Origin: Streptomyces sp. B3I8 | GTDB taxonomy: Bacteria > Actinomycetota > Actinomycetes > Streptomycetales > Streptomycetaceae | Direction of reading: 5' to 3' | NCBI RefSeq assembly: GCF_030816915.1 | Contig: NZ_JAUSYN010000002.1 | Location: 3,795,501-3,859,500, forward strand | Length of the DNA stretch: 64,000 nt | Shown here: piece by piece, positions 1-64,000 of the stretch | How positions within the stretch are numbered: position 1 is the stretch's first letter | Layout: the number at the start of each line of letters is the position of its first letter | Position numbers and translations under genes: made by a program | The notes under the pieces: generated by a model | The model's database searches: none | What the model was told of the DNA's origin: nothing | What the model saw: the letters and a program-made list of their open reading frames with translations, nothing else

Positions 1-2
1 GC

Positions 3-803
3 GTCAACCCGGTGGACGGCAAGATCCGCTCCGGCGGCATGGAGGCCGTCTTCCCGACGACCCTCCCGGCGATCCCCGGCGGCGAGATCGCCGGAGTGGT
101 CGACGCGCTCGGCGAGGGCGTCGAGGGCCTGGCGGTCGGCGACGAGGTGCTGGGCTGGTCCGACACCGGCTCCTACGCCGAGTACGCCCTGGCCACCCCC
201 GACCACCTCGCACCGAAGCCGGCCGGCCTCGACTGGGAGCACGCGGTCACCCTGCCGGTCGCGAGCGACGGCGCCGAGCGGGTGCTGGACGTGCTGGGCG
301 TCAAGGAGGGCGAGACCGTACTGATGCACGGTGCGGCGGGCGCGATGGGCACGCTGGCCGTGCAGCTCGCCACCGCCCGCGGCGCCCGTGTCGTCGGCAC
401 GGCGGGACCGGCCAACCAGGAGTACCTGACCGGCCTGGGCGCCACGGCGACGACGTACGGCGAGGGGCTGCTGGAGCGCGTGCGCGCACTGGCGCCCGAG
501 GGTGTGGACGCCGTGTTCGACCTCGCGGGCAAGGGCGCGCTGGAGGACTCCATCACCCTGCTCGGCGGCACGGAGCGCGTCGTCACGACCGCCGACTTCC
601 GCGCGGCTTCGCTGGGCGTCCACTTCGAGTCCGGCCCGCAGCGCCGCTCGGCCGCGCGGCTCGCGGAACTGGCCCGGCAGGCGGCCGACGGCACGCTGGT
701 CACGACGGTCGGCACCAGCCTCCCGCTCGCTCAGGCCGCCGAGGCGCACCGTGTCATCGACGCCGGCCACGGCCGCGGCAAGGTCGTCCTCACCGTCGCC
801 TGA
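3..803 (+). CDS. Quinone oxidoreductase-like NADP-dependent reductase, 5' end missing
   Basis: Partial gene: the reading frame is open to the left edge and the segment VNPVDGKIRSG normally lies near residues 40-50 of the zinc-independent quinone oxidoreductase (MDR) family, so about 40 residues are missing. The GroES-like part (PGGEIAGVVDALGEGV, GDEVLG, GSYAEYA) is followed by a Rossmann domain with the nucleotide-binding stretch HGAAGAMGTLAVQLA. It probably reduces quinones or enones with NADPH in the cytosol. The old yellow enzyme gene follows after 48 bp on the same strand and a MarR regulator after that, which suggests one redox or electrophile-response operon. Substrate cannot be told from sequence. 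Confidence 0.9.
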   Translation, partial: VNPVDGKIRSGGMEAVFPTTLPAIPGGEIAGVVDALGEGVEGLAVGDEVLGWSDTGSYAEYALATPDHLAPKPAGLDWEHAVTLPVASDGAERVLDVLGVKEGETVLMHGAAGAMGTLAVQLATARGARVVGTAGPANQEYLTGLGATATTYGEGLLERVRALAPEGVDAVFDLAGKGALEDSITLLGGTERVVTTADFRAASLGVHFESGPQRRSAARLAELARQAADGTLVTTVGTSLPLAQAAEAHRVIDAGHGRGKVVLTVA

Positions 804-851
804 TCCCTTTCGCCCGGTTCGTACAGAATTTTCGACAAGGAGAGGTCCCCC

Positions 852-1952
852 ATGTCCGACGCTTCCCTGCACGCCCTGTGGTCCCCGGCCACCGTCGGTG
901 CCATGAACCTGCCGCACCGGCTGGCAATGGCCCCGATGACCCGCGACCGCTCCACCCCCGAGGGCGTCCCGACCGAGCTCAACGCGGAGTACTACGCCCA
1001 GCGGGCCTCGCACGCCCTCGTCATCACGGAGGGCACGCAGCCCTCCGCCGACGGGCAGGGCTACCTGCTGACCCCCGGGCTGCACACCGAGGAGCAGGTC
1101 GCGGGCTGGCGCAAGGTCGCCGACGCCGTCCACGCGGCGGACGGACGGCTCGTCGTCCAGCTCATGCACACCGGACGCATCGCGCACCCCGACAACACCC
1201 CGCACGGCCGGCAGCCGGTGGCACCGTCCGCGGTCCGCCCGGCCGGCGTGATGTTCACGGCCACCGGCCCGCAGGAGATGCCCGAGCCGAGGGAACTGAC
1301 GGCCGACGAAGTGGCCGCCACGGTCGACGACTTCCGGCGGGCCGCGGCCAACGCGGTGGCCGCCGGTGCCGACGCCGTGGAGATCCACGGCGCCAACGGC
1401 TACCTGATCCAGCAGTTCCTGGCGACCAACACCAACCACCGCACGGACCGCTACGGCGGCTCCGTCGAGGGCCGCATCCGCTTCGCGGTCGAGGTCGCCA
1501 CGGCGGTGGCCGAGGAGATCGGCCCCGACCGCACCGGCATCCGGCTCTCGCCGGGCAACCCGTACAACGACATCACCGAGGCGGACACCGCCGAGCTGTA
1601 CCCGGCCCTGGTCCGCGCCCTGGCCCCGCTGAACCTGGCGTACCTGCACCTGATCCACGGCGGTGACGAGGAACTGCTCGACCGCCTGCGGGAGGTGTGG
1701 CCGACCGCCCTGCTCCTCAACCGCGCGGGCGCCGACCTGCCGGCCCGCGCCGCGGACATCGCCGCCGGCCGCGCGGACGTGGTGACGGTGGGCGCCCTGG
1801 CCCTCGCCAACCCCGACCTGCCCGAACGAGTACGCTCCGGAGCGCCGCTGAACACCCCCGACCCGGCGACGTTCTACGGCGGCGACGCGGCGGGGTACAC
1901 CGACTACCCCACTCTCTCCACTCTCCCCGTCCCTTCCACCCCGTCGGCTTGA
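852..1952 (+). CDS. Alkene reductase, old yellow enzyme family (NemA-like)
   Basis: A 366-residue flavoenzyme of the OYE family, which reduces activated C=C bonds of enals, enones or nitro-compounds using FMN and NAD(P)H. Family marks: the N-terminal MAPMTRDRS strand, the substrate-binding pair in EIHGANGYLIQQF, and the conserved RYGGSVEGRIRF segment. Full length for the family (about 360). The start ATG is preceded by an AAGGAGAG ribosome site. It lies between a quinone oxidoreductase gene and a MarR gene on the same strand, an arrangement typical of electrophile or quinone stress operons; control by the MarR protein is inferred. Confidence 0.93.
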   Translation: MSDASLHALWSPATVGAMNLPHRLAMAPMTRDRSTPEGVPTELNAEYYAQRASHALVITEGTQPSADGQGYLLTPGLHTEEQVAGWRKVADAVHAADGRLVVQLMHTGRIAHPDNTPHGRQPVAPSAVRPAGVMFTATGPQEMPEPRELTADEVAATVDDFRRAAANAVAAGADAVEIHGANGYLIQQFLATNTNHRTDRYGGSVEGRIRFAVEVATAVAEEIGPDRTGIRLSPGNPYNDITEADTAELYPALVRALAPLNLAYLHLIHGGDEELLDRLREVWPTALLLNRAGADLPARAADIAAGRADVVTVGALALANPDLPERVRSGAPLNTPDPATFYGGDAAGYTDYPTLSTLPVPSTPSA

Positions 1953-1961
1953 GGAGCAGCG

Positions 1962-2438
1962 ATGACCGACCCCGCACAGTCCACCCGGGAGGCACTCGAC
2001 CGGGAGGGCCCGGGCGCGGTCCGTCAGGGCCGGCTGAGCTACGCGGTGTTCGAGCTCGGCCGGACCCATCGGAGCAGGGCGGCCGCCCTGCTCCGGGGGA
2101 TGAACCTGCACCCCGGCCAGGAGCTGCTGCTCATGCAGCTCTTCGACCGGGACGGCCAGACCCAGTCCGAACTCCTCGAAGCCGTCGGCCTGGACCACTC
2201 CACCGTCTCCAAGTCCCTGCGCCGCATGCAGGAGGCGGGCCTCCTCACCCGCCGCCCCGCCGACCACGACCGCCGCGTCATGATCGTCCACCTCACGCCG
2301 GAGGGCCGCGCCCTGGAGGCCCCGATCACGGGAATGTGGCGCACGCTGGAGGAGGCGTCGGCGAAAAGCCTGACCCCCGAGGAGATCGAAACGTTCATCA
2401 CCCTCGCCCGGAAGATCCAGGCGTCGGTCGATTCCTGA
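1962..2438 (+). CDS. MarR family transcriptional regulator
   Basis: A 158-residue winged-helix regulator. The segment from about residue 55 (QELLLMQLFDRDGQTQSEL, then DHSTVSKSLRRMQEAG) is the MarR DNA-binding helix-turn-helix, and RRPADHDRRVMIVHLTPEG is the wing. It begins 9 bp after the old yellow enzyme stop, so it is probably cotranscribed with it. MarR proteins usually repress their own operon and release DNA on binding phenolic or oxidised ligands, so it likely controls the two upstream reductase genes. The downstream neighbour is convergent. Confidence 0.92.
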   Translation: MTDPAQSTREALDREGPGAVRQGRLSYAVFELGRTHRSRAAALLRGMNLHPGQELLLMQLFDRDGQTQSELLEAVGLDHSTVSKSLRRMQEAGLLTRRPADHDRRVMIVHLTPEGRALEAPITGMWRTLEEASAKSLTPEEIETFITLARKIQASVDS

Positions 2439-2496
2439 GGGGGCGGCCGGTGCCCGAGGCCCCGGTGAGCCGGTCGGTGCCCGAGGCCCTGGTGGG

Positions 2497-3270
2497 TCAG
2501 TCGGTTCCTGAGGTCCCGGTGGGCCGGTCGCCCACCGGGGCCTTCGTGTCGACCCGCTCCGTGAGCCGCCCCCGGCGCAGGGTGAGGACACGGTCGGACC
2601 TCGCGGCCAGCCGCGCGGAGTGGGTGACGACGACCACGCACTTGCCCTGCTCGTGCGCGAGGTCGCGGAAGATGTCGACGATGCCCTGTGCGGTGTCCTC
2701 GTCGAGGTTTCCGGTGGGCTCGTCGGCGAGCAGGATGTCGACGTCGCAGGCGAGGGCGCGGGCGATGGCGACCCGCTGCTGCTGACCGCCGGAGAGCCGC
2801 CGCACATTGCGGGTGGCCGTCGTCCTGTCGAGGCCGATCGAGTCCAGGAGCCGCAGTGCGTGGGCCCGGCGGCTGCCCGTCGGGGGAGCGGCGCCGGTGA
2901 TCTCCATGGCGGCGGTGACGTTCTGCAGGGCGGTCATGTAGGTGAGCAGGTTGAACTGCTGGAAGATCGTCGCCGCGTGCTTGTTGCGGTAGCGGGCGAG
3001 GCCCAGTTCGGTGAGGTCCCGCCCCTCGAAACTGACGGTGCCCCTGGTCGGGGTGTCCAGACCGCCGACCAGGCCGAGCAGCGTCGTCTTTCCGCTGCCG
3101 GAGGGGCCCAGGACGGTGTAGAACGTGCCGCGCTCGAAGACGTGATCGATGCCCTTGAGGACCGTGGTCCTGCGGCGCCCCCCGGAGTAGGTGTGGCTGA
3201 CGTCGGCCAGGCGCAGGAGGGGCGGGGCGGCGGTGGCAGCGGCGGACGCGGTGGCGGTGGCGCTGGTCAT
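2497..3270 (-). CDS. ABC transporter ATP-binding protein (MacB/LolD-like)
   Basis: A 257-residue ATPase. Visible motifs: Walker A GPSGSGKTT, Q-loop in IFQQFNLL, ABC signature LSGGQQQRVAIARAL, Walker B DILLADEPTGNLD and switch histidine VVVVTHSARLA. This belongs to the MacB/LolD/SalX class that powers mechanotransmission or export with FtsX-type permeases. The frame is open further upstream, but the ATG at 3270 is chosen because it begins 7 bp after the stop of the adjacent permease and the upstream residues look like a shadow frame. Last gene of a three-gene minus-strand operon with two permeases, facing a two-component system. Confidence 0.93.
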   Translation of the reverse strand: MTSATATASAAATAAPPLLRLADVSHTYSGGRRRTTVLKGIDHVFERGTFYTVLGPSGSGKTTLLGLVGGLDTPTRGTVSFEGRDLTELGLARYRNKHAATIFQQFNLLTYMTALQNVTAAMEITGAAPPTGSRRAHALRLLDSIGLDRTTATRNVRRLSGGQQQRVAIARALACDVDILLADEPTGNLDEDTAQGIVDIFRDLAHEQGKCVVVVTHSARLAARSDRVLTLRRGRLTERVDTKAPVGDRPTGTSGTD

Positions 3271-3277
3271 GGCGGGG

Positions 3278-4669
3278 TCACTGGCCCTTCGTGAGAATGG
3301 AGCGGGGGCTGAGGCGCAGCACGGCGGAGGCCGGGAGCGCGGTGGCGAGCAGGCCGATGCCGAGGCCGAGGACGCCCACGGTGGTGAGGTCGGCGGCATC
3401 CAGCCGTACGGTGATCCTGCCGATGGGGTCGGCGTTCTCGACGGGCCTGTCGTCCGGGTCGATGCCCTCGCCGAGTCCGGTGCTGCCGGGGCGCGGGGGC
3501 TGCCAGGAGTCGAGCTTGTGCCGGGCCGCCGTGGCCTCCCTGCCGAGCAGCGACTGACCGGCGCTCTGGGTCAGCGTCGGGGCGCACAGCGCACTCACAC
3601 CGAGGGCGACGGCGGCGACCAGGACGATCTCCAGCGCCTGCTGGGCGATCAGCCTGCCCTTGCGTTCGCCCATCGCGAGCAGCACCCCGTACTCCGTGCG
3701 ACGCTGCTTGACGGCGAGGTTGACCAGGAGGACCAGGACGGCCGCGCCGGCCAGGCCCATCAGCCACATGGCCACGGTGGCCGTGGAGCGGATGCTGTTC
3801 AGCGGGCCCGTCATCTGCCGGACGGCCTTGTCGTTGACGTCCAGGGTGAAGCCGTCGAGTCGCGCGCCCGCGAGCCGCTTCGCCCGGGCCTCGAACGCGG
3901 CCTCGTCGTCGGCGTCGCGGAGGAGGAAGGTCGCCTTGCCCACCTGCGGGTGCCCGCTCTCCTTCTGCCCCTCGGGGTCGAGGGCGGAGATGCCGCCCAC
4001 CGTTGCGTACAGCATGTCGGCCGGGCTGACGCCGTACTCGGGTTCGGGTTCGGTGCTGGGCCGGGGGTCGCGGTAGACGCCGGCCACGGTGAAGTCGGCC
4101 GTGGTCCTCTCGTCGTTCCCGGTCAGCGGCAACCGGTCGCCGACCTCGAGACCGTTCTTCCTCGCCAGCCGCTCCTCGATCAGGACGCGCTTGGCGTTCT
4201 TGTCGGCGGCCGTGAGGTGCCGGCCGGACAGCAGGGTGAACCTGCCGCTGCGGAAGTCGGGCAGCAGCGAGGAGTCCAGCACGCCCACGCTCGCGGTGCC
4301 GCCGGGACCCATGGGGTCCTTGGCGCCGCCCCCGACCAGCTCGTACCGGCCCTTGAGGAGGGCGCGGTCCCATGTCGAGTACGTGTACTTCCGCACCTGG
4401 GGGAGTGCGCCGAGGGCGTCGACGGTCGTGGCGTCGATGCGCGGCGCCTGGAGCCCGCCCGAGGGGCCGGCCAACGAGCCCAGATCGACGTCGAGTTGTA
4501 CCTCGGCGCCGACGGAGCGCCTGGCCGACTGCTCGGCCCGGGCCGTCGCGTCGTCGATCAGAATGCCGGCCAGCACCATCACGGAGATGACGAGGAAGGC
4601 CGCGAGGGTGAGCAGGGTACGGCCCCTGCGGGCCCACAGGCTGAGCCCTGCGCGCTTGACGAAGTTCAT
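3278..4669 (-). CDS. ABC transporter permease, FtsX-like (first of two)
   Basis: A 463-residue membrane protein with one transmembrane helix near residues 20-40, a large extracytoplasmic domain, and a cluster of helices in the C-terminal half (for example AMWLMGLAGAAVLVLLVNLAV and a helix near the C-terminus), the FtsX/MacB permease layout. It opens with MNFVKRAGLSL, the same eleven residues as the next permease, so the pair arose by duplication and then diverged in the extracellular part. Cotranscribed with the ATPase (7-bp gap). The substrate is unknown; such systems next to a two-component pair often sense or expel antimicrobial peptides or lipid-acting compounds. Confidence 0.88.
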   Translation of the reverse strand: MNFVKRAGLSLWARRGRTLLTLAAFLVISVMVLAGILIDDATARAEQSARRSVGAEVQLDVDLGSLAGPSGGLQAPRIDATTVDALGALPQVRKYTYSTWDRALLKGRYELVGGGAKDPMGPGGTASVGVLDSSLLPDFRSGRFTLLSGRHLTAADKNAKRVLIEERLARKNGLEVGDRLPLTGNDERTTADFTVAGVYRDPRPSTEPEPEYGVSPADMLYATVGGISALDPEGQKESGHPQVGKATFLLRDADDEAAFEARAKRLAGARLDGFTLDVNDKAVRQMTGPLNSIRSTATVAMWLMGLAGAAVLVLLVNLAVKQRRTEYGVLLAMGERKGRLIAQQALEIVLVAAVALGVSALCAPTLTQSAGQSLLGREATAARHKLDSWQPPRPGSTGLGEGIDPDDRPVENADPIGRITVRLDAADLTTVGVLGLGIGLLATALPASAVLRLSPRSILTKGQ

Positions 4670-4753
4670 GGTGGGTGCCGGCTCTCCGAGTCCGTGTCGG
4701 CGGATGGGTGAAACGGTGTGCGGTGGTTTGTGCGGTGGTCTTCTCGGGTCGCG

Positions 4754-6073
4754 CTAGTCGCTGTCGACGAGGAGGGAGCGGGGGTGCAGCCGGAGGATCC
4801 CGATGCCCGGGACGACGGTGGCGACGAGGGAGATCCCCAGCCCGATGCCGGCGACCTTGCCGACGTCGGCCGGCCCGACCCGCACCGTCGGCGGGGCGGC
4901 GACGGGCCCGCTGTCGGTGCCTTCGCCGGTGCTGTGGGTGTCGTCGCGGTGGTCGAGGAAGGTGTCGGCCGCGCGCTGTCCGGCGAACACGCCGGCCAGC
5001 GTGGCGAGCGCGACGGCGGGCAGCGCCACCGCCGCGACCTCCACGGCGTGCTGGCCGACGAGCTTCCACTTCTTCTCGCCCAACGACAGCAGCACGCCGA
5101 GCTCACCGCGCCGCTCGCGGATCTGCAGCGTCACGAGCAGGCTCAGGATCAACGCCCCGGCCAGGGCGATCACTTGGACGATCAGCCGCGCGAACGCGCC
5201 GACCCGCTGGATCGGGCGGACCTGGTCCCGGTACGCCTTGTCGTTGACCGTGAAGTCGAAGCCGCCCGTGCCGAGGACGCACTCGGCCTCGGCGTGCAGT
5301 CGCTCGGCCCGGTCCGGTGAGCCGATCCGGTAGACGGCCCGGTCGACCGTCGCCGTGCCGGTACCGAGCCTGCGCGCCGTGGCCATCGGCACGTACAGCA
5401 GATTGCCGGGCAACTCCTGCGGCGGCACCCGGCGCGCCGGGTCGTCCGCCGGATCCCGGAAGACGCCGACGATCCGCAACGTCGCCGTGCGCGTTCCGTC
5501 CGCCGACCGCATCCGGACGGTGTCGCCCACCGCGAGGTGGTTCCGCCCGGCCAGGCGCCGCTCGATCACCGCGACGTCCGCGTCGTCGGGGGTGATGCCA
5601 CGCCCGGAGGTGATCCTCGTCGAGCCGTACGAGAACGGCAGCAGCAGACCCAAGTCACGCACCCCGTGCACGGCCAGTGAGCCGCCCTCTCGCTGCCCGC
5701 CGGCGTCCCCGGCGCCACGGGTGTCGGACTCACCGTCGCGCCGTGAGTCACGGGTGCCGCCGGGCTTCGGCGCCCTCGACGTCAGCGGTGCGAACCCACG
5801 CGGTACGGCCCGTGCGGGAAGCTCCGACGTGTAGCGGTGCACCAGGCCCGGGACGTCGAGCCGGTCCGCGAGGTCCGCGGTGAGCCCCTTTTTGCCGACG
5901 GTCACGTCGACGCCCACGGCCCGCTGTGCGTCGGCCTGCTGCCGGGCGGAGGCGCCCTGCAACAGGAAGCCGCCGAGGAGCAGGGTGCAGATCACGACGA
6001 AGACCCCCAGCAGGGCGGCCGTCCTCGATCTCCTGCCCCCCAGGCTCAGCCCGGCGCGTTTGACGAAGTTCAT
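4754..6073 (-). CDS. ABC transporter permease, FtsX-like (second of two)
   Basis: A 439-residue FtsX-type permease. The start at 6073 is chosen because it gives MNFVKRAGLSLGGRRSRT, matching the N-terminus of the neighbouring permease; the frame runs on upstream through unlikely sequence. An N-terminal helix, an extracytoplasmic domain and C-terminal helices (such as LIVQVIALAGALILSLLVTL) are evident. The loop near residues 95-130 is rich in Gly, Arg and Asp and has low complexity. It is the promoter-proximal gene of the ABC operon, 84 bp ahead of the sister permease and divergent from the response regulator. The two permeases probably form a heterodimer with the shared ATPase. Confidence 0.87.
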   Translation of the reverse strand: MNFVKRAGLSLGGRRSRTAALLGVFVVICTLLLGGFLLQGASARQQADAQRAVGVDVTVGKKGLTADLADRLDVPGLVHRYTSELPARAVPRGFAPLTSRAPKPGGTRDSRRDGESDTRGAGDAGGQREGGSLAVHGVRDLGLLLPFSYGSTRITSGRGITPDDADVAVIERRLAGRNHLAVGDTVRMRSADGTRTATLRIVGVFRDPADDPARRVPPQELPGNLLYVPMATARRLGTGTATVDRAVYRIGSPDRAERLHAEAECVLGTGGFDFTVNDKAYRDQVRPIQRVGAFARLIVQVIALAGALILSLLVTLQIRERRGELGVLLSLGEKKWKLVGQHAVEVAAVALPAVALATLAGVFAGQRAADTFLDHRDDTHSTGEGTDSGPVAAPPTVRVGPADVGKVAGIGLGISLVATVVPGIGILRLHPRSLLVDSD

Positions 6074-6205
6074 GTCCACGACCACGACCGAAGCAGCCCG
6101 CTGTTTGCACCCCGATAAGCGTGTTGCGGCGGCATAAGGACAGGCCGGGCCACCCCGCCGCGTCTCCTTATCCGGATGCGAACACGCTGCTGGTCTGATG
6201 ACCGC
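6074..6205. promoter_or_regulatory. Divergent promoter region between ABC operon and two-component genes
   Basis: A 132-bp spacer between divergent genes. It holds two direct copies of ATAAG (6115-6119 and 6134-6138, 19 bp apart, close to two helical turns) and an inverted copy (CTTAT, 6167-6171). This is a plausible binding array for the OmpR-type regulator encoded alongside. The repeat is visible; its role is inferred. Confidence 0.4.
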
Positions 6206-6868
6206 ATGAGAGTGCTGGTAGCCGAGGACCATCGCGTGCTCGCCCGAACCGTCGCCACCGGGCTGCGCCGCCGGGCGATGGCCGTCGACATCGCCCGGAC
6301 CGGCGACGAGGCCGAGCGGATGTGCCTGCACACCGCCTACGACGTGATCGTCCTCGACCGCGACCTCCCGGTGATGAGCGGCGACGAGGTGTGCAGACGG
6401 CTGCGCGACCTCGACGACGCGCCGCGCATCCTGATGGTGACCGCGGCCGGCGAGCTCACCGACAAGGTCTACGGCCTCGACGCCCTCGGCGCGGACGACT
6501 ACCTGGCGAAACCCTTCGACTTCGACGAACTCGTGGCCCGCGTACGCGCGTTGAGCCGCCGCGCACCCAAACCGCCACTGGTCCTGCTGCGCCGAGGCCC
6601 CCTCATCCTGGACGCGACACGGCACGAGGCGTCCGTGGACGGCAGAGCGCTGGACCTGACCCCGAAGGAGTTCGCGGTCCTGCACCTGCTGCTCGCCGCC
6701 GACGGGACGCCCGTGCACCACGACGAGCTGGTCCGCACCGTCTGGGACGAGAACCTCGACCCCCGCACCAGTGCGGTCCGCGCGACCGTCAGCCGGCTGC
6801 GCGGGAAACTCGGCGACCCCGGCCTCATCGTCGCCGACAAGGGAGAGGGGTACCGGCTGTGCGACTGA
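6206..6868 (+). CDS. OmpR/PhoB family response regulator
   Basis: A 220-residue response regulator. The receiver domain (about 1-115) has the acidic pair E7/D8, phospho-acceptor D51 in IVLDRDLP and the switch lysine in YLAKPFDF. The C-terminal winged helix (about 125-220) carries DLTPKEFAVLHLLL and the RATVSRLRGKL recognition region. The ATG at 6206 is chosen over an upstream in-frame start because it begins right at MRVLVAED. It overlaps the kinase gene by 10 bp, so the two are translationally coupled, and it is divergent from the ABC exporter it most likely controls. Confidence 0.94.
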   Translation: MRVLVAEDHRVLARTVATGLRRRAMAVDIARTGDEAERMCLHTAYDVIVLDRDLPVMSGDEVCRRLRDLDDAPRILMVTAAGELTDKVYGLDALGADDYLAKPFDFDELVARVRALSRRAPKPPLVLLRRGPLILDATRHEASVDGRALDLTPKEFAVLHLLLAADGTPVHHDELVRTVWDENLDPRTSAVRATVSRLRGKLGDPGLIVADKGEGYRLCD

Positions 6869-8208
6869 ATCCGCGTGCCGCGCTGCCGCACGCCCGCGCC
6901 GCGCTGCTGAGCCCGCGCGCCACGCTGCGCCGACTGCCGTTCCGTACCCGCCTGGCCGCCGCCATCTGCACGCTCTTCCTGGCCGCCGGCATCGCCCTGC
7001 TCACCTTCGTGGTGCTGCTCGCCCGCCACGGAACGGACCAGCAGGTACAGGGAATGGCGATCGCCCGGTCCGACCACGGCCCCACCGACCCCCGCAGCCC
7101 CTTCACCTCCGTACCCGTCCCTCCCGACGCCGCCCGGCCGAACCCCACCACCCCGCGGCCGAACCCCACCACCCCGCGATCGAACCCCGTCACTCCGCGC
7201 CCGGTCGGCGTCGCCACACGGCCGGTCGGCGTCGTCCCACGGCCGTACGACGTCGCCGAGGTCTGGAAGATCGACCAGAGCGTACGCGCCGTCCAGGAGA
7301 CCGCGCTGCGCCAGATGGTGCTCTGGTCGGCCGTCGGCCTCCTGGTGATGGCCGTACTCGCCGGACTGCTCGGCTGGTGGCTCGCCGGACGGGCACTGCG
7401 CCCTGTCGTCTCCATGACCGAGGCCGCCCGCCGGATCAGCGAACAGAACCTGCACCAACGCCTCGCGCTCGACGGTCCCCCCGACGAACTCCACCTGCTC
7501 GCCGACACCTTCGACACCATGCTCGACCGCCTGGAGAAGTCCTTCGAGAGCCGGCGCCGCTTCGTCGCCAACGCCTCCCACGAACTGAAGACGCCCCTGG
7601 CGGTTCAGCGCACCAGCCTCCAGGTCGGCCTCGCCGACCCGCTGCCGGACGGTCTCGCCGAGGTCCGCGAGGACCTTCTCGACGCCAACCGGGAGGCCGA
7701 ACAGCTCATCGACGCACTCCTCCTGCTGGCGCGCAGCGACCGCGGCCTCACCCGCACCGCACGCGTGGACCTCGCGGCCACCGCCCGCCGCGTCACCACG
7801 CGACTCGCCGCGCAGGCCACCCGACGCGGCCTACGCCTCGACCTGGACGTCACACCGGAGGGCGCCGCCGACACCCCACCGCTCGTCCACGGCGACCCCG
7901 TCCTGCTCAGCCACCTGCTGACGAACCTGGTCCACAACGCCGTCCAGTACAACCACCCCGGCGGCCACGTCCGCGTCCGCCTGGGTACCCGCACCGTGAC
8001 CGTCACCAACACGGGCCCCGACATACCCCCCGAGCGGATCCCCGACCTGTTCGAACCCTTCCAACGCCTCGGCCCGTCCCGCACCGCCACCACCGGCCAC
8101 GGCCTCGGCCTCTCCATCGCCCACTCCATAGCCGAGGCCCACCACGCCACCCTCACCGCCCGCCCCGGCCCCGAGGGCGGCCTCGTGGTCACCGTCCGCT
8201 TCCCCTGA
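6859..8208 (+). CDS. Sensor histidine kinase with proline-rich extracellular loop
   Basis: A 449-residue membrane kinase starting at a GTG inside the response regulator gene. Order: N-terminal transmembrane helix (about 35-55), a short periplasmic loop, second helix (LWSAVGLLVMAVLAGLLGWW), HAMP region, H-box (NASHELKTPLAV), N-box (LLTNLVHNAVQYN) and G-box (GHGLGLSIAHSI). The extracellular loop has no recognisable sensor domain; it is a run of proline-rich repeats (PNPTTPRPNPTTPR, then TRPVGV and PRPVGV copies). That fits kinases that sense through the partner ABC transporter rather than by binding a ligand, but this is inference. Confidence 0.93.
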   Translation: MRLNPRAALPHARAALLSPRATLRRLPFRTRLAAAICTLFLAAGIALLTFVVLLARHGTDQQVQGMAIARSDHGPTDPRSPFTSVPVPPDAARPNPTTPRPNPTTPRSNPVTPRPVGVATRPVGVVPRPYDVAEVWKIDQSVRAVQETALRQMVLWSAVGLLVMAVLAGLLGWWLAGRALRPVVSMTEAARRISEQNLHQRLALDGPPDELHLLADTFDTMLDRLEKSFESRRRFVANASHELKTPLAVQRTSLQVGLADPLPDGLAEVREDLLDANREAEQLIDALLLLARSDRGLTRTARVDLAATARRVTTRLAAQATRRGLRLDLDVTPEGAADTPPLVHGDPVLLSHLLTNLVHNAVQYNHPGGHVRVRLGTRTVTVTNTGPDIPPERIPDLFEPFQRLGPSRTATTGHGLGLSIAHSIAEAHHATLTARPGPEGGLVVTVRFP

Positions 8209-8236
8209 GAACCGACCGGCCCGCGGCCCCCCGCCT

Positions 8237-9214
8237 TCAGTGGACGAACGCCGACTCGGGTGTCTCCCGGGACACGTATCCGAGGTCCGCCACGAACCGC
8301 GAGGCGGGGAAAGGCGCATCACGTGCCAGGACGTCCGACACGAACTGGTACTCGTCGATCTCCAGCAGCCGCTGCCGAGCGTTCTCCACATTCTTGAGGT
8401 ACCAGGGCACGACCTGACCCCTGATCCAGGAGGAATGGCATACCTTCTCATTGTTCAGCGGGAAAACGACCGGTGCGATGAAACGGTCCCTGATAAACCT
8501 GGTAATGCCCAGAAGTCCGGCACCGTCCAATGTCGGACCACTCGCGGCACGGCGGTCGAGGAAGTCGCGCAGCAGCGCGTCGAACAGGGTGTGGAAATCC
8601 TCTCGGTACTCGTCGACCTGCGGTTTTCCGGAACCGTGGAACCTCCCGGCCGTCCGCTCGCACAGGTCGTACCATCGTTTCTCGCGGAGGGAGAATCCCA
8701 GCCGCTCCTCCACCTCCCGGGGAATGACCCGGGGATGCAGATTGAGCCCTGTCACCGCGAAGAGGATGTCCTCGATCGCGCCGGTGAGGGCATCGGCCAT
8801 GAGGACGGTCCCGCCCTCGCGCGAAAGGGCCGACGCGGCCTTCTCGTGGATGCCGCGCAGGTCGCGCAGGTCGCGCTGGTCGACCCCGCGGTCGTCGGCG
8901 AAGTAGTCGGCGACATTGGCGGCCTGGTCGAAGTTGCCGCGTTCGGCGTTGTGGGCGAAGGGCCATCTGTTCAGGTCGTGCAGCCAGACCAGCCTCTGTA
9001 CCCGGCCGAGGTCTTCCGCGCCAGTGAGGTCACACATCAACCGCGCCGCCAGCGCCACGCGTTCGACATGCCACAAGCGGGCGAAAACCGAGAGCCGTGG
9101 GTCGTCCTCCTCCCCGTACACGGTGACGAAACCGGTGATGCGGCTGAGTCGTCCGACGCGTGTGTCCATCCCGCTCCACAGCGACGGGAGTGCTTTCGCG
9201 ATGAGTTTGTTCAT
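8237..9214 (-). CDS. HD-domain phosphohydrolase, dGTPase-like
   Basis: A 325-residue soluble protein. The metal site is read as His in RLWHVERVALAARL, the His-Asp pair in LHDLNRWPFAHNAE, and a downstream Asp in MADALTGAIEDI. The HD segment resembles the HDIGHPPFGHxGE signature of deoxyguanosine triphosphohydrolases, though the Gly-His after HD is Asn-Arg, so it is a distant relative. The likely reaction is hydrolysis of a phosphate ester or nucleotide. Third gene of a minus-strand operon; its ATG overlaps the radical SAM stop by 4 bp. It is convergent with the histidine kinase gene. Substrate unknown. Confidence 0.75.
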   Translation of the reverse strand: MNKLIAKALPSLWSGMDTRVGRLSRITGFVTVYGEEDDPRLSVFARLWHVERVALAARLMCDLTGAEDLGRVQRLVWLHDLNRWPFAHNAERGNFDQAANVADYFADDRGVDQRDLRDLRGIHEKAASALSREGGTVLMADALTGAIEDILFAVTGLNLHPRVIPREVEERLGFSLREKRWYDLCERTAGRFHGSGKPQVDEYREDFHTLFDALLRDFLDRRAASGPTLDGAGLLGITRFIRDRFIAPVVFPLNNEKVCHSSWIRGQVVPWYLKNVENARQRLLEIDEYQFVSDVLARDAPFPASRFVADLGYVSRETPESAFVH

Positions 9215-10464
9215 TTGGGCACCATACTTTCGATGGGGGTTCCCGAACCGTCCTGTGCGTGTCGCCCCGCCGCGGTGGGCCATCCGCTCTCCCAAGCCCG
9301 CTGCCATACGATCGAGCGAGCGGCGACGACGAATGTGCCGCGTAGGGCGTGCAATAGCGTGTTGTAGTCGAATTCCGGAACCGCGGCATCGACATGGATA
9401 TGTTTCCTCGCCTCGTCGACCAGCACATGGTCCTCACCGATCCCCAGGAAGCGCGCGATCCTCGCCCGCAGTGCGGCGGGACCGCCCAGGAGGCCGTCGC
9501 CCGCCACCGGCGCGTCCGGCGCGCACAGCCGACGCTGCCACGCCGGACACGAACACGGGGTGCACCGGTCGGCGAAGACTGTGGGGTTCCACGTCCCCAA
9601 CTGCTCCCGGGCCGAGCGGACGAGGGCAAGGGCGCAGGAACTGTGCCGGTACAGCGGGTACTCCGTCCGTCGCCCCGCGCGGACCGCCTGGCCCCAGCGC
9701 TCGCGGTCGAAGACCTCCGTCGCGCCCTCTCCGGCTCGCATGGTCTCAGCCAGATGCGTCCGCAGCCGCGCATCGTCCTGTGGCACTCCCGGTCCGAGTC
9801 TCAGGCCGTTCAGGACCGAACAACGCATGCCCGACGCGTGGAGGGACTCGACGACCGTCTCCAAAGACGCCGGATCGGGCAGGAGTTCACGCACGAACGG
9901 CCGCCAGAAGTGGACGGCGTGCTGGTTCCTCGACGCGCTCACCAGCCGGGCGTTGGCCAGGGTCTCCTCCAGCCGTGCGGTTCGGCCCGCTTCCAGCGGG
10001 ATCCCCGCGGTGCGGGCGAGCGACTGGCTGAAGAACCACACCACGGGCCAGCCGATGGCGTCGATCTCGGCGATCGTGTCCTCTCGCAGCACCGCCTTGG
10101 TGATGAGCACCATGGTGCGGGGCGGGATGCGCCGCGACAGTTCCCGGAGAACCTCGATCGTCGCCCGGCGGTTCTCCGGGCTCATCATCATGTCGGTGTG
10201 GTTCCCGAGACACAGCGGGGTGGGATCGTCCAGCGGATCCATCACCTCGGCACGCCGGCCGTTCAGATACCGATCGACCTCGTCGGCCAGGTCCCGCGGG
10301 GAGACCCGGGCGACAGGCTTGGTGGCGCGCAGGCCGAGGACGCCGAGGTAGCAGTAGGCGCAGTCCGCGGGGCAGCCGACCACGGGATCGAGGGTGATCC
10401 AGGTGTCGTGCTCGGCGATGAGCGGCGGCACGGAGCCCTGGAGGCGCGCGGCGGCCGGAGTCAC
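9211..10464 (-). CDS. Radical SAM protein, spore-photoproduct-lyase-like core
   Basis: A 417-residue enzyme. GCPADCAYCYLG is the CxxxCxxC motif that binds the [4Fe-4S]-SAM cluster, about 35 residues from the start; the DxxCYL style and following barrel (GNHTDMMMSPENRRATIEVL, MVLITKAVL) recall the SPL/Elp3-type radical SAM group. A second cysteine group, RCTPCSCPAWQRRLC near residue 300, could bind another cluster or zinc. GTG at 10464 gives a 4-bp overlap with the upstream kinase gene; a GTG two codons earlier (10470) is possible. It overlaps the HD gene at its 3' end. Probably cytosolic; substrate unknown. Confidence 0.82.
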   Translation of the reverse strand: MTPAAARLQGSVPPLIAEHDTWITLDPVVGCPADCAYCYLGVLGLRATKPVARVSPRDLADEVDRYLNGRRAEVMDPLDDPTPLCLGNHTDMMMSPENRRATIEVLRELSRRIPPRTMVLITKAVLREDTIAEIDAIGWPVVWFFSQSLARTAGIPLEAGRTARLEETLANARLVSASRNQHAVHFWRPFVRELLPDPASLETVVESLHASGMRCSVLNGLRLGPGVPQDDARLRTHLAETMRAGEGATEVFDRERWGQAVRAGRRTEYPLYRHSSCALALVRSAREQLGTWNPTVFADRCTPCSCPAWQRRLCAPDAPVAGDGLLGGPAALRARIARFLGIGEDHVLVDEARKHIHVDAAVPEFDYNTLLHALRGTFVVAARSIVWQRAWESGWPTAAGRHAQDGSGTPIESMVPK

Positions 10465-12338
10465 GGCCACAGTTTCAGGAACGCGCCGCGAAGCGTCTCG
10501 TACCGTTCCGTCTTCGCCCTGGTGTCCTCCACCGAGTCCGAGTGCCTCCAGTGGAAGGCGAACGTCTCCTCGATCAGGCTTCTGCTGTGGAGCCCGGAGA
10601 CGTCGAACTGCAACTCGAACGAGTCGAAGAGCAGCTTCTGGCGCTTGATGCGCGGTGTTCTGAAGTAGGGCTCGTAGAACGATGTCTCCTCCGTGATCAG
10701 CACGGTGGCGCCCACCGCGAACCGGCACAGTCGCAGCTCGATCAGCGAACCGAACTCCCGGCGCAGGAGAGTGAAGCCGTCCAGACTCTCCTCGGTCTTC
10801 CTGAGCAGGGTGGGATCGGGTACGTAGGGGCCGTCGTCGTGCTCCATGTAGGACATGGAGAGACCGAGATACTCCGGCATGTACGGGCTGCACACGGCGA
10901 CCTGCAAGCTGCCCCCCGCGGCGAGGAGATCCCGGATCTCCCCGGTGAACTGGCCCCGCGGTGACAGGTAGGACTGCCCGGTCTCGGCGAGCAGCCGAAC
11001 GGTCGAGATGCGGGTGGCCGCGTCCACCAGCGCGGCCTTCTTCGAGGCGTTGCGCAGTTGGTTCACCACACGCTCCGATCCGCGGGTCGGTACGAAGGCA
11101 GCCCGGCACCGCAGCGCGGAGGCGAGCACCTGCGGCGCCGTCGAGATGCGCGGGTGAGTCTCCCCGTCCCCGGACAGACGTCGGCGAAGCGCGCAGATGA
11201 GATACATCAGGGACGCGGCGTCCGGTTCGTCGTGCCCCATGGCGGCGCCGGCGGTCCATCGTGTGCGCTTGAGACACTCCCGCAGAAGGAACCAGCGGTA
11301 CATCATCGTGGCCCCGGGCCGTGCCATCTGGGGCAGGGACTGGTACATCATCCGCCGCCACTGGGTGATGCACTTGATCTGACGGTTGTTCTCGGTCGTC
11401 GCGCCTTCACCCAGGCTGACCTCGTCCCGCAGCAGGTGCGCGGTCGCGTCGAGCAGCTGCGTGTGGTCCAGGGCCTGGTCCCCGTCGACCCTCGAGGTGG
11501 TACGGAAGAGCAGATCGATCTCGAACCGTGCGAAATCCTCGAACACATGGCCGCGACGCCCGTTGCCGTAGTCGATGAAGTGCACTTCGGAGTGGACGGA
11601 GTCCACCAGGACGTTGGCGAACCTCACGTCCCCGTGCAGCAGTCGGTCGTCGTGCACGGGAGCGACCCGGATGGAGGCGATGCTCTCCTCCCACCACTCG
11701 CGGAATCCGGCGAGTTCCGGCAGGTCGGGGCAGAAGGAGCGCGCCGTGTTGAGAGCGGCGAGTATGCCCATGTCCCAGCGGAGAGGAGGCAGGTACCTCA
11801 GCAGGGGCTGAGCGGCCGCCGACGGGCGGACAGTCGTACTCGCCGCCAGGTTCAGGGCGACGATGCGCAGACATTCGCGCAACGTCGACTCGGACGGGGA
11901 CTCGTCCCGGTTCGGGCTCCACAGGTACGTCCTGATGAGCTCGGCGAAGTCACCGAAATTGCCGATCTCCGCGAACGTCTTCCCGCCTATGTACGGGTAC
12001 ACCACCACGGACCACAGTTCCGACCGCGCCTCGACCTCCACCTCCACCGGTCCGAACGTCTCGTCGAGGCCGCGCTCGGTCAGCCAGGGGTCGCCGCCGG
12101 TGTACTCCGCCCGGTTCTCGCGCTCGGCGAGCATGTGCTCCTGCGGCCCGGCCTTCAGGACGAGTGGGTCGAGGTGCTCGGTCCACACCAGCGCCACGAG
12201 GGACCCGGTGTAACCACCGGGAAGCAGGCGTGCCACCGGTTCACTCCCGGGAGCCGGGCCCGACAGCGCGCTGACACATCCGATGAGGCGGCGGATGTCA
12301 CCGCTGGAAAGGTGCGCATGATGACCGACGATCTGCAA
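10461..12338 (-). CDS. APH-fold kinase fused to an uncharacterised C-terminal (PLD-like?) domain
   Basis: A 625-residue two-part protein. The N-terminal half is an aminoglycoside-phosphotransferase-like kinase: a glycine loop (LPGGYTGSLVAL), a candidate ATP lysine (LVLKAG), the catalytic loop LLHGDVRFANVLVD (HGDxxxxN) and the metal Asp in FIDYGNG, so it looks catalytically complete. This N-lobe recalls the ternary-complex-associated kinase-like domains described in NTP-dependent bacterial conflict systems. The C-terminal part from about 430 (ISTVRLLAETGQSYLS, LQVAVCSPYMPEYLG, GATVLITEETSFYEPYF) resembles effector domains fused to Streptomyces regulators, possibly PLD-like, but no HKD motif is seen. 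A TTG start is used. First gene of the operon. Confidence 0.75.
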   Translation of the reverse strand: MQIVGHHAHLSSGDIRRLIGCVSALSGPAPGSEPVARLLPGGYTGSLVALVWTEHLDPLVLKAGPQEHMLAERENRAEYTGGDPWLTERGLDETFGPVEVEVEARSELWSVVVYPYIGGKTFAEIGNFGDFAELIRTYLWSPNRDESPSESTLRECLRIVALNLAASTTVRPSAAAQPLLRYLPPLRWDMGILAALNTARSFCPDLPELAGFREWWEESIASIRVAPVHDDRLLHGDVRFANVLVDSVHSEVHFIDYGNGRRGHVFEDFARFEIDLLFRTTSRVDGDQALDHTQLLDATAHLLRDEVSLGEGATTENNRQIKCITQWRRMMYQSLPQMARPGATMMYRWFLLRECLKRTRWTAGAAMGHDEPDAASLMYLICALRRRLSGDGETHPRISTAPQVLASALRCRAAFVPTRGSERVVNQLRNASKKAALVDAATRISTVRLLAETGQSYLSPRGQFTGEIRDLLAAGGSLQVAVCSPYMPEYLGLSMSYMEHDDGPYVPDPTLLRKTEESLDGFTLLRREFGSLIELRLCRFAVGATVLITEETSFYEPYFRTPRIKRQKLLFDSFELQFDVSGLHSRSLIEETFAFHWRHSDSVEDTRAKTERYETLRGAFLKLWP

Positions 12339-12513
12339 CGAGCCCCCCGGTTACAGAACCACACCCGCCGAACGACGGAGTGGGGCCCGAGATGGCGGTC
12401 GGCCCCGATTTCCCACGATACGCGCGCGCTGACGCACTGTCAGTAGAATTGCGTATACGTGTGGTTGACGCGGTAATCGTCCGTCTGCGGATCACCCGTG
12501 CTTGACTCGGGAA

Positions 12514-12981
12514 ATGGAGTCCTTGATAGCCGCGGCCATCGCCATCCTGGGAACACTGGCGGGATCCGTGGTCAACCACATGCTCCAGAGCCGCTCCACG
12601 GTCCGCACCGAGGCCTACGCACGTGCCGAACGCCTTCGGGAGCAGCGGCTCGCCGCGTACGGCGACTTCGCCAGAGTCATCATGGAGTACCGACGGGCGG
12701 AATTCGTACGGTGGGACCGCGCGAACCAGCAACGGCCGGAGTCCGCACTCCAGGAAGCGCGGACGGAGAGCTACCGGCTCCGGGGCGAAGCGTGGTACGC
12801 GCTGTATCGCATCGGCTTCCTCTCCGACGACTCACGACTGGTCGAGGCGGCAGAGGTTCTGGTGGGCAGGACGGCGGAACTCCACCACGCCGTCACCGAG
12901 GAGGACCTGCGCGCACGGGGCGCGCGGGTACGGGAGGAACTGCGGCGGTTCGTCGAACTCGGATCCGGTCAGGTGCGATGA
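12514..12981 (+). CDS. Membrane-anchored helical protein, function unknown (copy 1)
   Basis: A 155-residue protein beginning MESLIAAAIAILGTLAGS, a single N-terminal transmembrane helix, followed by a long charged helical region rich in Arg, Glu and Ala with coiled-coil character (ERLREQRLAAYGDFARVI, TESYRLRGEAWYAL, LRARGARVREELRRFV). The ATG at 12514 is chosen over an upstream TTG because the paralogue at 19582-20046 opens the same way (MESIIASAIAVLGT). It is transcribed away from the kinase/radical SAM/HD operon across a 175-bp spacer. No family name is recognised; widespread small actinobacterial proteins of this layout are uncharacterised. Confidence 0.8.
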   Translation: MESLIAAAIAILGTLAGSVVNHMLQSRSTVRTEAYARAERLREQRLAAYGDFARVIMEYRRAEFVRWDRANQQRPESALQEARTESYRLRGEAWYALYRIGFLSDDSRLVEAAEVLVGRTAELHHAVTEEDLRARGARVREELRRFVELGSGQVR

Positions 12982-13060
12982 CATGTGCGAGGCCGGCGGG
13001 CGGCCGGTGCACGGCACCGCTGTGCTCGCCCGCGCGGCGGAGGACCGGTCGGGCACCTGA

Positions 13061-13096
13061 CCGGTCGGGCACCTGACCGGTCAGGTGCCCGACCGG
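13061..13096. terminator. Perfect 36-bp palindrome, probable terminator
   Basis: Two 18-bp arms (13061-13078 and 13079-13096) are exact reverse complements. A 16-bp direct copy of the left arm sits immediately upstream (13045-13060). The palindrome covers the 3' end of the HIT reading frame and lies between convergent genes, so it probably stops transcription from both sides. Confidence 0.65.
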
Positions 13097-13560
13097 AGCC
13101 GGTCTGGTTCGCTGCCGATCGCCTCCCGCAGCACGTCGTGGTGCGGCCCGAGGGCGAACCGCTCGTCGCTCCACCGTCCGCGCGGACGGAGCCACACCGG
13201 CTTGTCCCTCACACCGGCCGGTTCCTATGCGAACCGTGGCCGGATGTGCGCGTGCAGGAACGGGTCCGTGTTCCCGAGGATCTCCAGGTTCACCCGGCGG
13301 AAAGCCGGGTCCAACCGCCGACAGGCACGCTCGACCGCCTCGCCCAGCCTGTCCATGTCCGACAGGAACGACAGCCGCTTCGCCCTCGGCAGGTCCGACA
13401 GCCGCCGCACACCCGGCTCGTCCACGAGCAGGACCGAGTAGCCCGGCAGGAACTGCACGTCCCCGATCACCTCGAACCCCGACGCCGGCCGTCGCAGCAC
13501 GGTCGGATTCTCGCCCCGCAGCGCCGCCCCGATCCGATCGGTGCGCCGGCCGTCAGACAT
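13081..13560 (-). pseudogene. HIT family protein interrupted by an in-frame amber codon
   Basis: Reading from ATG at 13560, the frame encodes 111 residues ending NTDPFLHAHIRPRFA and then TAG (13225-13227). Past the stop the same frame continues without shift for 46 more sense codons (EPAGVRDKPVWLRPRGRW, SDERFALGPHHDVLREA) to a TGA at 13081. This tail is what HIT-like hydrolases of this type carry after the His motif, where relatives usually have Trp-Glu-Pro. A single TGG-to-TAG change would explain it. HIT proteins hydrolyse nucleotide phosphoester or phosphoramide bonds. It is a recent pseudogene, an amber-readthrough gene, or a sequencing error; the upstream fragment keeps the HxH motif. 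Confidence 0.8.
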
Positions 13561-13605
13561 GGGCGAAACCTACATGCGCCGCCCCCGGCCCAGTTCCTGG
13601 AGACT

Positions 13606-14007
13606 TCACGCGGGCAACCGCATGTCGACGACGGCACTGATCTCCACCACCTGACCGGGCACGGCCAGCTCGGATACCCCGAGAACCGTGCTGGCCGGGC
13701 GGTGGTCGCCGAAGTACCTCAGATTGCCCTCCGACACCGCGGCGGCGTGCTGCCGCAGACCCACCATGTACACGGTCTGCGAGACGACCTGGTTGCGGGT
13801 GGCGCCGTAGTGGCCGAGGACCTTGTCCATGTTGGCGTAGGTCTGTTCGAGCTGTCCGGCGAAGTCGCCCGCGTGGAGGAACTCGCCCGCCTCGTCGAAC
13901 GCGACCTGCCCGGAGACGTGGATCAGCTCACCGGACCTGATCGCCTGCGCGTAGCCGAAGTCGCTCTCGGCGGGGATGTCATAGGTGAAGACATGGTTGT
14001 CGGCCAC
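13606..14007 (-). CDS. RidA family protein (enamine/imine deaminase-like)
   Basis: A 133-residue protein of the RidA/YjgF/UK114 family (GELIHVSGQVAFDE, FAGQLEQTYANMDKVLGHYG, VVEISAVVDMRLPA), whose members deaminate reactive enamines or act in aromatic degradation. Start: GTG at 14007 preceded by a GGAGG box 9 bp upstream; longer in-frame starts read through the operator region. The Arg that binds the substrate carboxylate in true RidA proteins is not obvious at the usual place, so activity may differ. It is divergent from an HxlR regulator, which probably controls it. Confidence 0.88.
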   Translation of the reverse strand: MADNHVFTYDIPAESDFGYAQAIRSGELIHVSGQVAFDEAGEFLHAGDFAGQLEQTYANMDKVLGHYGATRNQVVSQTVYMVGLRQHAAAVSEGNLRYFGDHRPASTVLGVSELAVPGQVVEISAVVDMRLPA

Positions 14008-14050
14008 AGTGCTCGTCCTCCATTGAGTCGCCAGTGGGCCGCTCACGACC

Positions 14051-14087
14051 CACTCTCTTGTAGTTACTCGGGAACTGTAGGAGAGTG
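14051..14087. promoter_or_regulatory. Candidate HxlR operator
   Basis: Within the 125-bp spacer between the divergent RidA-type and HxlR genes lies an inverted repeat, CACTCTC ... GAGAGTG (14051-14057 and 14081-14087), around an inner pair AGTT/AACT. Its dyad lies 20-30 bp from where promoters of both genes would be. Binding by the adjacent HxlR dimer is inferred. Confidence 0.4.
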
Positions 14088-14132
14088 AGCGCTGACCTGG
14101 AAGAACGCACTTTTTTGTGACTGGGGAACCCA

Positions 14133-14516
14133 ATGGTGACCAAGCAACTGCTCAAAGGCCTGCCCGAGGACGCCGACCTGCGACGCGCGGACTCCCTGGC
14201 CCGGGAGATCTTCTCGGACGTCGCCAACAAGTGGGCGCTCCTGATCATCGAGGCACTCGACGAGCGCACCCTGCGCTTCAGCGAACTGCGGAACGAGGTG
14301 GAGGGCATCAGCCACAAGATGCTCACCCAGAACCTGCGCATGCTGGAGCGCAACGGTCTGGTCGACCGCAGGGTGTACCCCACCGTGCCCCCACGCGTCG
14401 AATACACCCTCACCGAGCCGGGCCGTGGCCTGCGCGTCGCGGTCGACGCCCTCTGCGGCTGGACCCACCAGCACCTCACCCACATCGAACACGCCCGGGA
14501 CAGCTTCGAGGCTTGA
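14133..14516 (+). CDS. HxlR family transcriptional regulator
   Basis: A 127-residue winged-helix protein with the family's hallmark segments: ANKWALLIIEALDERTLRFSELRNEVEGISHKML (here residues about 30-65) and QNLRMLERNGLVDRRVYPTVPPRVEY. HxlR proteins bind DNA as dimers and often respond to aldehydes, quinones or oxidants. It lacks the conserved N-terminal cysteine that redox-sensing members use. Divergent from the RidA-type gene at 13606-14007; the 37-bp dyad between them is its probable operator. Confidence 0.92.
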   Translation: MVTKQLLKGLPEDADLRRADSLAREIFSDVANKWALLIIEALDERTLRFSELRNEVEGISHKMLTQNLRMLERNGLVDRRVYPTVPPRVEYTLTEPGRGLRVAVDALCGWTHQHLTHIEHARDSFEA

Positions 14517-14646
14517 GGAAAGCTCAAGGGGCGTGCGCACAAGCGGTCTTGACGCCCCACGTATCGTGGATATGAACGCATCAACGCCCGTATCCACCGG
14601 ACTGCGAACCGGACGGGCCGAGCGGGGGAAGAAAGGTGCGTGCCCG

Positions 14647-14841
14647 ATGACGGTCGGGCTCCTCTCCACGATTGTCGCCATGTTCTACGGCAGCACGGTC
14701 TCCGTCCTCGCACTGACCGCCACCTTCTCCGGCCGCCGCACACTACGCCGGGAAGCACGCCGCACCCTCGCCGTCCTGGTACCGAGCAGGACGGCGGGAC
14801 TACGGCAAACGGACCGCGACACAGCAGGCCCCAATGGCTGA
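14647..14841 (+). CDS. Small membrane protein, unknown function
   Basis: A 64-residue protein with one N-terminal transmembrane helix (LLSTIVAMFYGSTVSVLALTA) followed by an arginine-rich cytoplasmic tail (GRRTLRREARRTL). Small Streptomyces proteins of this form are common and uncharacterised. The ATG at 14647 has a GAAAGG box; an in-frame ATG at 14572 would add 25 residues without hydrophobic character. It follows the HxlR gene by 130 bp and is probably transcribed separately. Confidence 0.55.
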   Translation: MTVGLLSTIVAMFYGSTVSVLALTATFSGRRTLRREARRTLAVLVPSRTAGLRQTDRDTAGPNG

Positions 14842-15093
14842 GCGGCGCGCCGGCGTCCGGGAGAGGAGCTGCGGGAACGGATCGGTTGTCGCCCGCCCTC
14901 GTCCCGGCCGGCTTCGGCCTGCGGCACTCGATCGTCCATGGCCGCACGCGCGGCGCCGTACGGTTCAGCGCACGTGCCACGGCCCGAACCGCCCCGAAGC
15001 AGCCGTCCGGCCAACTGGTCGACCGGCCACCCGACCGGTCCGAGCCGTCCTGGCCGAGTCGCGCCCTCCCTGTGACTTGTCCGGTCTGATGCC
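14842..15093. other. Intergenic stretch without a convincing gene
   Basis: Frames here are open on both strands because of high GC content but show no family resemblance or consistent third-position bias. It contains short inverted CCGGTCC/GGACCGG-type motifs. Nothing else was found. Confidence 0.4.
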
Positions 15094-16054
15094 ATGGCTG
15101 GAGGACCGGGGCGGGACACCGTCGGGCTGGGGGGTGCTGTGGGGACGTCCACGCGGTGGAAGGGGCCGAACGGCGCTCACTGGAGCTCCGCCGCGAGGCG
15201 ACTGGCGCGCTGGCGAAAGGATTCGCACAACGCGGATCGGCGCTTGGAGGAGATCGCCGCGGACCATTTGTCTGCCCTGCATGAGACGCTTCGTGCCGAC
15301 CGATCGGCTTTCGGGTTGTACGACACGGCCTGTGCGGCCGGTGAGCGGCTCGCCGGAACCTTGAGCACCCTGGCCACCGAGGGCGCGGAGTCGGCGGATG
15401 CGCTCGTCGCGCGTCTCGTACCGGAGGTCGGAGGAAACGGCGGCACGCTCGCCGACGCCGCGGTGCGCAGAGCAGTGGCCGCGGCGGTACGTGACGTCCG
15501 GGACAGGCATCCCGAGCTGGACGACGCCATGGGCGCGGGTGCCTGGGGCGGCGGTTTCGCCTGGGACCTCCTGTGCGACCTCTACCAGGTGTTCTTCGCC
15601 GACATGGTGGGTGAGTTCCTCCGGTCCGTGGTCGCCGAACACGTGAAGCTGTCCGCGCCGACGCTTGCGGCCGATGCGGAAGGCAGGATCGCCGACCGGG
15701 TCGCGGAGAAGGTGGTGGACCTGGTGCCGAATCCCTGCGAGGAGTTCGCCGCAGCGGCGGAACCCGCACAGGCCGCGGACACCGCGCAGTCAGCGGTGGG
15801 AGCCGTGCGGGATCCGGCTGCCGCGTTGCCCGGGATCGCCAAGTCGCTGGTACCGCGGGCCGTCGGAAAGGTGCTGGCGCGCACTACAGCGATGGCTGCT
15901 CGGCCGGTACACCCTCACGGATGTCCTCACCGATACGCCGCTGCCCCCGGACGTGGACCCGGTGGATGCCTTCGGCTTGATCGGACGCGGGCGGAAGAAG
16001 CTGGAGCGGCTGCTTAGGATCGCGGCTGTCGCAGGGACCGCCGGGGCCGCTTGA
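15094..16054 (+). pseudogene. Hypothetical helical protein with a frameshift near its 3' end
   Basis: From 15094 one frame encodes an Ala/Val/Asp-rich helical protein (RRLARWRKDSHNADRRLEEIAADHL ... VAEKVVDLVPNPCEEF ... LVPRAVGKVLAR). Around 15880-15890 coding character jumps to the +1 frame, which continues LQRWLLGRYTLTDVLTD, then PLPPDVDPVDAFGLIGRG to a TGA at 16054 with strong GC3 bias. The original frame instead gives a His/Pro/Gly-rich tail to 16017. One extra base, or two lost, near GCGCGC at 15880 would restore a protein of about 320 residues. No function is recognised. The start is uncertain. It lies just left of the AICE junction. Confidence 0.6.
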
Positions 16055-16107
16055 ACGTCGGCGTGAACCTCGCATGCCCCACGCCGTCACCGGGCCCAGC
16101 ACGCCGC

Positions 16108-16150
16108 GACACGCGGGAACCGGTAGTCACACAAATAGACACACACATAG
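16108..16150. repeat. Copy of the int-proximal arm sequence, left of the AICE
   Basis: The first 39 bases (16108-16146) match 33 of 39 positions of 34468-34506, which lies between int and the tRNA gene at the other end. Both contain TAGTCAC and TAGACAC motifs in the same order, like arm-type integrase sites. Both are followed by a perfect hairpin and then the tRNA 3' segment. Confidence 0.7.
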
Positions 16151-16152
16151 CC

Positions 16153-16190
16153 GATCGCCCGGGCTACTCACGTGAGTAGCCCGGGCGATC
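16153..16190. terminator. Perfect 38-bp palindrome left of attL
   Basis: Arms 16153-16171 and 16172-16190 are exact reverse complements (19 bp each). It occupies the same place relative to the tRNA 3' segment as the terminator hairpin at 34514-34553 on the right, but its sequence is different. Confidence 0.65.
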
Positions 16191-16200
16191 CGGTGTCTCT

Positions 16201-16244
16201 CTGTCGGGGTGGCGGGATTTGAACCCACGACCTCTTCGTCCCGA
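16201..16244. other. attL: 44-bp duplicate of the tRNA-Pro 3' half
   Basis: These 44 bases are identical to 34563-34606, the 3' half of the tRNA-Pro gene from the anticodon loop through the acceptor end. Beyond 16244 the two copies diverge at once. This is the expected left attachment site of an element that inserted in the tRNA and rebuilt it with its own copy. Confidence 0.9.
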
Positions 16245-16327
16245 CTCTCGGCTGGGAGGTCATTGAAGTCTGGCGGGCTGGTCAGTTGGCCATCGACGGT
16301 TGTTGGCAGCCAGCTGAGGTCACGTTG

Positions 16328-16351
16328 GTTGCTGTACTTCGCTGCTGTACC
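16328..16351. repeat. Short repeat also present at 20245-20267
   Basis: A motif with two GCTGTAC units (GTTGCTGTACTTCGCTGCTG at its start) recurs at 20245-20267 with three changes in 23 bases. It lies in a gene-free stretch (16245-16593) after attL. It could be an integrase arm site or a relic of duplicated element ends; only the repetition is seen. Confidence 0.4.
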
Positions 16352-16593
16352 GCAACAGCGTCGGGCCTTCGGCTCCCGTCAACATGCCTAGGGTCGGCAT
16401 GACACGCGTCGGTCGGCGGCGACTTCCCCTCGTGCCGGCCCGTTGTGGCGGGGCCAGCCCGTTCGAGCTGGGCCGGGTGGGGAAGCGACATCCACTTTAG
16501 GAGTTCGGTCCACGTGGCCTCAGGGACTCAGACGCTCGGGGCGTGCGGCCGCCGCGGGTTGCCCAGGGTTCCTGCTGTCTGCCGCCGTTGATG

Positions 16594-16842
16594 TCAGGCG
16601 TGGATGTCAGGACGGGGGCTCGCCGGGGTTTCAGAGATCTGTCGCGCCAACTCCTCGATCACCTGCGGGACGACATGCTGAGCGTCCTCGTCTTGCAGCG
16701 CTTCGACAAGCGCCTGATGGACTGCCGCATAGGGCTGCCCGGCGTGTGAGGCTCGGGTCCGGTCGACCGCCCGCTCGATCTTCGCCATGTGGGCTGCCAC
16801 GATCGGCATCGACCTCTCGTACTCGCTGGTGTCCGTGGCCAT
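16594..16842 (-). CDS. Small hypothetical protein
   Basis: An 82-residue soluble helical protein (MATDTSEYERSMPIVAAHMA, then KIERAVDRTRASHAG, QALVEALQDEDAQHVVPQV). Acidic overall, no transmembrane segment, no recognised family. The reading frame shows coding-type third-position bias, but no clear ribosome site precedes the ATG. It stands alone in the left AICE cargo region, with repeat sequence on its upstream side. Confidence 0.5.
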   Translation of the reverse strand: MATDTSEYERSMPIVAAHMAKIERAVDRTRASHAGQPYAAVHQALVEALQDEDAQHVVPQVIEELARQISETPASPRPDIHA

Positions 16843-16890
16843 GTACTCAGCCGCTCAGGCCGGGCCGATGAGGTCAAGGCCGACGGTGCG

Positions 16891-16913
16891 CCCTCAGCTT
16901 GGGAAGCTGAGGG
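16891..16913. repeat. CCTCAGCTT hairpin, copy A of dispersed cargo repeat
   Basis: CCTCAGCTT-GGG-AAGCTGAGG is a perfect 9-bp stem with a 3-base loop, extended by CCC/GGG. Related sequences occur at 19400-19416, 21611-21634 and 21966-21984, each between cargo genes. The flanking 16843-17147 holds no convincing gene. Confidence 0.65.
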
Positions 16914-17147
16914 AAACAGTGCCGATTCAATCCCTGAGCCGCATGTACGGCTGCTTCGGGGGCCTCGGCGGGCACCGGCGCTGTCACGGCCCCGCGTTCC
17001 CCGCCCCGTCTGGTGCGCTTGTGGCACGGCGGAGCTAACTCGTTGCACGCGCCGATCGCCTCGAAGTTTTGGCGTGCCTGCCAGTCGTCTTGTGGCGGTT
17101 GCTGGGGCTGGCCGTTGGCAGCTGTGGCGGCAAGGGAAGATATCGGG

Positions 17148-18305
17148 ATGGTTGATCAGATTCCTGCGGTGCCGGTGGGGGTGCTGACTGACCCGGCGCA
17201 GGCGTTTGCGCTGGTCGGTGGTGCCGACGATGCCGAGCGGTTCACGTTCGGTGGCGCGACGGTCGTGATCGGTCCGGCGGGAACCGTGATCGTCACCGGG
17301 GCGGGTGACAGAGGCCCCAACAGGAGCGGGGTGTGGAACGCGGATGAGGTCCGTCTGTTCGGCCCGGCTCCGGCACCGGTCACGGAACGACTCGCGGGGC
17401 GGACATGGAAATGGGGCGCGGTCGACGAGGGGTTGCCCGTGCACCTCATGGTCCGTGTCGAGGACGGCCTGCTGTACCTCGGTGCCGGTCGTACTGTCCA
17501 GGTTGGGACAGCCCGGCGGCCAGGCTGCACCGAGTACGAACTCACCCGCTGCGTGGTGCGGCTCGAAGTGCCCCTGAGCCGGAACCTGCTTGACCGGGTT
17601 CGTCCGCCGCTGCCTGCGGTGAATCTCCCGGGGCTGGACTGGCTCCGGCACGTGATTGGCGACCGCGCGGTGGCGCTGGAGCAGTTCGTCACAGGCTGGT
17701 ACCCGGTCACCGACACTGCGGACACGCCGTCCACCAGACTGCCGTCGGCACCCATACCCGATGGTTTGAGACAGCTCTACCGGCTGGCTGTGCAGCGGCC
17801 GGCGGCTCTTGGAGTGCAGAACAGGATCTACCCCGAGTCAGCCCTGCGCACCGACGACCGTGGGGAAATGATGGTTTTCGGTGTCGAGAACCAAGGAGGA
17901 TTCGTCTGGTCACTCTTGTGGACGCTCGGCGGTGGGGAGACCGATCCGACCGTTTGGTTCTGCGACGACAGTGAAAGGCCGATCGCCGAACAGGAGCCGC
18001 TCAGTGGCTTCCTCCTTCAGTTCTCACTCTTCGAGGCCGCCATGGGCGCGGACTACTTGGCGCTGCCTCGCAGCCTTGAACTCACGGCACAACAGGTTGA
18101 CCAGCTCACCAAGCGGCTGGATCCGGTTCCGCTGCGCCCCTTCTGGCCTTGGGGTCCCACTCGTTTCTATGTGGCGCCGGGCCTCGTCATGCACGTCTGC
18201 GAAGCAGGCGATAACAAGTTCGAGGCGTGGGCCGGCGCCACTCACCGCAGCGCTCTGGCCCTGCTGGCTGATGCCACAGTCGAGTGGTCTCGCTTCGACG
18301 GATGA
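17148..18305 (+). CDS. Hypothetical protein with SUKH (SMI1/KNR4)-like C-terminal half
   Basis: A 385-residue soluble protein. The N-terminal 150 residues are beta-rich (FTFGGATVVIGPAGTVIV, WKWGAVDEGLPVHLMV). The C-terminal half resembles SUKH-type domains: PDGLRQLYRLAVQRPAALGV, RGEMMVFGVENQGGFVWSL, PTVWFCDDSE and SGFLLQFSLFEAA. SUKH proteins include immunity proteins against nuclease toxins and general binding modules. ATG at 17148 follows a GGGAAGATAT stretch. No toxin gene is adjacent, so an immunity role is only a possibility. Lies in AICE cargo, between repeat copy A and the internal att-like site. Confidence 0.65.
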   Translation: MVDQIPAVPVGVLTDPAQAFALVGGADDAERFTFGGATVVIGPAGTVIVTGAGDRGPNRSGVWNADEVRLFGPAPAPVTERLAGRTWKWGAVDEGLPVHLMVRVEDGLLYLGAGRTVQVGTARRPGCTEYELTRCVVRLEVPLSRNLLDRVRPPLPAVNLPGLDWLRHVIGDRAVALEQFVTGWYPVTDTADTPSTRLPSAPIPDGLRQLYRLAVQRPAALGVQNRIYPESALRTDDRGEMMVFGVENQGGFVWSLLWTLGGGETDPTVWFCDDSERPIAEQEPLSGFLLQFSLFEAAMGADYLALPRSLELTAQQVDQLTKRLDPVPLRPFWPWGPTRFYVAPGLVMHVCEAGDNKFEAWAGATHRSALALLADATVEWSRFDG

Positions 18306-18633
18306 CATCGCCGCGTTGCAGAGCCGCAGACAAGTCGGTGAAGTCTCAATATGGCCCGCCCTGATCGCAACGGCCCCTGATCAGGTCAGATAGCCAGGGG
18401 AAGTGGTGCTGTGCGGTGTCCACTAGCCACCGTAGTTCTCTGTGTTACCCCGACGATCGGGCGCGATTGGGGCACGGACCTCTTCGTCCCGAAGCAACTT
18501 GGGTGAGCTTCTGACCTTGGCCTGGTGGGCCTCTCAGCAGCGCTGACGGTCCACAGACGTCCGCTGTTGTCCGCCGCTGTTCGTGGGCGTTGTCACGCAG
18601 TTAGACACTCACGCAGCGGACGTGGCACGAGCT
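18306..18633. other. Gene-free cargo spacer with att-like site and arm-like repeats
   Basis: No gene seen. At 18477-18493, seventeen bases (GACCTCTTCGTCCCGAA) match the tRNA-Pro anticodon region at 34591-34607 exactly. About 100 bp further (18591-18616) are TGTCACGCAG and TTAGACACTCACGCAG, which match the int-proximal arm motifs at 34487-34506. Together they look like a second, diverged left end of an element. Confidence 0.5.
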
Positions 18634-18972
18634 TCAGTCGCCCGCGAACCACAGGTAACTGCCTGGGGTAGCCGCGCACTCTTCCAGCATCGTTGCGAGG
18701 TCGCCCAGTGCGGCGAGCTGACGTTCATCACCGCATCGCTGCGTCAGGCCGCGGATCTCCTGGAGAGCGGCTGCGGCCTCTTGTTCGTTCATCACCGTGT
18801 CTCCGTACGGATCTACGGCAGTGAGCCTCCCCGGTACTCCAAGGAGCTGCAGCGAGCCGAGCGCATCGGCCAGCGCGTCGCCGTGCCCTTGGGAGCTCCG
18901 CAGAAGTGTCGCGCGGGACTTGCGCCAGTTACGAGCCGGCCGTGATGAGTGCAACTCCAGATCGATTCCCAT
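18634..18972 (-). CDS. Hypothetical protein
   Basis: A 112-residue soluble protein: a basic N-terminus (LELHSSRPARNWRKSRATLL), then helical acidic sequence (MNEQEAAAALQEIRGLTQRC, GDERQLAALGDLATMLEECA) and an aromatic C-terminal tail. No family is recognised. An internal methionine at the MNEQEAAAAL segment could be an alternative start giving about 52 residues. Alone in the cargo region, followed on its upstream side by about 600 bp of noncoding repeat-bearing DNA. Confidence 0.45.
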   Translation of the reverse strand: MGIDLELHSSRPARNWRKSRATLLRSSQGHGDALADALGSLQLLGVPGRLTAVDPYGDTVMNEQEAAAALQEIRGLTQRCGDERQLAALGDLATMLEECAATPGSYLWFAGD

Positions 18973-19581
18973 ACTTCATGATGCGCATGCTGTGCCGCTG
19001 GACAGCCGTCCGTGACCAACGGCCACATGTGGTCAAGGCCCTCGCTCATCGGTGTCTTCTTGCCCTGGGTGTTGTCGGGGATCTTGGTGAGCTGGGTTTT
19101 TGCTGGTGAGAAGCGGTGTCCCTGCCTACGTGATGGTCGTCGTTGGTCGTTGCCGGTCGCTGTCGAGCGCCCTCGGACGGCCCAGAGACGGCCCAGCTTC
19201 GCTGCGCTCGCCTGAGGACTGGCGCTTTCGATGGGATCGTCTGAACCTCAGCCGACGAAAGCCAGCCACGGCGGCGGGTGCGTCGACCGAGCAGGCGCGC
19301 GTGTGCCTCGCTGCACCCCACCGGCCTCAGCCACGCTGCCAATGCCGTCGACCAGAGCGGACTACGACGGCCGGGCCGCTACGACGATGCCTGAGCCATC
19401 AACTTGGGAAGCTGCGAGCCTTTGGCCGGTTTCCGCGCTGACCTGGATGAACGGTTCGCTCGGGGCCTCGACGGGTGTTGCCCCAGTCACCGTGGTTCCT
19501 CGCTGTTCCCCGCTCGATCTGGTGCGGTTGTGGTGCGGTCCGTCGGCGCTCGGAATCAGCCCAGGGGCCTGTGCACGTACC
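18973..19581. other. Long gene-free stretch containing repeat copy B
   Basis: About 600 bp with no coding bias. Its central part (19241-19416) is repeat copy B. The sequence after it (to about 19560) resembles that after copy A at 16960-17035 (TTCCCCGC then TCTGGTGCG motifs). Confidence 0.5.
19241..19416. repeat. Dispersed cargo repeat, copy B
   Basis: About 175 bp that align with 21803-21985 at roughly three of four positions. They share CCTCAGCC, GCGCGTGTGCCTCGCTGCAC, CACCGGCCTCAGCCACGCTG, GTCGACCAGAG and, at the end, CTTGGGAAGCT. A third copy is split by the IS (22076-22093 and 23463-23575). Confidence 0.7.
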
Positions 19582-20046
19582 TCAAAGGTGCTGCTTCGCT
19601 GAGCCGACGAGTCGGCTGATGTTGTCACGGGTGCGTGCTCTCAGCTCGTCCAGCTCAGCCCTGGCATCCGCCTTGGGCAGGTCCGTGATGTCCGCAAGCA
19701 CGTCTTCCGCGGTCCGACTCAACCGATCGTCATCCGTCAGCATCTGCACCCGGAAGAGGGCCTCTTGAGCGCTGGAGCGCAAGTCGTAGGCGCGGATGCG
19801 CACCGCGTCGGGGTCCTCCGGTGGTGGCTGCTCATGCTCACAGAACCACAGATGGACCAGGCAGCGGCGATAGTTGACCAACGCGCCGGCATAGGCGGAG
19901 TAGGCATCGAGTCGCTCCTGCCGAAGCTTCTCGCGGCGGGTGAACTGATGGCTCCTGTCGGTGGTGCGCTGCTGAAACGCCAGAGTGATCCCCGACCCGA
20001 GCAGGGTTCCAAGAACGGCTATGGCGCTGGCGATGATGGACTCCAC
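19582..20046 (-). CDS. Membrane-anchored helical protein, function unknown (copy 2)
   Basis: A 154-residue paralogue of the protein at 12514-12981. Both begin MES(L/I)IA(A/S)AIA(I/V)LGTL, a single transmembrane helix, and continue with matching charged helices (EKLRQERLDAYSAYAGALVN versus ERLREQRLAAYGDFARVIME) and the motif DD(S/D)RL. A GTG start at 20046 gives this form. Here it is AICE cargo; the other copy is chromosomal beside the kinase/radical SAM/HD operon. The function is unknown; the shared layout suggests an inner-membrane protein with a cytosolic coiled coil. Confidence 0.75.
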   Translation of the reverse strand: MESIIASAIAVLGTLLGSGITLAFQQRTTDRSHQFTRREKLRQERLDAYSAYAGALVNYRRCLVHLWFCEHEQPPPEDPDAVRIRAYDLRSSAQEALFRVQMLTDDDRLSRTAEDVLADITDLPKADARAELDELRARTRDNISRLVGSAKQHL

Positions 20047-20275
20047 GCGTCAAGCTGATCACGTCTCGCCGCCTTGGGTGGGCCGCTGGCCCGACTTCGG
20101 TGTCAAATCGGCGCTGCCCTCGGCGTCACTGACGCTGAGAGCATGACCTTCTGATCCGTAGCTCTGGAGAGATCGGTCATTGGAGGTCATACAGGCTGCG
20201 GGGAGGCCCTTGAGGGCCGGAGTCGTTCGCCGTCGGTTGCTGGGGTTGCTGTATTCCGTTGCTGTACAGCAGCGG

Positions 20276-20677
20276 CTACCAGTCCCGCCAGTCATCTGTG
20301 ATCTCGGTGCGGCTGATGCCTCGCCTCGCTGCCAGAGCAGGGACATCGATGCCGTGCCCCGTCAAGACCTGATCGATGTAGAGGCACAACTCCTCGCGCT
20401 CTTCGGTCTCGAAGCCGGCGCCGTCGTGGTCCTCGTTGATCTCATTCAGGGCCAGCACGACACGCTTGATCACCTCGAAGACCTGCTCGTCGTCCTGGTT
20501 CCGGAGCGGGTCCACCTCCGACTCGAACGCCTGCAGTGCCCCGTCAGTCGCCGCCAGCAGTGACTCAGGGAAGAGGTCCGACAGGAAGGCATCGCTCGGG
20601 GCCCGTGTGCCAGCGGCGAGTTCGGTTGCCTCGCTCTCCACGCGGGCCCGCCAACGTGCTGATGGTCTGGTTGCCAT
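20276..20677 (-). CDS. Hypothetical acidic protein
   Basis: A 133-residue soluble protein (RPSARWRARVESEATELAAG, EVIKRVVLALNEINEDHDG, ELCLYIDQVLTGHGIDVPAL, ARRGISRTEITDDWRDW). The acidic, tryptophan-ended form with a central helix resembles uncharacterised proteins seen in Streptomyces cargo regions; no specific family is claimed. ATG at 20677 is chosen over longer in-frame starts that read through noncoding-looking sequence. Neighbours are hypothetical genes in AICE cargo. Confidence 0.6.
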   Translation of the reverse strand: MATRPSARWRARVESEATELAAGTRAPSDAFLSDLFPESLLAATDGALQAFESEVDPLRNQDDEQVFEVIKRVVLALNEINEDHDGAGFETEEREELCLYIDQVLTGHGIDVPALAARRGISRTEITDDWRDW

Positions 20678-20943
20678 GCCTGGACCGTAAGCCCAGGCTC
20701 TGACACCGGGATCACGGTGCACGCTTTCCAACTGTGGTGGTGGGGTGGCGGGCGTCGTTCGGGGGTGTTCACCTGGGTTCACGGGCGGCCCGCTCGTGGG
20801 CTGCACCCGGCTCCTGGTCCCGCCTGAACGGCCGTGAACGGGGTTGAATGAGAAGGAAACTGAGACGGACGGCCACGCAGGGCTGAGACGGCCGACCTGC
20901 CAATTTGCTGGTCTGTCGGCTTCGTCCATACGAGGATGCTGCT

Positions 20944-21567
20944 ATGCGCCGCGCTCACGATGAGGAAGAGCCGCTCAAGCTGATCCGCCGCTACGTCACG
21001 CCCGACCGGCGGTACCTCAAACTTGGCGGCAGCCTTCTCGGGATGAGCGGACGCAACCGAACCAAGTTCCTCCGCAAGCTGGGCCAGGCTGCCGGTGAGA
21101 TCAGTCCTCGTGAACTGGACACGCTGCTCGACGGAGGGTGGCGCGAGCGTAAGACGGCAGCCTGGCTCGTCGCCGTGGCCGGCAGATCCGAGTTCCGGGA
21201 TCGTCTCGGCGAACTCATGCTCGCTAGTGAAGGGCCCTACGCGGGGCAGGCGTACTGCGTCGCTCTGGCCAGCTTCGGCACCCGGACCGACGCCGACTTG
21301 CTGGTCGCTTACCTCGACCGCTACCTGCGGCGCCCCGACCTCTACTACGACCAGACAGCCGTCCTCGGCGCGCTCCTGTTGCTCGACGCCAAGCTCGGTG
21401 CTGACTACGCGGCCCGGTTCCTCGCGCCTGACGGACTCTGGCAGCAGTGGATCGACGGGCCGCCGAGCAAGGACGGCGAGGTCGCCGACAGCTACCAAGA
21501 GTTCATTGGCAAGCTCTGCGCCTTCGCTGAGGAGGCTGCCAAGCACTGCCACGACAGGCTGACATGA
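20944..21567 (+). CDS. DUF6000-like hypothetical protein
   Basis: A 207-residue helical protein: YVTPDRRYLKLGGSLLGM, WRERKTAAWLVAVAGRSEFR, AGQAYCVALASFGTRTDADL, LVAYLDRYLRRPDLYYDQTA, VLGALLLLDAKLGADYAARF. The Trp-Arg motif, the AGQAYCVALA segment and the YLDRYLxRPDLYYDQ segment fit DUF6000 as remembered; members look like HEAT-type repeats and have no known function. ATG at 20944 is chosen at the end of a spacer; the upstream in-frame start adds 13 unlikely residues. Stand-alone AICE cargo gene. Confidence 0.65.
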   Translation: MRRAHDEEEPLKLIRRYVTPDRRYLKLGGSLLGMSGRNRTKFLRKLGQAAGEISPRELDTLLDGGWRERKTAAWLVAVAGRSEFRDRLGELMLASEGPYAGQAYCVALASFGTRTDADLLVAYLDRYLRRPDLYYDQTAVLGALLLLDAKLGADYAARFLAPDGLWQQWIDGPPSKDGEVADSYQEFIGKLCAFAEEAAKHCHDRLT

Positions 21568-21610
21568 GTCCCTCGCCGAGGGAGGTCACTACCATCGCCT
21601 AGCGCGTTGC

Positions 21611-21634
21611 GCCCTCAGCTTGGGAAGCTCGGGG
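21611..21634. repeat. Dispersed cargo repeat hairpin, first half of copy C
   Basis: GCCCTCAGCTTGGGAAGCTC, an imperfect version of the copy A hairpin, begins 44 bp after the preceding gene. The following 21635-21800 has no gene and shares CCGCTGACCTG with the sequence after copy B. Confidence 0.55.
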
Positions 21635-21802
21635 CTCTTGACGGCTGTAGCTCCGCTGACCTGCGGCGGGATGGTGCTGGACTCCTGGTCGCACCCGGCG
21701 CGAGTTCCCGCTGCCCCCCCGTGATTCCCCGGAGGAGCTGGCATGCGAATAGCACGGTACTTTCGCCTCGATCGTCTCCTTGGCGGAGCTGGGCCGAGGA
21801 TT

Positions 21803-21985
21803 GTCCGAGCCTCAGCCAACGACAGTCAGCCACGATGGCGGATCAGCCGACCGTGCAGGTGCGCGTGTGCCTCGCTGCACCCCCACCGGCCTCAGCCACG
21901 CTGCCCTAGATCGTCGACCAGAGGAGGGAACGGCGGTCGGCACATGACGACGGTGCCTGAGCCACCTCAGCTTGGGAAGCTCAGG
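21803..21985. repeat. Dispersed cargo repeat, copy C
   Basis: Aligns along its length with copy B (19241-19416) and ends in CCTCAGCTTGGGAAGCTCAG. The stretch 21568-22093 around it contains no gene. Confidence 0.7.
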
Positions 21986-22125
21986 CGATTTAGGAGCAAT
22001 ATCTGTGGTTAAGCCGGGTTGGAGCCGCTCCGGAATTTCGCGGGCCAGTAACTGATTTCCGGCAGTGTCACGAAGCTCAGTCGACGACAGCTAAAGGTTG
22101 TCCCGTAAGCCCATGAGGCTGAGGG

Positions 22126-22539
22126 TCATGCTGCGTCAGGGTCGGTGCCGATGGCGCCGGCCGAGCGAAGGGAACGCCCGAGGTCTCCGGTGAGGCTGCG
22201 CGGGTGTCGGCGCCACCACCACAGGTCGGGGCCGGGCAGCCTGTGGAACTGGTCGAGTGCTTGGCCGTCGTCGTCGACGGTCGCGGCCCTGTACCGGTCG
22301 TCCAGAGCTTTGATCCGCGGGGTCCAGAGCTGGACGATGTGTTCGTCCAGCAGGATCCATGCCTCGTGCAGCCAGTTCCGGCAGTAGAGGTCGTTGGTGT
22401 ACTCGTAGATGTCGTCGCCGTAGCCGCGCTCGATGGCGCTCACCAGGGCGGCCCACGCGTTTACCCTTTCAGTGACCGTGAACGCCGTTCGCCAGCCGCG
22501 CTGGTGCAACAGCTCCCCCACCTCGGTCTCCGTAGCCAC
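22126..22539 (-). CDS. Hypothetical protein carried inside the IS
   Basis: A 137-residue soluble protein: GELLHQRGWRTAFTVTERVN, AIERGYGDDIYEYTNDLYCR, WLHEAWILLDEHIVQLWTPR, ALDDRYRAATVDDDGQALDQ, LPGPDLWWWRRHPRSLTGDL. It is tryptophan-rich with no recognised family. It lies between the IS terminal repeats, ends 18 bp inside the left one, and is transcribed away from the transposase. Coding bias is clear. It may be a true passenger or a regulator of transposition. Confidence 0.65.
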   Translation of the reverse strand: MATETEVGELLHQRGWRTAFTVTERVNAWAALVSAIERGYGDDIYEYTNDLYCRNWLHEAWILLDEHIVQLWTPRIKALDDRYRAATVDDDGQALDQFHRLPGPDLWWWRRHPRSLTGDLGRSLRSAGAIGTDPDAA

Positions 22540-22638
22540 GGGCGGAGGATCTCACGGGGAAGCCGTCCGGGCGATCGAGATACTGTCCCGCCAGAGGCTG
22601 CGGGCCCCGAAGCATGATCAAGGTGAGACGATCTCGCC

Positions 22639-23409
22639 GTGGCTGGTGTGATCACGGCGTCGGAACCCTCCTGGATAGCCCCGTTCACCGGGCTGAGCCC
22701 ACGACAGTTCACGAAACTTGTGACTGCGTTGCGGCGGGAGGGCGCCGACCCGGTGAGCAGAGGCCGGCCCTGGGGCCTACCGCTGGAAGACAGATTTCTG
22801 CTGGTGGCCGCGTACTGGCGGACGAACCTCACCCTGCGGCAGCTGGCCCCATTGTTCGGGGTCTCCAAGTCCGCCGCGGACCGGATCATCGCCCACATCG
22901 GGCCATTGCTCGCCCTGCGGCCTCGCACGAGGTTCCGGAAAGACACGGTGCTGATCGTCGACGGCACCCTAATCCCCACCCGGGACCACACGATCGCCGA
23001 GCAGTCGAAGAACTACAGGTACTCCACCAACCACCAAGTCGTCATCGATGCCGACACCCGTCTGGTCGTCGCCGTCGGCCGACCGGTCCCGGGGAACCGC
23101 AACGACTGCAAGGCATGGGAGCTGTCCGGAGCGAAGGACGCCATCGGCCGGACCACTGTGATCGCTGACGGTGGCTACCGGGGCACTGGCCTGATCATCC
23201 CTCACCGCCGTGACCCCGGTCGGGCCGAACTACCAAGTTGGAAAGAGGAACACAACGCCTCTCACCGCAAGGTCAGGGCCCGCGGCGAGCACGCCTTCGC
23301 CCGGATGAAGAGCTGGAAGATCCTCCGCGACTGCCGCTTGAAGGGCAACGGCGTTCACCACGCCATGCTCGGCATCGCCCGCCTCCACAACGTCACCATC
23401 ACCGGCTGA
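22639..23409 (+). CDS. IS5-group DDE transposase
   Basis: A 256-residue transposase. The N-terminal helix-turn-helix (LSPRQFTKLVTALRREG, NLTLRQLAPLFGVSKSAADR) is followed by a DDE_Tnp_4-like catalytic domain: first Asp in VLIVDGTLIPTRD, second in VIADGGYRGTG and Glu in RARGEHAFARMKSWKILRD. Length and motif order are normal for single-frame members, so it may be active. GTG at 22639. It cuts and pastes the flanking DNA between the 12-bp repeats. Confidence 0.92.
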   Translation: MAGVITASEPSWIAPFTGLSPRQFTKLVTALRREGADPVSRGRPWGLPLEDRFLLVAAYWRTNLTLRQLAPLFGVSKSAADRIIAHIGPLLALRPRTRFRKDTVLIVDGTLIPTRDHTIAEQSKNYRYSTNHQVVIDADTRLVVAVGRPVPGNRNDCKAWELSGAKDAIGRTTVIADGGYRGTGLIIPHRRDPGRAELPSWKEEHNASHRKVRARGEHAFARMKSWKILRDCRLKGNGVHHAMLGIARLHNVTITG

Positions 23410-23462
23410 ACCGAGCAGGCAGGTCAGCAAGCACGACCGTGATCAATTACGGGACAACGCTT

Positions 23463-23580
23463 AGCTACGACGCCGGGAGTGCCAGCGATCAGGCGCGCGT
23501 ATGTCTCATTGCACACTCACCGGCTTCCACCACGTAGTCAATACCGTCGGCTGGAACAATCACGACTGCCCACTCGCGCT
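23463..23580. repeat. Dispersed cargo repeat, right part of copy D
   Basis: Continues the repeat interrupted by the IS: AGGCGCGCGTATGTCTCATT, GCACACTCACCGGCTTCCAC and CAATACCGTCG match copy B in order (GCGCGTGTGCCTCGCTGCAC, CACCGGCCTCAGCC, CAATGCCGTCG). The left part is at 22076-22093. Confidence 0.6.
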
Positions 23581-23658
23581 GACGGTGCCCACAGGCGCGA
23601 CCGCTGAAGCATGTGGGTTCGATTCAACAGATCGAAAATGAGCGCTACTGACAATCAA

Positions 23659-24672
23659 TTATGGGATAATGGAATACCTCCCATAGCCGTCTCTGGCGAT
23701 TAGCTGAGAGGCGCCACCGAAGGGCGTGAACTTAAATGCGGGATTCCCTTTATTAACCTTGACGGAAATGTCTTTTGTCTCATTATCTGCTGGAACGTAG
23801 TATTTCAAATGAAGGGACCATTCGCACCCGCGGTCCGAGGCGACAGAGATATTCATGAATGCAGGTTCTAGGTTATTTTGCAGCGCTACCCCCTTAACTG
23901 TCAGGTAGGGCTTTCCTGAGGCATCATCCGTAGCGTCGACTGTGTCTCCCGGGTTTTCAGCCTGGGTGAAATCGAATACCAGTCCATCCCTGTTAGAGAC
24001 ACCCCCGGACGGTGCAGGAACGAGTGCCGATTGGGCTGTAGATTCAGTGCATTTTATCGTTTTCGCATAGATGCGTTTAATCGTGATTACGCCACCGCGC
24101 TGAGAGGAGAGCTCGAGCTGCATGGAAAGATAGGGGAGGGGTGCATTCTCTGGATCTCCGCGCCGCCCCAGAACCCGCTGCCCGCCCAAATCGGAGAGCT
24201 TTTTCCTGAGTTTTTTGTCGCTGACGTTCGACTTATTGATCACATCGACTTCCGCCTGGGTCAGGACCCGATCGAATTCCCAATAGTCGACCTCCCCAGC
24301 CGCTTGCTCGGCGGGAGGAATATAGGAGAGGTGTGCGTCGAGTGCAGGTTTAGATTTTTCTACATTATCTGCCGCTTTATCGGCAACTTCTGCGGCATCG
24401 TCGGCCAGGATGTGGGTGTACGCGTAGGTCGTAAGGATTCCCACGAGGAAAACGGCCAATATGGCGAGCGCTTTTTTGGCAGAAATGCGCCGAAGGCTTT
24501 GCCCGTTCTGTGCAGCCTCGGGGTCTAGAGCTTCGGCTAAAAAGTTTCGCGTTCTTTCCGCTGAGGTGGTTCCTCCGGTGCTGGCGCTTCCCCCGGTGGT
24601 TCCTCCGGTGCTGGCGCTTCCTCCGGTGCTGGCGCTTCCTCCGGTGCTGGCGCTTCCCCCGGACGTGCTCAT
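23659..24672 (-). CDS. Membrane-anchored hypothetical protein with Ser/Thr/Gly repeats
   Basis: A 337-residue protein starting MSTSGG at 24672. Residues 1-35 are repeats of GGSAST encoded by an 18-bp tandem repeat (24569-24660). A basic stretch and one transmembrane helix follow (ALAILAVFLVGILTTYAYTH, about residues 70-90), then a 240-residue extracytoplasmic domain of beta-rich character (VITIKRIYAKTIKC, YLTVKGVALQNNL, WSLHLKYYVPADNETKDISV). Its base composition is noticeably more A+T-rich than its neighbours, which suggests a foreign source. No family is recognised. Repeat number may vary between strains. Confidence 0.7.
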   Translation of the reverse strand: MSTSGGSASTGGSASTGGSASTGGTTGGSASTGGTTSAERTRNFLAEALDPEAAQNGQSLRRISAKKALAILAVFLVGILTTYAYTHILADDAAEVADKAADNVEKSKPALDAHLSYIPPAEQAAGEVDYWEFDRVLTQAEVDVINKSNVSDKKLRKKLSDLGGQRVLGRRGDPENAPLPYLSMQLELSSQRGGVITIKRIYAKTIKCTESTAQSALVPAPSGGVSNRDGLVFDFTQAENPGDTVDATDDASGKPYLTVKGVALQNNLEPAFMNISVASDRGCEWSLHLKYYVPADNETKDISVKVNKGNPAFKFTPFGGASQLIARDGYGRYSIIP

Positions 24673-24838
24673 GCATCCACCACCTGATCGCTTTGACTGC
24701 CGAAGTCCCAATGGCTATGTCCGTGAAACACGCAGTCAACACCAAGACGCCATATTTTGGTCTCCTGTAAGGAAGGAGGCAAGCGCTTTGGCTATGGTGT
24801 GCTCCAATCTCTGACACCGGACGGCTGAACGCCGGGTG

Positions 24839-24911
24839 CGCGGCCCGGCCGCCGGCCGGGCTGGAGCGGGACGAAGGCAGGAGCGCAGGCCCGGCCGGGG
24901 GCCGGGCCGCG
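24839..24911. repeat. Large GC-rich inverted repeat (23-bp arms)
   Basis: Arms 24839-24861 and 24889-24911 are reverse complements with one mismatch, around a 27-base loop, and consist mainly of CCGG and GGCC blocks. It lies in the 390-bp gene-free stretch (24673-25062) between cargo and core. It could be a strong bidirectional terminator, or a replication or transfer origin structure. No other signal was found in the stretch. Confidence 0.6.
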
Positions 24912-25062
24912 CGCGGGGAGCGGAGCGAGCCGCCTTGAACCAGTAGAGAAAGTTTGAATCAGGCACGGGTTGTTGGTGTGTCCGGTCCCGGTAGATGCTT
25001 GACGGCCGTCGACGTGGCTTAGGCTCCTGGTGTCTGCTGCCTGGTGGTGTAGAACCCTGAGC

Positions 25063-25918
25063 ATGGGGAGTGAGCGGCGGGAGCTGATGCGGGCGCTTGG
25101 CGGGCGTCTTCGGATGCTGCGGGCAGAGGCCGGCCTGACGGGTGCTGCCCTGGCGCAGCGTGCTGGTGTGGGGCAGCCGACCGTGTCCAAGGTCGAGACG
25201 GGGCGCATGGTTCCGAGTCTCGATGTGCTCGACCGGCTTTTGGGTGCCCTCGGCCTTGATGAGTCGACGGCTCGTGAGGTGCGTGACCTCCTGGCCGCTG
25301 TGGCCACTGCTGCGGACTCTGGCCAACCGGCAGACAACGGGGCCCCCGTCGGTGCGGCCGTTGACGAAGAGGTTCGGTCCGCTCGGCTGGTGCGGTCGTT
25401 TCAGTGCGTCATCCTGCCCGCCATGCTCCAGAGCGCGGAGTACGCCCGTCACGTCTTCGAGGGTGTGCCGGGCTCGACGCCTGAGGCGGTCGGGCGTGCT
25501 GTTGCTGGCCGTGACTTTCGAGCGGCAGAGCGTGCTGTATGAGCCGGGGCGGGAATCGGTGTTCGTGCTGACGGAAGCGGTGTTGCGGACGTGGCCGGGG
25601 ACGCCTGCGTTGATGCTCGCCCAACTCGACCGGCTGCTGGCCGTTGAGAGTCTGAGTACAGTCCGGCTCGGGGTTGTGCCCTGGCGTCGGCCGGTGCCGG
25701 TGTTGCCCCGGCATGGGTTCAGGCTGTGCGACCGGCGGGCGGTCGTGGTGGAGGCGTTCGACCGTGAGCGGGTGTCGGTGGACTCCGCTGAGGTGGCCGC
25801 GTACGAGGAGTCGTTCGCTCGGTTCGAGGGGGCGGCGGTCTTCGGTGGCGAGGTGCGAGAGCTGCTGTTGCGGATGATGACGGAGTTCCGGGAGCTGGGA
25901 GACACCGTCACCCCATAG
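25063..25918 (+). pseudogene. XRE family regulator with DUF5753-like domain, frameshifted
   Basis: The first frame (ATG 25063) encodes a helix-turn-helix (LRAEAGLTGAALAQRAGVGQPTVSKVETGRMVPS) and the start of a DUF5753-like domain (VDEEVRSARLVRSFQCVILP, MLQSAEYARHVFEGV), then ends at 25542. The downstream part of the domain (RQSVLYEPGRESVFVLTEAV, VVEAFDRERVSVDSAEVAAY) is in the +1 frame to 25918. Deleting one T from the TTT at 25516-25518 restores a continuous protein of about 284 residues. Intact relatives are usually followed by a DUF397 gene, absent here. It is inactive or a sequencing error. Confidence 0.82.
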
Positions 25919-25981
25919 AGGAATAATTCCTCGGGATGCCTAGTCCGGTGAGCGGGCGTGGGAATACTCTGCCGTCACGCT

Positions 25982-25997
25982 GTCTAGCCCCCTAGAC
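25982..25997. promoter_or_regulatory. Element operator, copy 1
   Basis: GTCTAGCCCCCTAGAC, a perfect palindrome 18 bp ahead of the ATP-binding protein gene. Related sites precede three other AICE units (26538, 28285-28380, 31689). A further palindrome, GAGGAATAATTCCTC (25918-25932), lies just upstream at the end of the XRE pseudogene. Confidence 0.65.
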
Positions 25998-26015
25998 GAA
26001 CTGAGGTGTTCTCCC

Positions 26016-26405
26016 ATGCTCTCCAAGTGGTGCCGTGCCTTCCCTGGTCTCGCCGAGGAGGTGACCCACGCCCGTCACTTCGTGGCCTCCCTGCTCGCCG
26101 AACGGGGCCCCGTCGACGATGCCGTCCTGATCGTGAGTGAGCTGGCGACCAATGCCGTGCGGCACTCGCTGAGCGGTTCGGCCGGCGGCTGGTTCCTCGT
26201 GATCGTCGGCTTCGGTCACGACCTGATCCGCCTTGAGGTGGTCGACCAGGGCGGCCCCTGTGTGCCGCATCTGTGCGACGTCACCAATCAGGAGGAGGGC
26301 GGGCGCGGGCTGCTGCTCATCGCCGCCTGTGCGAAGGACTGGGGAGTCAAGGACTGGCCCGACGGCCGTTCGGTCTGGGCCGAGTTGGCGCGGGAGGGCG
26401 CGTGA
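26016..26405 (+). CDS. ATP-binding protein of the anti-sigma/HATPase type
   Basis: A 129-residue stand-alone GHKL ATPase domain. N-box: VSELATNAVRHS; G1: VVDQGG; G2: GGRGLLLIAAC. This is the RsbW/SpoIIAB-like class very common in Streptomyces, which act as anti-sigma factors or serine kinases. A perfect palindrome operator lies 18 bp upstream of the ATG. Next come an HTH-sensor gene and a PP2C-like phosphatase gene on the same strand, so kinase and phosphatase may form one switch; the partner protein is unknown. Confidence 0.87.
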   Translation: MLSKWCRAFPGLAEEVTHARHFVASLLAERGPVDDAVLIVSELATNAVRHSLSGSAGGWFLVIVGFGHDLIRLEVVDQGGPCVPHLCDVTNQEEGGRGLLLIAACAKDWGVKDWPDGRSVWAELAREGA

Positions 26406-26537
26406 GCGCGCGCCGCCCGGTGATAGTCCGGGGCTGGGCTGTGGGCGGTGGCGGGTGAGTCCTCGGGGTGTGCCCCGGCGGCGGTCCCGGTTCTTCGTGG
26501 TCGACGTTCGTACGGGTCGGCGTCTCCCGCCCATTCC

Positions 26538-26553
26538 GTCTAGGGCCCTAGAC
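26538..26553. promoter_or_regulatory. Element operator, copy 2
   Basis: GTCTAGGGCCCTAGAC, perfect palindrome 27 bp ahead of the HTH-sensor gene, with a TCCTAGGAGG ribosome-site region following. Same half-sites as copy 1. Confidence 0.65.
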
Positions 26554-26580
26554 TCCTGGGTATTCCTAGGAGGTGTGCTC

Positions 26581-27432
26581 ATGTCGGACGAGCTGCAACG
26601 GATCATGGCGATTGATGATCCGTACCTGCTCCTGCGTGAGGTCACGACCCGGCTGGCCGACGCACAGCAGGAGGTGACAGAGCTGGCCCGCCTCCGTCGG
26701 CGTGTGGTGCAGGACCTGCACGCGCAAGGGCTGTCGTACGCGCAGATCGCCGAGAAGGCCGGCCTGAGCCGCGGGCGCATTCACCAGATCCGCCATACCG
26801 GCCCGGCGCCGGAAGGGGCTTTCCTCGGCCGGGGCGCTGTCACCGTTGCCACTCCGCTGCGGCGTGACGACGAACGCGGGCGGACGGTCGTCGCCGTGGA
26901 CGACGTCAGTTCCGGCAAGCGGCTGGAGGACCTGGCGCGCTCGTATGGCCTCGGCGTCACCTCGGAACATGTGCCGGTTACAGGTGAGATCGACCTCAAT
27001 CGTGAGGGCCTGGTCGTCGTCTGCGGCCCGCGCATGTCTCAGGAGATGTGGGACACCTACGCGCAAGATCCGGTGCTGCGCTGGGAGCGCGCGGAAGACG
27101 GGCCCTGGACAGTGGTGGACCGCCGGACCGGCGCCGTGCATCGTTCGGGACAGGACAGTGATCCGGCCCGGCCGTACGACGTCGGATACCTCGGCCGGCT
27201 GTCGCGCCCGGACGGTGGCGGCTCGCTGCTCGCCATCGCCGGCATTCACACGCAAGGCTCCCTCGGTGTCGTGCAGCTGCTCGCCAACGACCTCAACGCG
27301 CTGTGGGGACAGGTGGGGGACCGCCGGTTCTCCACGCTGGTGGGCGTCGAGTACGACCCGGAGACCAGCGAACCGCAGTCCGTCGAACTTCTCTGCCCGC
27401 TCTACCGGCACGACGAAGAGGCGTCCTCGTGA
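26581..27432 (+). CDS. HTH DNA-binding protein with uncharacterised C-terminal sensor domain
   Basis: A 283-residue protein. Residues 15-70 form helices ending in a sigma-70-region-4-like helix-turn-helix (LSYAQIAEKAGLSRGRIHQI). The remainder is an alpha/beta domain: RTVVAVDDVSSGKRLEDLAR, REGLVVVCGPRMSQEMWDTY, WTVVDRRTGAVHRSGQDS, GSLLAIAGIHTQGSLGVVQL. The VVVCGPR strand-loop and the later GIHTQGS loop suggest a nucleotide-related sensor fold, but no name is claimed. The stop overlaps the GTG of the phosphatase gene by 4 bp. It is a candidate regulator of the CTGTCTAG operators, by position only. Confidence 0.65.
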   Translation: MSDELQRIMAIDDPYLLLREVTTRLADAQQEVTELARLRRRVVQDLHAQGLSYAQIAEKAGLSRGRIHQIRHTGPAPEGAFLGRGAVTVATPLRRDDERGRTVVAVDDVSSGKRLEDLARSYGLGVTSEHVPVTGEIDLNREGLVVVCGPRMSQEMWDTYAQDPVLRWERAEDGPWTVVDRRTGAVHRSGQDSDPARPYDVGYLGRLSRPDGGGSLLAIAGIHTQGSLGVVQLLANDLNALWGQVGDRRFSTLVGVEYDPETSEPQSVELLCPLYRHDEEASS

Positions 27433-28250
27433 GGACTGCCCTCGCCACACTGCCCGCCGGCCCCGACAGGGAGAACGAGGACTTCGCCGCCGCCGCTCCC
27501 GGTGTCGCCGTCCTCCTCGACGGGGCCGGCGTCGGCGGGGCGGAGACCGGATGCACGCACGGCGTCGCCTGGTTCTCCTCGACGCTCGGGGCCTTGCTGC
27601 TGCGCAGCATCACCGCGTACCCCGTCCGGCCGCTCGCCGAGTGTCTGGCCGACTCCATCGGCCTCGTCCGGTCCTTGCATGAGGGCACGTGCGATCTGGC
27701 GTACCGGGCCAGTCCCACCAGTACGGTCGTCGCCGCACGTGTCGGCGCGGGAGCTCTGGAGTACCTCGTCCTCGGTGACTCCTCCCTGCTCCTGGCCGAC
27801 CGGGACGGCGGTACGACCGTGGTCACCGACCGGCGCCTGGACGAGGTCGGCAAGCGGCTGCGCGGGCCGGTCGACGAGCTGCCTACCGGCTCGCCCGAGC
27901 ATGCCGCCGCGCTCGCCGAGTACCGCGATGCGCTGACCGGGCTCCGGAATCGGCCGGATGGCTTCTGGATCGCCGGTCCTGATCCAGGGGTGGTAGAACA
28001 CGCAGTGACGGGGACGGTTCCGCTGGGATCGCTGGCGTCCGCGACGTTGCTGAGCGACGGGGCTACGCGGCTTGTCGACCGCTTCGAACTCTCCGACTGG
28101 GAAGAGACGTTGGCGCTCCTCAGCTCCTCCGGGCCGGATGAGCTGATCCGGCGCGTGCGTGAGGCTGAGGCCGGCGACCCTGACGGACGGCGCTGGCCGC
28201 GAGGGAAGGCGCGCGACGACGCGACGGTCCTTCACTGGGTGCTGTCGTAG
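27429..28250 (+). CDS. PP2C-like protein phosphatase
   Basis: A 273-residue protein starting at a GTG that overlaps the upstream stop. PP2C-type landmarks: RENEDFAAAAPGVAVLLDGAGVGG (metal-binding Asp and Gly), SPTSTVVAARVGAGALEYLVLGDSSLLL, SATLLSDGATRLVDRF and, at the end, GKARDDATVLHWVL. PP2C enzymes remove phosphate from Ser/Thr using Mn/Mg. Some motif positions are weak (GAG in place of DGxG order), so activity should not be assumed. Coupled to the HTH-sensor gene and near the HATPase gene. Confidence 0.75.
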   Translation: MRTALATLPAGPDRENEDFAAAAPGVAVLLDGAGVGGAETGCTHGVAWFSSTLGALLLRSITAYPVRPLAECLADSIGLVRSLHEGTCDLAYRASPTSTVVAARVGAGALEYLVLGDSSLLLADRDGGTTVVTDRRLDEVGKRLRGPVDELPTGSPEHAAALAEYRDALTGLRNRPDGFWIAGPDPGVVEHAVTGTVPLGSLASATLLSDGATRLVDRFELSDWEETLALLSSSGPDELIRRVREAEAGDPDGRRWPRGKARDDATVLHWVLS

Positions 28251-28284
28251 CGCGTGCGGGCGCGCGATCTGACACGCGTCCGTA

Positions 28285-28380
28285 TACCCCCCTAGACAGT
28301 TGATGGGTCGTCGGTTACCTTGAATGTCGACCCCCCTAGACAGTTAGGGCGGGCCCCTCCTTGCGCTGTCTAGGGGGGTA
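28285..28380. promoter_or_regulatory. Element operator cluster, three sites
   Basis: Three copies of TACCCCCCTAGACAGT type: 28285-28300 and 28329-28344 in one direction (the second begins GACC), and 28366-28380 inverted (CTGTCTAGGGGGGTA). They fill the 160-bp spacer before the SCO3933-like gene and transfer operon. Clustering of three sites suggests tight repression of transfer. Confidence 0.7.
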
Positions 28381-28412
28381 CGCAGATTCGCCGACTCAGT
28401 GAGGTACAGACA

Positions 28413-28760
28413 ATGCGTGTGATCCCCGTGGACACCTCGGCCGCGACGCTCCTCGTGACGAAGCTGCCTGAGGTGAAGGTGCGGGACCGGCAGACCGGTG
28501 AGGTTGCCGTGGACCCGGTGACCAATCAGCGGCTGATGGTGCTGGAGCTGGTGTTCATCGCGGCCGGCGGTTCGGACATGATCAAGGTGACCGTTCCTGA
28601 GCCGGGCATCGGTGAGGGCCTGGTGATGGGTGCGCCGGTCGTCCTGTCGGGTCTGGTGGCCCGGCCGTGGGAGAGCGAGTTCGGCGGGCGGGCCCGGCAC
28701 GGCATCGCCTACCGGGCGGACGCGGTCATGGTCAACGCCCCGGCGTCGGTGCAGGGTTGA
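28413..28760 (+). CDS. SCO3933-family regulatory protein
   Basis: A 115-residue protein (MRVIPVDTSAATLLVTKLPE, GEVAVDPVTNQRLMVLELVF, YRADAVMVNAP). Proteins of this type lie just ahead of the transfer ATPase gene in many AICEs and are named after SCO3933 of SLP1; their role is not established. Beta-rich, no transmembrane segment. A GTGAGG-like ribosome site precedes the ATG. First gene after the triple operator and 5 bp ahead of the FtsK-like gene, so it heads the transfer operon. Confidence 0.82.
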   Translation: MRVIPVDTSAATLLVTKLPEVKVRDRQTGEVAVDPVTNQRLMVLELVFIAAGGSDMIKVTVPEPGIGEGLVMGAPVVLSGLVARPWESEFGGRARHGIAYRADAVMVNAPASVQG

Positions 28761-28765
28761 TCGCC

Positions 28766-30133
28766 ATGGCCGACACCGTCCGGGTTCTGCTCCCGGTGCT
28801 GCTGGTCCTGGCCGTGCTGCTGGTGGTGCGCCGTCGTATGCCGGTGGTGTTCTGGTGGCTGGTCGGGTATCCGGCCGTCGCGCTGCGGGTCCTCGTCTCC
28901 TACCGGGCGACGATGGACGCCTGCGGCCTGACGGTCCCGGCCTCGGCCGTCCGCCGGGCCACCGCCCGGATGATCGGGCGGCAGGCGGCACCCGTACCGC
29001 CTCGCCACTCCTTCCCCCGGCCGACCGGATCCGGGCTCGTGATGCGGCTGCGGATGGCGGCCGGGCAGGCTCCCGAGGACTTCGCCGCCTCGGCCGACCG
29101 GCTGCGGCACGCCTGGGGCGCCCACGCCGTGCACGTCCGTCCCACGAAACCGGGACGGCTGGAACTGCGGCTCGTCGGCTGGGACGTGCTCGCCGAGGTG
29201 CGGCCCGCCCGGCACCGGCTGGGGGACGGCACGCTGTGCCTGCCGCTGGCGCTGCGGGAGGACGGCGTATGGCACGTGCGGGACTTCCGCACCGTGCCGC
29301 ACGAACTGATCCTCGGCGCCACGCAGTCCGGCAAGTCCGTCTACCTGCGCAACCTGCTGTGCGGCCTGGCCCGTCAATCGGTCGTCCTGGTCGGCATCGA
29401 CTGCAAATGGGGCGTCGAACTGGCGCCGTTCGCGCCCCGGTTGTCCGCGCTCGCCGACACCCCGGACCGGGCGAACGAACTCCTCGACGTGCTGCTGGAG
29501 GAGATGGAGGCACGGTTCCGGCTCATCGGCCTGCGGAGCGGGGCCGGTCCGGACGCCGTGCTCACCTCGGACGTGTGGGGGCTGCCGGAAGCGGCGCGGC
29601 CGGTGCCGGTCGTGGTCGTCGTCGACGAGGTCGCCGAACTCTTCCTGGCCGCGAGCAAGGACGACGAGAAGCGGCGGGACGCGATGGTCACCAAGCTCAT
29701 CCGCCTCGCCCAGCTCGGCCGCGCGGCCGGCATCTTCCTGGAGGTGTGCGGACAGCGCTTCGGCGCCGAACTGGGCAAGGGCGCCACAATGCTGCGCGCT
29801 CAGCTCTCGGGCCGCATCTGCCACCGCGTCAACGACGAAGCGTCGGCGAACATGGCGCTGGCCGACATCTCCCCTGAGGCCGCGCTGGCCGCGACCGCCA
29901 TCCCGGCCGAGCGTCCCGGCGTCGCCGTCGTCGGGGACTCCTCCGGCGGCTGGTCCCGTGTCCGCTCACCGCACCTCACCCTCGACGACGCGGCGGCCGT
30001 CTGCCGGGACACCGCCGCCCTGGTGCCGGATCTGCCCCGGCTCGACGCCTTCCGGCCCGCCGTCGCCGTCGAAGCGGCTGGGCCGTCCTCCTCGACCGCT
30101 GCCGTGCCCACCGCTCGCCCGGTGACCGAGTAG
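28766..30133 (+). CDS. tra: FtsK/SpoIIIE-like conjugal transfer ATPase (TraSA/TraB type)
   Basis: A 455-residue DNA translocase. An N-terminal membrane helix (LLPVLLVLAVLLVV) and a second hydrophobic segment precede the motor domain, with Walker A GATQSGKS, Walker B VPVVVVVDEVAEL and a sensor-like ICHRVNDEASANMAL. Such proteins move double-stranded plasmid or AICE DNA between mycelial cells. ATG at 28766 starts 5 bp after the SCO3933-like stop. The C-terminal 40 residues are Ala/Pro/Thr-rich and variable. Central transfer gene of the element. Confidence 0.93.
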   Translation: MADTVRVLLPVLLVLAVLLVVRRRMPVVFWWLVGYPAVALRVLVSYRATMDACGLTVPASAVRRATARMIGRQAAPVPPRHSFPRPTGSGLVMRLRMAAGQAPEDFAASADRLRHAWGAHAVHVRPTKPGRLELRLVGWDVLAEVRPARHRLGDGTLCLPLALREDGVWHVRDFRTVPHELILGATQSGKSVYLRNLLCGLARQSVVLVGIDCKWGVELAPFAPRLSALADTPDRANELLDVLLEEMEARFRLIGLRSGAGPDAVLTSDVWGLPEAARPVPVVVVVDEVAELFLAASKDDEKRRDAMVTKLIRLAQLGRAAGIFLEVCGQRFGAELGKGATMLRAQLSGRICHRVNDEASANMALADISPEAALAATAIPAERPGVAVVGDSSGGWSRVRSPHLTLDDAAAVCRDTAALVPDLPRLDAFRPAVAVEAAGPSSSTAAVPTARPVTE

Positions 30134-30221
30134 CCGCACCCCTCTTCTCCACGGTCGGCGTGACCGCCTCGCGCCATGTCCCTACCCCTCCCATGCCTGA
30201 AACAGGAAGGAACCGGAGCCG

Positions 30222-30953
30222 ATGCGTGCCCACCTGGTCCGCGTGGATGCCGTGATCGTTCAGGCCGTCATCGCCGGCGCCCTGTCCTTCTCCCACCTGC
30301 ACGACCTCGCCTCGGCGGCCGGACAGGGCGGGTGGAAGGCGTGGGCCTACCCGGTCAGCGTCGACCTGCTGCTGGTCGCCGCCTGGCGCCGGATGCGGCA
30401 AGCACAGCGGGCGGGGCAGGCGGCCGGGGGACCGCGCCTGTGGTTCCTAGTGGCCCTGGCCGCATCGCTCGGCGCCAACGTCGCCACCGCCGGACTCCTC
30501 GACCTCGACCACGTCCCCGCCTCGCTCCGCGTCGTCGTCGCGGGCTGGCCCGCCGTCGCCTTCTTCGGCGGCACGCTCCTCGCCCACACCCCGCACGCCA
30601 GCACGGAAGCGCTGGCCGTCCCTGACTCCTCGGCCCCGTCGACCGACGCGTACGAGGAACGGCCTCCCGCCCCGGCCGCCGTCGACACGACCGACCGGGA
30701 CGCGCTCCCGGCACCGTCCACCGACCCCGACCCCGACCCCGCTCCCGAGACAGCCACCGAACCGGCCGCAACCTCGACCCCAGTCCCGGCGCCCGCTCCC
30801 GCCGTCACCCTTCCGCCCGCCCTCGTCGACCGCGTTCGGGCCCTGGCCGACGAACACCACTCCGCCACCGGTCGCCCCGCCGACCCCGACGCCGTACGCG
30901 CCCGGCTGGGCCTGCCCCCGTCCATGACGGCCTCCGTCGCCGCCCACCTCTGA
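30222..30953 (+). CDS. DUF2637 membrane protein (plasmid spread type)
   Basis: A 243-residue protein. Four hydrophobic segments in the first 130 residues (VIVQAVIAGALSF, WAYPVSVDLLLVAAW, LWFLVALAASLGANVATAGL, AGWPAVAFFGGTLLA) form the DUF2637 domain typical of AICE and plasmid Spd proteins that act in spread within the mycelium. The middle is a Pro/Asp/Thr linker (PDPDPAPETATEPAATS). The last 50 residues (DRVRALADEHHSATGRPADP, DAVRARLGLPPSM) look like a small helix-turn-helix. Sits after the transfer ATPase. Confidence 0.87.
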   Translation: MRAHLVRVDAVIVQAVIAGALSFSHLHDLASAAGQGGWKAWAYPVSVDLLLVAAWRRMRQAQRAGQAAGGPRLWFLVALAASLGANVATAGLLDLDHVPASLRVVVAGWPAVAFFGGTLLAHTPHASTEALAVPDSSAPSTDAYEERPPAPAAVDTTDRDALPAPSTDPDPDPAPETATEPAATSTPVPAPAPAVTLPPALVDRVRALADEHHSATGRPADPDAVRARLGLPPSMTASVAAHL

Positions 30954-30966
30954 GAGGAGCACTGCC

Positions 30967-31146
30967 ATGCACCGCCGCTTCCGCAACGTCCGCCGTATCG
31001 GCCCCGTGAACGTCGCCACCTACCTCGACCGCGGCAAGCACCGCCACCTCGCCGCCTGCACCGCGCCCCGCTGCGACTTCTCCGCCGAGTACGACAGCCG
31101 CGCCGCCGCCGAACTCGCCGCCCGTACCCACCGCTGCTCCGCCTGA
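30967..31146 (+). CDS. Mobile element transfer protein (small, Cys/His)
   Basis: A 59-residue basic protein: MHRRFRNVRRIGPVNVATYL, RHLAACTAPRCDFSAEYDSR, AAAELAARTHRC. The Cys-x4-Cys and terminal His-x-Cys could bind zinc. It matches the small mobile element transfer proteins found between DUF2637 and Spd genes in AICEs. A GAGAGGAGCACTGCC ribosome region precedes the ATG, 13 bp after the previous stop. Confidence 0.82.
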   Translation: MHRRFRNVRRIGPVNVATYLDRGKHRHLAACTAPRCDFSAEYDSRAAAELAARTHRCSA

Positions 31147-31161
31147 CAGGAGACCCACCGC

Positions 31162-31317
31162 ATGAACGTCCCGCTCTGGCTCGCCCTGCTCTGCATCGGA
31201 GTCCTCGGCGTCAAGCTCATCCGCCCGCCCTGGTGGCTCATCGCCGCCCTCCTCCTCGGCGGCTACCTCCTCGCCGACAGCCTGCTCGCCCCCGTCATCG
31301 ACAACTTCGTCAAGTAA
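31162..31317 (+). CDS. Small Spd-type membrane protein
   Basis: A 51-residue hydrophobic protein with two transmembrane helices (LWLALLCIGVLGVKLI and WWLIAALLLGGYLLADSLLA). An AGGAGACCCACCGC ribosome region leads to the ATG. Such two-helix proteins accompany transfer genes in Streptomyces plasmids and AICEs and act in spread; specific function is unknown. Confidence 0.78.
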   Translation: MNVPLWLALLCIGVLGVKLIRPPWWLIAALLLGGYLLADSLLAPVIDNFVK

Positions 31318-31341
31318 CCCGCCCAGGAAGGAGATCCGCCC

Positions 31342-31653
31342 ATGTTCCGGCCCAAGATCCCGACCATGCCCCAGCCCACCGGCCTGGTCACCCCGCCCGC
31401 CGTCGTCGTCGAACCGACCACCATCACCCCGGCCGCCTCGCCGGTCGCACCGCCGGCGCCTATCGCCCCGGTTTCGTCCCGCCCGGCTGTGCAGCGCACC
31501 CCCGGCAGCGCCCTCGCCCTCGTCGGCGGCGGCACCGCCGTGGTCCTGGTCGTCGGCGCCGTCCTGGTCTCCATGCTCCTGGCCGTCGCCATCACCGCCG
31601 CTTCCGTCGCCGTCTGCGCCGTCGTCGTCCGCTCCCTGCTCACCCGCCGCTGA
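31342..31653 (+). CDS. SpdD-like membrane protein
   Basis: A 103-residue protein: a proline-rich N-terminus (PQPTGLVTPPAVVVEPTTIT) then two closely spaced hydrophobic segments (GGGTAVVLVVGAVLVSML, LAVAITAASVAVCAVVV) and a basic end (RSLLTRR). The layout matches SpdD proteins of AICEs. GGAAGGAG ribosome site. Last gene before the operator of the replication gene. Confidence 0.8.
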   Translation: MFRPKIPTMPQPTGLVTPPAVVVEPTTITPAASPVAPPAPIAPVSSRPAVQRTPGSALALVGGGTAVVLVVGAVLVSMLLAVAITAASVAVCAVVVRSLLTRR

Positions 31654-31688
31654 CTCCTCGGCTCCGCCCGGCCTCGCCTACCCATACT

Positions 31689-31704
31689 GTCTAGCCCCCT
31701 CGAC
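31689..31704. promoter_or_regulatory. Element operator before repSA, imperfect copy
   Basis: GTCTAGCCCCCTCGAC, the same arms as copy 1 with one change, 74 bp ahead of the replication initiator gene. It overlaps CTCGAC-AA-GTCGAG, a small hairpin. Confidence 0.55.
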
Positions 31705-31777
31705 AAGTCGAGCAGAGAGGCAGGCAGGCCGGGCGGACGCCGCGAACACCCGCCGCCCCGCAAGGAGGAACCCGCAC

Positions 31778-33124
31778 ATGCACGCCCCGGCTCCCCTCGG
31801 AGCCATCCGCAACCTAACGGCCCTTGCCCGGCACGGTGACCTCAGCTCCTACGCCCGGCAGATCCAGCGCCTGGGCGGCTGCGAGCGGCCCGTACGGATG
31901 GAGGGCCACCGCCTCGACGTCCATGCCGCAACCGGCGAGATCGTCCGGGAAGTCGTCGACCGCGACCTTCCCGCCGGACAGCTCCTCATCCGCTGCAACA
32001 ACCGCCGCGCCACCCGGTGCGCCGCCTGCGCCGAGATCTACCGCAAAGACACCTTCCACCTCGTCACCGCCGGACTGAGCGGCGGCAAGGGCATCGGCCC
32101 CACCGTCGCCCAACACCCCCGCGTCTTCGCCACCTTCACCGCCCCCTCCTTCGGCCCCGTCCACAACCGTCCCGCCGGCGGCCGCTGCCGCTGCGGACGC
32201 ACCCACCCCGAAGACGACCCCACACTCGGCACCCCACTCGACCCGGACCGCTACGACTACCGCGCGGCCGTCCTGTGGAACGCACACGCCGGTGCCCTCT
32301 GGGCCCGGTTCACCACCTACCTGCGCCAACAGCTCGCCTCCCGCGCGGGCCTCACCCGCTCCGCGCTGCGCGACTGCCTCAAGGTCTCCTATGCCAAGGT
32401 CGCCGAGTATCAGCGGCGAGGCGCCGTCCACTTCCACGCCGTGATCCGCCTCGACGGCCCCGACGGCGCCGAGGACACCCCACCCACCTGGGCCACGACC
32501 GAACTCCTCACCGACGCCATCCGCACGGCGGCCCGCCTCGCCGAGACACCCGGGCCCGTCCTGGACGGCCACGCGTACGCCTTCCGCTTCGGTACACAGC
32601 TCGACGTCCGCCCGATCCGCTCCGCCGACTTCGCCGGAACCTCGGAGCTCTCCAGCCGGGCCGTTGCCGCCTACATCGCCAAGTACGCCACCAAGGGCGC
32701 CGAAACCGCCGGCACCCTCGACCGCCCCGTCCGCAACCCGATCACGGACCTGATCGGCTCAGGCGTCACCGACCACGCCCGGCAGATGATCCTCACCTGC
32801 TGGCACCTCGGCGCACTCCCCGAACTCGAAGACCTCCGCCTGCGCAAGTGGGCCCACATGCTCGGCTTCCGCGGCCACTTCTCCACAAAGTCGCGTGCCT
32901 ACTCCGTCACCCTTGGCGCCCTCCGCCAGGAACGCGCCGACCACAACGAAGCCCTCACCCGCGAACGCGCCGCCGAAGCGGGCCACCCGCTCCCCGACCC
33001 GGACACCGTGCTCGTCCTCTCGCACTGGCGCTTCGCCGGGACTGGCCTCACGGACGCGGAAGCCCTCTTCGCGTCCTCACGCTCCGCTTCCCACGACGTA
33101 GAAGGAGACCCCGACCGTGCGTGA
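31778..33124 (+). CDS. repSA: RepSA-type replication initiator
   Basis: A 448-residue protein of the AICE replication initiator class, which nicks the element for rolling-circle replication after excision. Seen: cysteine pairs RCAACAEIYRKD and RCRCGRTHPE near the N-terminus, the metal-binding HxH-type motif RGAVHFHAVIRLDG, and the later VAAYIAKYATKGAE, whose tyrosine and lysine fit the nicking site. Full length. GGAGG at the start; an element operator lies 74 bp upstream. Its 3' end overlaps the xis gene by 8 bp, so rep, xis and int form one operon, as in pSAM2. Confidence 0.93.
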   Translation: MHAPAPLGAIRNLTALARHGDLSSYARQIQRLGGCERPVRMEGHRLDVHAATGEIVREVVDRDLPAGQLLIRCNNRRATRCAACAEIYRKDTFHLVTAGLSGGKGIGPTVAQHPRVFATFTAPSFGPVHNRPAGGRCRCGRTHPEDDPTLGTPLDPDRYDYRAAVLWNAHAGALWARFTTYLRQQLASRAGLTRSALRDCLKVSYAKVAEYQRRGAVHFHAVIRLDGPDGAEDTPPTWATTELLTDAIRTAARLAETPGPVLDGHAYAFRFGTQLDVRPIRSADFAGTSELSSRAVAAYIAKYATKGAETAGTLDRPVRNPITDLIGSGVTDHARQMILTCWHLGALPELEDLRLRKWAHMLGFRGHFSTKSRAYSVTLGALRQERADHNEALTRERAAEAGHPLPDPDTVLVLSHWRFAGTGLTDAEALFASSRSASHDVEGDPDRA

Positions 33125-33299
33125 TGACGAACTGCTCACCGTCGCCGAGGTAATGGCCCGTCTCCGTCTCGGCCGGTCCACGGTGTACGACCTGATCCGG
33201 TCCCGTCGCCTGCCCTCGGTCACCATCGGCCGGTGCCGGCGCATCCCCGCCTCCGCCCTGGGCGACTTCATCGCGGGACAGATGGAGCGTGCGGCCTGA
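33117..33299 (+). CDS. xis: Excisionase (HTH_17/MerR-like)
   Basis: A 60-residue DNA-binding protein consisting of one winged helix-turn-helix: LLTVAEVMARLRLGRSTVYD, LIRSRRLPSVTIGRCRRIPA, SALGDFI. This is the standard AICE Xis that steers the integrase toward excision. It overlaps repSA by 8 bp and its TGA shares a base with the integrase ATG. Confidence 0.92.
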   Translation: MRDDELLTVAEVMARLRLGRSTVYDLIRSRRLPSVTIGRCRRIPASALGDFIAGQMERAA

Positions 33300-34468
33300 T
33301 GACCAAGCGTCGGAGCCGTGGTGACGGCGGCCTGCACTGGGACGAGAAGCGGCAACGGTGGATCGCCACGGCGAACCTGGGCTTCGACCCGAGTGGCAAG
33401 CGGATCGTGAAGCGGGGGAGTGGCAAGACCAAGACCGAGGCCAAGAACAAGCTCAAGGAGGTGCTGCGGGACCACGAGGACGGTCTTGCGATCGCGCCCA
33501 CCAACTACACGGTCAAGGATGCCGTGACGGACTGGCTCGCGTACGGCCTGGTGGGCATCGACCCCAGCACGGCGAAGACGTGCGCGATCCTGAGCAACAC
33601 ACACATCATCCCGTCCCTCGGCGCGCGCAAACTTCGTGACCTGAGCGCGGAAGACGTCGACCGCTGGCTGGCAGCCAAAGCGAAGGCGCTCAGCACGCGC
33701 ACCCTTCAAGCGATCCACTCGTGCCTCAACCGTGCGGTCAAGCGGGCCATGGCTCGGGACAAGGTGAAGCGCAACGTCGTCGAACTCTGCTCGGTGCCCC
33801 AGGGGCAGGCCGGGCGCCCCTCGAAGGCGCTCACCTTCGCTCAGGCTGAGGCCGTGCTCAAGGGCGCCGAGGGCACCTCGATGTACGCGTACATCGTCCT
33901 CGCGCTGCTGACCGGTGCCCGTACCGAGGAGTTGCGGGCGCTCACCTGGGATCACGTCTTCCTCAAGGGCAAGCCGGACGCCGACCCGCCGCAACCTCCG
34001 CATATCGCGGTGTGGCGCTCGGTCCGGCGGGGCGGGGACACCAAGACCCGGAAGTCCCGGCGCACGCTCGCGCTGCCGGCGCGCTGCGTGGAAGCGCTCT
34101 GGCAGCAGTTCGAGGACCAGGGATGGGACCGGCTCGCCGCTGACGAGAAGTGGGAGGAACACGGGCTGGTCTTCTCCTCGGCCGTCGGCAAACCGCTCGA
34201 CGCCGCGAACGTTCGGCGCGCCTTCCGCCAAGCGCTCAAGGAAGTCGACGGGATCGACGCCGACGAGTGGACGCCCAGGGAGCTCCGGCACAGCTTCGTG
34301 TCCCTGCTGTCCGACCGGGGGGTCCCGCTGGAAGTGATCTCCCGACTCGTCGGGCACTCCGGGACGGCCGTGACGGAAGAGGTCTACCGGAAGCAGATCC
34401 GGCCCGTGATCCAGACCGGCGCCGTGGTCATGGACGGCATCTTCGGTGCGGAGGAACGGCGGCTGTAG
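33299..34468 (+). CDS. int: Tyrosine integrase of the AICE
   Basis: A 389-residue site-specific recombinase. An N-terminal arm-binding region (HWDEKRQRWIATANLGFDPS), a core-binding domain (VKDAVTDWLAYG to RTLQAIHSCLNRA) and a catalytic domain with Arg in GARTEELRALTW, RELRHSFVSLL (the box-II His is Arg at the first position, as in many AICE integrases), LVGHSGTAV and the nucleophile in VYRKQ. It recombines attP with the tRNA-Pro gene 98 bp downstream. Appears intact. Confidence 0.95.
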   Translation: MTKRRSRGDGGLHWDEKRQRWIATANLGFDPSGKRIVKRGSGKTKTEAKNKLKEVLRDHEDGLAIAPTNYTVKDAVTDWLAYGLVGIDPSTAKTCAILSNTHIIPSLGARKLRDLSAEDVDRWLAAKAKALSTRTLQAIHSCLNRAVKRAMARDKVKRNVVELCSVPQGQAGRPSKALTFAQAEAVLKGAEGTSMYAYIVLALLTGARTEELRALTWDHVFLKGKPDADPPQPPHIAVWRSVRRGGDTKTRKSRRTLALPARCVEALWQQFEDQGWDRLAADEKWEEHGLVFSSAVGKPLDAANVRRAFRQALKEVDGIDADEWTPRELRHSFVSLLSDRGVPLEVISRLVGHSGTAVTEEVYRKQIRPVIQTGAVVMDGIFGAEERRL

Positions 34469-34506
34469 ACACGCGGAAAGCGGTAGTCACGCAGATAGAC
34501 ACGCAG
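34468..34506. repeat. Int-proximal arm-type repeats
   Basis: Three related decamers, TAGACACGCG, TAGTCACGCA and TAGACACGCA, lie just after int. The whole block recurs left of attL (16108-16146) and part of it at 18591-18616. Probable arm binding sites of the integrase. Confidence 0.6.
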
Positions 34507-34513
34507 CCGGAAA

Positions 34514-34553
34514 CAGGTGAGGGCCCTACCGCGAACGGTAGGGCCCTCACCTG
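34514..34553 (+). terminator. Terminator after int
   Basis: An 18-bp perfect stem (34514-34531 and 34536-34553) with a CGAA loop, followed by CTGTTTT. It ends the rep-xis-int operon before the convergent tRNA gene. Confidence 0.88.
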
Positions 34554-34562
34554 CTGTTTTGG

Positions 34563-34606
34563 CTGTCGGGGTGGCGGGATTTGAACCCACGACCTCTTCG
34601 TCCCGA
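34563..34606. other. attR within tRNA-Pro
   Basis: Identical to 16201-16244. It covers the tRNA from its 3' end to the anticodon loop, so insertion rebuilt a full tRNA on this side. Confidence 0.9.
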
Positions 34607-34639
34607 ACGAAGCGCGCTGCCAAGCTGCGCTACACCCCG
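34566..34639 (-). tRNA. tRNA-Pro (anticodon CGG)
   Basis: A 74-nt gene on the minus strand. The acceptor arms CGGGGTG (34639-34633) and CACCCCG (34573-34567) pair fully, the anticodon loop reads TTCGGGA with CGG in the middle, and the T loop is GTTCAAATC. CCA is not encoded. The 3' half was supplied by the AICE. Confidence 0.95.
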
Positions 34640-34671
34640 ATGTCGCTGCTGTCGCGGCGACGACGTTTACT

Positions 34672-35454
34672 TTAGCCCACCGGTGCCCGGAGACGAAATC
34701 CGGTTTTGCGGCGGCGCAGGGGGGCCGGGCGGATGTGGTCCAGGGTGACCAGGAGGATCGCCAGGGCGTAGACGGCCAGGCACAGGAGGAGGGCGTTGGT
34801 CAGGACGTGCTGGTAGCCGTGGGATGCCACGTCGAGGAAGGGGTGGACGTAGCGGCCTGGGGTGCCGGGGGCGAGGAGGGCGCCTCGGGTGAGGATCAGG
34901 GCCAGGTACGCCAGCGGGTAGAGCAGCCAGGCCGTGGCGTGCCGGGGGCGCAGTCGGTGCGGTGGGGTGAGGAACAGCCAGTCCAGCGCGGCCGCGAGCG
35001 GGACCGCCGTGTGCAGGAGCCGGCCGGCCACGGCCGGCCAGCCGGTCGCGTCGGCCGGGGTGTCCGTGAGCGCGAACGGTGGGGACGCGTTCGCCAGGAG
35101 CAGGTGGTAGGTCAGAGCCGCTGTCGCCGTGTACAGCAGGGTGGCGCCGGTCAGGGCGGGCGGGAGGGAGCGGCGGGCTGTCCATGCGCGCTGGGCGGCC
35201 AGGGCGAAGACGACGGCTGCCAGTGCGCCGCTCTGGATCGTGAAGTAGGTCAGGGCCCGGGCCGGGCTGCCGTGGAGTAGGGCGATCGTCACTCCGGCCG
35301 CCGCCGCGGCGGCGATCAGGAGGCGGAAGACGGCCGTCACGGGGCGGCGTACGGGCGTCATCACCGCGGCGGCCGGGACGGCGGCCGACAGGGGGCCGGG
35401 CACGCCCGGTAGCGCCGGAAGTCCCGGTATGTCCCGGGGCAGGGGGGTGAACAT
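34672..35454 (-). CDS. Pr6Pr family membrane protein
   Basis: A 260-residue integral membrane protein with about six transmembrane helices (LLIAAAAAAGVTIALLHG, FTIQSGALAAVVFALAA, LLHTAVPLAAALDWLFL, LLYPLAYLALILTRGALLA, LLLCLAVYALAILLVTL). The FTIQS and YPFLDV-like (YVHPFLDVASHGY) motifs mark the Pr6Pr/FAR-17a-like family of six-helix proteins; function unknown. The start may be the internal ATG at 35361, since the first 31 residues are Pro/Ala-rich and not hydrophobic. First chromosomal gene right of the tRNA. Confidence 0.82.
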   Translation of the reverse strand: MFTPLPRDIPGLPALPGVPGPLSAAVPAAAVMTPVRRPVTAVFRLLIAAAAAAGVTIALLHGSPARALTYFTIQSGALAAVVFALAAQRAWTARRSLPPALTGATLLYTATAALTYHLLLANASPPFALTDTPADATGWPAVAGRLLHTAVPLAAALDWLFLTPPHRLRPRHATAWLLYPLAYLALILTRGALLAPGTPGRYVHPFLDVASHGYQHVLTNALLLCLAVYALAILLVTLDHIRPAPLRRRKTGFRLRAPVG

Positions 35455-35577
35455 GCCCTCACGCTAGGGAGGGGGGTGGTGTGGGGCGATCCGGGTGGTC
35501 TGTTCGGGTTTCGAGTGCAGAGTGAGTGGAGGAAAGAGGGGCTGGGGCGGCGCCCCTCTTTCCTGCTGCTTCGGGTC

Positions 35578-36507
35578 CTACTGCTTCGGGGCCAGGGTCA
35601 GCAGGGTTGCCTCCGGGGGGCAGGCGAAGCGGAACGGGGTGTAGCGGTTGGCGCCGCAGCCCGCCGAGACGTGCAGGTACGAGGTGTTGCCCTCGGCGGT
35701 GTGCGTCGACAGGCCCTTGACGCGGTCGGTGTCCAGGTCGCAGTTGGTGACCAGGGCGCCGTAGAAGGGGATGCACAACTGCCCGCCGTGCGTGTGGCCG
35801 GCCAGGATCAGCGGGTAGGCGTCCGCCGTGAAGGCGTCCAGTACCCGCAGGTACGGGGCGTGCACCACGGCCATGGAGAAGTCGGCGTCGTCCGACGGAC
35901 CGCCGGACACCTGCGCGTAGCGGTCCCGCTTGATGTGCGGGTCGTCCAGGCCCGTCAGCTCCAGCGACAGCCCGCCCTCCAGCTTCAGCGTGTCGCGCGT
36001 GTTCGTCAGGTTCAGCCAGCCTGCCGCGTCGAAGCCGTCGCGGAGGTCCTCCCACGGGTTGTGGATCACACGCTTGGCCGGTGCGTTGCCGTTCAGGCCG
36101 TGCTGTCCGCTGATCTTCTCGCCCAGGTAGCGGGCGGGGTTGCGCGGCACGGGGCCGTAGTAGTCGTTCGAGCCGAAGACGTAGGCCCCGGGGAACTCCA
36201 TCAGCGGGCCCAGGGCGTCGAGTACCTCGGGGACGCCCTCCGGGTCCGAGAGGTTGTCACCCGTGTTGATCACGAAGTCGGGGCGCAGGCCCGCCAGCGA
36301 ACGCAGCCAGCGCTGCTTCTTGCGCTGTCCGCTCACCATGTGGATGTCGGAGACCTGCAGGAGGCGCAGCGGGCGCATCCCGGCCGGGAGGACGGGCACC
36401 GTGACCCGTCGCAGACGGAAGGAGCGGGCCTCGAACCCGGCCGAGTAGAGCAGTCCGGCGGCGGCAACCGCCGTGATTCCCAGGGGTACTCCGTATCGCG
36501 CGCGCAT
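35578..36507 (-). CDS. Metallophosphoesterase
   Basis: A 309-residue calcineurin-like phosphoesterase with an N-terminal membrane anchor (GITAVAAAGLLYSAGF). Metal-site motifs appear in order: QVSDIHMVSG (DxH), VINTGDNLS (GDN), FGSNDYYG (GNxD type with Ser for Gly-Asn spacing), and LAGHTHGGQLCIP (GHTHGG). It probably acts on the outer face of the membrane, like YaeI-type lipid phosphoesterases. It stands alone and is divergent from the YqeY gene. Confidence 0.92.
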   Translation of the reverse strand: MRARYGVPLGITAVAAAGLLYSAGFEARSFRLRRVTVPVLPAGMRPLRLLQVSDIHMVSGQRKKQRWLRSLAGLRPDFVINTGDNLSDPEGVPEVLDALGPLMEFPGAYVFGSNDYYGPVPRNPARYLGEKISGQHGLNGNAPAKRVIHNPWEDLRDGFDAAGWLNLTNTRDTLKLEGGLSLELTGLDDPHIKRDRYAQVSGGPSDDADFSMAVVHAPYLRVLDAFTADAYPLILAGHTHGGQLCIPFYGALVTNCDLDTDRVKGLSTHTAEGNTSYLHVSAGCGANRYTPFRFACPPEATLLTLAPKQ

Positions 36508-36644
36508 GAGTCCATCGTGTCAGACGGCGGTGTATGGTCCGCGCGGCCTGTGGACAACTCCGGTTCCGCGGGAAGCGCGCAGGAGACGCGGGGCGCCCCG
36601 GAAATCACGGGCGGGTTGCTCCTCGTACCTGCGACAATCGAGTC

Positions 36645-37112
36645 ATGACCACGCTCAAGTCGAAGCTGCAGGCAGACCTCAACGCCGCGATCAAGGAGCG
36701 AGACGAGCTCCGCTCCTCCACGCTCCGGCTGACCCTCACCGCCATCACCAAGGAGGAGGTCGCCGGCACGGTGAAGCGCGAGCTCTCCGACGACGAGATC
36801 ACCAAGGTGATCACCCGTGAGGCGAAGAAGCGCCGGGAGGCCGCCGAGGCGTTCGCACAGGGCGGGCGTGCGGAGCAGGCCGAGCGGGAGCGGGCCGAGG
36901 GCGAGGTGCTCGCCGTCTACCTGCCCAAGCAGCTGACCGACGAGGAGCTGCGGGAGATCGTCGTCCAGGCCGTCGAGAAGGCAAGGGCGGCCGGGGCCGA
37001 GGGGCCGCGGGCCATGGGCCAGGTCATGAAGATCGTGAACCCCGAGGTGGCCGGTCAGGCGGAGGGCGGGCGGGTCGCCGCGCTCGTCAAGCAGGTCCTC
37101 GCCGCGGGTTGA
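36645..37112 (+). CDS. GatB/YqeY domain protein
   Basis: A 155-residue helical protein (MTTLKSKLQADLNAAIKERD, LRLTLTAITKEEVAG, AVYLPKQLTDEELREIVVQA, GPRAMGQVMKIVNPEVAGQA). It is the YqeY family, related to the tRNA-binding tail of GatB; its cellular role is not settled. The ATG at 36645 gives the usual family length. A strong bidirectional terminator follows. Confidence 0.93.
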   Translation: MTTLKSKLQADLNAAIKERDELRSSTLRLTLTAITKEEVAGTVKRELSDDEITKVITREAKKRREAAEAFAQGGRAEQAERERAEGEVLAVYLPKQLTDEELREIVVQAVEKARAAGAEGPRAMGQVMKIVNPEVAGQAEGGRVAALVKQVLAAG

Positions 37113-37123
37113 TCCGTAGCAAG

Positions 37124-37165
37124 GGGTGCCCTCCTCGACTTCAGAGAGAGTCGAGGAGGGCACCC
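37124..37165. terminator. Bidirectional terminator
   Basis: A 17-bp perfect stem (37124-37140 and 37149-37165) with an 8-base loop between the convergent YqeY and penicillin-binding protein genes. Confidence 0.85.
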
Positions 37166-37235
37166 GTCGGTACTGGGGGCACTCGTCTGTACGAGTCAGT
37201 AGGCACCGCGCCGAACCCCGTCGGCGGCGCCGGCG

Positions 37236-39620
37236 CTACCCGGTCTGTCCCCCGTTGCCGTTCCCCCGTACGTTGCCGTTCCCGCCGCCGTCCTGGCCCT
37301 GGAAGAAGCCGCTCGGGATGGAGAACGTCGGATCGGGGTTCGGGCTGGTCGTGCCCGCGTTCGTGCCGGCGGTCGCGCCGCCCGCCGGGCCTCCGTTGCC
37401 GTTGCCGCCGTTCGCTCCGCCCCCGTTGGTGAACCCACCGTTGGTGAAGCCGCCGAGCAGACCGCCCAGGGGGTCGTTGTCCCCGTTGCCGCCGTCGCCC
37501 CGGCCGCGGCCCTTGCCGTTCTTGTCCCCGTTGCCGTCGTTGCCCTTGCGCTTGTCGTCGGGGATGTTCACCAGGTGGAAGTCGGGCGCCTCCTTGCCCG
37601 CCAGCGCGCCGGACATCATGTCGCGCCAGATCGGACCGGGCACCTCGCCACCGAACACCTTCGCGTGCCACTGGCCGCCGATCGAGATGTCGACCATCCG
37701 CCGCTTGTGCGCCGGGTCGCCGACCCACACCGCGCCCGCCATGTTGGGCGTGTAGCCGACGAACCAGGCCGCGTAGCGGAAGTCCGTCGTACCGGTCTTG
37801 CCCGCGCTGGGGCGGTCACCGAGGCCTGCCTGCGTACCGGTGCCGTCCTCGACCACGCCCTTGAGGAGCGTGTTCACGGTGTCCGCGGTCTTCTCCGACA
37901 TCGCGCGCGAGCACTTCGTCCTCGGCACCGGGAGCGACTTCTTGCTGTCGCCGACCTTCTGGGTGATGGCCTCGATCGCGACGGGCGTGCAGTACGTGCC
38001 CCGGGAGGCGAAGGTGGCGTACGCGCTCGCCATCGTCAGCGGCGACATCTCCTGCGTGCCCAGGGCGATCGACGGCGCCTGGGTGATCTTGTTGCCGTCG
38101 GCGCGGTGCACACCCATCTTCTTGGCCATGTCGATGACCGGGCAGATGCCGATGTCGGAGATCAGCTGCACGTAGTAGGTGTTGACCGACTTGGCGGTCG
38201 CTTCCTTCATGCCGTACGGGCCGTGCTCCGACTCGTTCTCGTTGGTCAGCTCGGTGCCGTCGGAGTTGACCCACTTCTTGCCGTCGCACACGGAGATCGG
38301 GCTCGGGTACTCCATCTTGTACGGCGAGGAGTAGGACTGCGTGGGCGGTGTGCCGCCCTCGAGCGCGGCGGCGGCAACGATCGGCTTGAACGTCGAACCG
38401 GGCTGGTAGCCGGCGCCGCCGCCCATGTTCTGGTTGACCGAGAGGTTGATCTGCGTCTCGTTCTTCTGGAAGCCGTACGGACGGGACTGGCCCATGGCGA
38501 GGATCTTGCCGGTGCCGGGCTCGACGATCGTCGCCGCCGTGGCCACGCTGTCGCTCTTGTTGACGTGTTGCTTGATCGACGCCTGGGCCGACTCCTGCGC
38601 CTTCGGGTCGAGTGTCGTACGGATCGTGAGGCCGCCGCGGTTCCACACCTTGGCGCGGTCCGCGCGGGTCTTGCCGAACGTCTCGTCGCTGAGGAAGACC
38701 TCGCGCACGTAGTCGCAGAAGAAGCCGGCTCCCCTGACGGCCGTGATGCAGCCGTTCTTCGGGGCACTCACGTGCAGCCCGAGGGGCGTCTTCCTGGCCT
38801 TGTCGGCCTCGGCCCGGGAGATGTCGTGGACCTGCGCCATGCGCGTGAGGACCACGTCGCGACGCTTCTTGGCCTGGCCCGGGTTGTTCATCGGGTCGTA
38901 GCCGGAGGGCGACTGGACGATGCCGGCCAGGAGCGCGGACTCCGGGAGCGTGAGGTCCTTGGCGTGCTTGGAGAAGTAACGCTGGGAGGCGGCCTCGACG
39001 CCGTAGGCCTGCTGCCCGAAGAATGTGATGTTCAGATAGTTCTCGAGGATCTTCTTCTTGCCGAGCTTCTCCTCGAGCTGGATCGCGTACTTCAGCTCGC
39101 GGATCTTGCGGCCCAGCGTCTGCTGGGTGGCCTGGGCGACCTTCGTCGGGTCGTTGCCCGCCTCTTCGACGAAGTAGTTCTTCACCAGCTGTTGGGTGAG
39201 CGTGGAGGCGCCCTCGGAGACCCCGCCGCTGTGCGCGTTCTTGTTGAGCGCACGCAGCACGCCTTTGAGGTCGACCGCGCCGTGCTGGTAGTAGCGGGAG
39301 TCCTCGATCGCGACGATCGCCTTCTGCATGTACGGCGAGACGGCCTTGAGGTCCACCACGGTGCGGTCACGTGAGTAGACCGTGGCGATCTGGCCGCCGT
39401 CGCTGTCCAGGATCGTGGTGCGCTGGCTCAGCTGCGGGCTCTTGAGGTTGTCCGGCAGGTCGTCGAAACTCTGGACCGAGCCCTTGGCGGCCAGCCCCAG
39501 CGCACCGGCCGCGGGCAGCGCGATGCCGGCCATCACCGCCCCCGCGAGCACACTCACCCCGAGGAACTTGGCGGCCTGCTGCGTGGGGGAGGTGCCCCCG
39601 CCCGAGCGCTTCTTTGGCAT
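37236..39620 (-). CDS. Bifunctional class A penicillin-binding protein
   Basis: A 794-residue peptidoglycan synthase. An N-terminal helix is followed by a glycosyltransferase GT51 domain (AIEDSRYYQHGAVDLKGVLR, EGASTLTQQLVKNYF, QAYGVEAASQRYF). The transpeptidase domain has SxxK in QPGSTFKPIV, SxN in AKSVNTYYVQ and KTG in SAGKTGTTDF. The C-terminal 100 residues are Gly/Asn-rich and disordered. It polymerises and crosslinks cell wall on the outer membrane face. The gene is divergent from wblA, the same pairing as in S. coelicolor. Confidence 0.95.
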   Translation of the reverse strand: MPKKRSGGGTSPTQQAAKFLGVSVLAGAVMAGIALPAAGALGLAAKGSVQSFDDLPDNLKSPQLSQRTTILDSDGGQIATVYSRDRTVVDLKAVSPYMQKAIVAIEDSRYYQHGAVDLKGVLRALNKNAHSGGVSEGASTLTQQLVKNYFVEEAGNDPTKVAQATQQTLGRKIRELKYAIQLEEKLGKKKILENYLNITFFGQQAYGVEAASQRYFSKHAKDLTLPESALLAGIVQSPSGYDPMNNPGQAKKRRDVVLTRMAQVHDISRAEADKARKTPLGLHVSAPKNGCITAVRGAGFFCDYVREVFLSDETFGKTRADRAKVWNRGGLTIRTTLDPKAQESAQASIKQHVNKSDSVATAATIVEPGTGKILAMGQSRPYGFQKNETQINLSVNQNMGGGAGYQPGSTFKPIVAAAALEGGTPPTQSYSSPYKMEYPSPISVCDGKKWVNSDGTELTNENESEHGPYGMKEATAKSVNTYYVQLISDIGICPVIDMAKKMGVHRADGNKITQAPSIALGTQEMSPLTMASAYATFASRGTYCTPVAIEAITQKVGDSKKSLPVPRTKCSRAMSEKTADTVNTLLKGVVEDGTGTQAGLGDRPSAGKTGTTDFRYAAWFVGYTPNMAGAVWVGDPAHKRRMVDISIGGQWHAKVFGGEVPGPIWRDMMSGALAGKEAPDFHLVNIPDDKRKGNDGNGDKNGKGRGRGDGGNGDNDPLGGLLGGFTNGGFTNGGGANGGNGNGGPAGGATAGTNAGTTSPNPDPTFSIPSGFFQGQDGGGNGNVRGNGNGGQTG

Positions 39621-40155
39621 GGGGGCAGCCTAATCCGAAGTGATGAGCGTTCCGGGGGAGCGAACGCCCATCGGAATGTTCGAGTGCTGGATCGTGACAT
39701 ACGGGGCGGTCGGTCGACGGCGACCGGAGCACGAGAGGCCGGACGGGACCAAAGGGCTACCTTCCCATTCGCCGGACACGCGGACAGGCGTTGGCCTAAG
39801 CTGCTCACTGCTGTCACAGCGACAGGCCCACGTATCAAGTACGGCCGGCGACCCCGAATCGTTCCGGCGTTCAGCCACTTTTTTGTGGGATGCGTGTCCG
39901 AATCCGCCTCGTGTGTCGTCCGGCGTCCGTTGTGGCACGGCCCACCTGCCCTGATCTGCCGGGAAAGTCACGCATGTCGTCAGCTCACTCCCCCGGGTGA
40001 TCTGCCGCTTCCCCATAGTCCGTTCGGGCCATTCAAGATTGGGCCCGCTGGGGGTGTTGCGCCGTGCCCACCTTCCGTAACGTCCTCAACTGGCGGCGGT
40101 GAATATGCCGTCGTCGCCGTGGGGGAGCCTCGATTCGGGAGAGGACGGCGCCGGT
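39621..40155. promoter_or_regulatory. Long divergent spacer between the PBP gene and wblA
   Basis: A 535-bp stretch without a gene of its own; open frames here are off-frame GC effects. It includes an A/T-rich patch (CTTTTTTGTGG near 39878). Known wblA genes have long regulated upstream regions; specific binding sites cannot be assigned by eye. Confidence 0.5.
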
Positions 40156-40494
40156 ATGGGCTGGGTGACCGACTGGAGTGCGCAGGCGGCCTGCCGCACT
40201 ACCGATCCGGATGAACTGTTCGTTCAAGGAGCAGCGCAGAACAGGGCCAAGGCGGTGTGCACGGGATGTCCCGTGCGCACGGAGTGCTTGGCGGACGCGC
40301 TCGACAACCATGTCGAGTTCGGCGTGTGGGGAGGTATGACGGAGCGCGAGCGCCGCGCGTTGCTGCGCCGGCGACCGACCGTCACCTCGTGGCGCCGTCT
40401 GCTGGAGACCGCGCGCACGGAGTACGAGCGCGGGGCGGGACTGCTCTCGCTCGACGAGGACGAGACGTACTCGGACTACGCCGCGGTGGGTTGA
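40156..40494 (+). CDS. wblA: WhiB-like regulator WblA
   Basis: A 112-residue iron-sulfur protein. The four cluster cysteines are C13, C35, C38 and C44 (CxxCx5C), followed by the GVWGG turn and a basic helix (MTERERRALLRRR). Length and sequence match WblA of S. coelicolor as remembered, a repressor of antibiotic production that is needed for sporulation. ATG at 40156 begins MGWVTDWS; an in-frame ATG upstream would add 19 residues not found in the family. Confidence 0.95.
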   Translation: MGWVTDWSAQAACRTTDPDELFVQGAAQNRAKAVCTGCPVRTECLADALDNHVEFGVWGGMTERERRALLRRRPTVTSWRRLLETARTEYERGAGLLSLDEDETYSDYAAVG

Positions 40495-40600
40495 GCCGAG
40501 GAGAGCGGAGCCGGATTACGCCGCGTCCGTCCTCGCGCCGGCTCGGCGCCGCGTCGGTCCGGCCCACGTCAGCTCGGCGTCGTGCCGGTCCCGGCTCACG

Positions 40601-42253
40601 TCAGTTCGGTGCCGCGTCGGCCGCGAGCCGGTCGCCGATCTCGCGCAGGCCGGTGAGGTCGTGCACGTCACCGGGCAGTGCGGCCACCTCGGCCACCGCC
40701 ACCTCGGGGTGGAGTGCGAGGAAGCGGTCGCGGGTGCGCTGCTCGCGCGCGAGCAGCCGCATGCGCTCGGCATGCAACCGGAGCAGGCCCGCCGACAATT
40801 GGTCGACGGCGGCCGTCGTGCCCGACTGCCGCTGCCGGGCAGCGGCGTCCGCATTCACGTCCACGCCTGCATTCACGCCTGCGTCCGCGGAGACCCCGTC
40901 GTCTCGCACGTTCACGTCGTCGTCTCGCACGTTCACGTCCGCGTCGACGGCGGCGTCAGCCACGTCGGCCGTGTCGGCCGCGCCGTCCACGTCCGTACCC
41001 TCGCGGGCCCCGGTCTGCCTGCCGCCGTCCTCGCCGCCGGCGGGGGAGCCCTCGTCGGAAGCGGCGGCCGGGCCCTCCGGATGGCCCGTACTGCCTGAAC
41101 TGCCGTGTGTTTCGGGAGAGTTACGAGGACTGTCTTTCCCGTCCCGCTGATCAACAATGCGGGAGTCCTCAAGATTTTCCGCGGCGGCCAGCGCCCGCTC
41201 GGCGGACAGCTGCGACGCCCCGCTGCCGTGCACCCGGTTGAGGACCAGCCCGGCCAGCGGCATCCGCTCCGCGTCCAGCCGCTCCACGAAGTAGGCCGCC
41301 TCACGCAGTGCGTCCCGCTCCGGTGCCGCCACCACCAGGAACGCCGTACCGGGCGCCTGGAGCAGCTTGTACGTGGCGTCCGCGCGGGTGCGGAACCCGC
41401 CGAACATCGTGTCCATCGCCGCCACGAACGTCTGTACGTCCTGCAGGAGCTGGCCGCCGAGCAGTTTGCCCAGGGCCCCCGTCATCATCGACATACCGAC
41501 GTTCAGGAACTTCATCCCCGCCCGGCCGCCGACCTTGGCGGGCGCGAGCAGGACGCGGATCAGTTTGCCGTCGAGGAACGAGCCGAGCCGCTTGGGCGCG
41601 TCCAGGAAGTCCAGCGCGGAGCGCGAGGGCGGAGTGTCGACGACGATCAGGTCCCACTCGTCGCGCGAGCGGAGCTGCCCCAGCTTCTCCATCGCCATGT
41701 ACTCCTGCGTGCCCGCGAAGCCCGCCGAGAGTGACTGGTAGAAGGGGTTGCCCAGGATGGCCGCCGCCCGCTCCCGGTCCGCGTGCGCCTCGACGATCTC
41801 GTCGAACGTGCGCTTCATGTCGAGCATCATGGCGTGCAGTTCGCCGCCCGCGGCGTCGTCGACGCCCTTCACCCGGCGCGGGGTGTTGTCCAGCGCGTCG
41901 ATGCCCATGGACTGCGCGAGCCGGCGGGCCGGGTCGATCGTCAGGACGACGACCTTGCGGCCGCGCTCGGCGGCTCGCAGGCCGAGGGCCGCCGCCGTCG
42001 TCGTCTTGCCGACGCCGCCGGAGCCGCAGCACACCACGATGCGGGTCCCGGGGTCGTCGAGGAGGGGGTCGACGTCCAGGACGCGCGCGGGTTCGAGGGA
42101 GCGGGCCGCCGCCAGGTCGTGCGCGGAGGCCGCGGCGCGGGCGGCGCGTTCCGCCCCGGCCGGCGGAGCCTCGGGGTCCTTCCCGGCCGGCGGAGCCTGG
42201 CGGGCTTCCCCGGCGTTCCGGGTGCGGTGCGTGGGGGCCGGGTCCGGACTCAT
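40601..42253 (-). CDS. ArsA-family ATPase with acidic insert
   Basis: A 550-residue P-loop ATPase of the ArsA/GET3 type: deviant Walker [18 protein letters not shown], switch [25 protein letters not shown], and [10 protein letters not shown]. An insert of about 140 residues (near 370-475) is Asp/Val/Ala/Gly-rich with DVNVRDD repeats and looks disordered. The N-terminal 60 residues are also Pro/Ala-rich. It overlaps the paralogous ATPase gene at 42250 by 4 bp. The pair is conserved beside wblA in streptomycetes; arsenic transport is unlikely and the role is unknown. Confidence 0.9.
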
Positions 42254-43227
42254 GAGATCCCTTGCTGACGCAGTTCCTTGGCCAGGTGGTACAGGCCCGC
42301 CAGGTCCATTCCCTCGGCGAGCAGCGGGAGTTCGTGCAACGGCAGGCCGAGCTCGGTCAGCTGGGCGCGCTGCTCGCGCTCCAGCGTGTACCGCTCGGCG
42401 TACTCCTCCGCCTGTTGCAGCAGCGGGTCCACCAGGCGCTCGGCCAGCCCGCCGCGCCGGGCGCCGCCGAGCCCCGCGCCCGAGAGGGACTTGGCGAGCG
42501 CGGTGCGCGGCACCGTGCCCGCGAGTTCCAGGTCCTCCTGGTCCAGTACGGCCGGACGCACCATGTTGACGATGTTCCGCCCCACCGGCAGCCCGGCCGC
42601 GCGCAGCTCCGAGATGCCGTCCGCGGTCTCCTGGACGGGCATCTCCTCCAGCAGTGTCACCAGGTGCACGGCCGTCTCACCGGACTTGAGGACCCGCATC
42701 ACCGCCTGCGCCTGGTTGTGTATGGGCCCGATCTTGGCGAGACCCGCCACCTCGGCGTTGACGTTGAGGAAACGCGTGATGCGTCCCGTGGGGGGCGCGT
42801 CCATGACGACGTAGTCGTACGCGAACCGGCCGTGCTTGTCCTTGCGGCGGACCGCCTCGCACGCCTTGCCGGTCAGCAGGACGTCGCGCAGCCCCGGCGC
42901 GATGGTGGTGGCGAAGTCGATCGCGCCGAGTTTCCTCAGGGCGCGGCCCGCGCCGCCGAGTTTGTAGAACATCTGGAGGTAGTCCAGAAGGGCCAGTTCG
43001 GGGTCGATCGCCAGTGCGAACACCTCGCCGCCCCCCGGGGCGACGGCGATCTTCCGTTCCTCGTACGGCAACGCCTGTGTCTCGAAGATCTGTGCGATGC
43101 CCTGTCTGCCTTCCACCTCCACCAGAAGCGTGCGCTTTCCCTCGGTCGCGAGGGCGAGCGCGAGTGCTGCGGCGACCGTGGTCTTTCCGGTACCGCCCTT
43201 GCCGCTGACGACCTGGAGCCTGCTCAC
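42250..43227 (-). CDS. ArsA-family ATPase, shorter partner
   Basis: A 325-residue ArsA/GET3-type ATPase: Walker [37 protein letters not shown], and a C-terminal helical part ([20 protein letters not shown]). It starts the minus-strand pair and is followed with a 4-bp overlap by the longer ATPase, suggesting a heterodimer. Cytosolic. Substrate unknown. Confidence 0.92.
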
Positions 43228-43299
43228 GTATTCGAGCCTAACCAGTCCGCGCGCGGGCTACTCGGGAGGCTGTGGACAACAGCGGATACAGTCGGCCGC

Positions 43300-43458
43300 A
43301 TGACCAAGTGGGAATACGCAACCGTGCCGCTGCTCGTCCATGCCACGAAGCAGATTCTGGACACCTGGGGCGAGGACGGCTGGGAGCTCGTCCAGGTCGT
43401 GCCCGGCCCCAACCCCGAGCAGCTCGTGGCCTATCTGAAGCGGGAGAAGCAGGCGTGA
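43300..43458 (+). CDS. DUF4177 protein
   Basis: A 52-residue protein: MTKWEYATVPLLVHATKQIL, DTWGEDGWELVQVVPGPNPE. The WEY and GWELV segments mark DUF4177, a small beta-rich family of unknown function. Its TGA overlaps the GTG of the next gene (RidA family). Confidence 0.92.
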   Translation: MTKWEYATVPLLVHATKQILDTWGEDGWELVQVVPGPNPEQLVAYLKREKQA

Positions 43459-43928
43459 GCGCGGTCGAGGCCCGGCTCGCGGAGCTGGGGCTGACCCTGC
43501 CGGAGGTCGTGCCGCCGCTGGCCGCGTACCAGCCGGCGGTGCGGTCGGGCGCGTACGTGTACACGGCGGGCCAGCTGCCGCTGGTGGACGGGAAACTGCC
43601 GGTCACCGGGAAGGTGGGGGCGGAGGTCACCGCCGAGGAGGCCAAGGAGCTGGCGCGGACGTGCGCGCTGAACGCGCTGGCCGCGGTCAAGTCGGTCACC
43701 GGGGACCTGGACCGGATCGCCCGGGTGGTGAAGGTCGTCGGGTTCGTGGCCTCGGCCGGCGACTTCACGGGCCAGCCCGGCGTCGTCAACGGGGCCAGTG
43801 AACTGCTCGGCGAGGTGCTCGGCGACAAGGGCGTGCACGCGCGGAGTGCGGTGGGTGTCGCCGTGCTGCCGCTGGACGCGCCCGTCGAGGTGGAGATCCA
43901 GGTCGAGCTCGTGGGCGAGCAGGGGTAG
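43455..43928 (+). CDS. RidA family protein
   Basis: A 157-residue RidA/YjgF family member of the longer type (YVYTAGQLPLVDGKLPVTGK, ALNALAAVKSVTGDLDRIAR, KGVHARSAVGVAVLPLDAPV, VEIQVEL). The Arg in HARSAVGV is the residue expected to bind a substrate carboxylate, so it may be an active imine deaminase, unlike the protein at 13606-14007. Translationally coupled to DUF4177 by a GTGA overlap. Confidence 0.92.
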   Translation: MSAVEARLAELGLTLPEVVPPLAAYQPAVRSGAYVYTAGQLPLVDGKLPVTGKVGAEVTAEEAKELARTCALNALAAVKSVTGDLDRIARVVKVVGFVASAGDFTGQPGVVNGASELLGEVLGDKGVHARSAVGVAVLPLDAPVEVEIQVELVGEQG

Positions 43929-44070
43929 GCACAGGAGCAGTGGCGGCGGGGCGGGGGGAGCAGAGGGCGCGGGCGCATGCCCCACGCCCGCGTGTGTGCC
44001 CGCGGGCGTGGGTTAGGTCTTCCTACCGGTCGGTCTCGAACATCCGCGCGTTGCGGGATAGCCTCCCCGC

Positions 44071-44940
44071 ATGGGGAACGGGCAGTGGTTTCCGGCTGAG
44101 TGGCCGGAACTGATTCGTGCGCTGGCGGACGGCCGTCTCGCTCCGGTGCCCGCCAGGCGTGCGGCCACCGTGATGCTGCTTCGGGACACCGACGACGGGC
44201 CCGCCGTCCACATGCTGAGGCGGCGCACCTCCATGGCCTTCGCCGGGGGTGCGTACGCCTATCCGGGCGGCGGCGTCGATCCCCGCGACGACGAGCACCA
44301 CGTCCGCTGGGCGGGCCCCACGCGCCAGTGGTGGGCCGACCGGCTCGGCGTGGACGGGACGGCCGAGGCCCAGGCGATCGTCTGCGCGGCCGTCCGGGAG
44401 ACGTACGAGGAGGCCGGCGTGCTTCTCGCCGGACCCACCCCCGACACCGTGGTCGGCGACACCACCGGTGCCGACTGGGAGGCCGACCGTGCCGCCCTGG
44501 TCGCCCGTGAGACGTCCTTCGCGGAGTTCCTGGACCGCCGGGGCCTCGTCCTGCGCTCCGACCTGCTGGGCGCCTGGACCCGGTGGATCACCCCCGAGTT
44601 CGAGCCGCGCCGCTACGACACCTGGTTCTTCGTCGCCGCCCTGCCCGAGGGGCAGCGCACGCGCAACGCCTCCACCGAGGCCGACCGCACGGTGTGGATC
44701 CGCCCGTCCGAGGCGGCCCGGGCGTACGACGCGGGCGAGCTGCTGATGCTGCCGCCCACCGTCGCGACCCTGCGCCGGCTCGCCCCGTACGCCACCGCGG
44801 CCGAGGCGCTGGCCGCGGCGCCCGGCCGCGACATGACGCCGGTGCTGGCCCGGGCCGAGGTCCGGGACGAGGAGATCCTCCTGTACTGGCCCGGGCATGA
44901 CGAGTTCACCCGGCGGATACCGAGCGGCGGAGGCCAGTGA
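44071..44940 (+). CDS. NUDIX hydrolase with an expanded NUDIX box
   Basis: A 289-residue protein. The NUDIX box is split: GGAYAYPGGGVDPRDDEH is separated from AAVRETYEEAGVLLAG by about 35 residues, as in NUDT19-like enzymes. The REUXEE core is intact, so Mg-dependent hydrolysis of a nucleoside diphosphate derivative (possibly CoA) is expected. Conserved C-terminal segments follow (RWITPEFEPRRYDTWFFVA). It precedes an MBL-fold gene by one base. Confidence 0.9.
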   Translation: MGNGQWFPAEWPELIRALADGRLAPVPARRAATVMLLRDTDDGPAVHMLRRRTSMAFAGGAYAYPGGGVDPRDDEHHVRWAGPTRQWWADRLGVDGTAEAQAIVCAAVRETYEEAGVLLAGPTPDTVVGDTTGADWEADRAALVARETSFAEFLDRRGLVLRSDLLGAWTRWITPEFEPRRYDTWFFVAALPEGQRTRNASTEADRTVWIRPSEAARAYDAGELLMLPPTVATLRRLAPYATAAEALAAAPGRDMTPVLARAEVRDEEILLYWPGHDEFTRRIPSGGGQ

Positions 44941-44941
44941 G

Positions 44942-45772
44942 ATGACGGAAGCAGCGGCTCTTCCCGGCCGGCCACGCGGCGAGGTCCTGTCCGGCCCCGC
45001 CACCGCCCGCGCGGTGAACGTCCTCGCGCCCAACCCGTCGGCGATGACCCTCGACGGCACCAACACCTGGATCGTCGCCGAGCCGGACTCCGATCTGGCC
45101 GTGGTCATAGACCCGGGCCCGCTGGACGACACGCACCTGCGGAGCGTCGTCGCCACGGCCGAACGGGCCGGGCGGCGGATAGCGCTCACCCTGTTGACGC
45201 ACGGTCACCCGGACCACGCCGAGGGCGCCGCGAGGTTTGCGGAGCTGACGTCGACAAAGGTGCGCGCGCTGGATCCCGCGCTGCGGCTCGGGGACGAGGG
45301 GCTGGCCGCCGGGGACGTGATCGCGGTCGGCGGCCTGGAGCTGCGCGTGGTGCCGGCCCCGGGGCACACGGCGGACTCCCTGTGCTTCCATCTCCCGGCC
45401 GACGGGGCCGTCCTCACCGGTGACACCGTCCTGGGGCGCGGCACGACCGTCGTCGCCCATCCCGACGGCCGCCTGGGCGACTATCTGGACTCCCTGCGCC
45501 GTCTGAGGTCCCTCACGGTGGACGACGGCGTCCATACGGTGCTGCCGGGCCACGGCCCGGTCCTGGAGGACGCCCAGGGTGCCGTCGACTTCTACCTCGC
45601 CCACCGGGCCCACCGCCTGGCCCAGGTCGAAACGGCGTTCGAGGATGGTCACCGCACGGCGTCCGAGGTGGTGGCCCACGTCTACGCGGACGTGGACCAC
45701 TCCCTGTGGCCGGCGGCGGAACTGTCGGTCCGGGCGCAGTTGGAGTACCTGGGCGAACACGGACTGATATGA
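44942..45772 (+). CDS. MBL-fold metallo-hydrolase (LACTB2-like)
   Basis: A 276-residue enzyme: THGHPDHAEGAARF carries the HxHxDH zinc motif, followed by APGHTADSLCF, LTGDTVLGRGTTVV and LPGHGPVLED. The C-terminal winged helix (SEVVAHVYADVDHSLWPAAE, LSVRAQLEYLGEHGLI) is the LACTB2/endoribonuclease-like form. ATG at 44942 begins one base after the NUDIX stop. Substrate is unproven; RNA or thioesters are possible. Confidence 0.92.
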   Translation: MTEAAALPGRPRGEVLSGPATARAVNVLAPNPSAMTLDGTNTWIVAEPDSDLAVVIDPGPLDDTHLRSVVATAERAGRRIALTLLTHGHPDHAEGAARFAELTSTKVRALDPALRLGDEGLAAGDVIAVGGLELRVVPAPGHTADSLCFHLPADGAVLTGDTVLGRGTTVVAHPDGRLGDYLDSLRRLRSLTVDDGVHTVLPGHGPVLEDAQGAVDFYLAHRAHRLAQVETAFEDGHRTASEVVAHVYADVDHSLWPAAELSVRAQLEYLGEHGLI

Positions 45773-45782
45773 GCCTTCGGGG

Positions 45783-45845
45783 CCCGTAACTCCCGTAACT
45801 CCCGTAACTCCCGTGACCCCCGTAACTCCCGTGACCCCCGTAGCT
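45783..45845. repeat. 9-bp tandem repeat
   Basis: About seven units of CCCGTAACT and variants (CCCGTGACC) follow the MBL gene stop. They read into the terminator hairpin that follows. Confidence 0.75.
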
Positions 45846-45874
45846 CCGGTAGCTGCCGTGGCTACGGGAGCTAC
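45840..45874. terminator. Terminator between convergent MBL and crp genes
   Basis: A 14-bp stem with one mismatch (45840-45853 and 45861-45874) around a 7-base loop, built from the same GTAGCTCC units as the tandem repeat. Confidence 0.65.
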
Positions 45875-45923
45875 CGGGCTGCTGGGGCTACCGGCCTACG
45901 GGCCGCGTGATCCCATGCGTCCG

Positions 45924-46598
45924 TCAGCGCGAGCGCTTGGCCAGCCGCTCGACGTCGAGCAGGATCACCGCACGCGCCTCCAGCCGCAGCCAACCGCGTC
46001 CCGCGAAGTCCGCGAGCGCCTTGTTGACGGTCTCCCGTGACGCGCCCACGAGCTGGGCCAGCTCCTCCTGCGTCAGGTCGTGCACCACGTGGATGCCCTC
46101 CTCCGACTGCACGCCGAAGCGCCGGGAGAGGTCGAGCAGCGCCCGCGCGACACGGCCCGGAACGTCCGAGAAGACGAGGTCGGCCATCTGGTCGTTGGTC
46201 TTGCGCAGCCGCCGGGCGACGGCACGCAGCAGCGCGGCGGCCACCTCGGGCCGCGCGTTGAGCCACGGCTGGAGGTCGCCGTGGCCGAGGCCGAGCAGTT
46301 TCACCTCGGTGAGGGCCGTGGCCGTCGCCGTGCGCGGGCCCGGGTCGAACAGCGACAGCTCGCCGATCAGCTCGCCGGGGCCGAGGACGGCCAGCATGTT
46401 CTCGCGTCCGTCGGGGGAGGTGCGGTGCAGCTTCACCTTGCCCTCGGTGACCACGTACAGCCGGTCACCGGGGTCGCCCTCATGGAACAGCGAGTCACCG
46501 CGCGCGAGGGTCACCTCACTCATGGAGGCGCGGAGCTCCGCGGCCTGCTCGTCATCGAGCGCCGCGAAGAGCGGGGCGCGCCGCAGAACGTCGTCCAC
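45924..46598 (-). CDS. crp: Crp, cAMP receptor protein-type regulator
   Basis: A 224-residue regulator. The cyclic-nucleotide domain (LFHEGDPGDRLYVVTEGKVK, GPGELIGELSLFDPGPRTAT) is followed by a winged helix with DLTQEELAQLVGASRETVNK. Length and placement match Crp of S. coelicolor (SCO3571 as remembered), which controls germination and antibiotic production. The segment GELIGELSLFDPGPRTATATA fits a cAMP pocket. Convergent with the MBL gene and divergent from nth. Confidence 0.94.
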   Translation of the reverse strand: MDDVLRRAPLFAALDDEQAAELRASMSEVTLARGDSLFHEGDPGDRLYVVTEGKVKLHRTSPDGRENMLAVLGPGELIGELSLFDPGPRTATATALTEVKLLGLGHGDLQPWLNARPEVAAALLRAVARRLRKTNDQMADLVFSDVPGRVARALLDLSRRFGVQSEEGIHVVHDLTQEELAQLVGASRETVNKALADFAGRGWLRLEARAVILLDVERLAKRSR

Positions 46599-46699
46599 GA
46601 GTTCTCTCCTTGTCGACCTGCTCAGGGGCTGTTGCCCCCCGGGTACCCATCAGTCCACCAGGGGACCCTGCTGCCCATTTTGCCGGACGGTCCAAACAG

Positions 46700-46713
46700 T
46701 GTGATCTGTCACA
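46700..46713. promoter_or_regulatory. Candidate Crp-like palindrome
   Basis: TGTGATCTGTCACA lies about 100 bp upstream of both crp and nth. The half-sites match CRP sites but the spacer is 4 rather than 6 bases, so autoregulation is only a guess. Confidence 0.35.
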
Positions 46714-46816
46714 AGGATGCCGCACACCTGTGCCGGGCAGGGGGGCAGGGTCCGATTAGAGGCTTGCCGCCCCGGGGAGCGGAGCGGATGTCGGTGCCGG
46801 GTCGTAGGCTGGCCGG

Positions 46817-47791
46817 GTGTCCAAATCGCCGGTGAGAGCACAGGCCAAGGGGGCTGGGCGGGTGGTTGAACGTCGGGATTCCGCTGACGGCGAACAGAGC
46901 GGGGGCGGTACGGGGAAACCGGCGAAACGGGCGCGTTCCGCCGAGTCCCGCGGGGCGGCCGGTACGGGCGGTGACGGTGCGCGTGAGACGGCCGGTGAGC
47001 CGCGGGCGGTGGCCGCCGAGTCGCGTACCGCCCTGGTCCGCCGTGCCCGCCGGATCAACCGTGAACTCGCCGAGGTGTATCCGTACGCGCATCCGGAGCT
47101 GGACTTCGAGAACCCCTTCCAGCTCGTCGTCGCCACGGTCCTGTCCGCGCAGACCACCGACCTGCGCGTCAACCAGACGACACCGGCGCTCTTCGCCAGG
47201 TATCCCACCCCGGAGGACCTGGCGGCGGCGAACCCGGAGGACGTCGAGGAGATCCTGCGGCCCTGCGGCTTCTTCCGGGCCAAGACCAGGTCGGTCATGG
47301 GGCTCTCCAAGGCCCTCGTGGAGCGGTTCGACGGCGAGGTGCCGGGTCGGCTGGAGGACCTGGTCACGCTGCCCGGAGTCGGCCGCAAGACCGCCTTCGT
47401 CGTACTGGGCAACGCCTTCGGACGGCCGGGCATCACCGTGGACACGCACTTCCAGCGGCTGGTGCGGCGCTGGCGGTGGACGGAGGAGAAGGAGCCGGAG
47501 AAGATCGAGGCGGCCGTCGCCGCGCTCTTCCCGAAGAGCGACTGGACGATGCTGTCGCACCACGTGATCTTCCACGGCCGCCGCATGTGCCACGCCCGCA
47601 AACCGGCCTGCGGTGCCTGCCCGATCGCTCCGCTGTGCCCGGCGTACGGCGAGGGGGAGACGGACCCCGAGAAGGCGAAGAAGCTGCTCAAGTACGAGAA
47701 GGGAGGCTTCCCCGGCCAGCGGCTCAACCCCCCGCAGTCGTACCTGGACGCGGGCGGCGTCCCGGCCCCGCCGCTGGGGGCCACCCGGTGA
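46817..47791 (+). CDS. nth: Endonuclease III
   Basis: A 324-residue DNA glycosylase/AP lyase for oxidised pyrimidines. The catalytic Lys lies in the helix-hairpin-helix [12 protein letters not shown], the Asp in [11 protein letters not shown], and the [4Fe-4S] loop is [17 protein letters not shown] (C-x6-C-x2-C-x5-C). The first 70 residues are Arg/Gly-rich and unconserved, so the true start could be later than the GTG at 46817. Ends with a GTGA overlap into a small frame. Confidence 0.94.
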
Positions 47792-47904
47792 ACGCGGCCC
47801 CGGACGGACACCCACACGAGGGACACGCGGGACACGAGGAACGGCACGAGGAACGATACGAGCCCTCGGACGCGTTGGGACCGGCAGGACGGGGGTGGCG
47901 GTGA
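47788..47904 (+). CDS. Possible 38-residue His-rich coupling ORF
   Basis: GTG at 47788 overlaps the nth stop (GTGA), and the TGA at 47902-47904 overlaps the probable GTG of the NUDIX gene (GTGA again). The product [20 protein letters not shown] and onward is His/Glu-rich. GC3 is about three quarters, lower than in neighbours. It may exist only to carry ribosomes from nth to the NUDIX gene. Confidence 0.35.
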
Positions 47905-48740
47905 CACACACCAGCGACACGAACACGGAACGCGCGGAGGCGCGGGCCGCGGAGGCGCGGGGTACGGGCGTGCGCGCCGAAGGCGCACAGGCGGCGGACG
48001 CGGGGTCCGCGGGAGTACGGGCCGCCGATGCCGGGCCCGCGCTGCCGGGAACCGGCGGGGGGCGGCCTGGCGAGGCGGCGCGTGTCGTCAGGGACGGCCT
48101 GCCCGAGTGGCTGGCCCCCGTCGCGCGGGCCGCCGAGACCATACGGCCCTCGCAGCTCAGCCGGTTCCTGCCGCCGCAGGACGGCGGCGGCCGGCAGTCC
48201 GCCGTGCTGATCCTCTTCGGTGAGGGCGAGCGCGGCCCGGAGCTGCTGCTCATGGAGCGCGCCGGTTCCCTGCGCTCGCACGCCGGGCAGCCCGCCTTCC
48301 CCGGCGGCGCCCTCGACCCCGAGGACGGCGACCCGGCCACCGTCGGCCCCCTGCGCGCGGCACTGCGCGAGGCCGAGGAGGAGACCGGCCTCGACCCCCG
48401 CGGCGTCCAGATATTCGGTGTCCTCCCACGGCTCTACATCCCGGTGAGCGGCTTCGTCGTCACCCCCGTCCTCGGCTGGTGGCGGGAGCCCAGCCCGATC
48501 GGCGCGGTCGACCCGCAGGAGACCGCCCGGGTCTTCACCGTCCCCGTGGCGGATCTCACGGATCCCGCGCACCGGGTCACCGCCGTGCACCCCAGAGGTC
48601 ACACGGGTCCGGCATTCCTGGTCGAATCCGCCCTCGTGTGGGGTTTCACGGCGGGCGTGATCGACCGACTGCTGCACTTCGCGGGCTGGGAACGCCCCTG
48701 GGACCGCGACAAGCGGGTCCCGCTCGACTGGCGCGCATGA
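47901..48740 (+). CDS. NUDIX hydrolase, CoA pyrophosphatase-like
   Basis: A 279-residue protein. After an Ala/Gly-rich leader of about 65 residues comes a NUDIX domain: SHAGQPAFPGGALDPEDGDP is the UPF0035-type CoA signature, joined to ALREAEEETGLDP (NUDIX core). CoA pyrophosphatases cleave CoA to adenosine bisphosphate and phosphopantetheine. GTG at 47901 is chosen for its overlap with the preceding frame; GTG 47895 is possible. The segment LPRLYIPVSGFVVTPVLGWW is typical of the family. Confidence 0.9.
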   Translation: MTHTSDTNTERAEARAAEARGTGVRAEGAQAADAGSAGVRAADAGPALPGTGGGRPGEAARVVRDGLPEWLAPVARAAETIRPSQLSRFLPPQDGGGRQSAVLILFGEGERGPELLLMERAGSLRSHAGQPAFPGGALDPEDGDPATVGPLRAALREAEEETGLDPRGVQIFGVLPRLYIPVSGFVVTPVLGWWREPSPIGAVDPQETARVFTVPVADLTDPAHRVTAVHPRGHTGPAFLVESALVWGFTAGVIDRLLHFAGWERPWDRDKRVPLDWRA

Positions 48741-48858
48741 CAGGGTGGCACCCGTGCTGTGTTTCGACGGGGGACGCCGTGTCCCTCGCCGCCTCGTGTT
48801 CCGGAACACCGGCCGGACTTCGTGGTGAGAGGAACGTGACGAGGCGAGGCGTGAAGCG

Positions 48859-50058
48859 GTGAACGTGCTGGACATCCTGTTGCTGGTCGCCGCGGTGTGG
48901 TTCGCGGTCGTGGGCTACCGGCAGGGTTTCGTCGTCGGCATCCTGTCGGTGACCGGCTTCCTCGGCGGCGGCCTCGTCGCGGTCTATGTGCTCCCCGTCC
49001 TCTGGGACGAGGCGACCGACGGCGCCGAGGTCAACACGACGGCCGCCGTGATCGCCGTCGGAGTGGTGATCGTCTGTGCCTCCGTCGGGCAGGCCCTGAC
49101 GACGCACCTCGGCAACAAGCTCCGCCGCTACATCACCTGGTCCCCGGCCCGCGCGCTGGACGCCACGGGCGGCGCCCTCGTCAATGTCGTGGCGATGTTG
49201 CTGGTCGCCTGGTTGATCGGGTCCGCGCTCGCGGGGACCACGCTGCCGACGCTCGGCCGGGAGGTCCGGGGCTCCAAGGTGCTGCACGGCGTCTCGCAGA
49301 CCCTGCCCTCGCAGGCGGACTCCTGGTTCGCGGACTTCTCCTCCGTCCTCGCGCAGAACGGCTTCCCGCAGGTCTTCAGCCCGTTCGCCAACGAGCCGAT
49401 CACCGAGGTCGAGCCGCCCGACCCGGCCCTGGCGCGCAGCGCGGTCGCCACGCGCGCCAAGCGCTCGATCGTCAAGGTCATGGGCACCGCCCGCAGTTGC
49501 GGCAAGGTCCTGGAGGGCTCCGGCTTCGTCTTCGCCGACCGCCGCGTCATGACCAACGCGCACGTGGTCGGCGGGGTCGACGAGCCGACCGTGCAGATCG
49601 GCGGCGAGGGGCGCAAGTACGACGCGACGGTCGTCCTCTACGACTGGCGGCGCGACATCGCCGTACTCGACGTGCCCGACCTGCCCGCGCCCGTACTGCG
49701 GTTCGCCTCTCCCGCCGCCTCCAGCGGCAACGGCGCGATCGTCGCCGGCTTCCCGGAGAACGGCTCGTACAACGTGCAGCCCGCGCGCGTACGCGGCCGG
49801 ATCACCGCGAGCGGCCCGGACATCTACCACCGCGGCACCGTGCGCCGTGACGTGTACTCACTGTTCGCGACCGTGCGTCAGGGCAACTCGGGCGGTCCCC
49901 TGCTCACCCCTCAGGGGCGGGTCTACGGCGTGGTGTTCGCCAAGTCGCTGGACGACGCCGAGACCGGTTACGCCCTCACCGCCGAGGAGATCGAACAGGA
50001 CATCGACCAGGGGCGCAGGGCGAACCAGCAGGTGGACAGCGACAACTGCGCGTTGTGA
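48859..50058 (+). CDS. marP: MarP-type membrane serine protease
   Basis: A 399-residue protein. Four transmembrane helices in the first 130 residues form a CvpA-like domain (LDILLLVAAVWFAVVGYRQG, VVGILSVTGFLGGGLVAVYV). A trypsin-like domain follows with His in VMTNAHVVGG, Asp in DWRRDIAVLDV and Ser in VRQGNSGGPLL. In mycobacteria MarP is a periplasmic protease for acid and oxidative stress. Cysteines C162-region and C-terminal C may form the redox disulfide. GTG start. Confidence 0.93.
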   Translation: MNVLDILLLVAAVWFAVVGYRQGFVVGILSVTGFLGGGLVAVYVLPVLWDEATDGAEVNTTAAVIAVGVVIVCASVGQALTTHLGNKLRRYITWSPARALDATGGALVNVVAMLLVAWLIGSALAGTTLPTLGREVRGSKVLHGVSQTLPSQADSWFADFSSVLAQNGFPQVFSPFANEPITEVEPPDPALARSAVATRAKRSIVKVMGTARSCGKVLEGSGFVFADRRVMTNAHVVGGVDEPTVQIGGEGRKYDATVVLYDWRRDIAVLDVPDLPAPVLRFASPAASSGNGAIVAGFPENGSYNVQPARVRGRITASGPDIYHRGTVRRDVYSLFATVRQGNSGGPLLTPQGRVYGVVFAKSLDDAETGYALTAEEIEQDIDQGRRANQQVDSDNCAL

Positions 50059-50189
50059 CGACCGGAGCCGCGTGTTGTACGACCGGAGCCGCGGGTTGTG
50101 ACCGTTCGAGTTGCGCGTTGTGACGGGCCGCCGGCTGAGGGATGGCCGACGGACTGGCCGGAGCGGTCGTCCGACGGCCTGCCGGTCGG

Positions 50190-50369
50190 TCAGCCGCGTG
50201 CGTGCCGCAGGCGGGCGGAGACCCAGCGGGCGCGGCGGCGGAGGATGTGCGGAATACCCACGCGGGGATCGGCGCCCGCCAACTGCGGGGCGCCCCTCTC
50301 ATGAGGGCCCGGACCAGCGGCCGAGCGGCGGTTGCGTGCTACGTCGTTGTAGTCGTGCGTCCAGCCCAT
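50190..50369 (-). CDS. Small conserved-looking basic protein
   Basis: A 59-residue protein starting MGWTHDYNDVARNRRSAAGP and ending GADPRVGIPHILRRRARWVS ARLRHARG; basic and without hydrophobic segments. GC3 is high over the whole frame (about 83 percent), which argues for a real gene despite its size. No function is known. It is convergent with marP. The rest of 50370-50601 shows no gene. Confidence 0.55.
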   Translation of the reverse strand: MGWTHDYNDVARNRRSAAGPGPHERGAPQLAGADPRVGIPHILRRRARWVSARLRHARG

Positions 50370-50601
50370 ACCCCGACCGTGCCCCCGCCCCAAGGTCGAT
50401 AACCTCCCCGCGGGCCTCCAATTGGCCTATGCGTCAGGCACATGGCTGTGCGACGAACAGACGTTCCCTGTTCGGATACCGGGCGTGCCGGTGAGGTGAC
50501 ACGGCGGATGCCCGTACGCCTCGCGGTCGTACCGCCCCGGCCGTCGTACCGCCTCGTCGTCTCGCTGCCGTGCCGGCTCGCTGCCGCGTCGGCTCACCGG
50601 C

Positions 50602-51552
50602 TCACCGGTCCGGTTCGGGGTCCCGCAGCCAGTTGATGAGCTCGGTGGAGAACGCGCCGGGATCCTCCTCGTGCGGAAAGTGTCCCAGGCCGTCGAAGAG
50701 GCGCCAGCGGTAAGGGGCCTCGACGTACTCCCCGGAACCGGCCGCGCTGCGCGTGCGCAGGACGGGGTCGAGGGAACCGTGCAGATGCAGCGTCGGCACC
50801 CGTACCGGCCGCTTCATGCGCCGGTTGAACTGGAAACCGTCCGGCCGGGCCAGCGAGCGCACCAGCCACCGGTACGGCTCCACCGCGCAGTGCGCGGTGG
50901 ACGGGATGCACATGGCCTTCTGGTACGCCTCGACCGCGTCGTCGTCCGGCAGCCGGGGCCCCGACCACTCCCGGATCAGCCGCCCGACCAGCGCGCCGTC
51001 GTCGGCGGTGAGTCGGCGCTCGGGGACGAAGGGCCGCTGGAACCCCCAGATGTGGGCGCTCGCCGCCGACTGCCTCGGATCCCGCAGCATCGCGGCGCGC
51101 CAGCGCCGGGGGTGCGGCATGGAGGCCACCGCGAGCCGGCGCACCAGCTTGGGCCGCATCGCCGCCGCCGTCCACGCCAGATAGCCGCCCAGGTCGTGTC
51201 CGACCAGCGCGGCGTCCGGCTCACCGAGGGAGCGGATCACTCCGGTGACGTCCAGCGCGAGGTTGGCCGGGTCGTAGCCGCGCGGCGTACGGTCGCTGCC
51301 GCCGACCCCGCGCAGGTCCATCGCCACCGCCCGGAAGCCCGCGTCGGCGAGCGCCACCAACTGGTGCCGCCAGGTCCACCAGAACTGCGGGAACCCGTGC
51401 AGCAGCAGTACCAGCGGCCCGTCGCCCAGCTCCGCGATGTGGAAACGGGCGCCGTTGGCTGCGACATCCCGGTGGATCACCTCTTCGCCGCCGGGGACGT
51501 CGAGTCGTACGACCGAGGCGGGCTGGGACCAGGGTGTGGCGGGGTCCGTCAT
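50602..51552 (-). CDS. Alpha/beta hydrolase, epoxide-hydrolase-like
   Basis: A 316-residue hydrolase. The HGFPQFWWTWR oxyanion region, DLRGVGGSDRTPRGYD, and GHDLGGYLAW with Asp as nucleophile place it with epoxide hydrolases and haloalkane dehalogenases. The catalytic His is in GLGHFPHEEDP. The start ATG overlaps the holin-family gene stop by 4 bp. Substrate unknown. Confidence 0.92.
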   Translation of the reverse strand: MTDPATPWSQPASVVRLDVPGGEEVIHRDVAANGARFHIAELGDGPLVLLLHGFPQFWWTWRHQLVALADAGFRAVAMDLRGVGGSDRTPRGYDPANLALDVTGVIRSLGEPDAALVGHDLGGYLAWTAAAMRPKLVRRLAVASMPHPRRWRAAMLRDPRQSAASAHIWGFQRPFVPERRLTADDGALVGRLIREWSGPRLPDDDAVEAYQKAMCIPSTAHCAVEPYRWLVRSLARPDGFQFNRRMKRPVRVPTLHLHGSLDPVLRTRSAAGSGEYVEAPYRWRLFDGLGHFPHEEDPGAFSTELINWLRDPEPDR

Positions 51553-52025
51553 GAGGACGAGCGTGCCACAGCCTCGATGTGCGTGTCCGGCAGGTCCGGA
51601 CGCGGATGCGGCTTGGCGTTCTGCAGCACCCCGGCCGTCTCCTTCACGGAGGCGGCGACCTTCTGCGGTCCCTTGCCCTTCTTGGCCTTCTTCGCGAACG
51701 ACATGCCGATCAGCCCGAGCAGGCCGGCGACGACCACGTTGGCGGCGAAGGACAGCAGGAAACAGACAGCCAGATTCCAGTGGCTCCAGGTGCGGATCCC
51801 GTACGCCAGTGCGAAGTTGAGCATCGGCAGGGAGAACAGCAGCACCGCGCCGGCTCCGGAGAACGCACCGCCGGAGAGCGCGCCGCGCTTCACGTCCTGC
51901 TTGAGTTGGGCCTTGGCCAGCGCGATCTCGTCGTGCACCAGTGCGGACATCTCCGCCGTGGCCGAGGCGAACAGCCTGCCGATGCTGGGCTCCGCGCCGA
52001 CCGGGCTGCCGTCGGGTGCGCTCAT
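51549..52025 (-). CDS. Phage-holin-family membrane protein
   Basis: A 158-residue protein with an amphipathic helix (LVHDEIALAKAQLKQDVKRG) and two transmembrane helices (SGAGAVLLFSLPMLNFALAYG, NLAVCFLLSFAANVVVAGLLGLIG), then a lysine-rich tail. This is the actinobacterial holin superfamily III type, chromosomal and not prophage-linked; its role is unknown. ATG at 52025 with a GGGAGACC site; longer in-frame starts look spurious. Coupled to the hydrolase gene. Confidence 0.88.
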   Translation of the reverse strand: MSAPDGSPVGAEPSIGRLFASATAEMSALVHDEIALAKAQLKQDVKRGALSGGAFSGAGAVLLFSLPMLNFALAYGIRTWSHWNLAVCFLLSFAANVVVAGLLGLIGMSFAKKAKKGKGPQKVAASVKETAGVLQNAKPHPRPDLPDTHIEAVARSSS

Positions 52026-52252
52026 CGAGGGTCTCCCTGTTGTCGTGTGGGTCGTGTCGGGTCGTCGTACGTGAGTGCGTCTCTTGCGTGCGTCGCTTGC
52101 GTGCGGCGCCGGGTGGTCTCTTGAGCGGGGCTCTGGAGTTCTGGGCCTCAGGGTTGCTGCGTCTCCGCGTCTCCGCGTCTCTGGGGTCCCGGGGCGCGGT
52201 CTGTCGTCCGTGCGCCGTCGGAGACGTTTCGACGTTTTGTGCACAGGTCAGA

Positions 52253-53698
52253 TCATGCCGGACCGTGGTCCCCCTCGCCTGCCCCGCCCGTCACTTCGGC
52301 AAGCCTTCGATGTTCGGCGGCCCTGGCCTCGTAGATCTCGGCCATGCGCAAGTGGTACGCCGGATCGTGCTCCTCGTAGACGTCGGGGATGCCGTCCTCG
52401 TCCTCGTCGCGCTCCTCCTCCGCCGACAGGGCCCGGTACTTGGCGTTGCGGATCTTCAACAGTACGGCCGCCAGCACGGCGGCGATCAGCGAGCCGCACA
52501 GCACCGCGGCCTTCGCCTCGTCGGTCAGCACCGGGTCGTCGGTGAACGCGAGTTCGCCGATGAGGAGGGAGACGGTGAAGCCGATGCCGGCCAGCGTGGC
52601 GAGCGCGAAGACGTCCGACCAGGTCAGTTCGTCGCTGAGCGAGGCCCGGGTGAAACGGGCCGTCAGCCAGGTGCCGCCGAAGACGCCGAGCGCCTTTCCG
52701 AGGACGAGGCCGAGCACGACACCGAGCGTCTCCGGTTTCCCGAACACATCTCCGAGCGCGCCGCCGGACAGGGAGACACCCGCGCTGAACAGGGCGAACA
52801 GAGGCACCGCGAGACCGGCGGACAGAGGGTGCACCAGATGTTCGATGCGCTCGCCGGGGGAACGCTCCTCACCCTCGCGGCGGTGGCACCGCAGCATCAG
52901 GCCCATCGCGACACCGGCGATCGTGGCGTGCACGCCGCTGTTGTACATCAGCGCCCAGATCACCACGGCGAGCGGGACGTACACGTACCAGCCCCGTACC
53001 TCTTTGCGCAGCAGCAGCCAGAAGAGGACGAGGCCGGCGACGGCGCCGCCGAGCGCGGCGAAGTTCAGCCCGTCGGTGAAGAAGACCGCGATGATCAGGA
53101 TGGCGAACAGGTCGTCGACGACGGCGAGCGTGAGCAGGAAGGCGCGCAGCGCGGAGGGCAGAGAGGTGCCGATGACCGCGAGGACGGCCAGTGCGAACGC
53201 GATGTCGGTGGCGGTGGGGACCGCCCAGCCGGAGAGCGAGCCGCCGCCGACGAGCGCGGTGAGGGTGTAGACGAGCGCGGGCGCGGCCATTCCGCACAGT
53301 GCGGCCACGACGGGCAGGGCGGCCGCGCGCGGATCCTTGAGGTCCCCGGCGACCAGTTCGCGTTTGAGCTCGACACCGGCGACGAAGAAGAAGACGGCCA
53401 GCAGGCCGTCGGCGGCCCAGTGCGCCACGGAGAGGTGCAGGCCGAGTGCGGAGGGCCCGAAGTGGAAGTGGCTCACGCTTTCGTAGCTGTGGCCGAGACC
53501 GGGCAGATTCGCCCAGATCAGTGCCGCGACCGCGGCGAGAAGGAGGATGACTCCGCCGACGGTCTCGGTGCGCAGGGCCTCGGCGACGTAGTTCCGCTCG
53601 GGCAGCGAGAGACGGCCGAGGAACCTGCGGTCACCGTTGCGGGGCCGGCCGGGCCGAACGGGCTGGTCGGCTGTACGGGGCTTGCGGGGCGGGGCCAC
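52253..53698 (-). CDS. nhaA: Na+/H+ antiporter NhaA
   Basis: A 481-residue antiporter. About twelve helices; the ion-binding Asp pair is in TLAVVDDLFAILIIAVFF. Other marks: FFFVAGVELKRELVAGDL, AVPTATDIAFALAVLAVIG, GIGFTVSLLIGELAF. The last 50 residues are charged (EERDEDEDGIPDVYEEHDPA). GTG at 53698 is preceded by GGAGG 10 bp upstream; the longer frame start is less likely. It follows acs on the same strand after a 350-bp spacer. Confidence 0.95.
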   Translation of the reverse strand: MAPPRKPRTADQPVRPGRPRNGDRRFLGRLSLPERNYVAEALRTETVGGVILLLAAVAALIWANLPGLGHSYESVSHFHFGPSALGLHLSVAHWAADGLLAVFFFVAGVELKRELVAGDLKDPRAAALPVVAALCGMAAPALVYTLTALVGGGSLSGWAVPTATDIAFALAVLAVIGTSLPSALRAFLLTLAVVDDLFAILIIAVFFTDGLNFAALGGAVAGLVLFWLLLRKEVRGWYVYVPLAVVIWALMYNSGVHATIAGVAMGLMLRCHRREGEERSPGERIEHLVHPLSAGLAVPLFALFSAGVSLSGGALGDVFGKPETLGVVLGLVLGKALGVFGGTWLTARFTRASLSDELTWSDVFALATLAGIGFTVSLLIGELAFTDDPVLTDEAKAAVLCGSLIAAVLAAVLLKIRNAKYRALSAEEERDEDEDGIPDVYEEHDPAYHLRMAEIYEARAAEHRRLAEVTGGAGEGDHGPA

Positions 53699-53970
53699 GA
53701 GGGGGACCTCCGGGTGAGTGGGCAGCACGCATTACGTGCCGACCAGACTTCCCGGCGCGCCCGAAAAAACCTTTGCTCTTGTGGAGGGTGTCCCGACAAG
53801 CCTACCCAGGACCCACCCCTTGGGCCACGGTACGGCTCCTGACTCCCGGCTCCCGGGGGCAGATCGGGCGGGTTGAGCAGGGCGAGCAGGCCGGTCAGAA
53901 GGTCCCGGCCGAGGCCGGCGGGCCCCGCTCGGGTGGGGTCCTGGGGCCGGAGCGGACAGGACCGGCCGGG

Positions 53971-54028
53971 GTCGGGGCGGGGCCACCCGGCCCCGACCAG
54001 GTGGACCGGCCCCGACCAGGTGGACCGG
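53971..54028. repeat. Hairpin and 19-bp tandem repeat after acs
   Basis: GTCGGGGC/GCCCCGAC arms (53971-53978 and 53990-53997) form a hairpin, overlapped by two exact copies of a 19-bp unit (53991-54009 and 54010-54028). They lie just past the acs stop and probably terminate it. The rest of 53699-53970 has no gene. Confidence 0.6.
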
Positions 54029-54047
54029 CCCCGACCCCGGCCCCGGA

Positions 54048-56009
54048 TCAGTCCTCCGACGCCGCCGCCGGCAGCTTCGCCTGGATCAGGTCCATCACCG
54101 TCGAATCGGTGAGCGTGGTCACGTCACCGAGCTGACGGTTCTCGGCCACGTCCCGCAGCAGCCGCCGCATGATCTTCCCGGAGCGGGTCTTCGGCAGCTC
54201 CGCCACCGGCAGGATCCGCTTCGGCTTCGCGATCGGCCCCAGGGTCGCGCCCACGTGGTTGCGCAGCTCGCCGACGAGGTTCTCCGTTTCCGCCGCCGTG
54301 CCCCGCAGGATGACGAAGGCGACGATCGCCTGTCCGGTCGTCTCGTCGGCCGCGCCGACCACGGCCGCCTCGGCGACCGACGGGTGCGAGACGAGGGCGG
54401 ACTCGACCTCGGTGGTGGAGATGTTGTGCCCGGAGACCAGCATCACGTCGTCGACGCGGCCCAGCAGCCAGATGTCCCCGTCGTCGTCCTTCTTGGCGCC
54501 GTCACCGGCGAAGTACTTGCCCTCGAAACGGGCCCAGTAGGTGTCGAGGAACCGCTGGTCGTCGCCCCAGATGGTGCGCAGCATGGACGGCCACGGCTCG
54601 GTGAGCACCAGGTAACCGCCGCCGCCGTTGGGCACCTCGTTCGCCTCGTCGTCGACGACCGTCGCGGAGATGCCCGGCAGTGGGCGCTGCGCCGAGCCCG
54701 GCTTGGCGTCGGTCACGCCCGGCAGCGGGGAGATCATGATGCCGCCGGTCTCCGTCTGCCACCAGGTGTCCACGACCGGGGTGCGGTCGCCGCCGATGTG
54801 CTTGCGGTACCAGATCCACGCCTCGGGGTTGATCGGCTCGCCGACCGAGCCCAGGACCCGCAGCGAGGACAGGTCGAACTTCGCGGGGATGTCGTCGCCC
54901 CACTTCATGAACGTTCGGATCGCGGTCGGCGCGGTGTAGAGGATCGACACCTTGTACTTCTGGACGATCTCCCAGAAGCGGCCCTGGTGCGGGGTGTCGG
55001 GCGTGCCCTCGTACATGACCTGCGTCGCGCCGTTGGCCAGCGGACCGTAGACGATGTACGAGTGGCCGGTGACCCAGCCCACGTCGGCCGTGCACCAGTA
55101 CACGTCCGTCTCGGGCTTGAGGTCGAAGACCGACCAGTGCGTGTACGCCACCTGGGTGAGGTAGCCGCCGGAGGTGTGCAGGATGCCCTTCGGGCGGCCC
55201 GTCGTACCTGACGTGTAGAGGATGAACAGCGGGTGTTCGGCCTCGAACGCTTCGGCCGTGTGCTCGGCCGACTGCTTCTGCGTGAGTTCGTGCCACCACA
55301 CGTCACGGCCCTCGGTCCAGGCGACTTCCTGGCCCGTGCGCCGTACGACGACCACGTGCTCCACGGTGGTGCCCTCGCGGCCCACCGCGTCGTCGACCGC
55401 CGGCTTGAGCGCGGAGGGCTTGCCGCGCCGGTAGCCGCCGTCGGCGGTGATGACGACGCGGGCGTCGGCGTCCTCGATACGGGTGGCCAGCGCGTCCGCC
55501 GAGAAGCCGCCGAAGACGACCGAGTGCGCGGCTCCGATGCGGGCGCAGGCCAGCATGGCGATCGCCGTCTCGGGGATCATCGGCATGTAGACGGCGACCC
55601 GGTCGCCCTTGCGCACGCCCAGCTCCAGCAGGGCGTTGGCCGCCCTGGACACCTCGTCCTTGAGCTCCGCGTAGGTGATCGTCCGGCTGTCGCCGGGCTC
55701 GCCCTCGAAGTGGATGGCGACCCGGTCGCCGTTGCCCGCCTCGACGTGCCGGTCCACGCAGTTGTACGCCACGTTCAGTCGGCCGTCCTGGAACCACTTG
55801 GCGAACGGCGGGTTCGACCAGTCCAGCGTCTCGGTCGGCTCGGTGGCCCAGGTCAGCCGACGGGCCTGCTCGGCCCAGAAGCCGAGTCTGTCAGCCTTGG
55901 CCTGTTCATACGCCTCGGCCGTGACGTTGGCGTGCGCGGCGAGTTCTGCGGGAGGCGCGAAGCGACGCTCCTCCTTCAGGAGGTTGGAGAGGGAAGGATT
56001 CTCGCTCAC
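54048..56009 (-). CDS. acs: Acetyl-CoA synthetase
   Basis: A 653-residue AMP-forming ligase making acetyl-CoA from acetate. Motifs: [20 protein letters not shown] (P-loop), [18 protein letters not shown], and the acetylatable Lys region [14 protein letters not shown] near the C-terminus. GTG at 56009 follows a GGAGGAGA site and gives the normal length. Upstream 56010-56273 has no gene and likely holds the promoter. Confidence 0.96.
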
Positions 56010-56273
56010 TTTCCCATCTCCTCCGTCAGAAGGCCGGCCAGGCTTTTGTTGCTCACGACATCTCCCTTTCCCAGGGTGTCCGTTGTGTCCCAGGCCACAG
56101 CTCATCAGACCGGCACCCCCGATGACAAGGGTCGCCGGACAAATGGTTTAGACCTCTTGTGATGTGCAGGCTATGGCCCGGGTCCGGCTCCCCGGCGCCG
56201 GGCCACACGTTCTCACGGGCGGCGGACGTGATCGGTTCACCAGCGTGGCGGGCCGTGTGCGACCCGCCGCTCC

Positions 56274-58844
56274 TCAGGCCGGCGTGCCCCGGACGGGCCG
56301 CAGGGCCTCCACCCGGGTGAACACCCCCTCCCGCGTCCCGTCCCCCGGCGTGCCGTTCAGCAGGTAGGCCTGTGCTCTGCCCACGTGGAAGTACATGCCC
56401 TGCAGATCGAGCGAGCCCTCGTGCAGGGCGCGGGCCACGCACTCGTGCGCTGCCAGGTGCTCCAGCTGCTGCACCACATTGGTCAGACAGAGCCTTTCGG
56501 CGATGTCGGCGGGCTCCCCGTCGGCGAACCGTGCCCCGGGCCTGTCGCCGGCGGTCATCCGGTGCACGCTCGGCCGCCCGTGCCGCAGCCAGCGCCCGAG
56601 CGGCGTCCGCGCCGCATCTAGTCTGCCCGGCCCATCCGTCCTGCCGGGCCCAACCGGCGGACCGAGCCTGTCCGGCCCACCTGGTCCACCTGGTCCGTCC
56701 GGCCCGTCCGGCCCACTTGAGTTGCCCGGCCAGTCGGCCGCGGTCGTCGGTTCAGCTGTCGCCAGCAGGGCCTGCACCGCCCCGCAGCCCGAGTGCCCGC
56801 AGACCGTGATGGACCGCACCCGCAGCACGTCGACCGCGTACTCGATGGCCGCCGCCACCGAGTCGTCACCGCTCTCCTCGCCGGGCATCGGCACGAGATT
56901 GCCCACGTTGCGCACGACGAACAGGTCGCCGGGACCGCTGGCAGTGATCATCGAGGTGACGACTCTGGAGTCGGAGCAGGTGAGGAAGAGCTGCGACGGG
57001 TTCTGTCCCTCCCGGGCGAGCCGCGCCAGCTCGTCGCGCATCAGGGGCGCGGTGCGGTGCTGGAAGGCGCTGATGCCTCGGGCGAGTTGATACTGCCCGC
57101 TCGTGGGCGGTCGCTCGTCACCGGGCGCCCGTGAGTCGGTCACCCGCTGCCCGTCGACGGAGCGCTGTTCTCCGGCGGACCCGCCGTCCCCGTCCGGCGG
57201 ACCTGTGGGCCGCGTGGCGGACTCCGGGGCGCACTGGTGGTTGCGCCAGGGTGTCCATGGCCCGCAGTGGCAGACCGGTGTCCTGGGGACCGGCTCGGCG
57301 AACCGGGGCCCCGCCCGCCCCGTCAGCTCCACCGAGCCGCCCCGTGCGAGGTGTTGTCTGCGCCAGTCCTGCAGCGCTTCGTAGGCGGCGTGGTCCATGA
57401 AGGAGCCGTCGAGCTCCACGACCGTGTCCGCCCCGGGTGGCACCAGATGCAGGGTCCGGCTGAGTCGGGGCACGGCGAGGAACGTCAACTGTCCGCGGGC
57501 GTGCAGATGATGGACGCCGTCACGCTCCTCGTGGGTGATACGGGTACGGGCCAGCCGGTGCAGGGCGACGGCGACGGCGGCGGCGATGCCGAGGGCTACG
57601 CCCTGCAGGACACCGAGGAGGACGACACCGGCGAGGGTGACCGCGTACACCGGCATCTCGCGGTGACGGGTGACGGTGCGGATGTGGCGTGGCGAAACCA
57701 TCTGGATGCCGACCGCCATGACGAGCGCGGCGAGGGCGGCGAGGGGGATCAGCTGCAGTGCCGGGACCAGGAGCAGCGCGGCGACCACCATCCAGATGCC
57801 GTGCAGCATCGTGGAGTTCCGACTCACCGCGCCCGCGCGCACGTTGGCCGTCGAACGGACGGCGACACCCGCGATCGGCAGTCCGCCGAGTGCGCCGGAC
57901 AGGATGTTGCCGGCGCCCTGTCCGAGCAGTTCCCGGTCGAGGTCGGAGCGGTCCACGTGAGCGTGGGCGCCGGTGCGGGAGGCGACCAGCTTGTCCACCG
58001 CGACCGCGCCCAGCAGCGACTGCACGCTGCACACCAGCGTGATGGTGAGGACGGCGGCGACGAGGCCGGGCACCGGGCCGTCCGGGAACCCGGCCAGTGC
58101 GTGGTTGCGCCAGGAGGGCAGTTCGACCTTGGGCAGGGTGAGCGCGGCCAGCGAGGCGGCCGCGGTGGCCGTGGCCACCGCGACGAGGGGGGCGGGGATG
58201 GTCCGCAGCAGGCGTCCGGTGCGGCCCGGAAGGCGTGGCCAGAGCAGCAGCAGCCCCAAGGTGAGGACGCTCGTCGACAACGCGGCAGTATCGAGGTGCG
58301 CGACCTGGCCGGGCAGTGCGCGCAGGTTGTCCGGCACGGCGCTCTGCGGGGTGCCGCCGAGCACGATGTGCACCTGGGCGACGGCGATGGTCACCCCGAT
58401 GCCGGCGAGCATGCCGTGCACGATCGCGGGACTGACCGCGAGTGCCGTACGGGCCACACGCAGGCAGCCGAGGAGGAGCTGGGCGCAGCCGGCAAGGACA
58501 GTGATCGCGCAGGTGGCGCGCCATCCGTAGCGCTGGATGAGGTCGGCGGTGACCACGGTGAGCCCGGCGGCGGGACCGCTGACCTGCAGCGGGGAGCCGC
58601 CGAGCCGACCGGTGACGAGGCCGCCGACGGCCGCGGCCACCAGGCCGGCCTGCAGGGGCGCGTCGGTGGCGAGGGCGATGCCCAGGGACAGCGGGAGTGC
58701 GATCAGGAAGACCGCGATCGATGCCGACAGATCGGCGCCGGCGATGCGGAACCGGCGGCGTGGCGCGGGCGGGGGGCTGTGTGGTGGGTGGGTGCGCCTG
58801 GTGTGGCTCGGATCGGTGGCGTGAGTGGGCAGGCAGGCTGACAC
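56274..58844 (-). CDS. SulP transporter fused to beta-carbonic anhydrase
   Basis: An 856-residue fusion. The N-terminal SulP transporter has ten or more helices ([39 protein letters not shown]) and a degenerate STAS-like region ([20 protein letters not shown]). A beta-carbonic anhydrase follows with zinc ligands in [11 protein letters not shown] and [14 protein letters not shown] Gly/Pro/Asp repeat insert ([20 protein letters not shown]) interrupts the anhydrase. Such fusions move bicarbonate and hydrate CO2. GTG at 58844 has a GAGGAGA site; longer starts lack one. Confidence 0.93.
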
Positions 58845-59150
58845 GGGTGTCGTCTCCTCTGGAGGCACGGCTGGCAGCGATGGGTACTGCATTGCCAAGA
58901 TTCGGCAAATCAAAAGTAATGCAAAGTAAAAAAGAGAGTAGCTGGAATCCGAGCAAGTGGCGCAATAAGTCACTCTTGCGGGTTAGTCAGTAATTTCATC
59001 GGCTTGTCATACAAATTCCTTCGAAGTCGCGTGCGACCTTGACCGGGCTGTTCGCGTGCGCGGTTTTCGTCCCGTACGGCGGCCCGCCGGACGGGCTCCG
59101 CGGCACGCCCGACCGGCCTTGCCCCGAACGAAGGAAGAAGGTGGGCGGAG
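58845..59150. promoter_or_regulatory. Divergent promoter region, A/T-rich core
   Basis: The spacer between the SulP fusion and the lipoprotein gene has an unusually A/T-rich patch near 58908-58940 (AAGTAATGCAAAGTAAAAAA), rare in this genome, consistent with a promoter for one or both genes. No gene is seen. Confidence 0.45.
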
Positions 59151-60488
59151 ATGGCCGCCACCCAGAAGATCGCCGCAGGCGTCGCACTCGCCGCGGCCTG
59201 TGCCACCGCGGTCGCCGGCTGCGCGACCGACACCACTCACGCCCCGCCCGGGGAACACGCCTCCGGCGCCCCTGGGCGTTCCGGTGTACCCGGCGGCAAG
59301 CAGGGCGCCGGTGCGCCGGCCGCTCCGGGCAGCGTGTTCCGCCCCCTCGGCGACGGCTCCACCGCGTACACGGGTGCGCAGCCCCACCTGCCCAGACCCG
59401 AGCGGCTGAAGCCCGGCCAGCAGCCCCCGCAGTTCGTTGTCTTCTCCTGGGACGGCGCGGGAGAGGACAGCCAGAAGCTGTTCTCGCGCTTCCGTCAGGT
59501 CGCCAAGGACAACGACGCGACCATGACCTTCTTCCTCAGCGGGGTCTACATGCTCCCCGAGGAGAAACGCGACCTGTACCGGCCGCCGCAGCACGCGCCC
59601 GGCCGTTCGGACATCGGCTTCAACGACGAGCAGGGCATCCGGGACACCGCCACCCAGGCGCGTCTGGCGTGGCTGGAGGGCAATGAGATCGGGACCCATT
59701 TCAACGGACACTTCTGCGGGCCCGACGGCGGGGGCGGCAAGTGGTCGGTCGACGAATGGAAGTCCGAGATCACCCAGGCCAAGTCGTTCGTGAAGTCCTG
59801 GAAGACCAATGCCCCCGGCCTGAAGAACCTGCCTCCGCTGCCCTTCGACTACGACAAGGAGCTCATCGGCGGGCGCACGCCCTGTCTGGAGGGTCAGAAG
59901 AACTTCGTCAAGGCGGCCCGCGACCTGGGCTTCCGGTACGACAGTTCCGGCGTGAACGAACAGGTGTGGCCCGCCAAGAAGGAAGGTCTCTGGGACCTGT
60001 CCATGCAACTCGTGCCTTTCCCCGGGCACTCGTACCAGCAGCTCACCATGGACTACAACTTCATGGTCAACCAGTCGGGCACTCGCACCCAGGGCGACCC
60101 CGGCAAGCGGGAGATGTGGGGCGACCAGATGCGCGACGGCCTCCTGCAGGGCTTCGACCGCGTCTATCACGGCAACCGCGCGCCCCTGATCATCGGCAAC
60201 CACTTCGAGTCCTGGAACGGCGGTACCTATATGCGCGCCGTCCAGGAGGTCGTCGAAAGCGTGTGCAACAAGCCTGAGGTGCGCTGCGTCTCCTTCCGTC
60301 AACTGGCCGACTGGCTGGACGCTCAGGACCCGCGGGTCCTCGCCGAACTGCGCGGCCTGAAGGTGGGCGAGGCCCCGAAGGCGGGATGGGCCTCCTTCCT
60401 GTCGGACCGGTCGGCCCCGGCACCGAAGGGGGTGCCCGGGGCACCGGCGGAGAGAGCTGAGAAGGGCGAGCGCAGCAGCAAGGGCTAG
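59151..60488 (+). CDS. Lipoprotein with polysaccharide-deacetylase-like domain
   Basis: A 445-residue secreted lipoprotein. A signal peptide ends in the lipobox TAVAGC at residue 24. After a Gly/Ala/Pro linker comes a domain with NodB-like marks: FVVFSWDGAGED, ATMTFFLSGVYML, GNEIGTHFNGHF (metal His pair), and LIIGNHFESWNGG. The usual second Asp (DD) is replaced by DG, so catalysis is uncertain. Streptomyces homologues are uncharacterised. It probably acts on the cell surface. Confidence 0.85.
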   Translation: MAATQKIAAGVALAAACATAVAGCATDTTHAPPGEHASGAPGRSGVPGGKQGAGAPAAPGSVFRPLGDGSTAYTGAQPHLPRPERLKPGQQPPQFVVFSWDGAGEDSQKLFSRFRQVAKDNDATMTFFLSGVYMLPEEKRDLYRPPQHAPGRSDIGFNDEQGIRDTATQARLAWLEGNEIGTHFNGHFCGPDGGGGKWSVDEWKSEITQAKSFVKSWKTNAPGLKNLPPLPFDYDKELIGGRTPCLEGQKNFVKAARDLGFRYDSSGVNEQVWPAKKEGLWDLSMQLVPFPGHSYQQLTMDYNFMVNQSGTRTQGDPGKREMWGDQMRDGLLQGFDRVYHGNRAPLIIGNHFESWNGGTYMRAVQEVVESVCNKPEVRCVSFRQLADWLDAQDPRVLAELRGLKVGEAPKAGWASFLSDRSAPAPKGVPGAPAERAEKGERSSKG

Positions 60489-60577
60489 GCGGGCGCCGCA
60501 TCACCGGGCCGGGCGCCCGGACGTGAAGAAGGACACTCCCGCACGTCCGGGCGGTCCGGGTGCGTAGGGTCGTACTC

Positions 60578-61399
60578 ATGAGTACGACAGGTGCGACCGC
60601 CGATCCGCTCGCCGCCCTCGCGACGCTGCCCGGCGTGCCCGAGGCCGTGGAATCCGTGCGCAAGGCAGTGGACCGGGTCTACGGACACCGGATCATGCGG
60701 CGCCGCAGCAACGAGATCACCTCCGAGGCCGCACTGCGCGGTGCCCGTGGCTCGGCGGCGCTGTCCGGCGCCGACTGGGCGCTCGAGGAAGTACGCCGTC
60801 GCACCGACTTCGGCGACGGCGACGCCCGTACGGTCGGTGCGGCGCTGCGGCTGACCGCGGAGGCCGGGCAGCTGCTGTCCATCTGGAGGCAGTCCCCCCT
60901 GAGGGTGCTGGCGCGGTTGCACCTGGTGGCGGCAGCGAGCGAGGAGGACGAGGTCGGACGTCCCCGTCGGGACGGCGAGCCGGTCCACGAGCCGCTCGTC
61001 GAACTGCCGCTCCCGGGTGCCGCCGAGGTCTCGGGCCGTCTGGACGGTCTCTCCGAGCTGGTCATCGCGGGCGGTTCGGCGCCCGCCCTGGTGACCGCGG
61101 CCGTCGTGCACGGCGAGCTGGTTGCCCTGCGGCCGTTCGGCTCGTACAACGGTGTCGTCGCGCGCGCGGCGGAGCGCCTCGTACTGGTCGGCAGCGGCCT
61201 GGATCCCAAGGCGGTGTGCCCCTCGGAGGCGGGCCACGCCGAGCTGGGCCGGGCGGCGTACGTCGCCGCCCTGGAGGGATACGTCAGCGGCACCCCGGAG
61301 GGCATGGTCGCTTGGATCACCCACTGCGGCCGGGCCGTCGAGCTGGGCGCCCGGGAGTCGACGGCGGTGTGCGAGGCACTCCAGCGCGGGGCAGCGTGA
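60578..61399 (+). CDS. Fic-like protein with degenerate motif
   Basis: A 273-residue helical protein often annotated as oxidoreductase. A Fic-type fold is suggested by VVHGELVALRPFGSYNGVVA RAAERLVLVG, matching HPFxxGNGRxxR with the His replaced by Arg and GNGR by YNGV. N-terminal RGARGSAALSGADWALEEVR may be the inhibitory-helix region. With these changes AMP transfer is doubtful. ATG 60578. A short hairpin (61451-61473) ends the transcript. Confidence 0.65.
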   Translation: MSTTGATADPLAALATLPGVPEAVESVRKAVDRVYGHRIMRRRSNEITSEAALRGARGSAALSGADWALEEVRRRTDFGDGDARTVGAALRLTAEAGQLLSIWRQSPLRVLARLHLVAAASEEDEVGRPRRDGEPVHEPLVELPLPGAAEVSGRLDGLSELVIAGGSAPALVTAAVVHGELVALRPFGSYNGVVARAAERLVLVGSGLDPKAVCPSEAGHAELGRAAYVAALEGYVSGTPEGMVAWITHCGRAVELGARESTAVCEALQRGAA

Positions 61400-61450
61400 C
61401 GCCACGTACGGCGCGCAGGAATGTGCGTGCTCGTACGGGCACAAGAATGC

Positions 61451-61473
61451 GGCGGTACGACAATCGTACCGCC
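61451..61473 (+). terminator. Terminator after the Fic-like gene
   Basis: GGCGGTACGA-CAA-TCGTACCGCC, a perfect 10-bp stem. The remaining 61474-61860 between convergent genes holds no gene. Confidence 0.7.
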
Positions 61474-61860
61474 GCTGGCATGGGCGCCGGGTTACCAAGC
61501 GTCCTCGATATGTTGCCCATCAGGTCGGGTACTTCGCCCGTCACCTGGTGCGGCTGGCCCGTAATCGACGGGTCGACGTCGCGTGGGTGCCCGGTGTCCA
61601 TGCGCGGTCCGTGGGACCAACAGCGTTACAAAAGGGGATCCTCGCGGATGTCCTTCGGTCTCGCGGTCCGTTGATTCCTTTGTACTCCTGGACCCGGACA
61701 AGGGGAAGTGGAGCCCGCGCTTCTTTACTTTTGTCGTCAAAAGCTCATGAATCGGGCGTGCGGCGATGAGGGGGCGGTGAGTGGAGGAGGGCTTGGCCGG
61801 CGGACGGGCCGCCAGGCGGACGGGCCGATGCCGGGCGGAGACCGGTGTTCCGCCGAGGCG

Positions 61861-62694
61861 TCAGGCGGTTGCCGCGCGCCGCCTGCTGGCGTACCAGACA
61901 AGTCCCGCCGTGGCCGCCGCCGCTCCCACCGCGGCCATCGCCACGAGAGCCGGCCGTGGCGGCACCGAGAACCCGGGCAGCCGTTGCTTGAGTCGTACCG
62001 GTCGGTGGAAGTCGAGCACCGGCCAGCCGCGGGCGACGGCCTCGCGGCGCAGCGCCCGGTCGGGGTTGACGGCGTGCGGGTGTCCGACGGACTCCAGCAT
62101 CGGGACATCGGTCGCGGAGTCGCTGTACGCGTAGCAGCGGGCGAGGTCGTACCCCTCGGAGGCGGCCAGTTCGCGCACCGCTTCCGCCTTGGTCGGTCCG
62201 TACGCGTAGTACTCCACCTCGCCGGTGAAGCAGCCGTCGTCGCCCACCACCATCCGGGTCGCCACGACCCGGTCCGCGCCGAGCAGTTCCCCGATGGGTT
62301 CGACCACTTCGGCACCGGAGGTGGAGACGATGACGACATCGCGTCCGGCGGTGTGGTGCGCCTCGATCAGGGACGCGGCCTCGTCGTAGATGATCGGGTC
62401 GATGAGGTCGTGCAGCGTCTCGGCGACGATCTCCTTCACCTGCTGGACGTTCCAGCCCCGGCAGAGCGCGGACAGGTACTGCCGCATGCGCTCCATCTGG
62501 TCGTGGTCCGCGCCGCCGGCCAGGAAGACGAACTGGGCATAGGCGGTACGCAGGACGGCCCGGCGGTTGATCAGGCCGCCTTGGTAGAACGACTTGCTGA
62601 ACGTGAGCGTGCTCGACTTCGCAATGACCGTCTTGTCCAGGTCAAAGAAGGCCGCTGTGCGGGGCGAGGAGTGCTTTTCCACGGGCCCGAGCAT
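61861..62694 (-). CDS. HAD-IB family hydrolase
   Basis: A 277-residue phosphatase-like protein. Motif I FFDLDKTVIAKSS (DxDxT), motif II VIVSTSGAEVVEPI, the Lys in GPTKAEAV, and motif III YAYSDSATDVPML. C-terminal transmembrane helix (ALVAMAAVGAAAATAGLVWY) anchors it, catalytic part inside. SerB-like HAD-IB enzymes dephosphorylate small molecules or act in lipid synthesis. It is divergent from the Ssd/CpaE-type gene. Confidence 0.92.
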   Translation of the reverse strand: MLGPVEKHSSPRTAAFFDLDKTVIAKSSTLTFSKSFYQGGLINRRAVLRTAYAQFVFLAGGADHDQMERMRQYLSALCRGWNVQQVKEIVAETLHDLIDPIIYDEAASLIEAHHTAGRDVVIVSTSGAEVVEPIGELLGADRVVATRMVVGDDGCFTGEVEYYAYGPTKAEAVRELAASEGYDLARCYAYSDSATDVPMLESVGHPHAVNPDRALRREAVARGWPVLDFHRPVRLKQRLPGFSVPPRPALVAMAAVGAAAATAGLVWYASRRRAATA

Positions 62695-62797
62695 ATGCGC
62701 CCACCATTCGGGCTAGCGCGGGGCGCGGCTGGTTTGCCTGAGAGGGGCTTCGGGTACACCATGGAAGTCACGGATCGTTCGCGACCGTGCTAACCCG

Positions 62798-62865
62798 GCC
62801 CGACTCCTCCCCCCCCGAGTCGGCCGTGGAGACGACCCCCGCTCTCCCCCCCGGCGGGGGTCGTC
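62798..62865. other. Two successive hairpins in a divergent spacer
   Basis: CGACTC/GAGTCG arms with flanking pairs (about 62798-62823), then a 12-bp perfect stem (62831-62842 and 62854-62865), followed by a TTTTC run. Terminator-like structures between divergent genes imply a short transcript or an attenuator. The rest of 62695-63218 is more A/T-rich and probably promoter DNA. Confidence 0.5.
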
Positions 62866-63218
62866 GCATGTCCGGATGGGTTTTCTCGTTCCGAGCCCGG
62901 TTGATGCAACGGCCCTGCGTGGAACCGGGGGTTATTTGTCATGGGCATGACTTGCTACTCAGGGTAGTCATGGTGTAGCGGTATGACAGTCGTACGCCGT
63001 TCACCGATATGGGTGAGCGCGATATCCACAATCGCCGAGTTGTCCACCGTTTTGGACCAAGATCCACACGATTTCGGGGAGCGCCACATCGTGTTTCCAG
63101 CGCGTCCACTCGCGGCGAGTTCGGCGGAGTTCATGGCCGGTTGTCGTTTGTCGGACGCAATGGCCGGTTCGTATCGGCTGTTCGCCGTGAGAACCCGACG
63201 ACGAAGGGGCTGGAGACC

Positions 63219-64000
63219 GTGACGGAAACCATCGAGCACGACGGGACACACCGCGCAGAGGGACGGCAGCGCGGACCGCTGATCGTCACCGAGGACACCG
63301 AGCTGCTCGACGACCTGCTGCGCCTGTGCGCCGCCGCGGGTGCCCGGCCCGAGGTGCATCCGACGGTGCCCGAGGGCCGGGAACGCTGGGAGGCGGCGCC
63401 CTTGGTGCTGGTCGGGAACGACGCGGTGCCCCGGGTCCGGGGGGCCACCCGCAGGCGGGGAGTGGTGCTGGTCGGACGGGACCAGGACGACTCGGGAGTG
63501 TGGCGCCGGGCCGTCGAGATCGGGGCCGACCACGTCCTCGTGCTCCCGGACGGCGAACAGTGGCTGGTCGACCGCATCGCCGACGTCACCGAGGGCGTGG
63601 GGCGTCCGGCCCTGACCGTCGGGGTGCTCGGCGGACGTGGCGGGGCGGGCGCCTCCACACTGGCCTGCGCGCTCGCCGTCACCTCCGCCCGCGAGGGCCG
63701 GCGCACCCTCTTGGTGGACGCGGACCCGCTGGGCGGCGGACTGGACGTCCTGCTGTGCGGTGAGTCGGCGCGCGGTCTGCGCTGGCCCGCCTTCGCCGCC
63801 TCGCGGGGCCGCGTGGGCAGCGGGGCACTGGAGGAGTCACTGCCCGCGCTGCACGCCCTGCGAGTGCTGAGCTGGGACCGGAGCGACGCCGTGACGGTGC
63901 CTCCCGAAGCTGTCCGTGCCGTCCTGGCCGCCGCCCGTCGACGCGGGGGCACGGTGGTCGTCGACCTGCCGCGCCGATTCGACGAGGGCACCGCCGAGGT
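63219..64000 (+). CDS. ssd: Ssd/CpaE-type septum-site ATPase, 3' end missing
   Basis: Partial: 260 codons to the window edge. The N-terminal receiver-like domain lacks a clear phospho-Asp (LIVTEDTELLDDLLRLCAAA). A MinD/ParA-like ATPase follows: deviant Walker A LGGRGGAGASTLACALA and LLVDADPLGGGLDVLL. In actinobacteria these proteins head the tad/Flp pilus cluster and are named septum-site determining. GTG at 63219 with a GGGGCTGGAGA site. The tad genes would lie right of the window. Confidence 0.88.
   Translation, partial: MTETIEHDGTHRAEGRQRGPLIVTEDTELLDDLLRLCAAAGARPEVHPTVPEGRERWEAAPLVLVGNDAVPRVRGATRRRGVVLVGRDQDDSGVWRRAVEIGADHVLVLPDGEQWLVDRIADVTEGVGRPALTVGVLGGRGGAGASTLACALAVTSAREGRRTLLVDADPLGGGLDVLLCGESARGLRWPAFAASRGRVGSGALEESLPALHALRVLSWDRSDAVTVPPEAVRAVLAAARRRGGTVVVDLPRRFDEGTAE

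Follow-up and report, generated by a model that had tools for sequence, protein, structure and literature searches.

Judging from their genomic context, sequences and predicted structures, three overlapping genes in the genome of Streptomyces sp. B3I8 look like a form of nucleotide-based immunity in bacteria that has yet to be described. They encode an APH-fold kinase (KIN) fused to a pseudo-phospholipase-D C-terminal domain (CTD), a radical SAM enzyme with a predicted spore-photoproduct-lyase-like (SPL) fold (RSAM) and an HD phosphohydrolase (HD). We put the chance that this trio forms the core of a modular conflict system working on a modified nucleotide, probably against phages, at about one in two. 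What is shown, and described first, is how the genes are ordered and linked, which domains are swapped, which folds are predicted and which residues are conserved.

Organization of the locus

In the window, i.e., the whole stretch of 64,000 nucleotides that was analysed, KIN (12338-10461), RSAM (10464-9211) and HD (9214-8237) lie on the minus strand as one overlapping unit, with GTGA shared between KIN and RSAM and ATGA between RSAM and HD. An earlier note on this DNA had described three minus-strand genes joined by these 4-bp overlaps, and its coordinates, strand and both overlap sequences were right. The arrangement is not due to chance because homologues of the CTD, RSAM and HD exist and the gene order is kept. 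Among the matches listed, which for HD and RSAM were drawn from a limited set of 8000 candidates, there are at least 61 homologues of HD and at least 37 of RSAM, each including the window's own protein, and the C-terminal region of KIN has 25. The features of the locus are as follows:

8237-9214, minus strand: HD, an HD phosphohydrolase with dNTPase-type residues (profile alignment with 2hek and dGTPase 2dqb)
8942-8980, minus strand: HD motif and HE dyad of HD, HDLNRWPFAHNAE, residues 79-91 (alignment)
9211-10464, minus strand: RSAM, a radical SAM enzyme with a predicted spore-photoproduct-lyase-like fold and an extra four-cysteine motif
9523-9636, minus strand: C277, C301, C306 and C314 of RSAM, a possible auxiliary cluster or metal site (alignment)
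10351-10374, minus strand: CxxxCxxC of RSAM (C31, C35, C38), the [4Fe-4S]-SAM site (alignment, 19/19 and 21/21)
10461-12338, minus strand: KIN, an APH-fold kinase (residues ~1-390) with a pseudo-phospholipase-D CTD (~405-625; Pfam, AlphaFold and fold matches)
10464-11126, minus strand: the pseudo-PLD CTD of KIN, a proposed ligand sensor (predicted fold)
11613-11636, minus strand: catalytic loop HGDxxxxN of KIN, residues 235-242 (alignment, 26/26)
12514-12981, plus strand (divergent): small membrane protein with one hydrophobic N-terminal stretch, a probable fourth partner (homologues, hydropathy)

Conserved residues and predicted folds

KIN begins with a TTG codon, and the same start residue is found in several close homologues with a later start in two. 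It matches the Pfam families TCAD9 (1.7e-10; 41.1 bits at a cut-off of 40) and APH (7e-7), with a TCAD9 score of 37.2 bits, below the cut-off, in a six-frame search. The TCAD family names, including TCAD9 of KIN, presumably stem from the work of Kaur et al. 2020. Hallmarks of an APH-type kinase are present, i.e., the N-lobe lysine, HGDxxxxN and the second metal-binding aspartate, and K62, E72, H235-G236-D237, N242 and D256 are invariant in 26/26 aligned sequences, which bears out the earlier claim of intact kinase motifs. PADLOC returned weak kinase matches alone for KIN (best 0.0023).

The AlphaFold model of KIN (mean pLDDT 79, pTM 0.62) matches APH, choline and maltose kinases as well as PLD folds. 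What the earlier note had called an uncharacterised C-terminal domain can now be assigned a predicted phospholipase-D fold in which the catalytic HxKxxxxD is missing from 13/13 members, and this absence rules out an active PLD nuclease. Because the fold is kept without its catalytic residues, the CTD may perhaps act as a sensor; its fold matches include the TrmB sugar-binding domain. As for a named Pfam family, the CTD gave four stray matches, each in a single member, and none of these is credible, even the best one (a chromodomain model at 0.0082).

Both cysteine sets of RSAM, i.e., the CxxxCxxC motif and the extra cluster pointed out earlier, are invariant in 19/19 aligned sequences and in 21/21 once distant relatives are added. 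PF04055 (4e-4, below cut-off) is the sole Pfam match at E up to 1. The predicted structure has the SPL fold, while by sequence spore photoproduct lyase is matched at E 0.59 and the score with the family model TIGR04070, whose cut-off is 400 bits, is 11.5 bits, which leaves RSAM outside that family. Neither RSAM nor HD gave any PADLOC match.

In HD, the metal-site residues H49, H79, D80 and D141 are conserved in 30/30 aligned sequences, as is E91 of the HxxE dyad, and H88 in 29/30. The dNTPase-type combination of an H...HD...D metal site and an HE catalytic dyad is therefore present, and its HD motif and HE dyad are required for dNTP hydrolysis according to the accessible text of the Clover paper (PMC12265719). 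The HD profile aligns with 2hek and dGTPase 2dqb over the HD...PFxHxxE stretch at weak E values (whole sequence, 0.012 and 0.37; single stretches, 0.42 and 0.67), and PF01966 is matched at 0.062, below its cut-off. The dGTPase-like HD site proposed earlier agrees with the conserved residues and with the stretch aligned with 2dqb.

Gene order across genomes and exchange of partners

We scanned one genome per species (84,980 species) for HD loci, which are visible only where a stretch fits two peptide patterns drawn from the HD alignment, and obtained 14 loci in as many genomes; gene calling on GC-rich loci used a codon prior. RSAM lies immediately 5' of HD in 13 of the 14, the genes mostly overlapping slightly or leaving a short gap, and the remaining one (L012, an Anaerolineae MAG) carries HD without RSAM, none being found anywhere in its genome. 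Full-length KIN precedes the pair in eight genomes (L002-L009), every one an actinomycete. Two genomes (L010, an Oscillibacter MAG, and L013, a Clostridiales MAG) match the C-terminal part of KIN only, and three (L011, L014 and L015) have RSAM and HD without KIN or CTD. The earlier note had named scattered homologues as the outcome that would speak against its reading, and the homologues are not scattered. Adjacency holds for the RSAM and HD pair, while KIN is not obligatory, with a phosphorylase domain in its place in 2/14 and no counterpart in 4/14.

The first gene of L010 and L013 encodes a phosphorylase-superfamily domain (PF01048; 2.8e-8 and 1e-9), for which the closest PDB entries are MTA/SAH nucleosidases, fused to a CTD with 32-34% identity to that of KIN. 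With "PN-superfamily", a PADLOC model of a CBASS effector, this gene gives E values of 4.7e-14 and 1.9e-21, respectively; a match to the candidate family PDC-M60C (about 1e-9) was seen as well. In L011, L014 and L015, a convergent gene encodes a protein of 415 residues (protein X; 76-81% identity to the L015 copy) that has no Pfam match (L015 copy) and no PADLOC match (L015 and L014 copies). FastTree phylogenies of RSAM and of HD both show one clade of the phosphorylase loci (L010, L013) and one of the protein X loci (L011, L014, L015), each separate from the KIN loci. Because the two trees agree in these clades, the core genes RSAM and HD seem, on their sequences, to be passed on as a pair to which different partners are joined.

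A further exchange concerns membrane proteins. The protein encoded at 12514-12981, a gene missed in the earlier note, has a likewise divergent homologue in L003 (45%), and a counterpart in L071 shares 52% identity with the L003 copy. Its own genome holds two matches to it, itself included, with the other one ~7 kb off, and because there is just this one other match, adjacency to the trio by chance is unlikely. A second small-TM family of equal size is encoded divergently in L007-L009 and 3' of HD in L002, so the small TM proteins form at least two families with no tblastn match between them. The two Glycomyces loci (L004 and L006) instead carry a membrane-anchored Sa_NUDIX protein directly upstream on the same strand (Pfam, 1.5e-33 and 1.8e-33); the one scanned with PADLOC, that of L006, matches the CBASS 2TM effector (1.1e-21) and RTasNUDIX (1.3e-19). 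Altogether, ten distinct KIN loci comprise seven with a small TM protein and two with TM-NUDIX, and no membrane-protein neighbour was called in L005.

The CTD also occurs at the C-terminus of TPR-like proteins in nine loci of the window's genus, which are perhaps five independent cases. In these loci, two of which supplied the queries, a NUDIX gene is adjacent in 8/9 and a radical SAM gene in 7/9. Four of the radical SAM copies were typed, and the best NCBIfam match of each was viperin, always under its cut-off. RSAM of the window has no match to viperin at E up to 1 in NCBIfam or PADLOC. Two protease-like genes from these loci were scanned, one with a Pfam Trypsin_2 match below cut-off and one without. 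One alternative is viperin-like direct immunity, in which a modified nucleotide made by RSAM would itself block phage polymerases, KIN would phosphorylate a nucleoside or nucleotide, HD would protect the host or set the pool, and the CTD would be structural. We consider this unlikely.

The neighbours of RSAM relatives bear on the proposed link of RSAM to nucleotides and also on a different alternative. These relatives adjoin genes for thymidylate synthase, dTMP kinase, dCTP/cytidine deaminase or MurA-like proteins, and RSAM itself may, by analogy with them, act on a nucleotide. MurA-like and aldolase genes are found near RSAM relatives in five of six annotated plasmid regions examined, three of these five being near-identical in layout. 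The trio could be a nucleoside-antibiotic mini-cluster comparable to thmABC (4'-thiothymidine), PolH/PolJ (octosyl acid) and OxsA/OxsB (oxetanocin), in which RSAM would modify a nucleotide, KIN would phosphorylate a nucleoside and HD would dephosphorylate or give self-resistance. Biosynthesis is favoured by the location of RSAM relatives in apparent nucleoside-biosynthesis clusters, with MurA-like and aldolase genes that recall polyoxin logic as far as given in the accessible text (PMC5365060). It is also kept alive by this nucleoside-type company together with the similar make-up of thmABC, which according to the accessible text combines a radical SAM enzyme, a nucleoside kinase and a triphosphatase with flanks that vary by species, and of which ThmC confers resistance by itself (PMC12691670). 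thmABC is thereby a candidate for the known biosynthetic cluster that the earlier note had named as a second outcome against its reading. However, a three-gene operon without a transporter or any further biosynthetic gene, a kinase joined to a pseudo-PLD domain found in other loci together with a PNP domain or at the end of TPR-like proteins, and the TM-NUDIX and TM partners all fit such a cluster poorly, and we rate it as distinctly unlikely. We shift from biosynthesis to conflict signalling because the partners change on one pseudo-enzyme domain and because two partner families are common to CBASS. Should the trio be biosynthetic instead, it would be a small self-contained path to a modified nucleoside.

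Distribution and genomic setting

The HD family is rare, with 1/296 genomes of the class encoding it, namely the window's own. Among 299 genomes of the L013 phylum, the HD profile gave 17 matches, of which one comes from L013 itself and the other 16, short and weak (best E 1.2e-8), have been taken as other HD proteins; the CTD was found in L013's own genome alone. No CTD was found in 251 genomes of the L012 phylum in a search run without positive control. Carriage of the trio by phages or plasmids is rejected on the basis of our searches: viral contigs contain no HD relative and no CTD, phages no RSAM, and plasmids no HD relative and no KIN. One viral sequence (L080) shows a weak RSAM-like match of 26% over about 100 residues.

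The GC content is 67-69% between 8 and 13 kb of the window, compared with 71-74% to the left of this part. We also viewed ~1.5 kb beyond the orthologous histidine kinase in seven relatives (L087-L093; the sequence of L094 stops at the kinase, and other loci were left out), and the trio is absent there in 7/7, with the kinase orthologues keeping the same response-regulator and permease neighbours. Because of its low GC and this absence, the trio is, judged by sequence comparison, accessory DNA close to an integrated element at tRNA-Pro. Cargo of that element it is not, given that it lies about 4 kb outside the element's 44-bp repeats (16201-16244 and 34563-34606). Among ten other genes of the window, PADLOC gave weak matches alone and no clear defence gene; a RidA-like gene matched PD-T4-2_B (6.7e-10), an HxlR-like gene Csa3 (7e-5) and one gene DpdE (2e-4).

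This setting bears on whether the trio could serve nucleotide damage control or salvage as a housekeeping function, with RSAM repairing or reading damaged nucleotides, HD cleaning the pool, and kinase and phosphorylase salvaging 5'-deoxyadenosine. The SPL-like fold of RSAM would suit such a role, the MTAN-like domain of L010 and L013 could cleave 5'-deoxyadenosine, and the APH fold is common to MtnK-type sugar kinases. The very patchy distribution of HD, the accessory site and the TM partners nevertheless fit housekeeping poorly, and we regard it as highly improbable.

A proposed signalling mechanism

The earlier suggestion that the trio modifies nucleotides, possibly for defence or to make a signal, is partly supported. 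It fits the context because HD has dNTPase-type residues and RSAM relatives stand among nucleotide enzymes, and because partners are swapped for members of CBASS effector families and the CTD elsewhere stands beside a viperin-like enzyme. What follows goes beyond these observations: we infer which reaction takes place, what the ligand is, that the CTD senses it and thereby activates the effector, and that the purpose is defence. RSAM would modify a nucleotide, and HD would dephosphorylate the precursor, the product or dNTPs, which would set the level. The CTD would bind the resulting nucleotide and control the effector fused to it, which would be the APH-fold kinase in the window, the MTAN/PNP-like domain in Clostridia and, elsewhere in the genus, a TPR-like protein whose partner is weakly trypsin-like. 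The small membrane protein, or TM-NUDIX in Glycomyces, could be a further effector or a membrane partner. Several findings count against this reading: RSAM and HD lack PADLOC matches, the genes scanned include neither a clear defence gene of the window nor a known signal maker, RSAM and HD stand without KIN or CTD in L011, L014 and L015 and HD without RSAM in L012, HD resembles dNTPases weakly by sequence, the small TM proteins are not a single family, and the TPR-like loci are perhaps five independent cases with a weak protease-like gene.

More specifically, and only tentatively, we propose that a radical SAM enzyme and a phosphohydrolase make a modified-nucleotide second messenger that is read by the pseudo-PLD sensor with interchangeable effectors, in two versions, SPL-like with HD and viperin-like with NUDIX. 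If so, viperin-type chemistry would be a source of signals beyond chain terminators. If conflict signalling by the trio is real, radical chemistry on nucleotides would join nucleotidyltransferases, TIRs and cyclases as a source of bacterial immune signals, and viperin-like and SPL-like enzymes would be tied to one sensor domain. The candidate sensor, the enzyme pair and several effectors are open to testing.

Comparison with known systems

Among the titles listed in a literature search, with coverage that lacks most subscription journals, none was on the combination of KIN, RSAM and HD. The trio's similarity to CBASS lies in its relatives, which carry the effector families TM-NUDIX (Sa_NUDIX) and PN-superfamily. 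The trio and TM protein of the window gave no PADLOC match to a CBASS effector family, and KIN has no Pfam match to SAVED. No CD-NTase (SMODS) was matched in KIN, RSAM, HD, the TM protein or ten other window genes, a scan that left out the two-component genes at 6212-8208 and most other window genes, and no other known signal maker was seen among the genes scanned. Clover (CloA dGTPase and CloB nucleotidyltransferase) and defensive dGTPases have, like HD, an HD motif and an HE dyad, and they act in a system regulated by nucleotides, as far as the accessible text describes it (PMC12265719). Unlike Clover, the trio has a radical SAM enzyme and a pseudo-PLD fusion, without a nucleotidyltransferase in the genes scanned, and HD is weakly similar by sequence.

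Among biosynthetic units, thmABC of Photorhabdus (4'-thiothymidine) is likewise a minimal unit of radical SAM enzyme, kinase and triphosphatase with variable flanks, but its ThmB is an AbmG homologue, its product is proven, and the accessible text tells of no pseudo-PLD fusion or partner swap (PMC12691670). OxsA/OxsB (oxetanocin A) also pairs an HD phosphohydrolase with a radical SAM enzyme, acting on deoxyadenosine phosphates according to the accessible text (PMC7074753); OxsB is cobalamin-dependent, whereas RSAM is without a Pfam B12-binding domain. From spore photoproduct lyase, RSAM differs in being barely alike by sequence and in its extra C-terminal four-cysteine motif.

The NTP-dependent conflict systems described by Kaur et al. 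2020 resemble the trio in that the kinase lobe of KIN matches TCAD9, but no STAND, MoxR or vWA partner was identified for the trio. In its accessible text, that study reports effectors that comprise PNP domains and a few active APH kinases and mentions radical SAM once, for peptide modification in FtsH systems, and the word TCAD is absent from the main text as accessible (PMC7159879). Prokaryotic viperins (pVips) share the use of radical SAM chemistry on nucleotides in immunity, kinase-associated forms of them occur, and a viperin-like enzyme stands beside the CTD in the TPR-like loci. In contrast, RSAM of the window resembles SPL, carries a second set of cysteines and does not match the viperin model, and its core includes HD and changing partners. 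Lacking one tested defining feature each of CBASS, pVip, SPL and OxsAB, and compared with thmABC by description only, the trio is new in its composition, and each single part of it belongs to a known superfamily.

An integrative element with a second membrane-protein gene

The sole other match in the strain's own genome to the small membrane protein encoded divergently from the trio (12514-12981, plus strand) is a 37% identical copy at 19582-20046, which is located within an integrative element:

16201-34606, integrative element, AICE-like by eye
33299-34468, integrase-like gene within this element

Copies of a 44-bp repeat are found at 16201-16244 and 34563-34606, the latter in tRNA-Pro (34565-34639), with replication-like and transfer-like genes between the ends of the element. 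At 16108-16142, a 35-bp, 89% match to the stretch following its integrase hints at an older tandem insertion.

Matches to defence models

The RidA-like protein (by eye) encoded at 13606-14007 matches the PADLOC model PD-T4-2_B (6.7e-10) and is probably an ordinary RidA. At the Phytohabitans suffuscus locus (L007), the product of a gene ca. 2 kb upstream of the trio (2732-4714) matches the PADLOC candidate defence family HEC-05 (2.6e-45).

Relatives of the radical SAM and HD proteins without the kinase

At three relatives' loci, kinase-less radical SAM and HD phosphohydrolase genes are convergent with the gene of a conserved 415-residue protein (protein X):

L011, 10961-12202, protein X
L014, 10935-12179, protein X
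L015, 10969-12213, protein X

It has no match in Pfam (L015 copy) or PADLOC (L014 and L015 copies). An HD relative in an Anaerolineae MAG (L012, 9099-10993) is encoded directly 3' of a pentapeptide-repeat protein gene whose product has a membrane helix (by eye), and a search of this genome found no relative of the radical SAM enzyme.

Five Streptomyces plasmid regions (L081, L083, L085, L106, L107) encode a radical SAM enzyme, a MurA-like protein and a class II aldolase, joined in four of them by a glycosyltransferase, and are perhaps nucleoside natural-product clusters.

Other settings of the C-terminal domain

A two-helix membrane protein (L078, 8567-9373) has a domain weakly like the kinase's C-terminal pseudo-phospholipase-D domain (CTD; 4.3e-10) and could be a stand-alone relative of this putative sensor. 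At nine further loci (L056, L057, L058, L072-L077), genes for a membrane protein, a weakly trypsin-like protein and a TPR-CTD protein are convergent with viperin-like radical SAM genes (radical SAM at seven of the nine) and NUDIX genes (at eight), a combination that looks undescribed.
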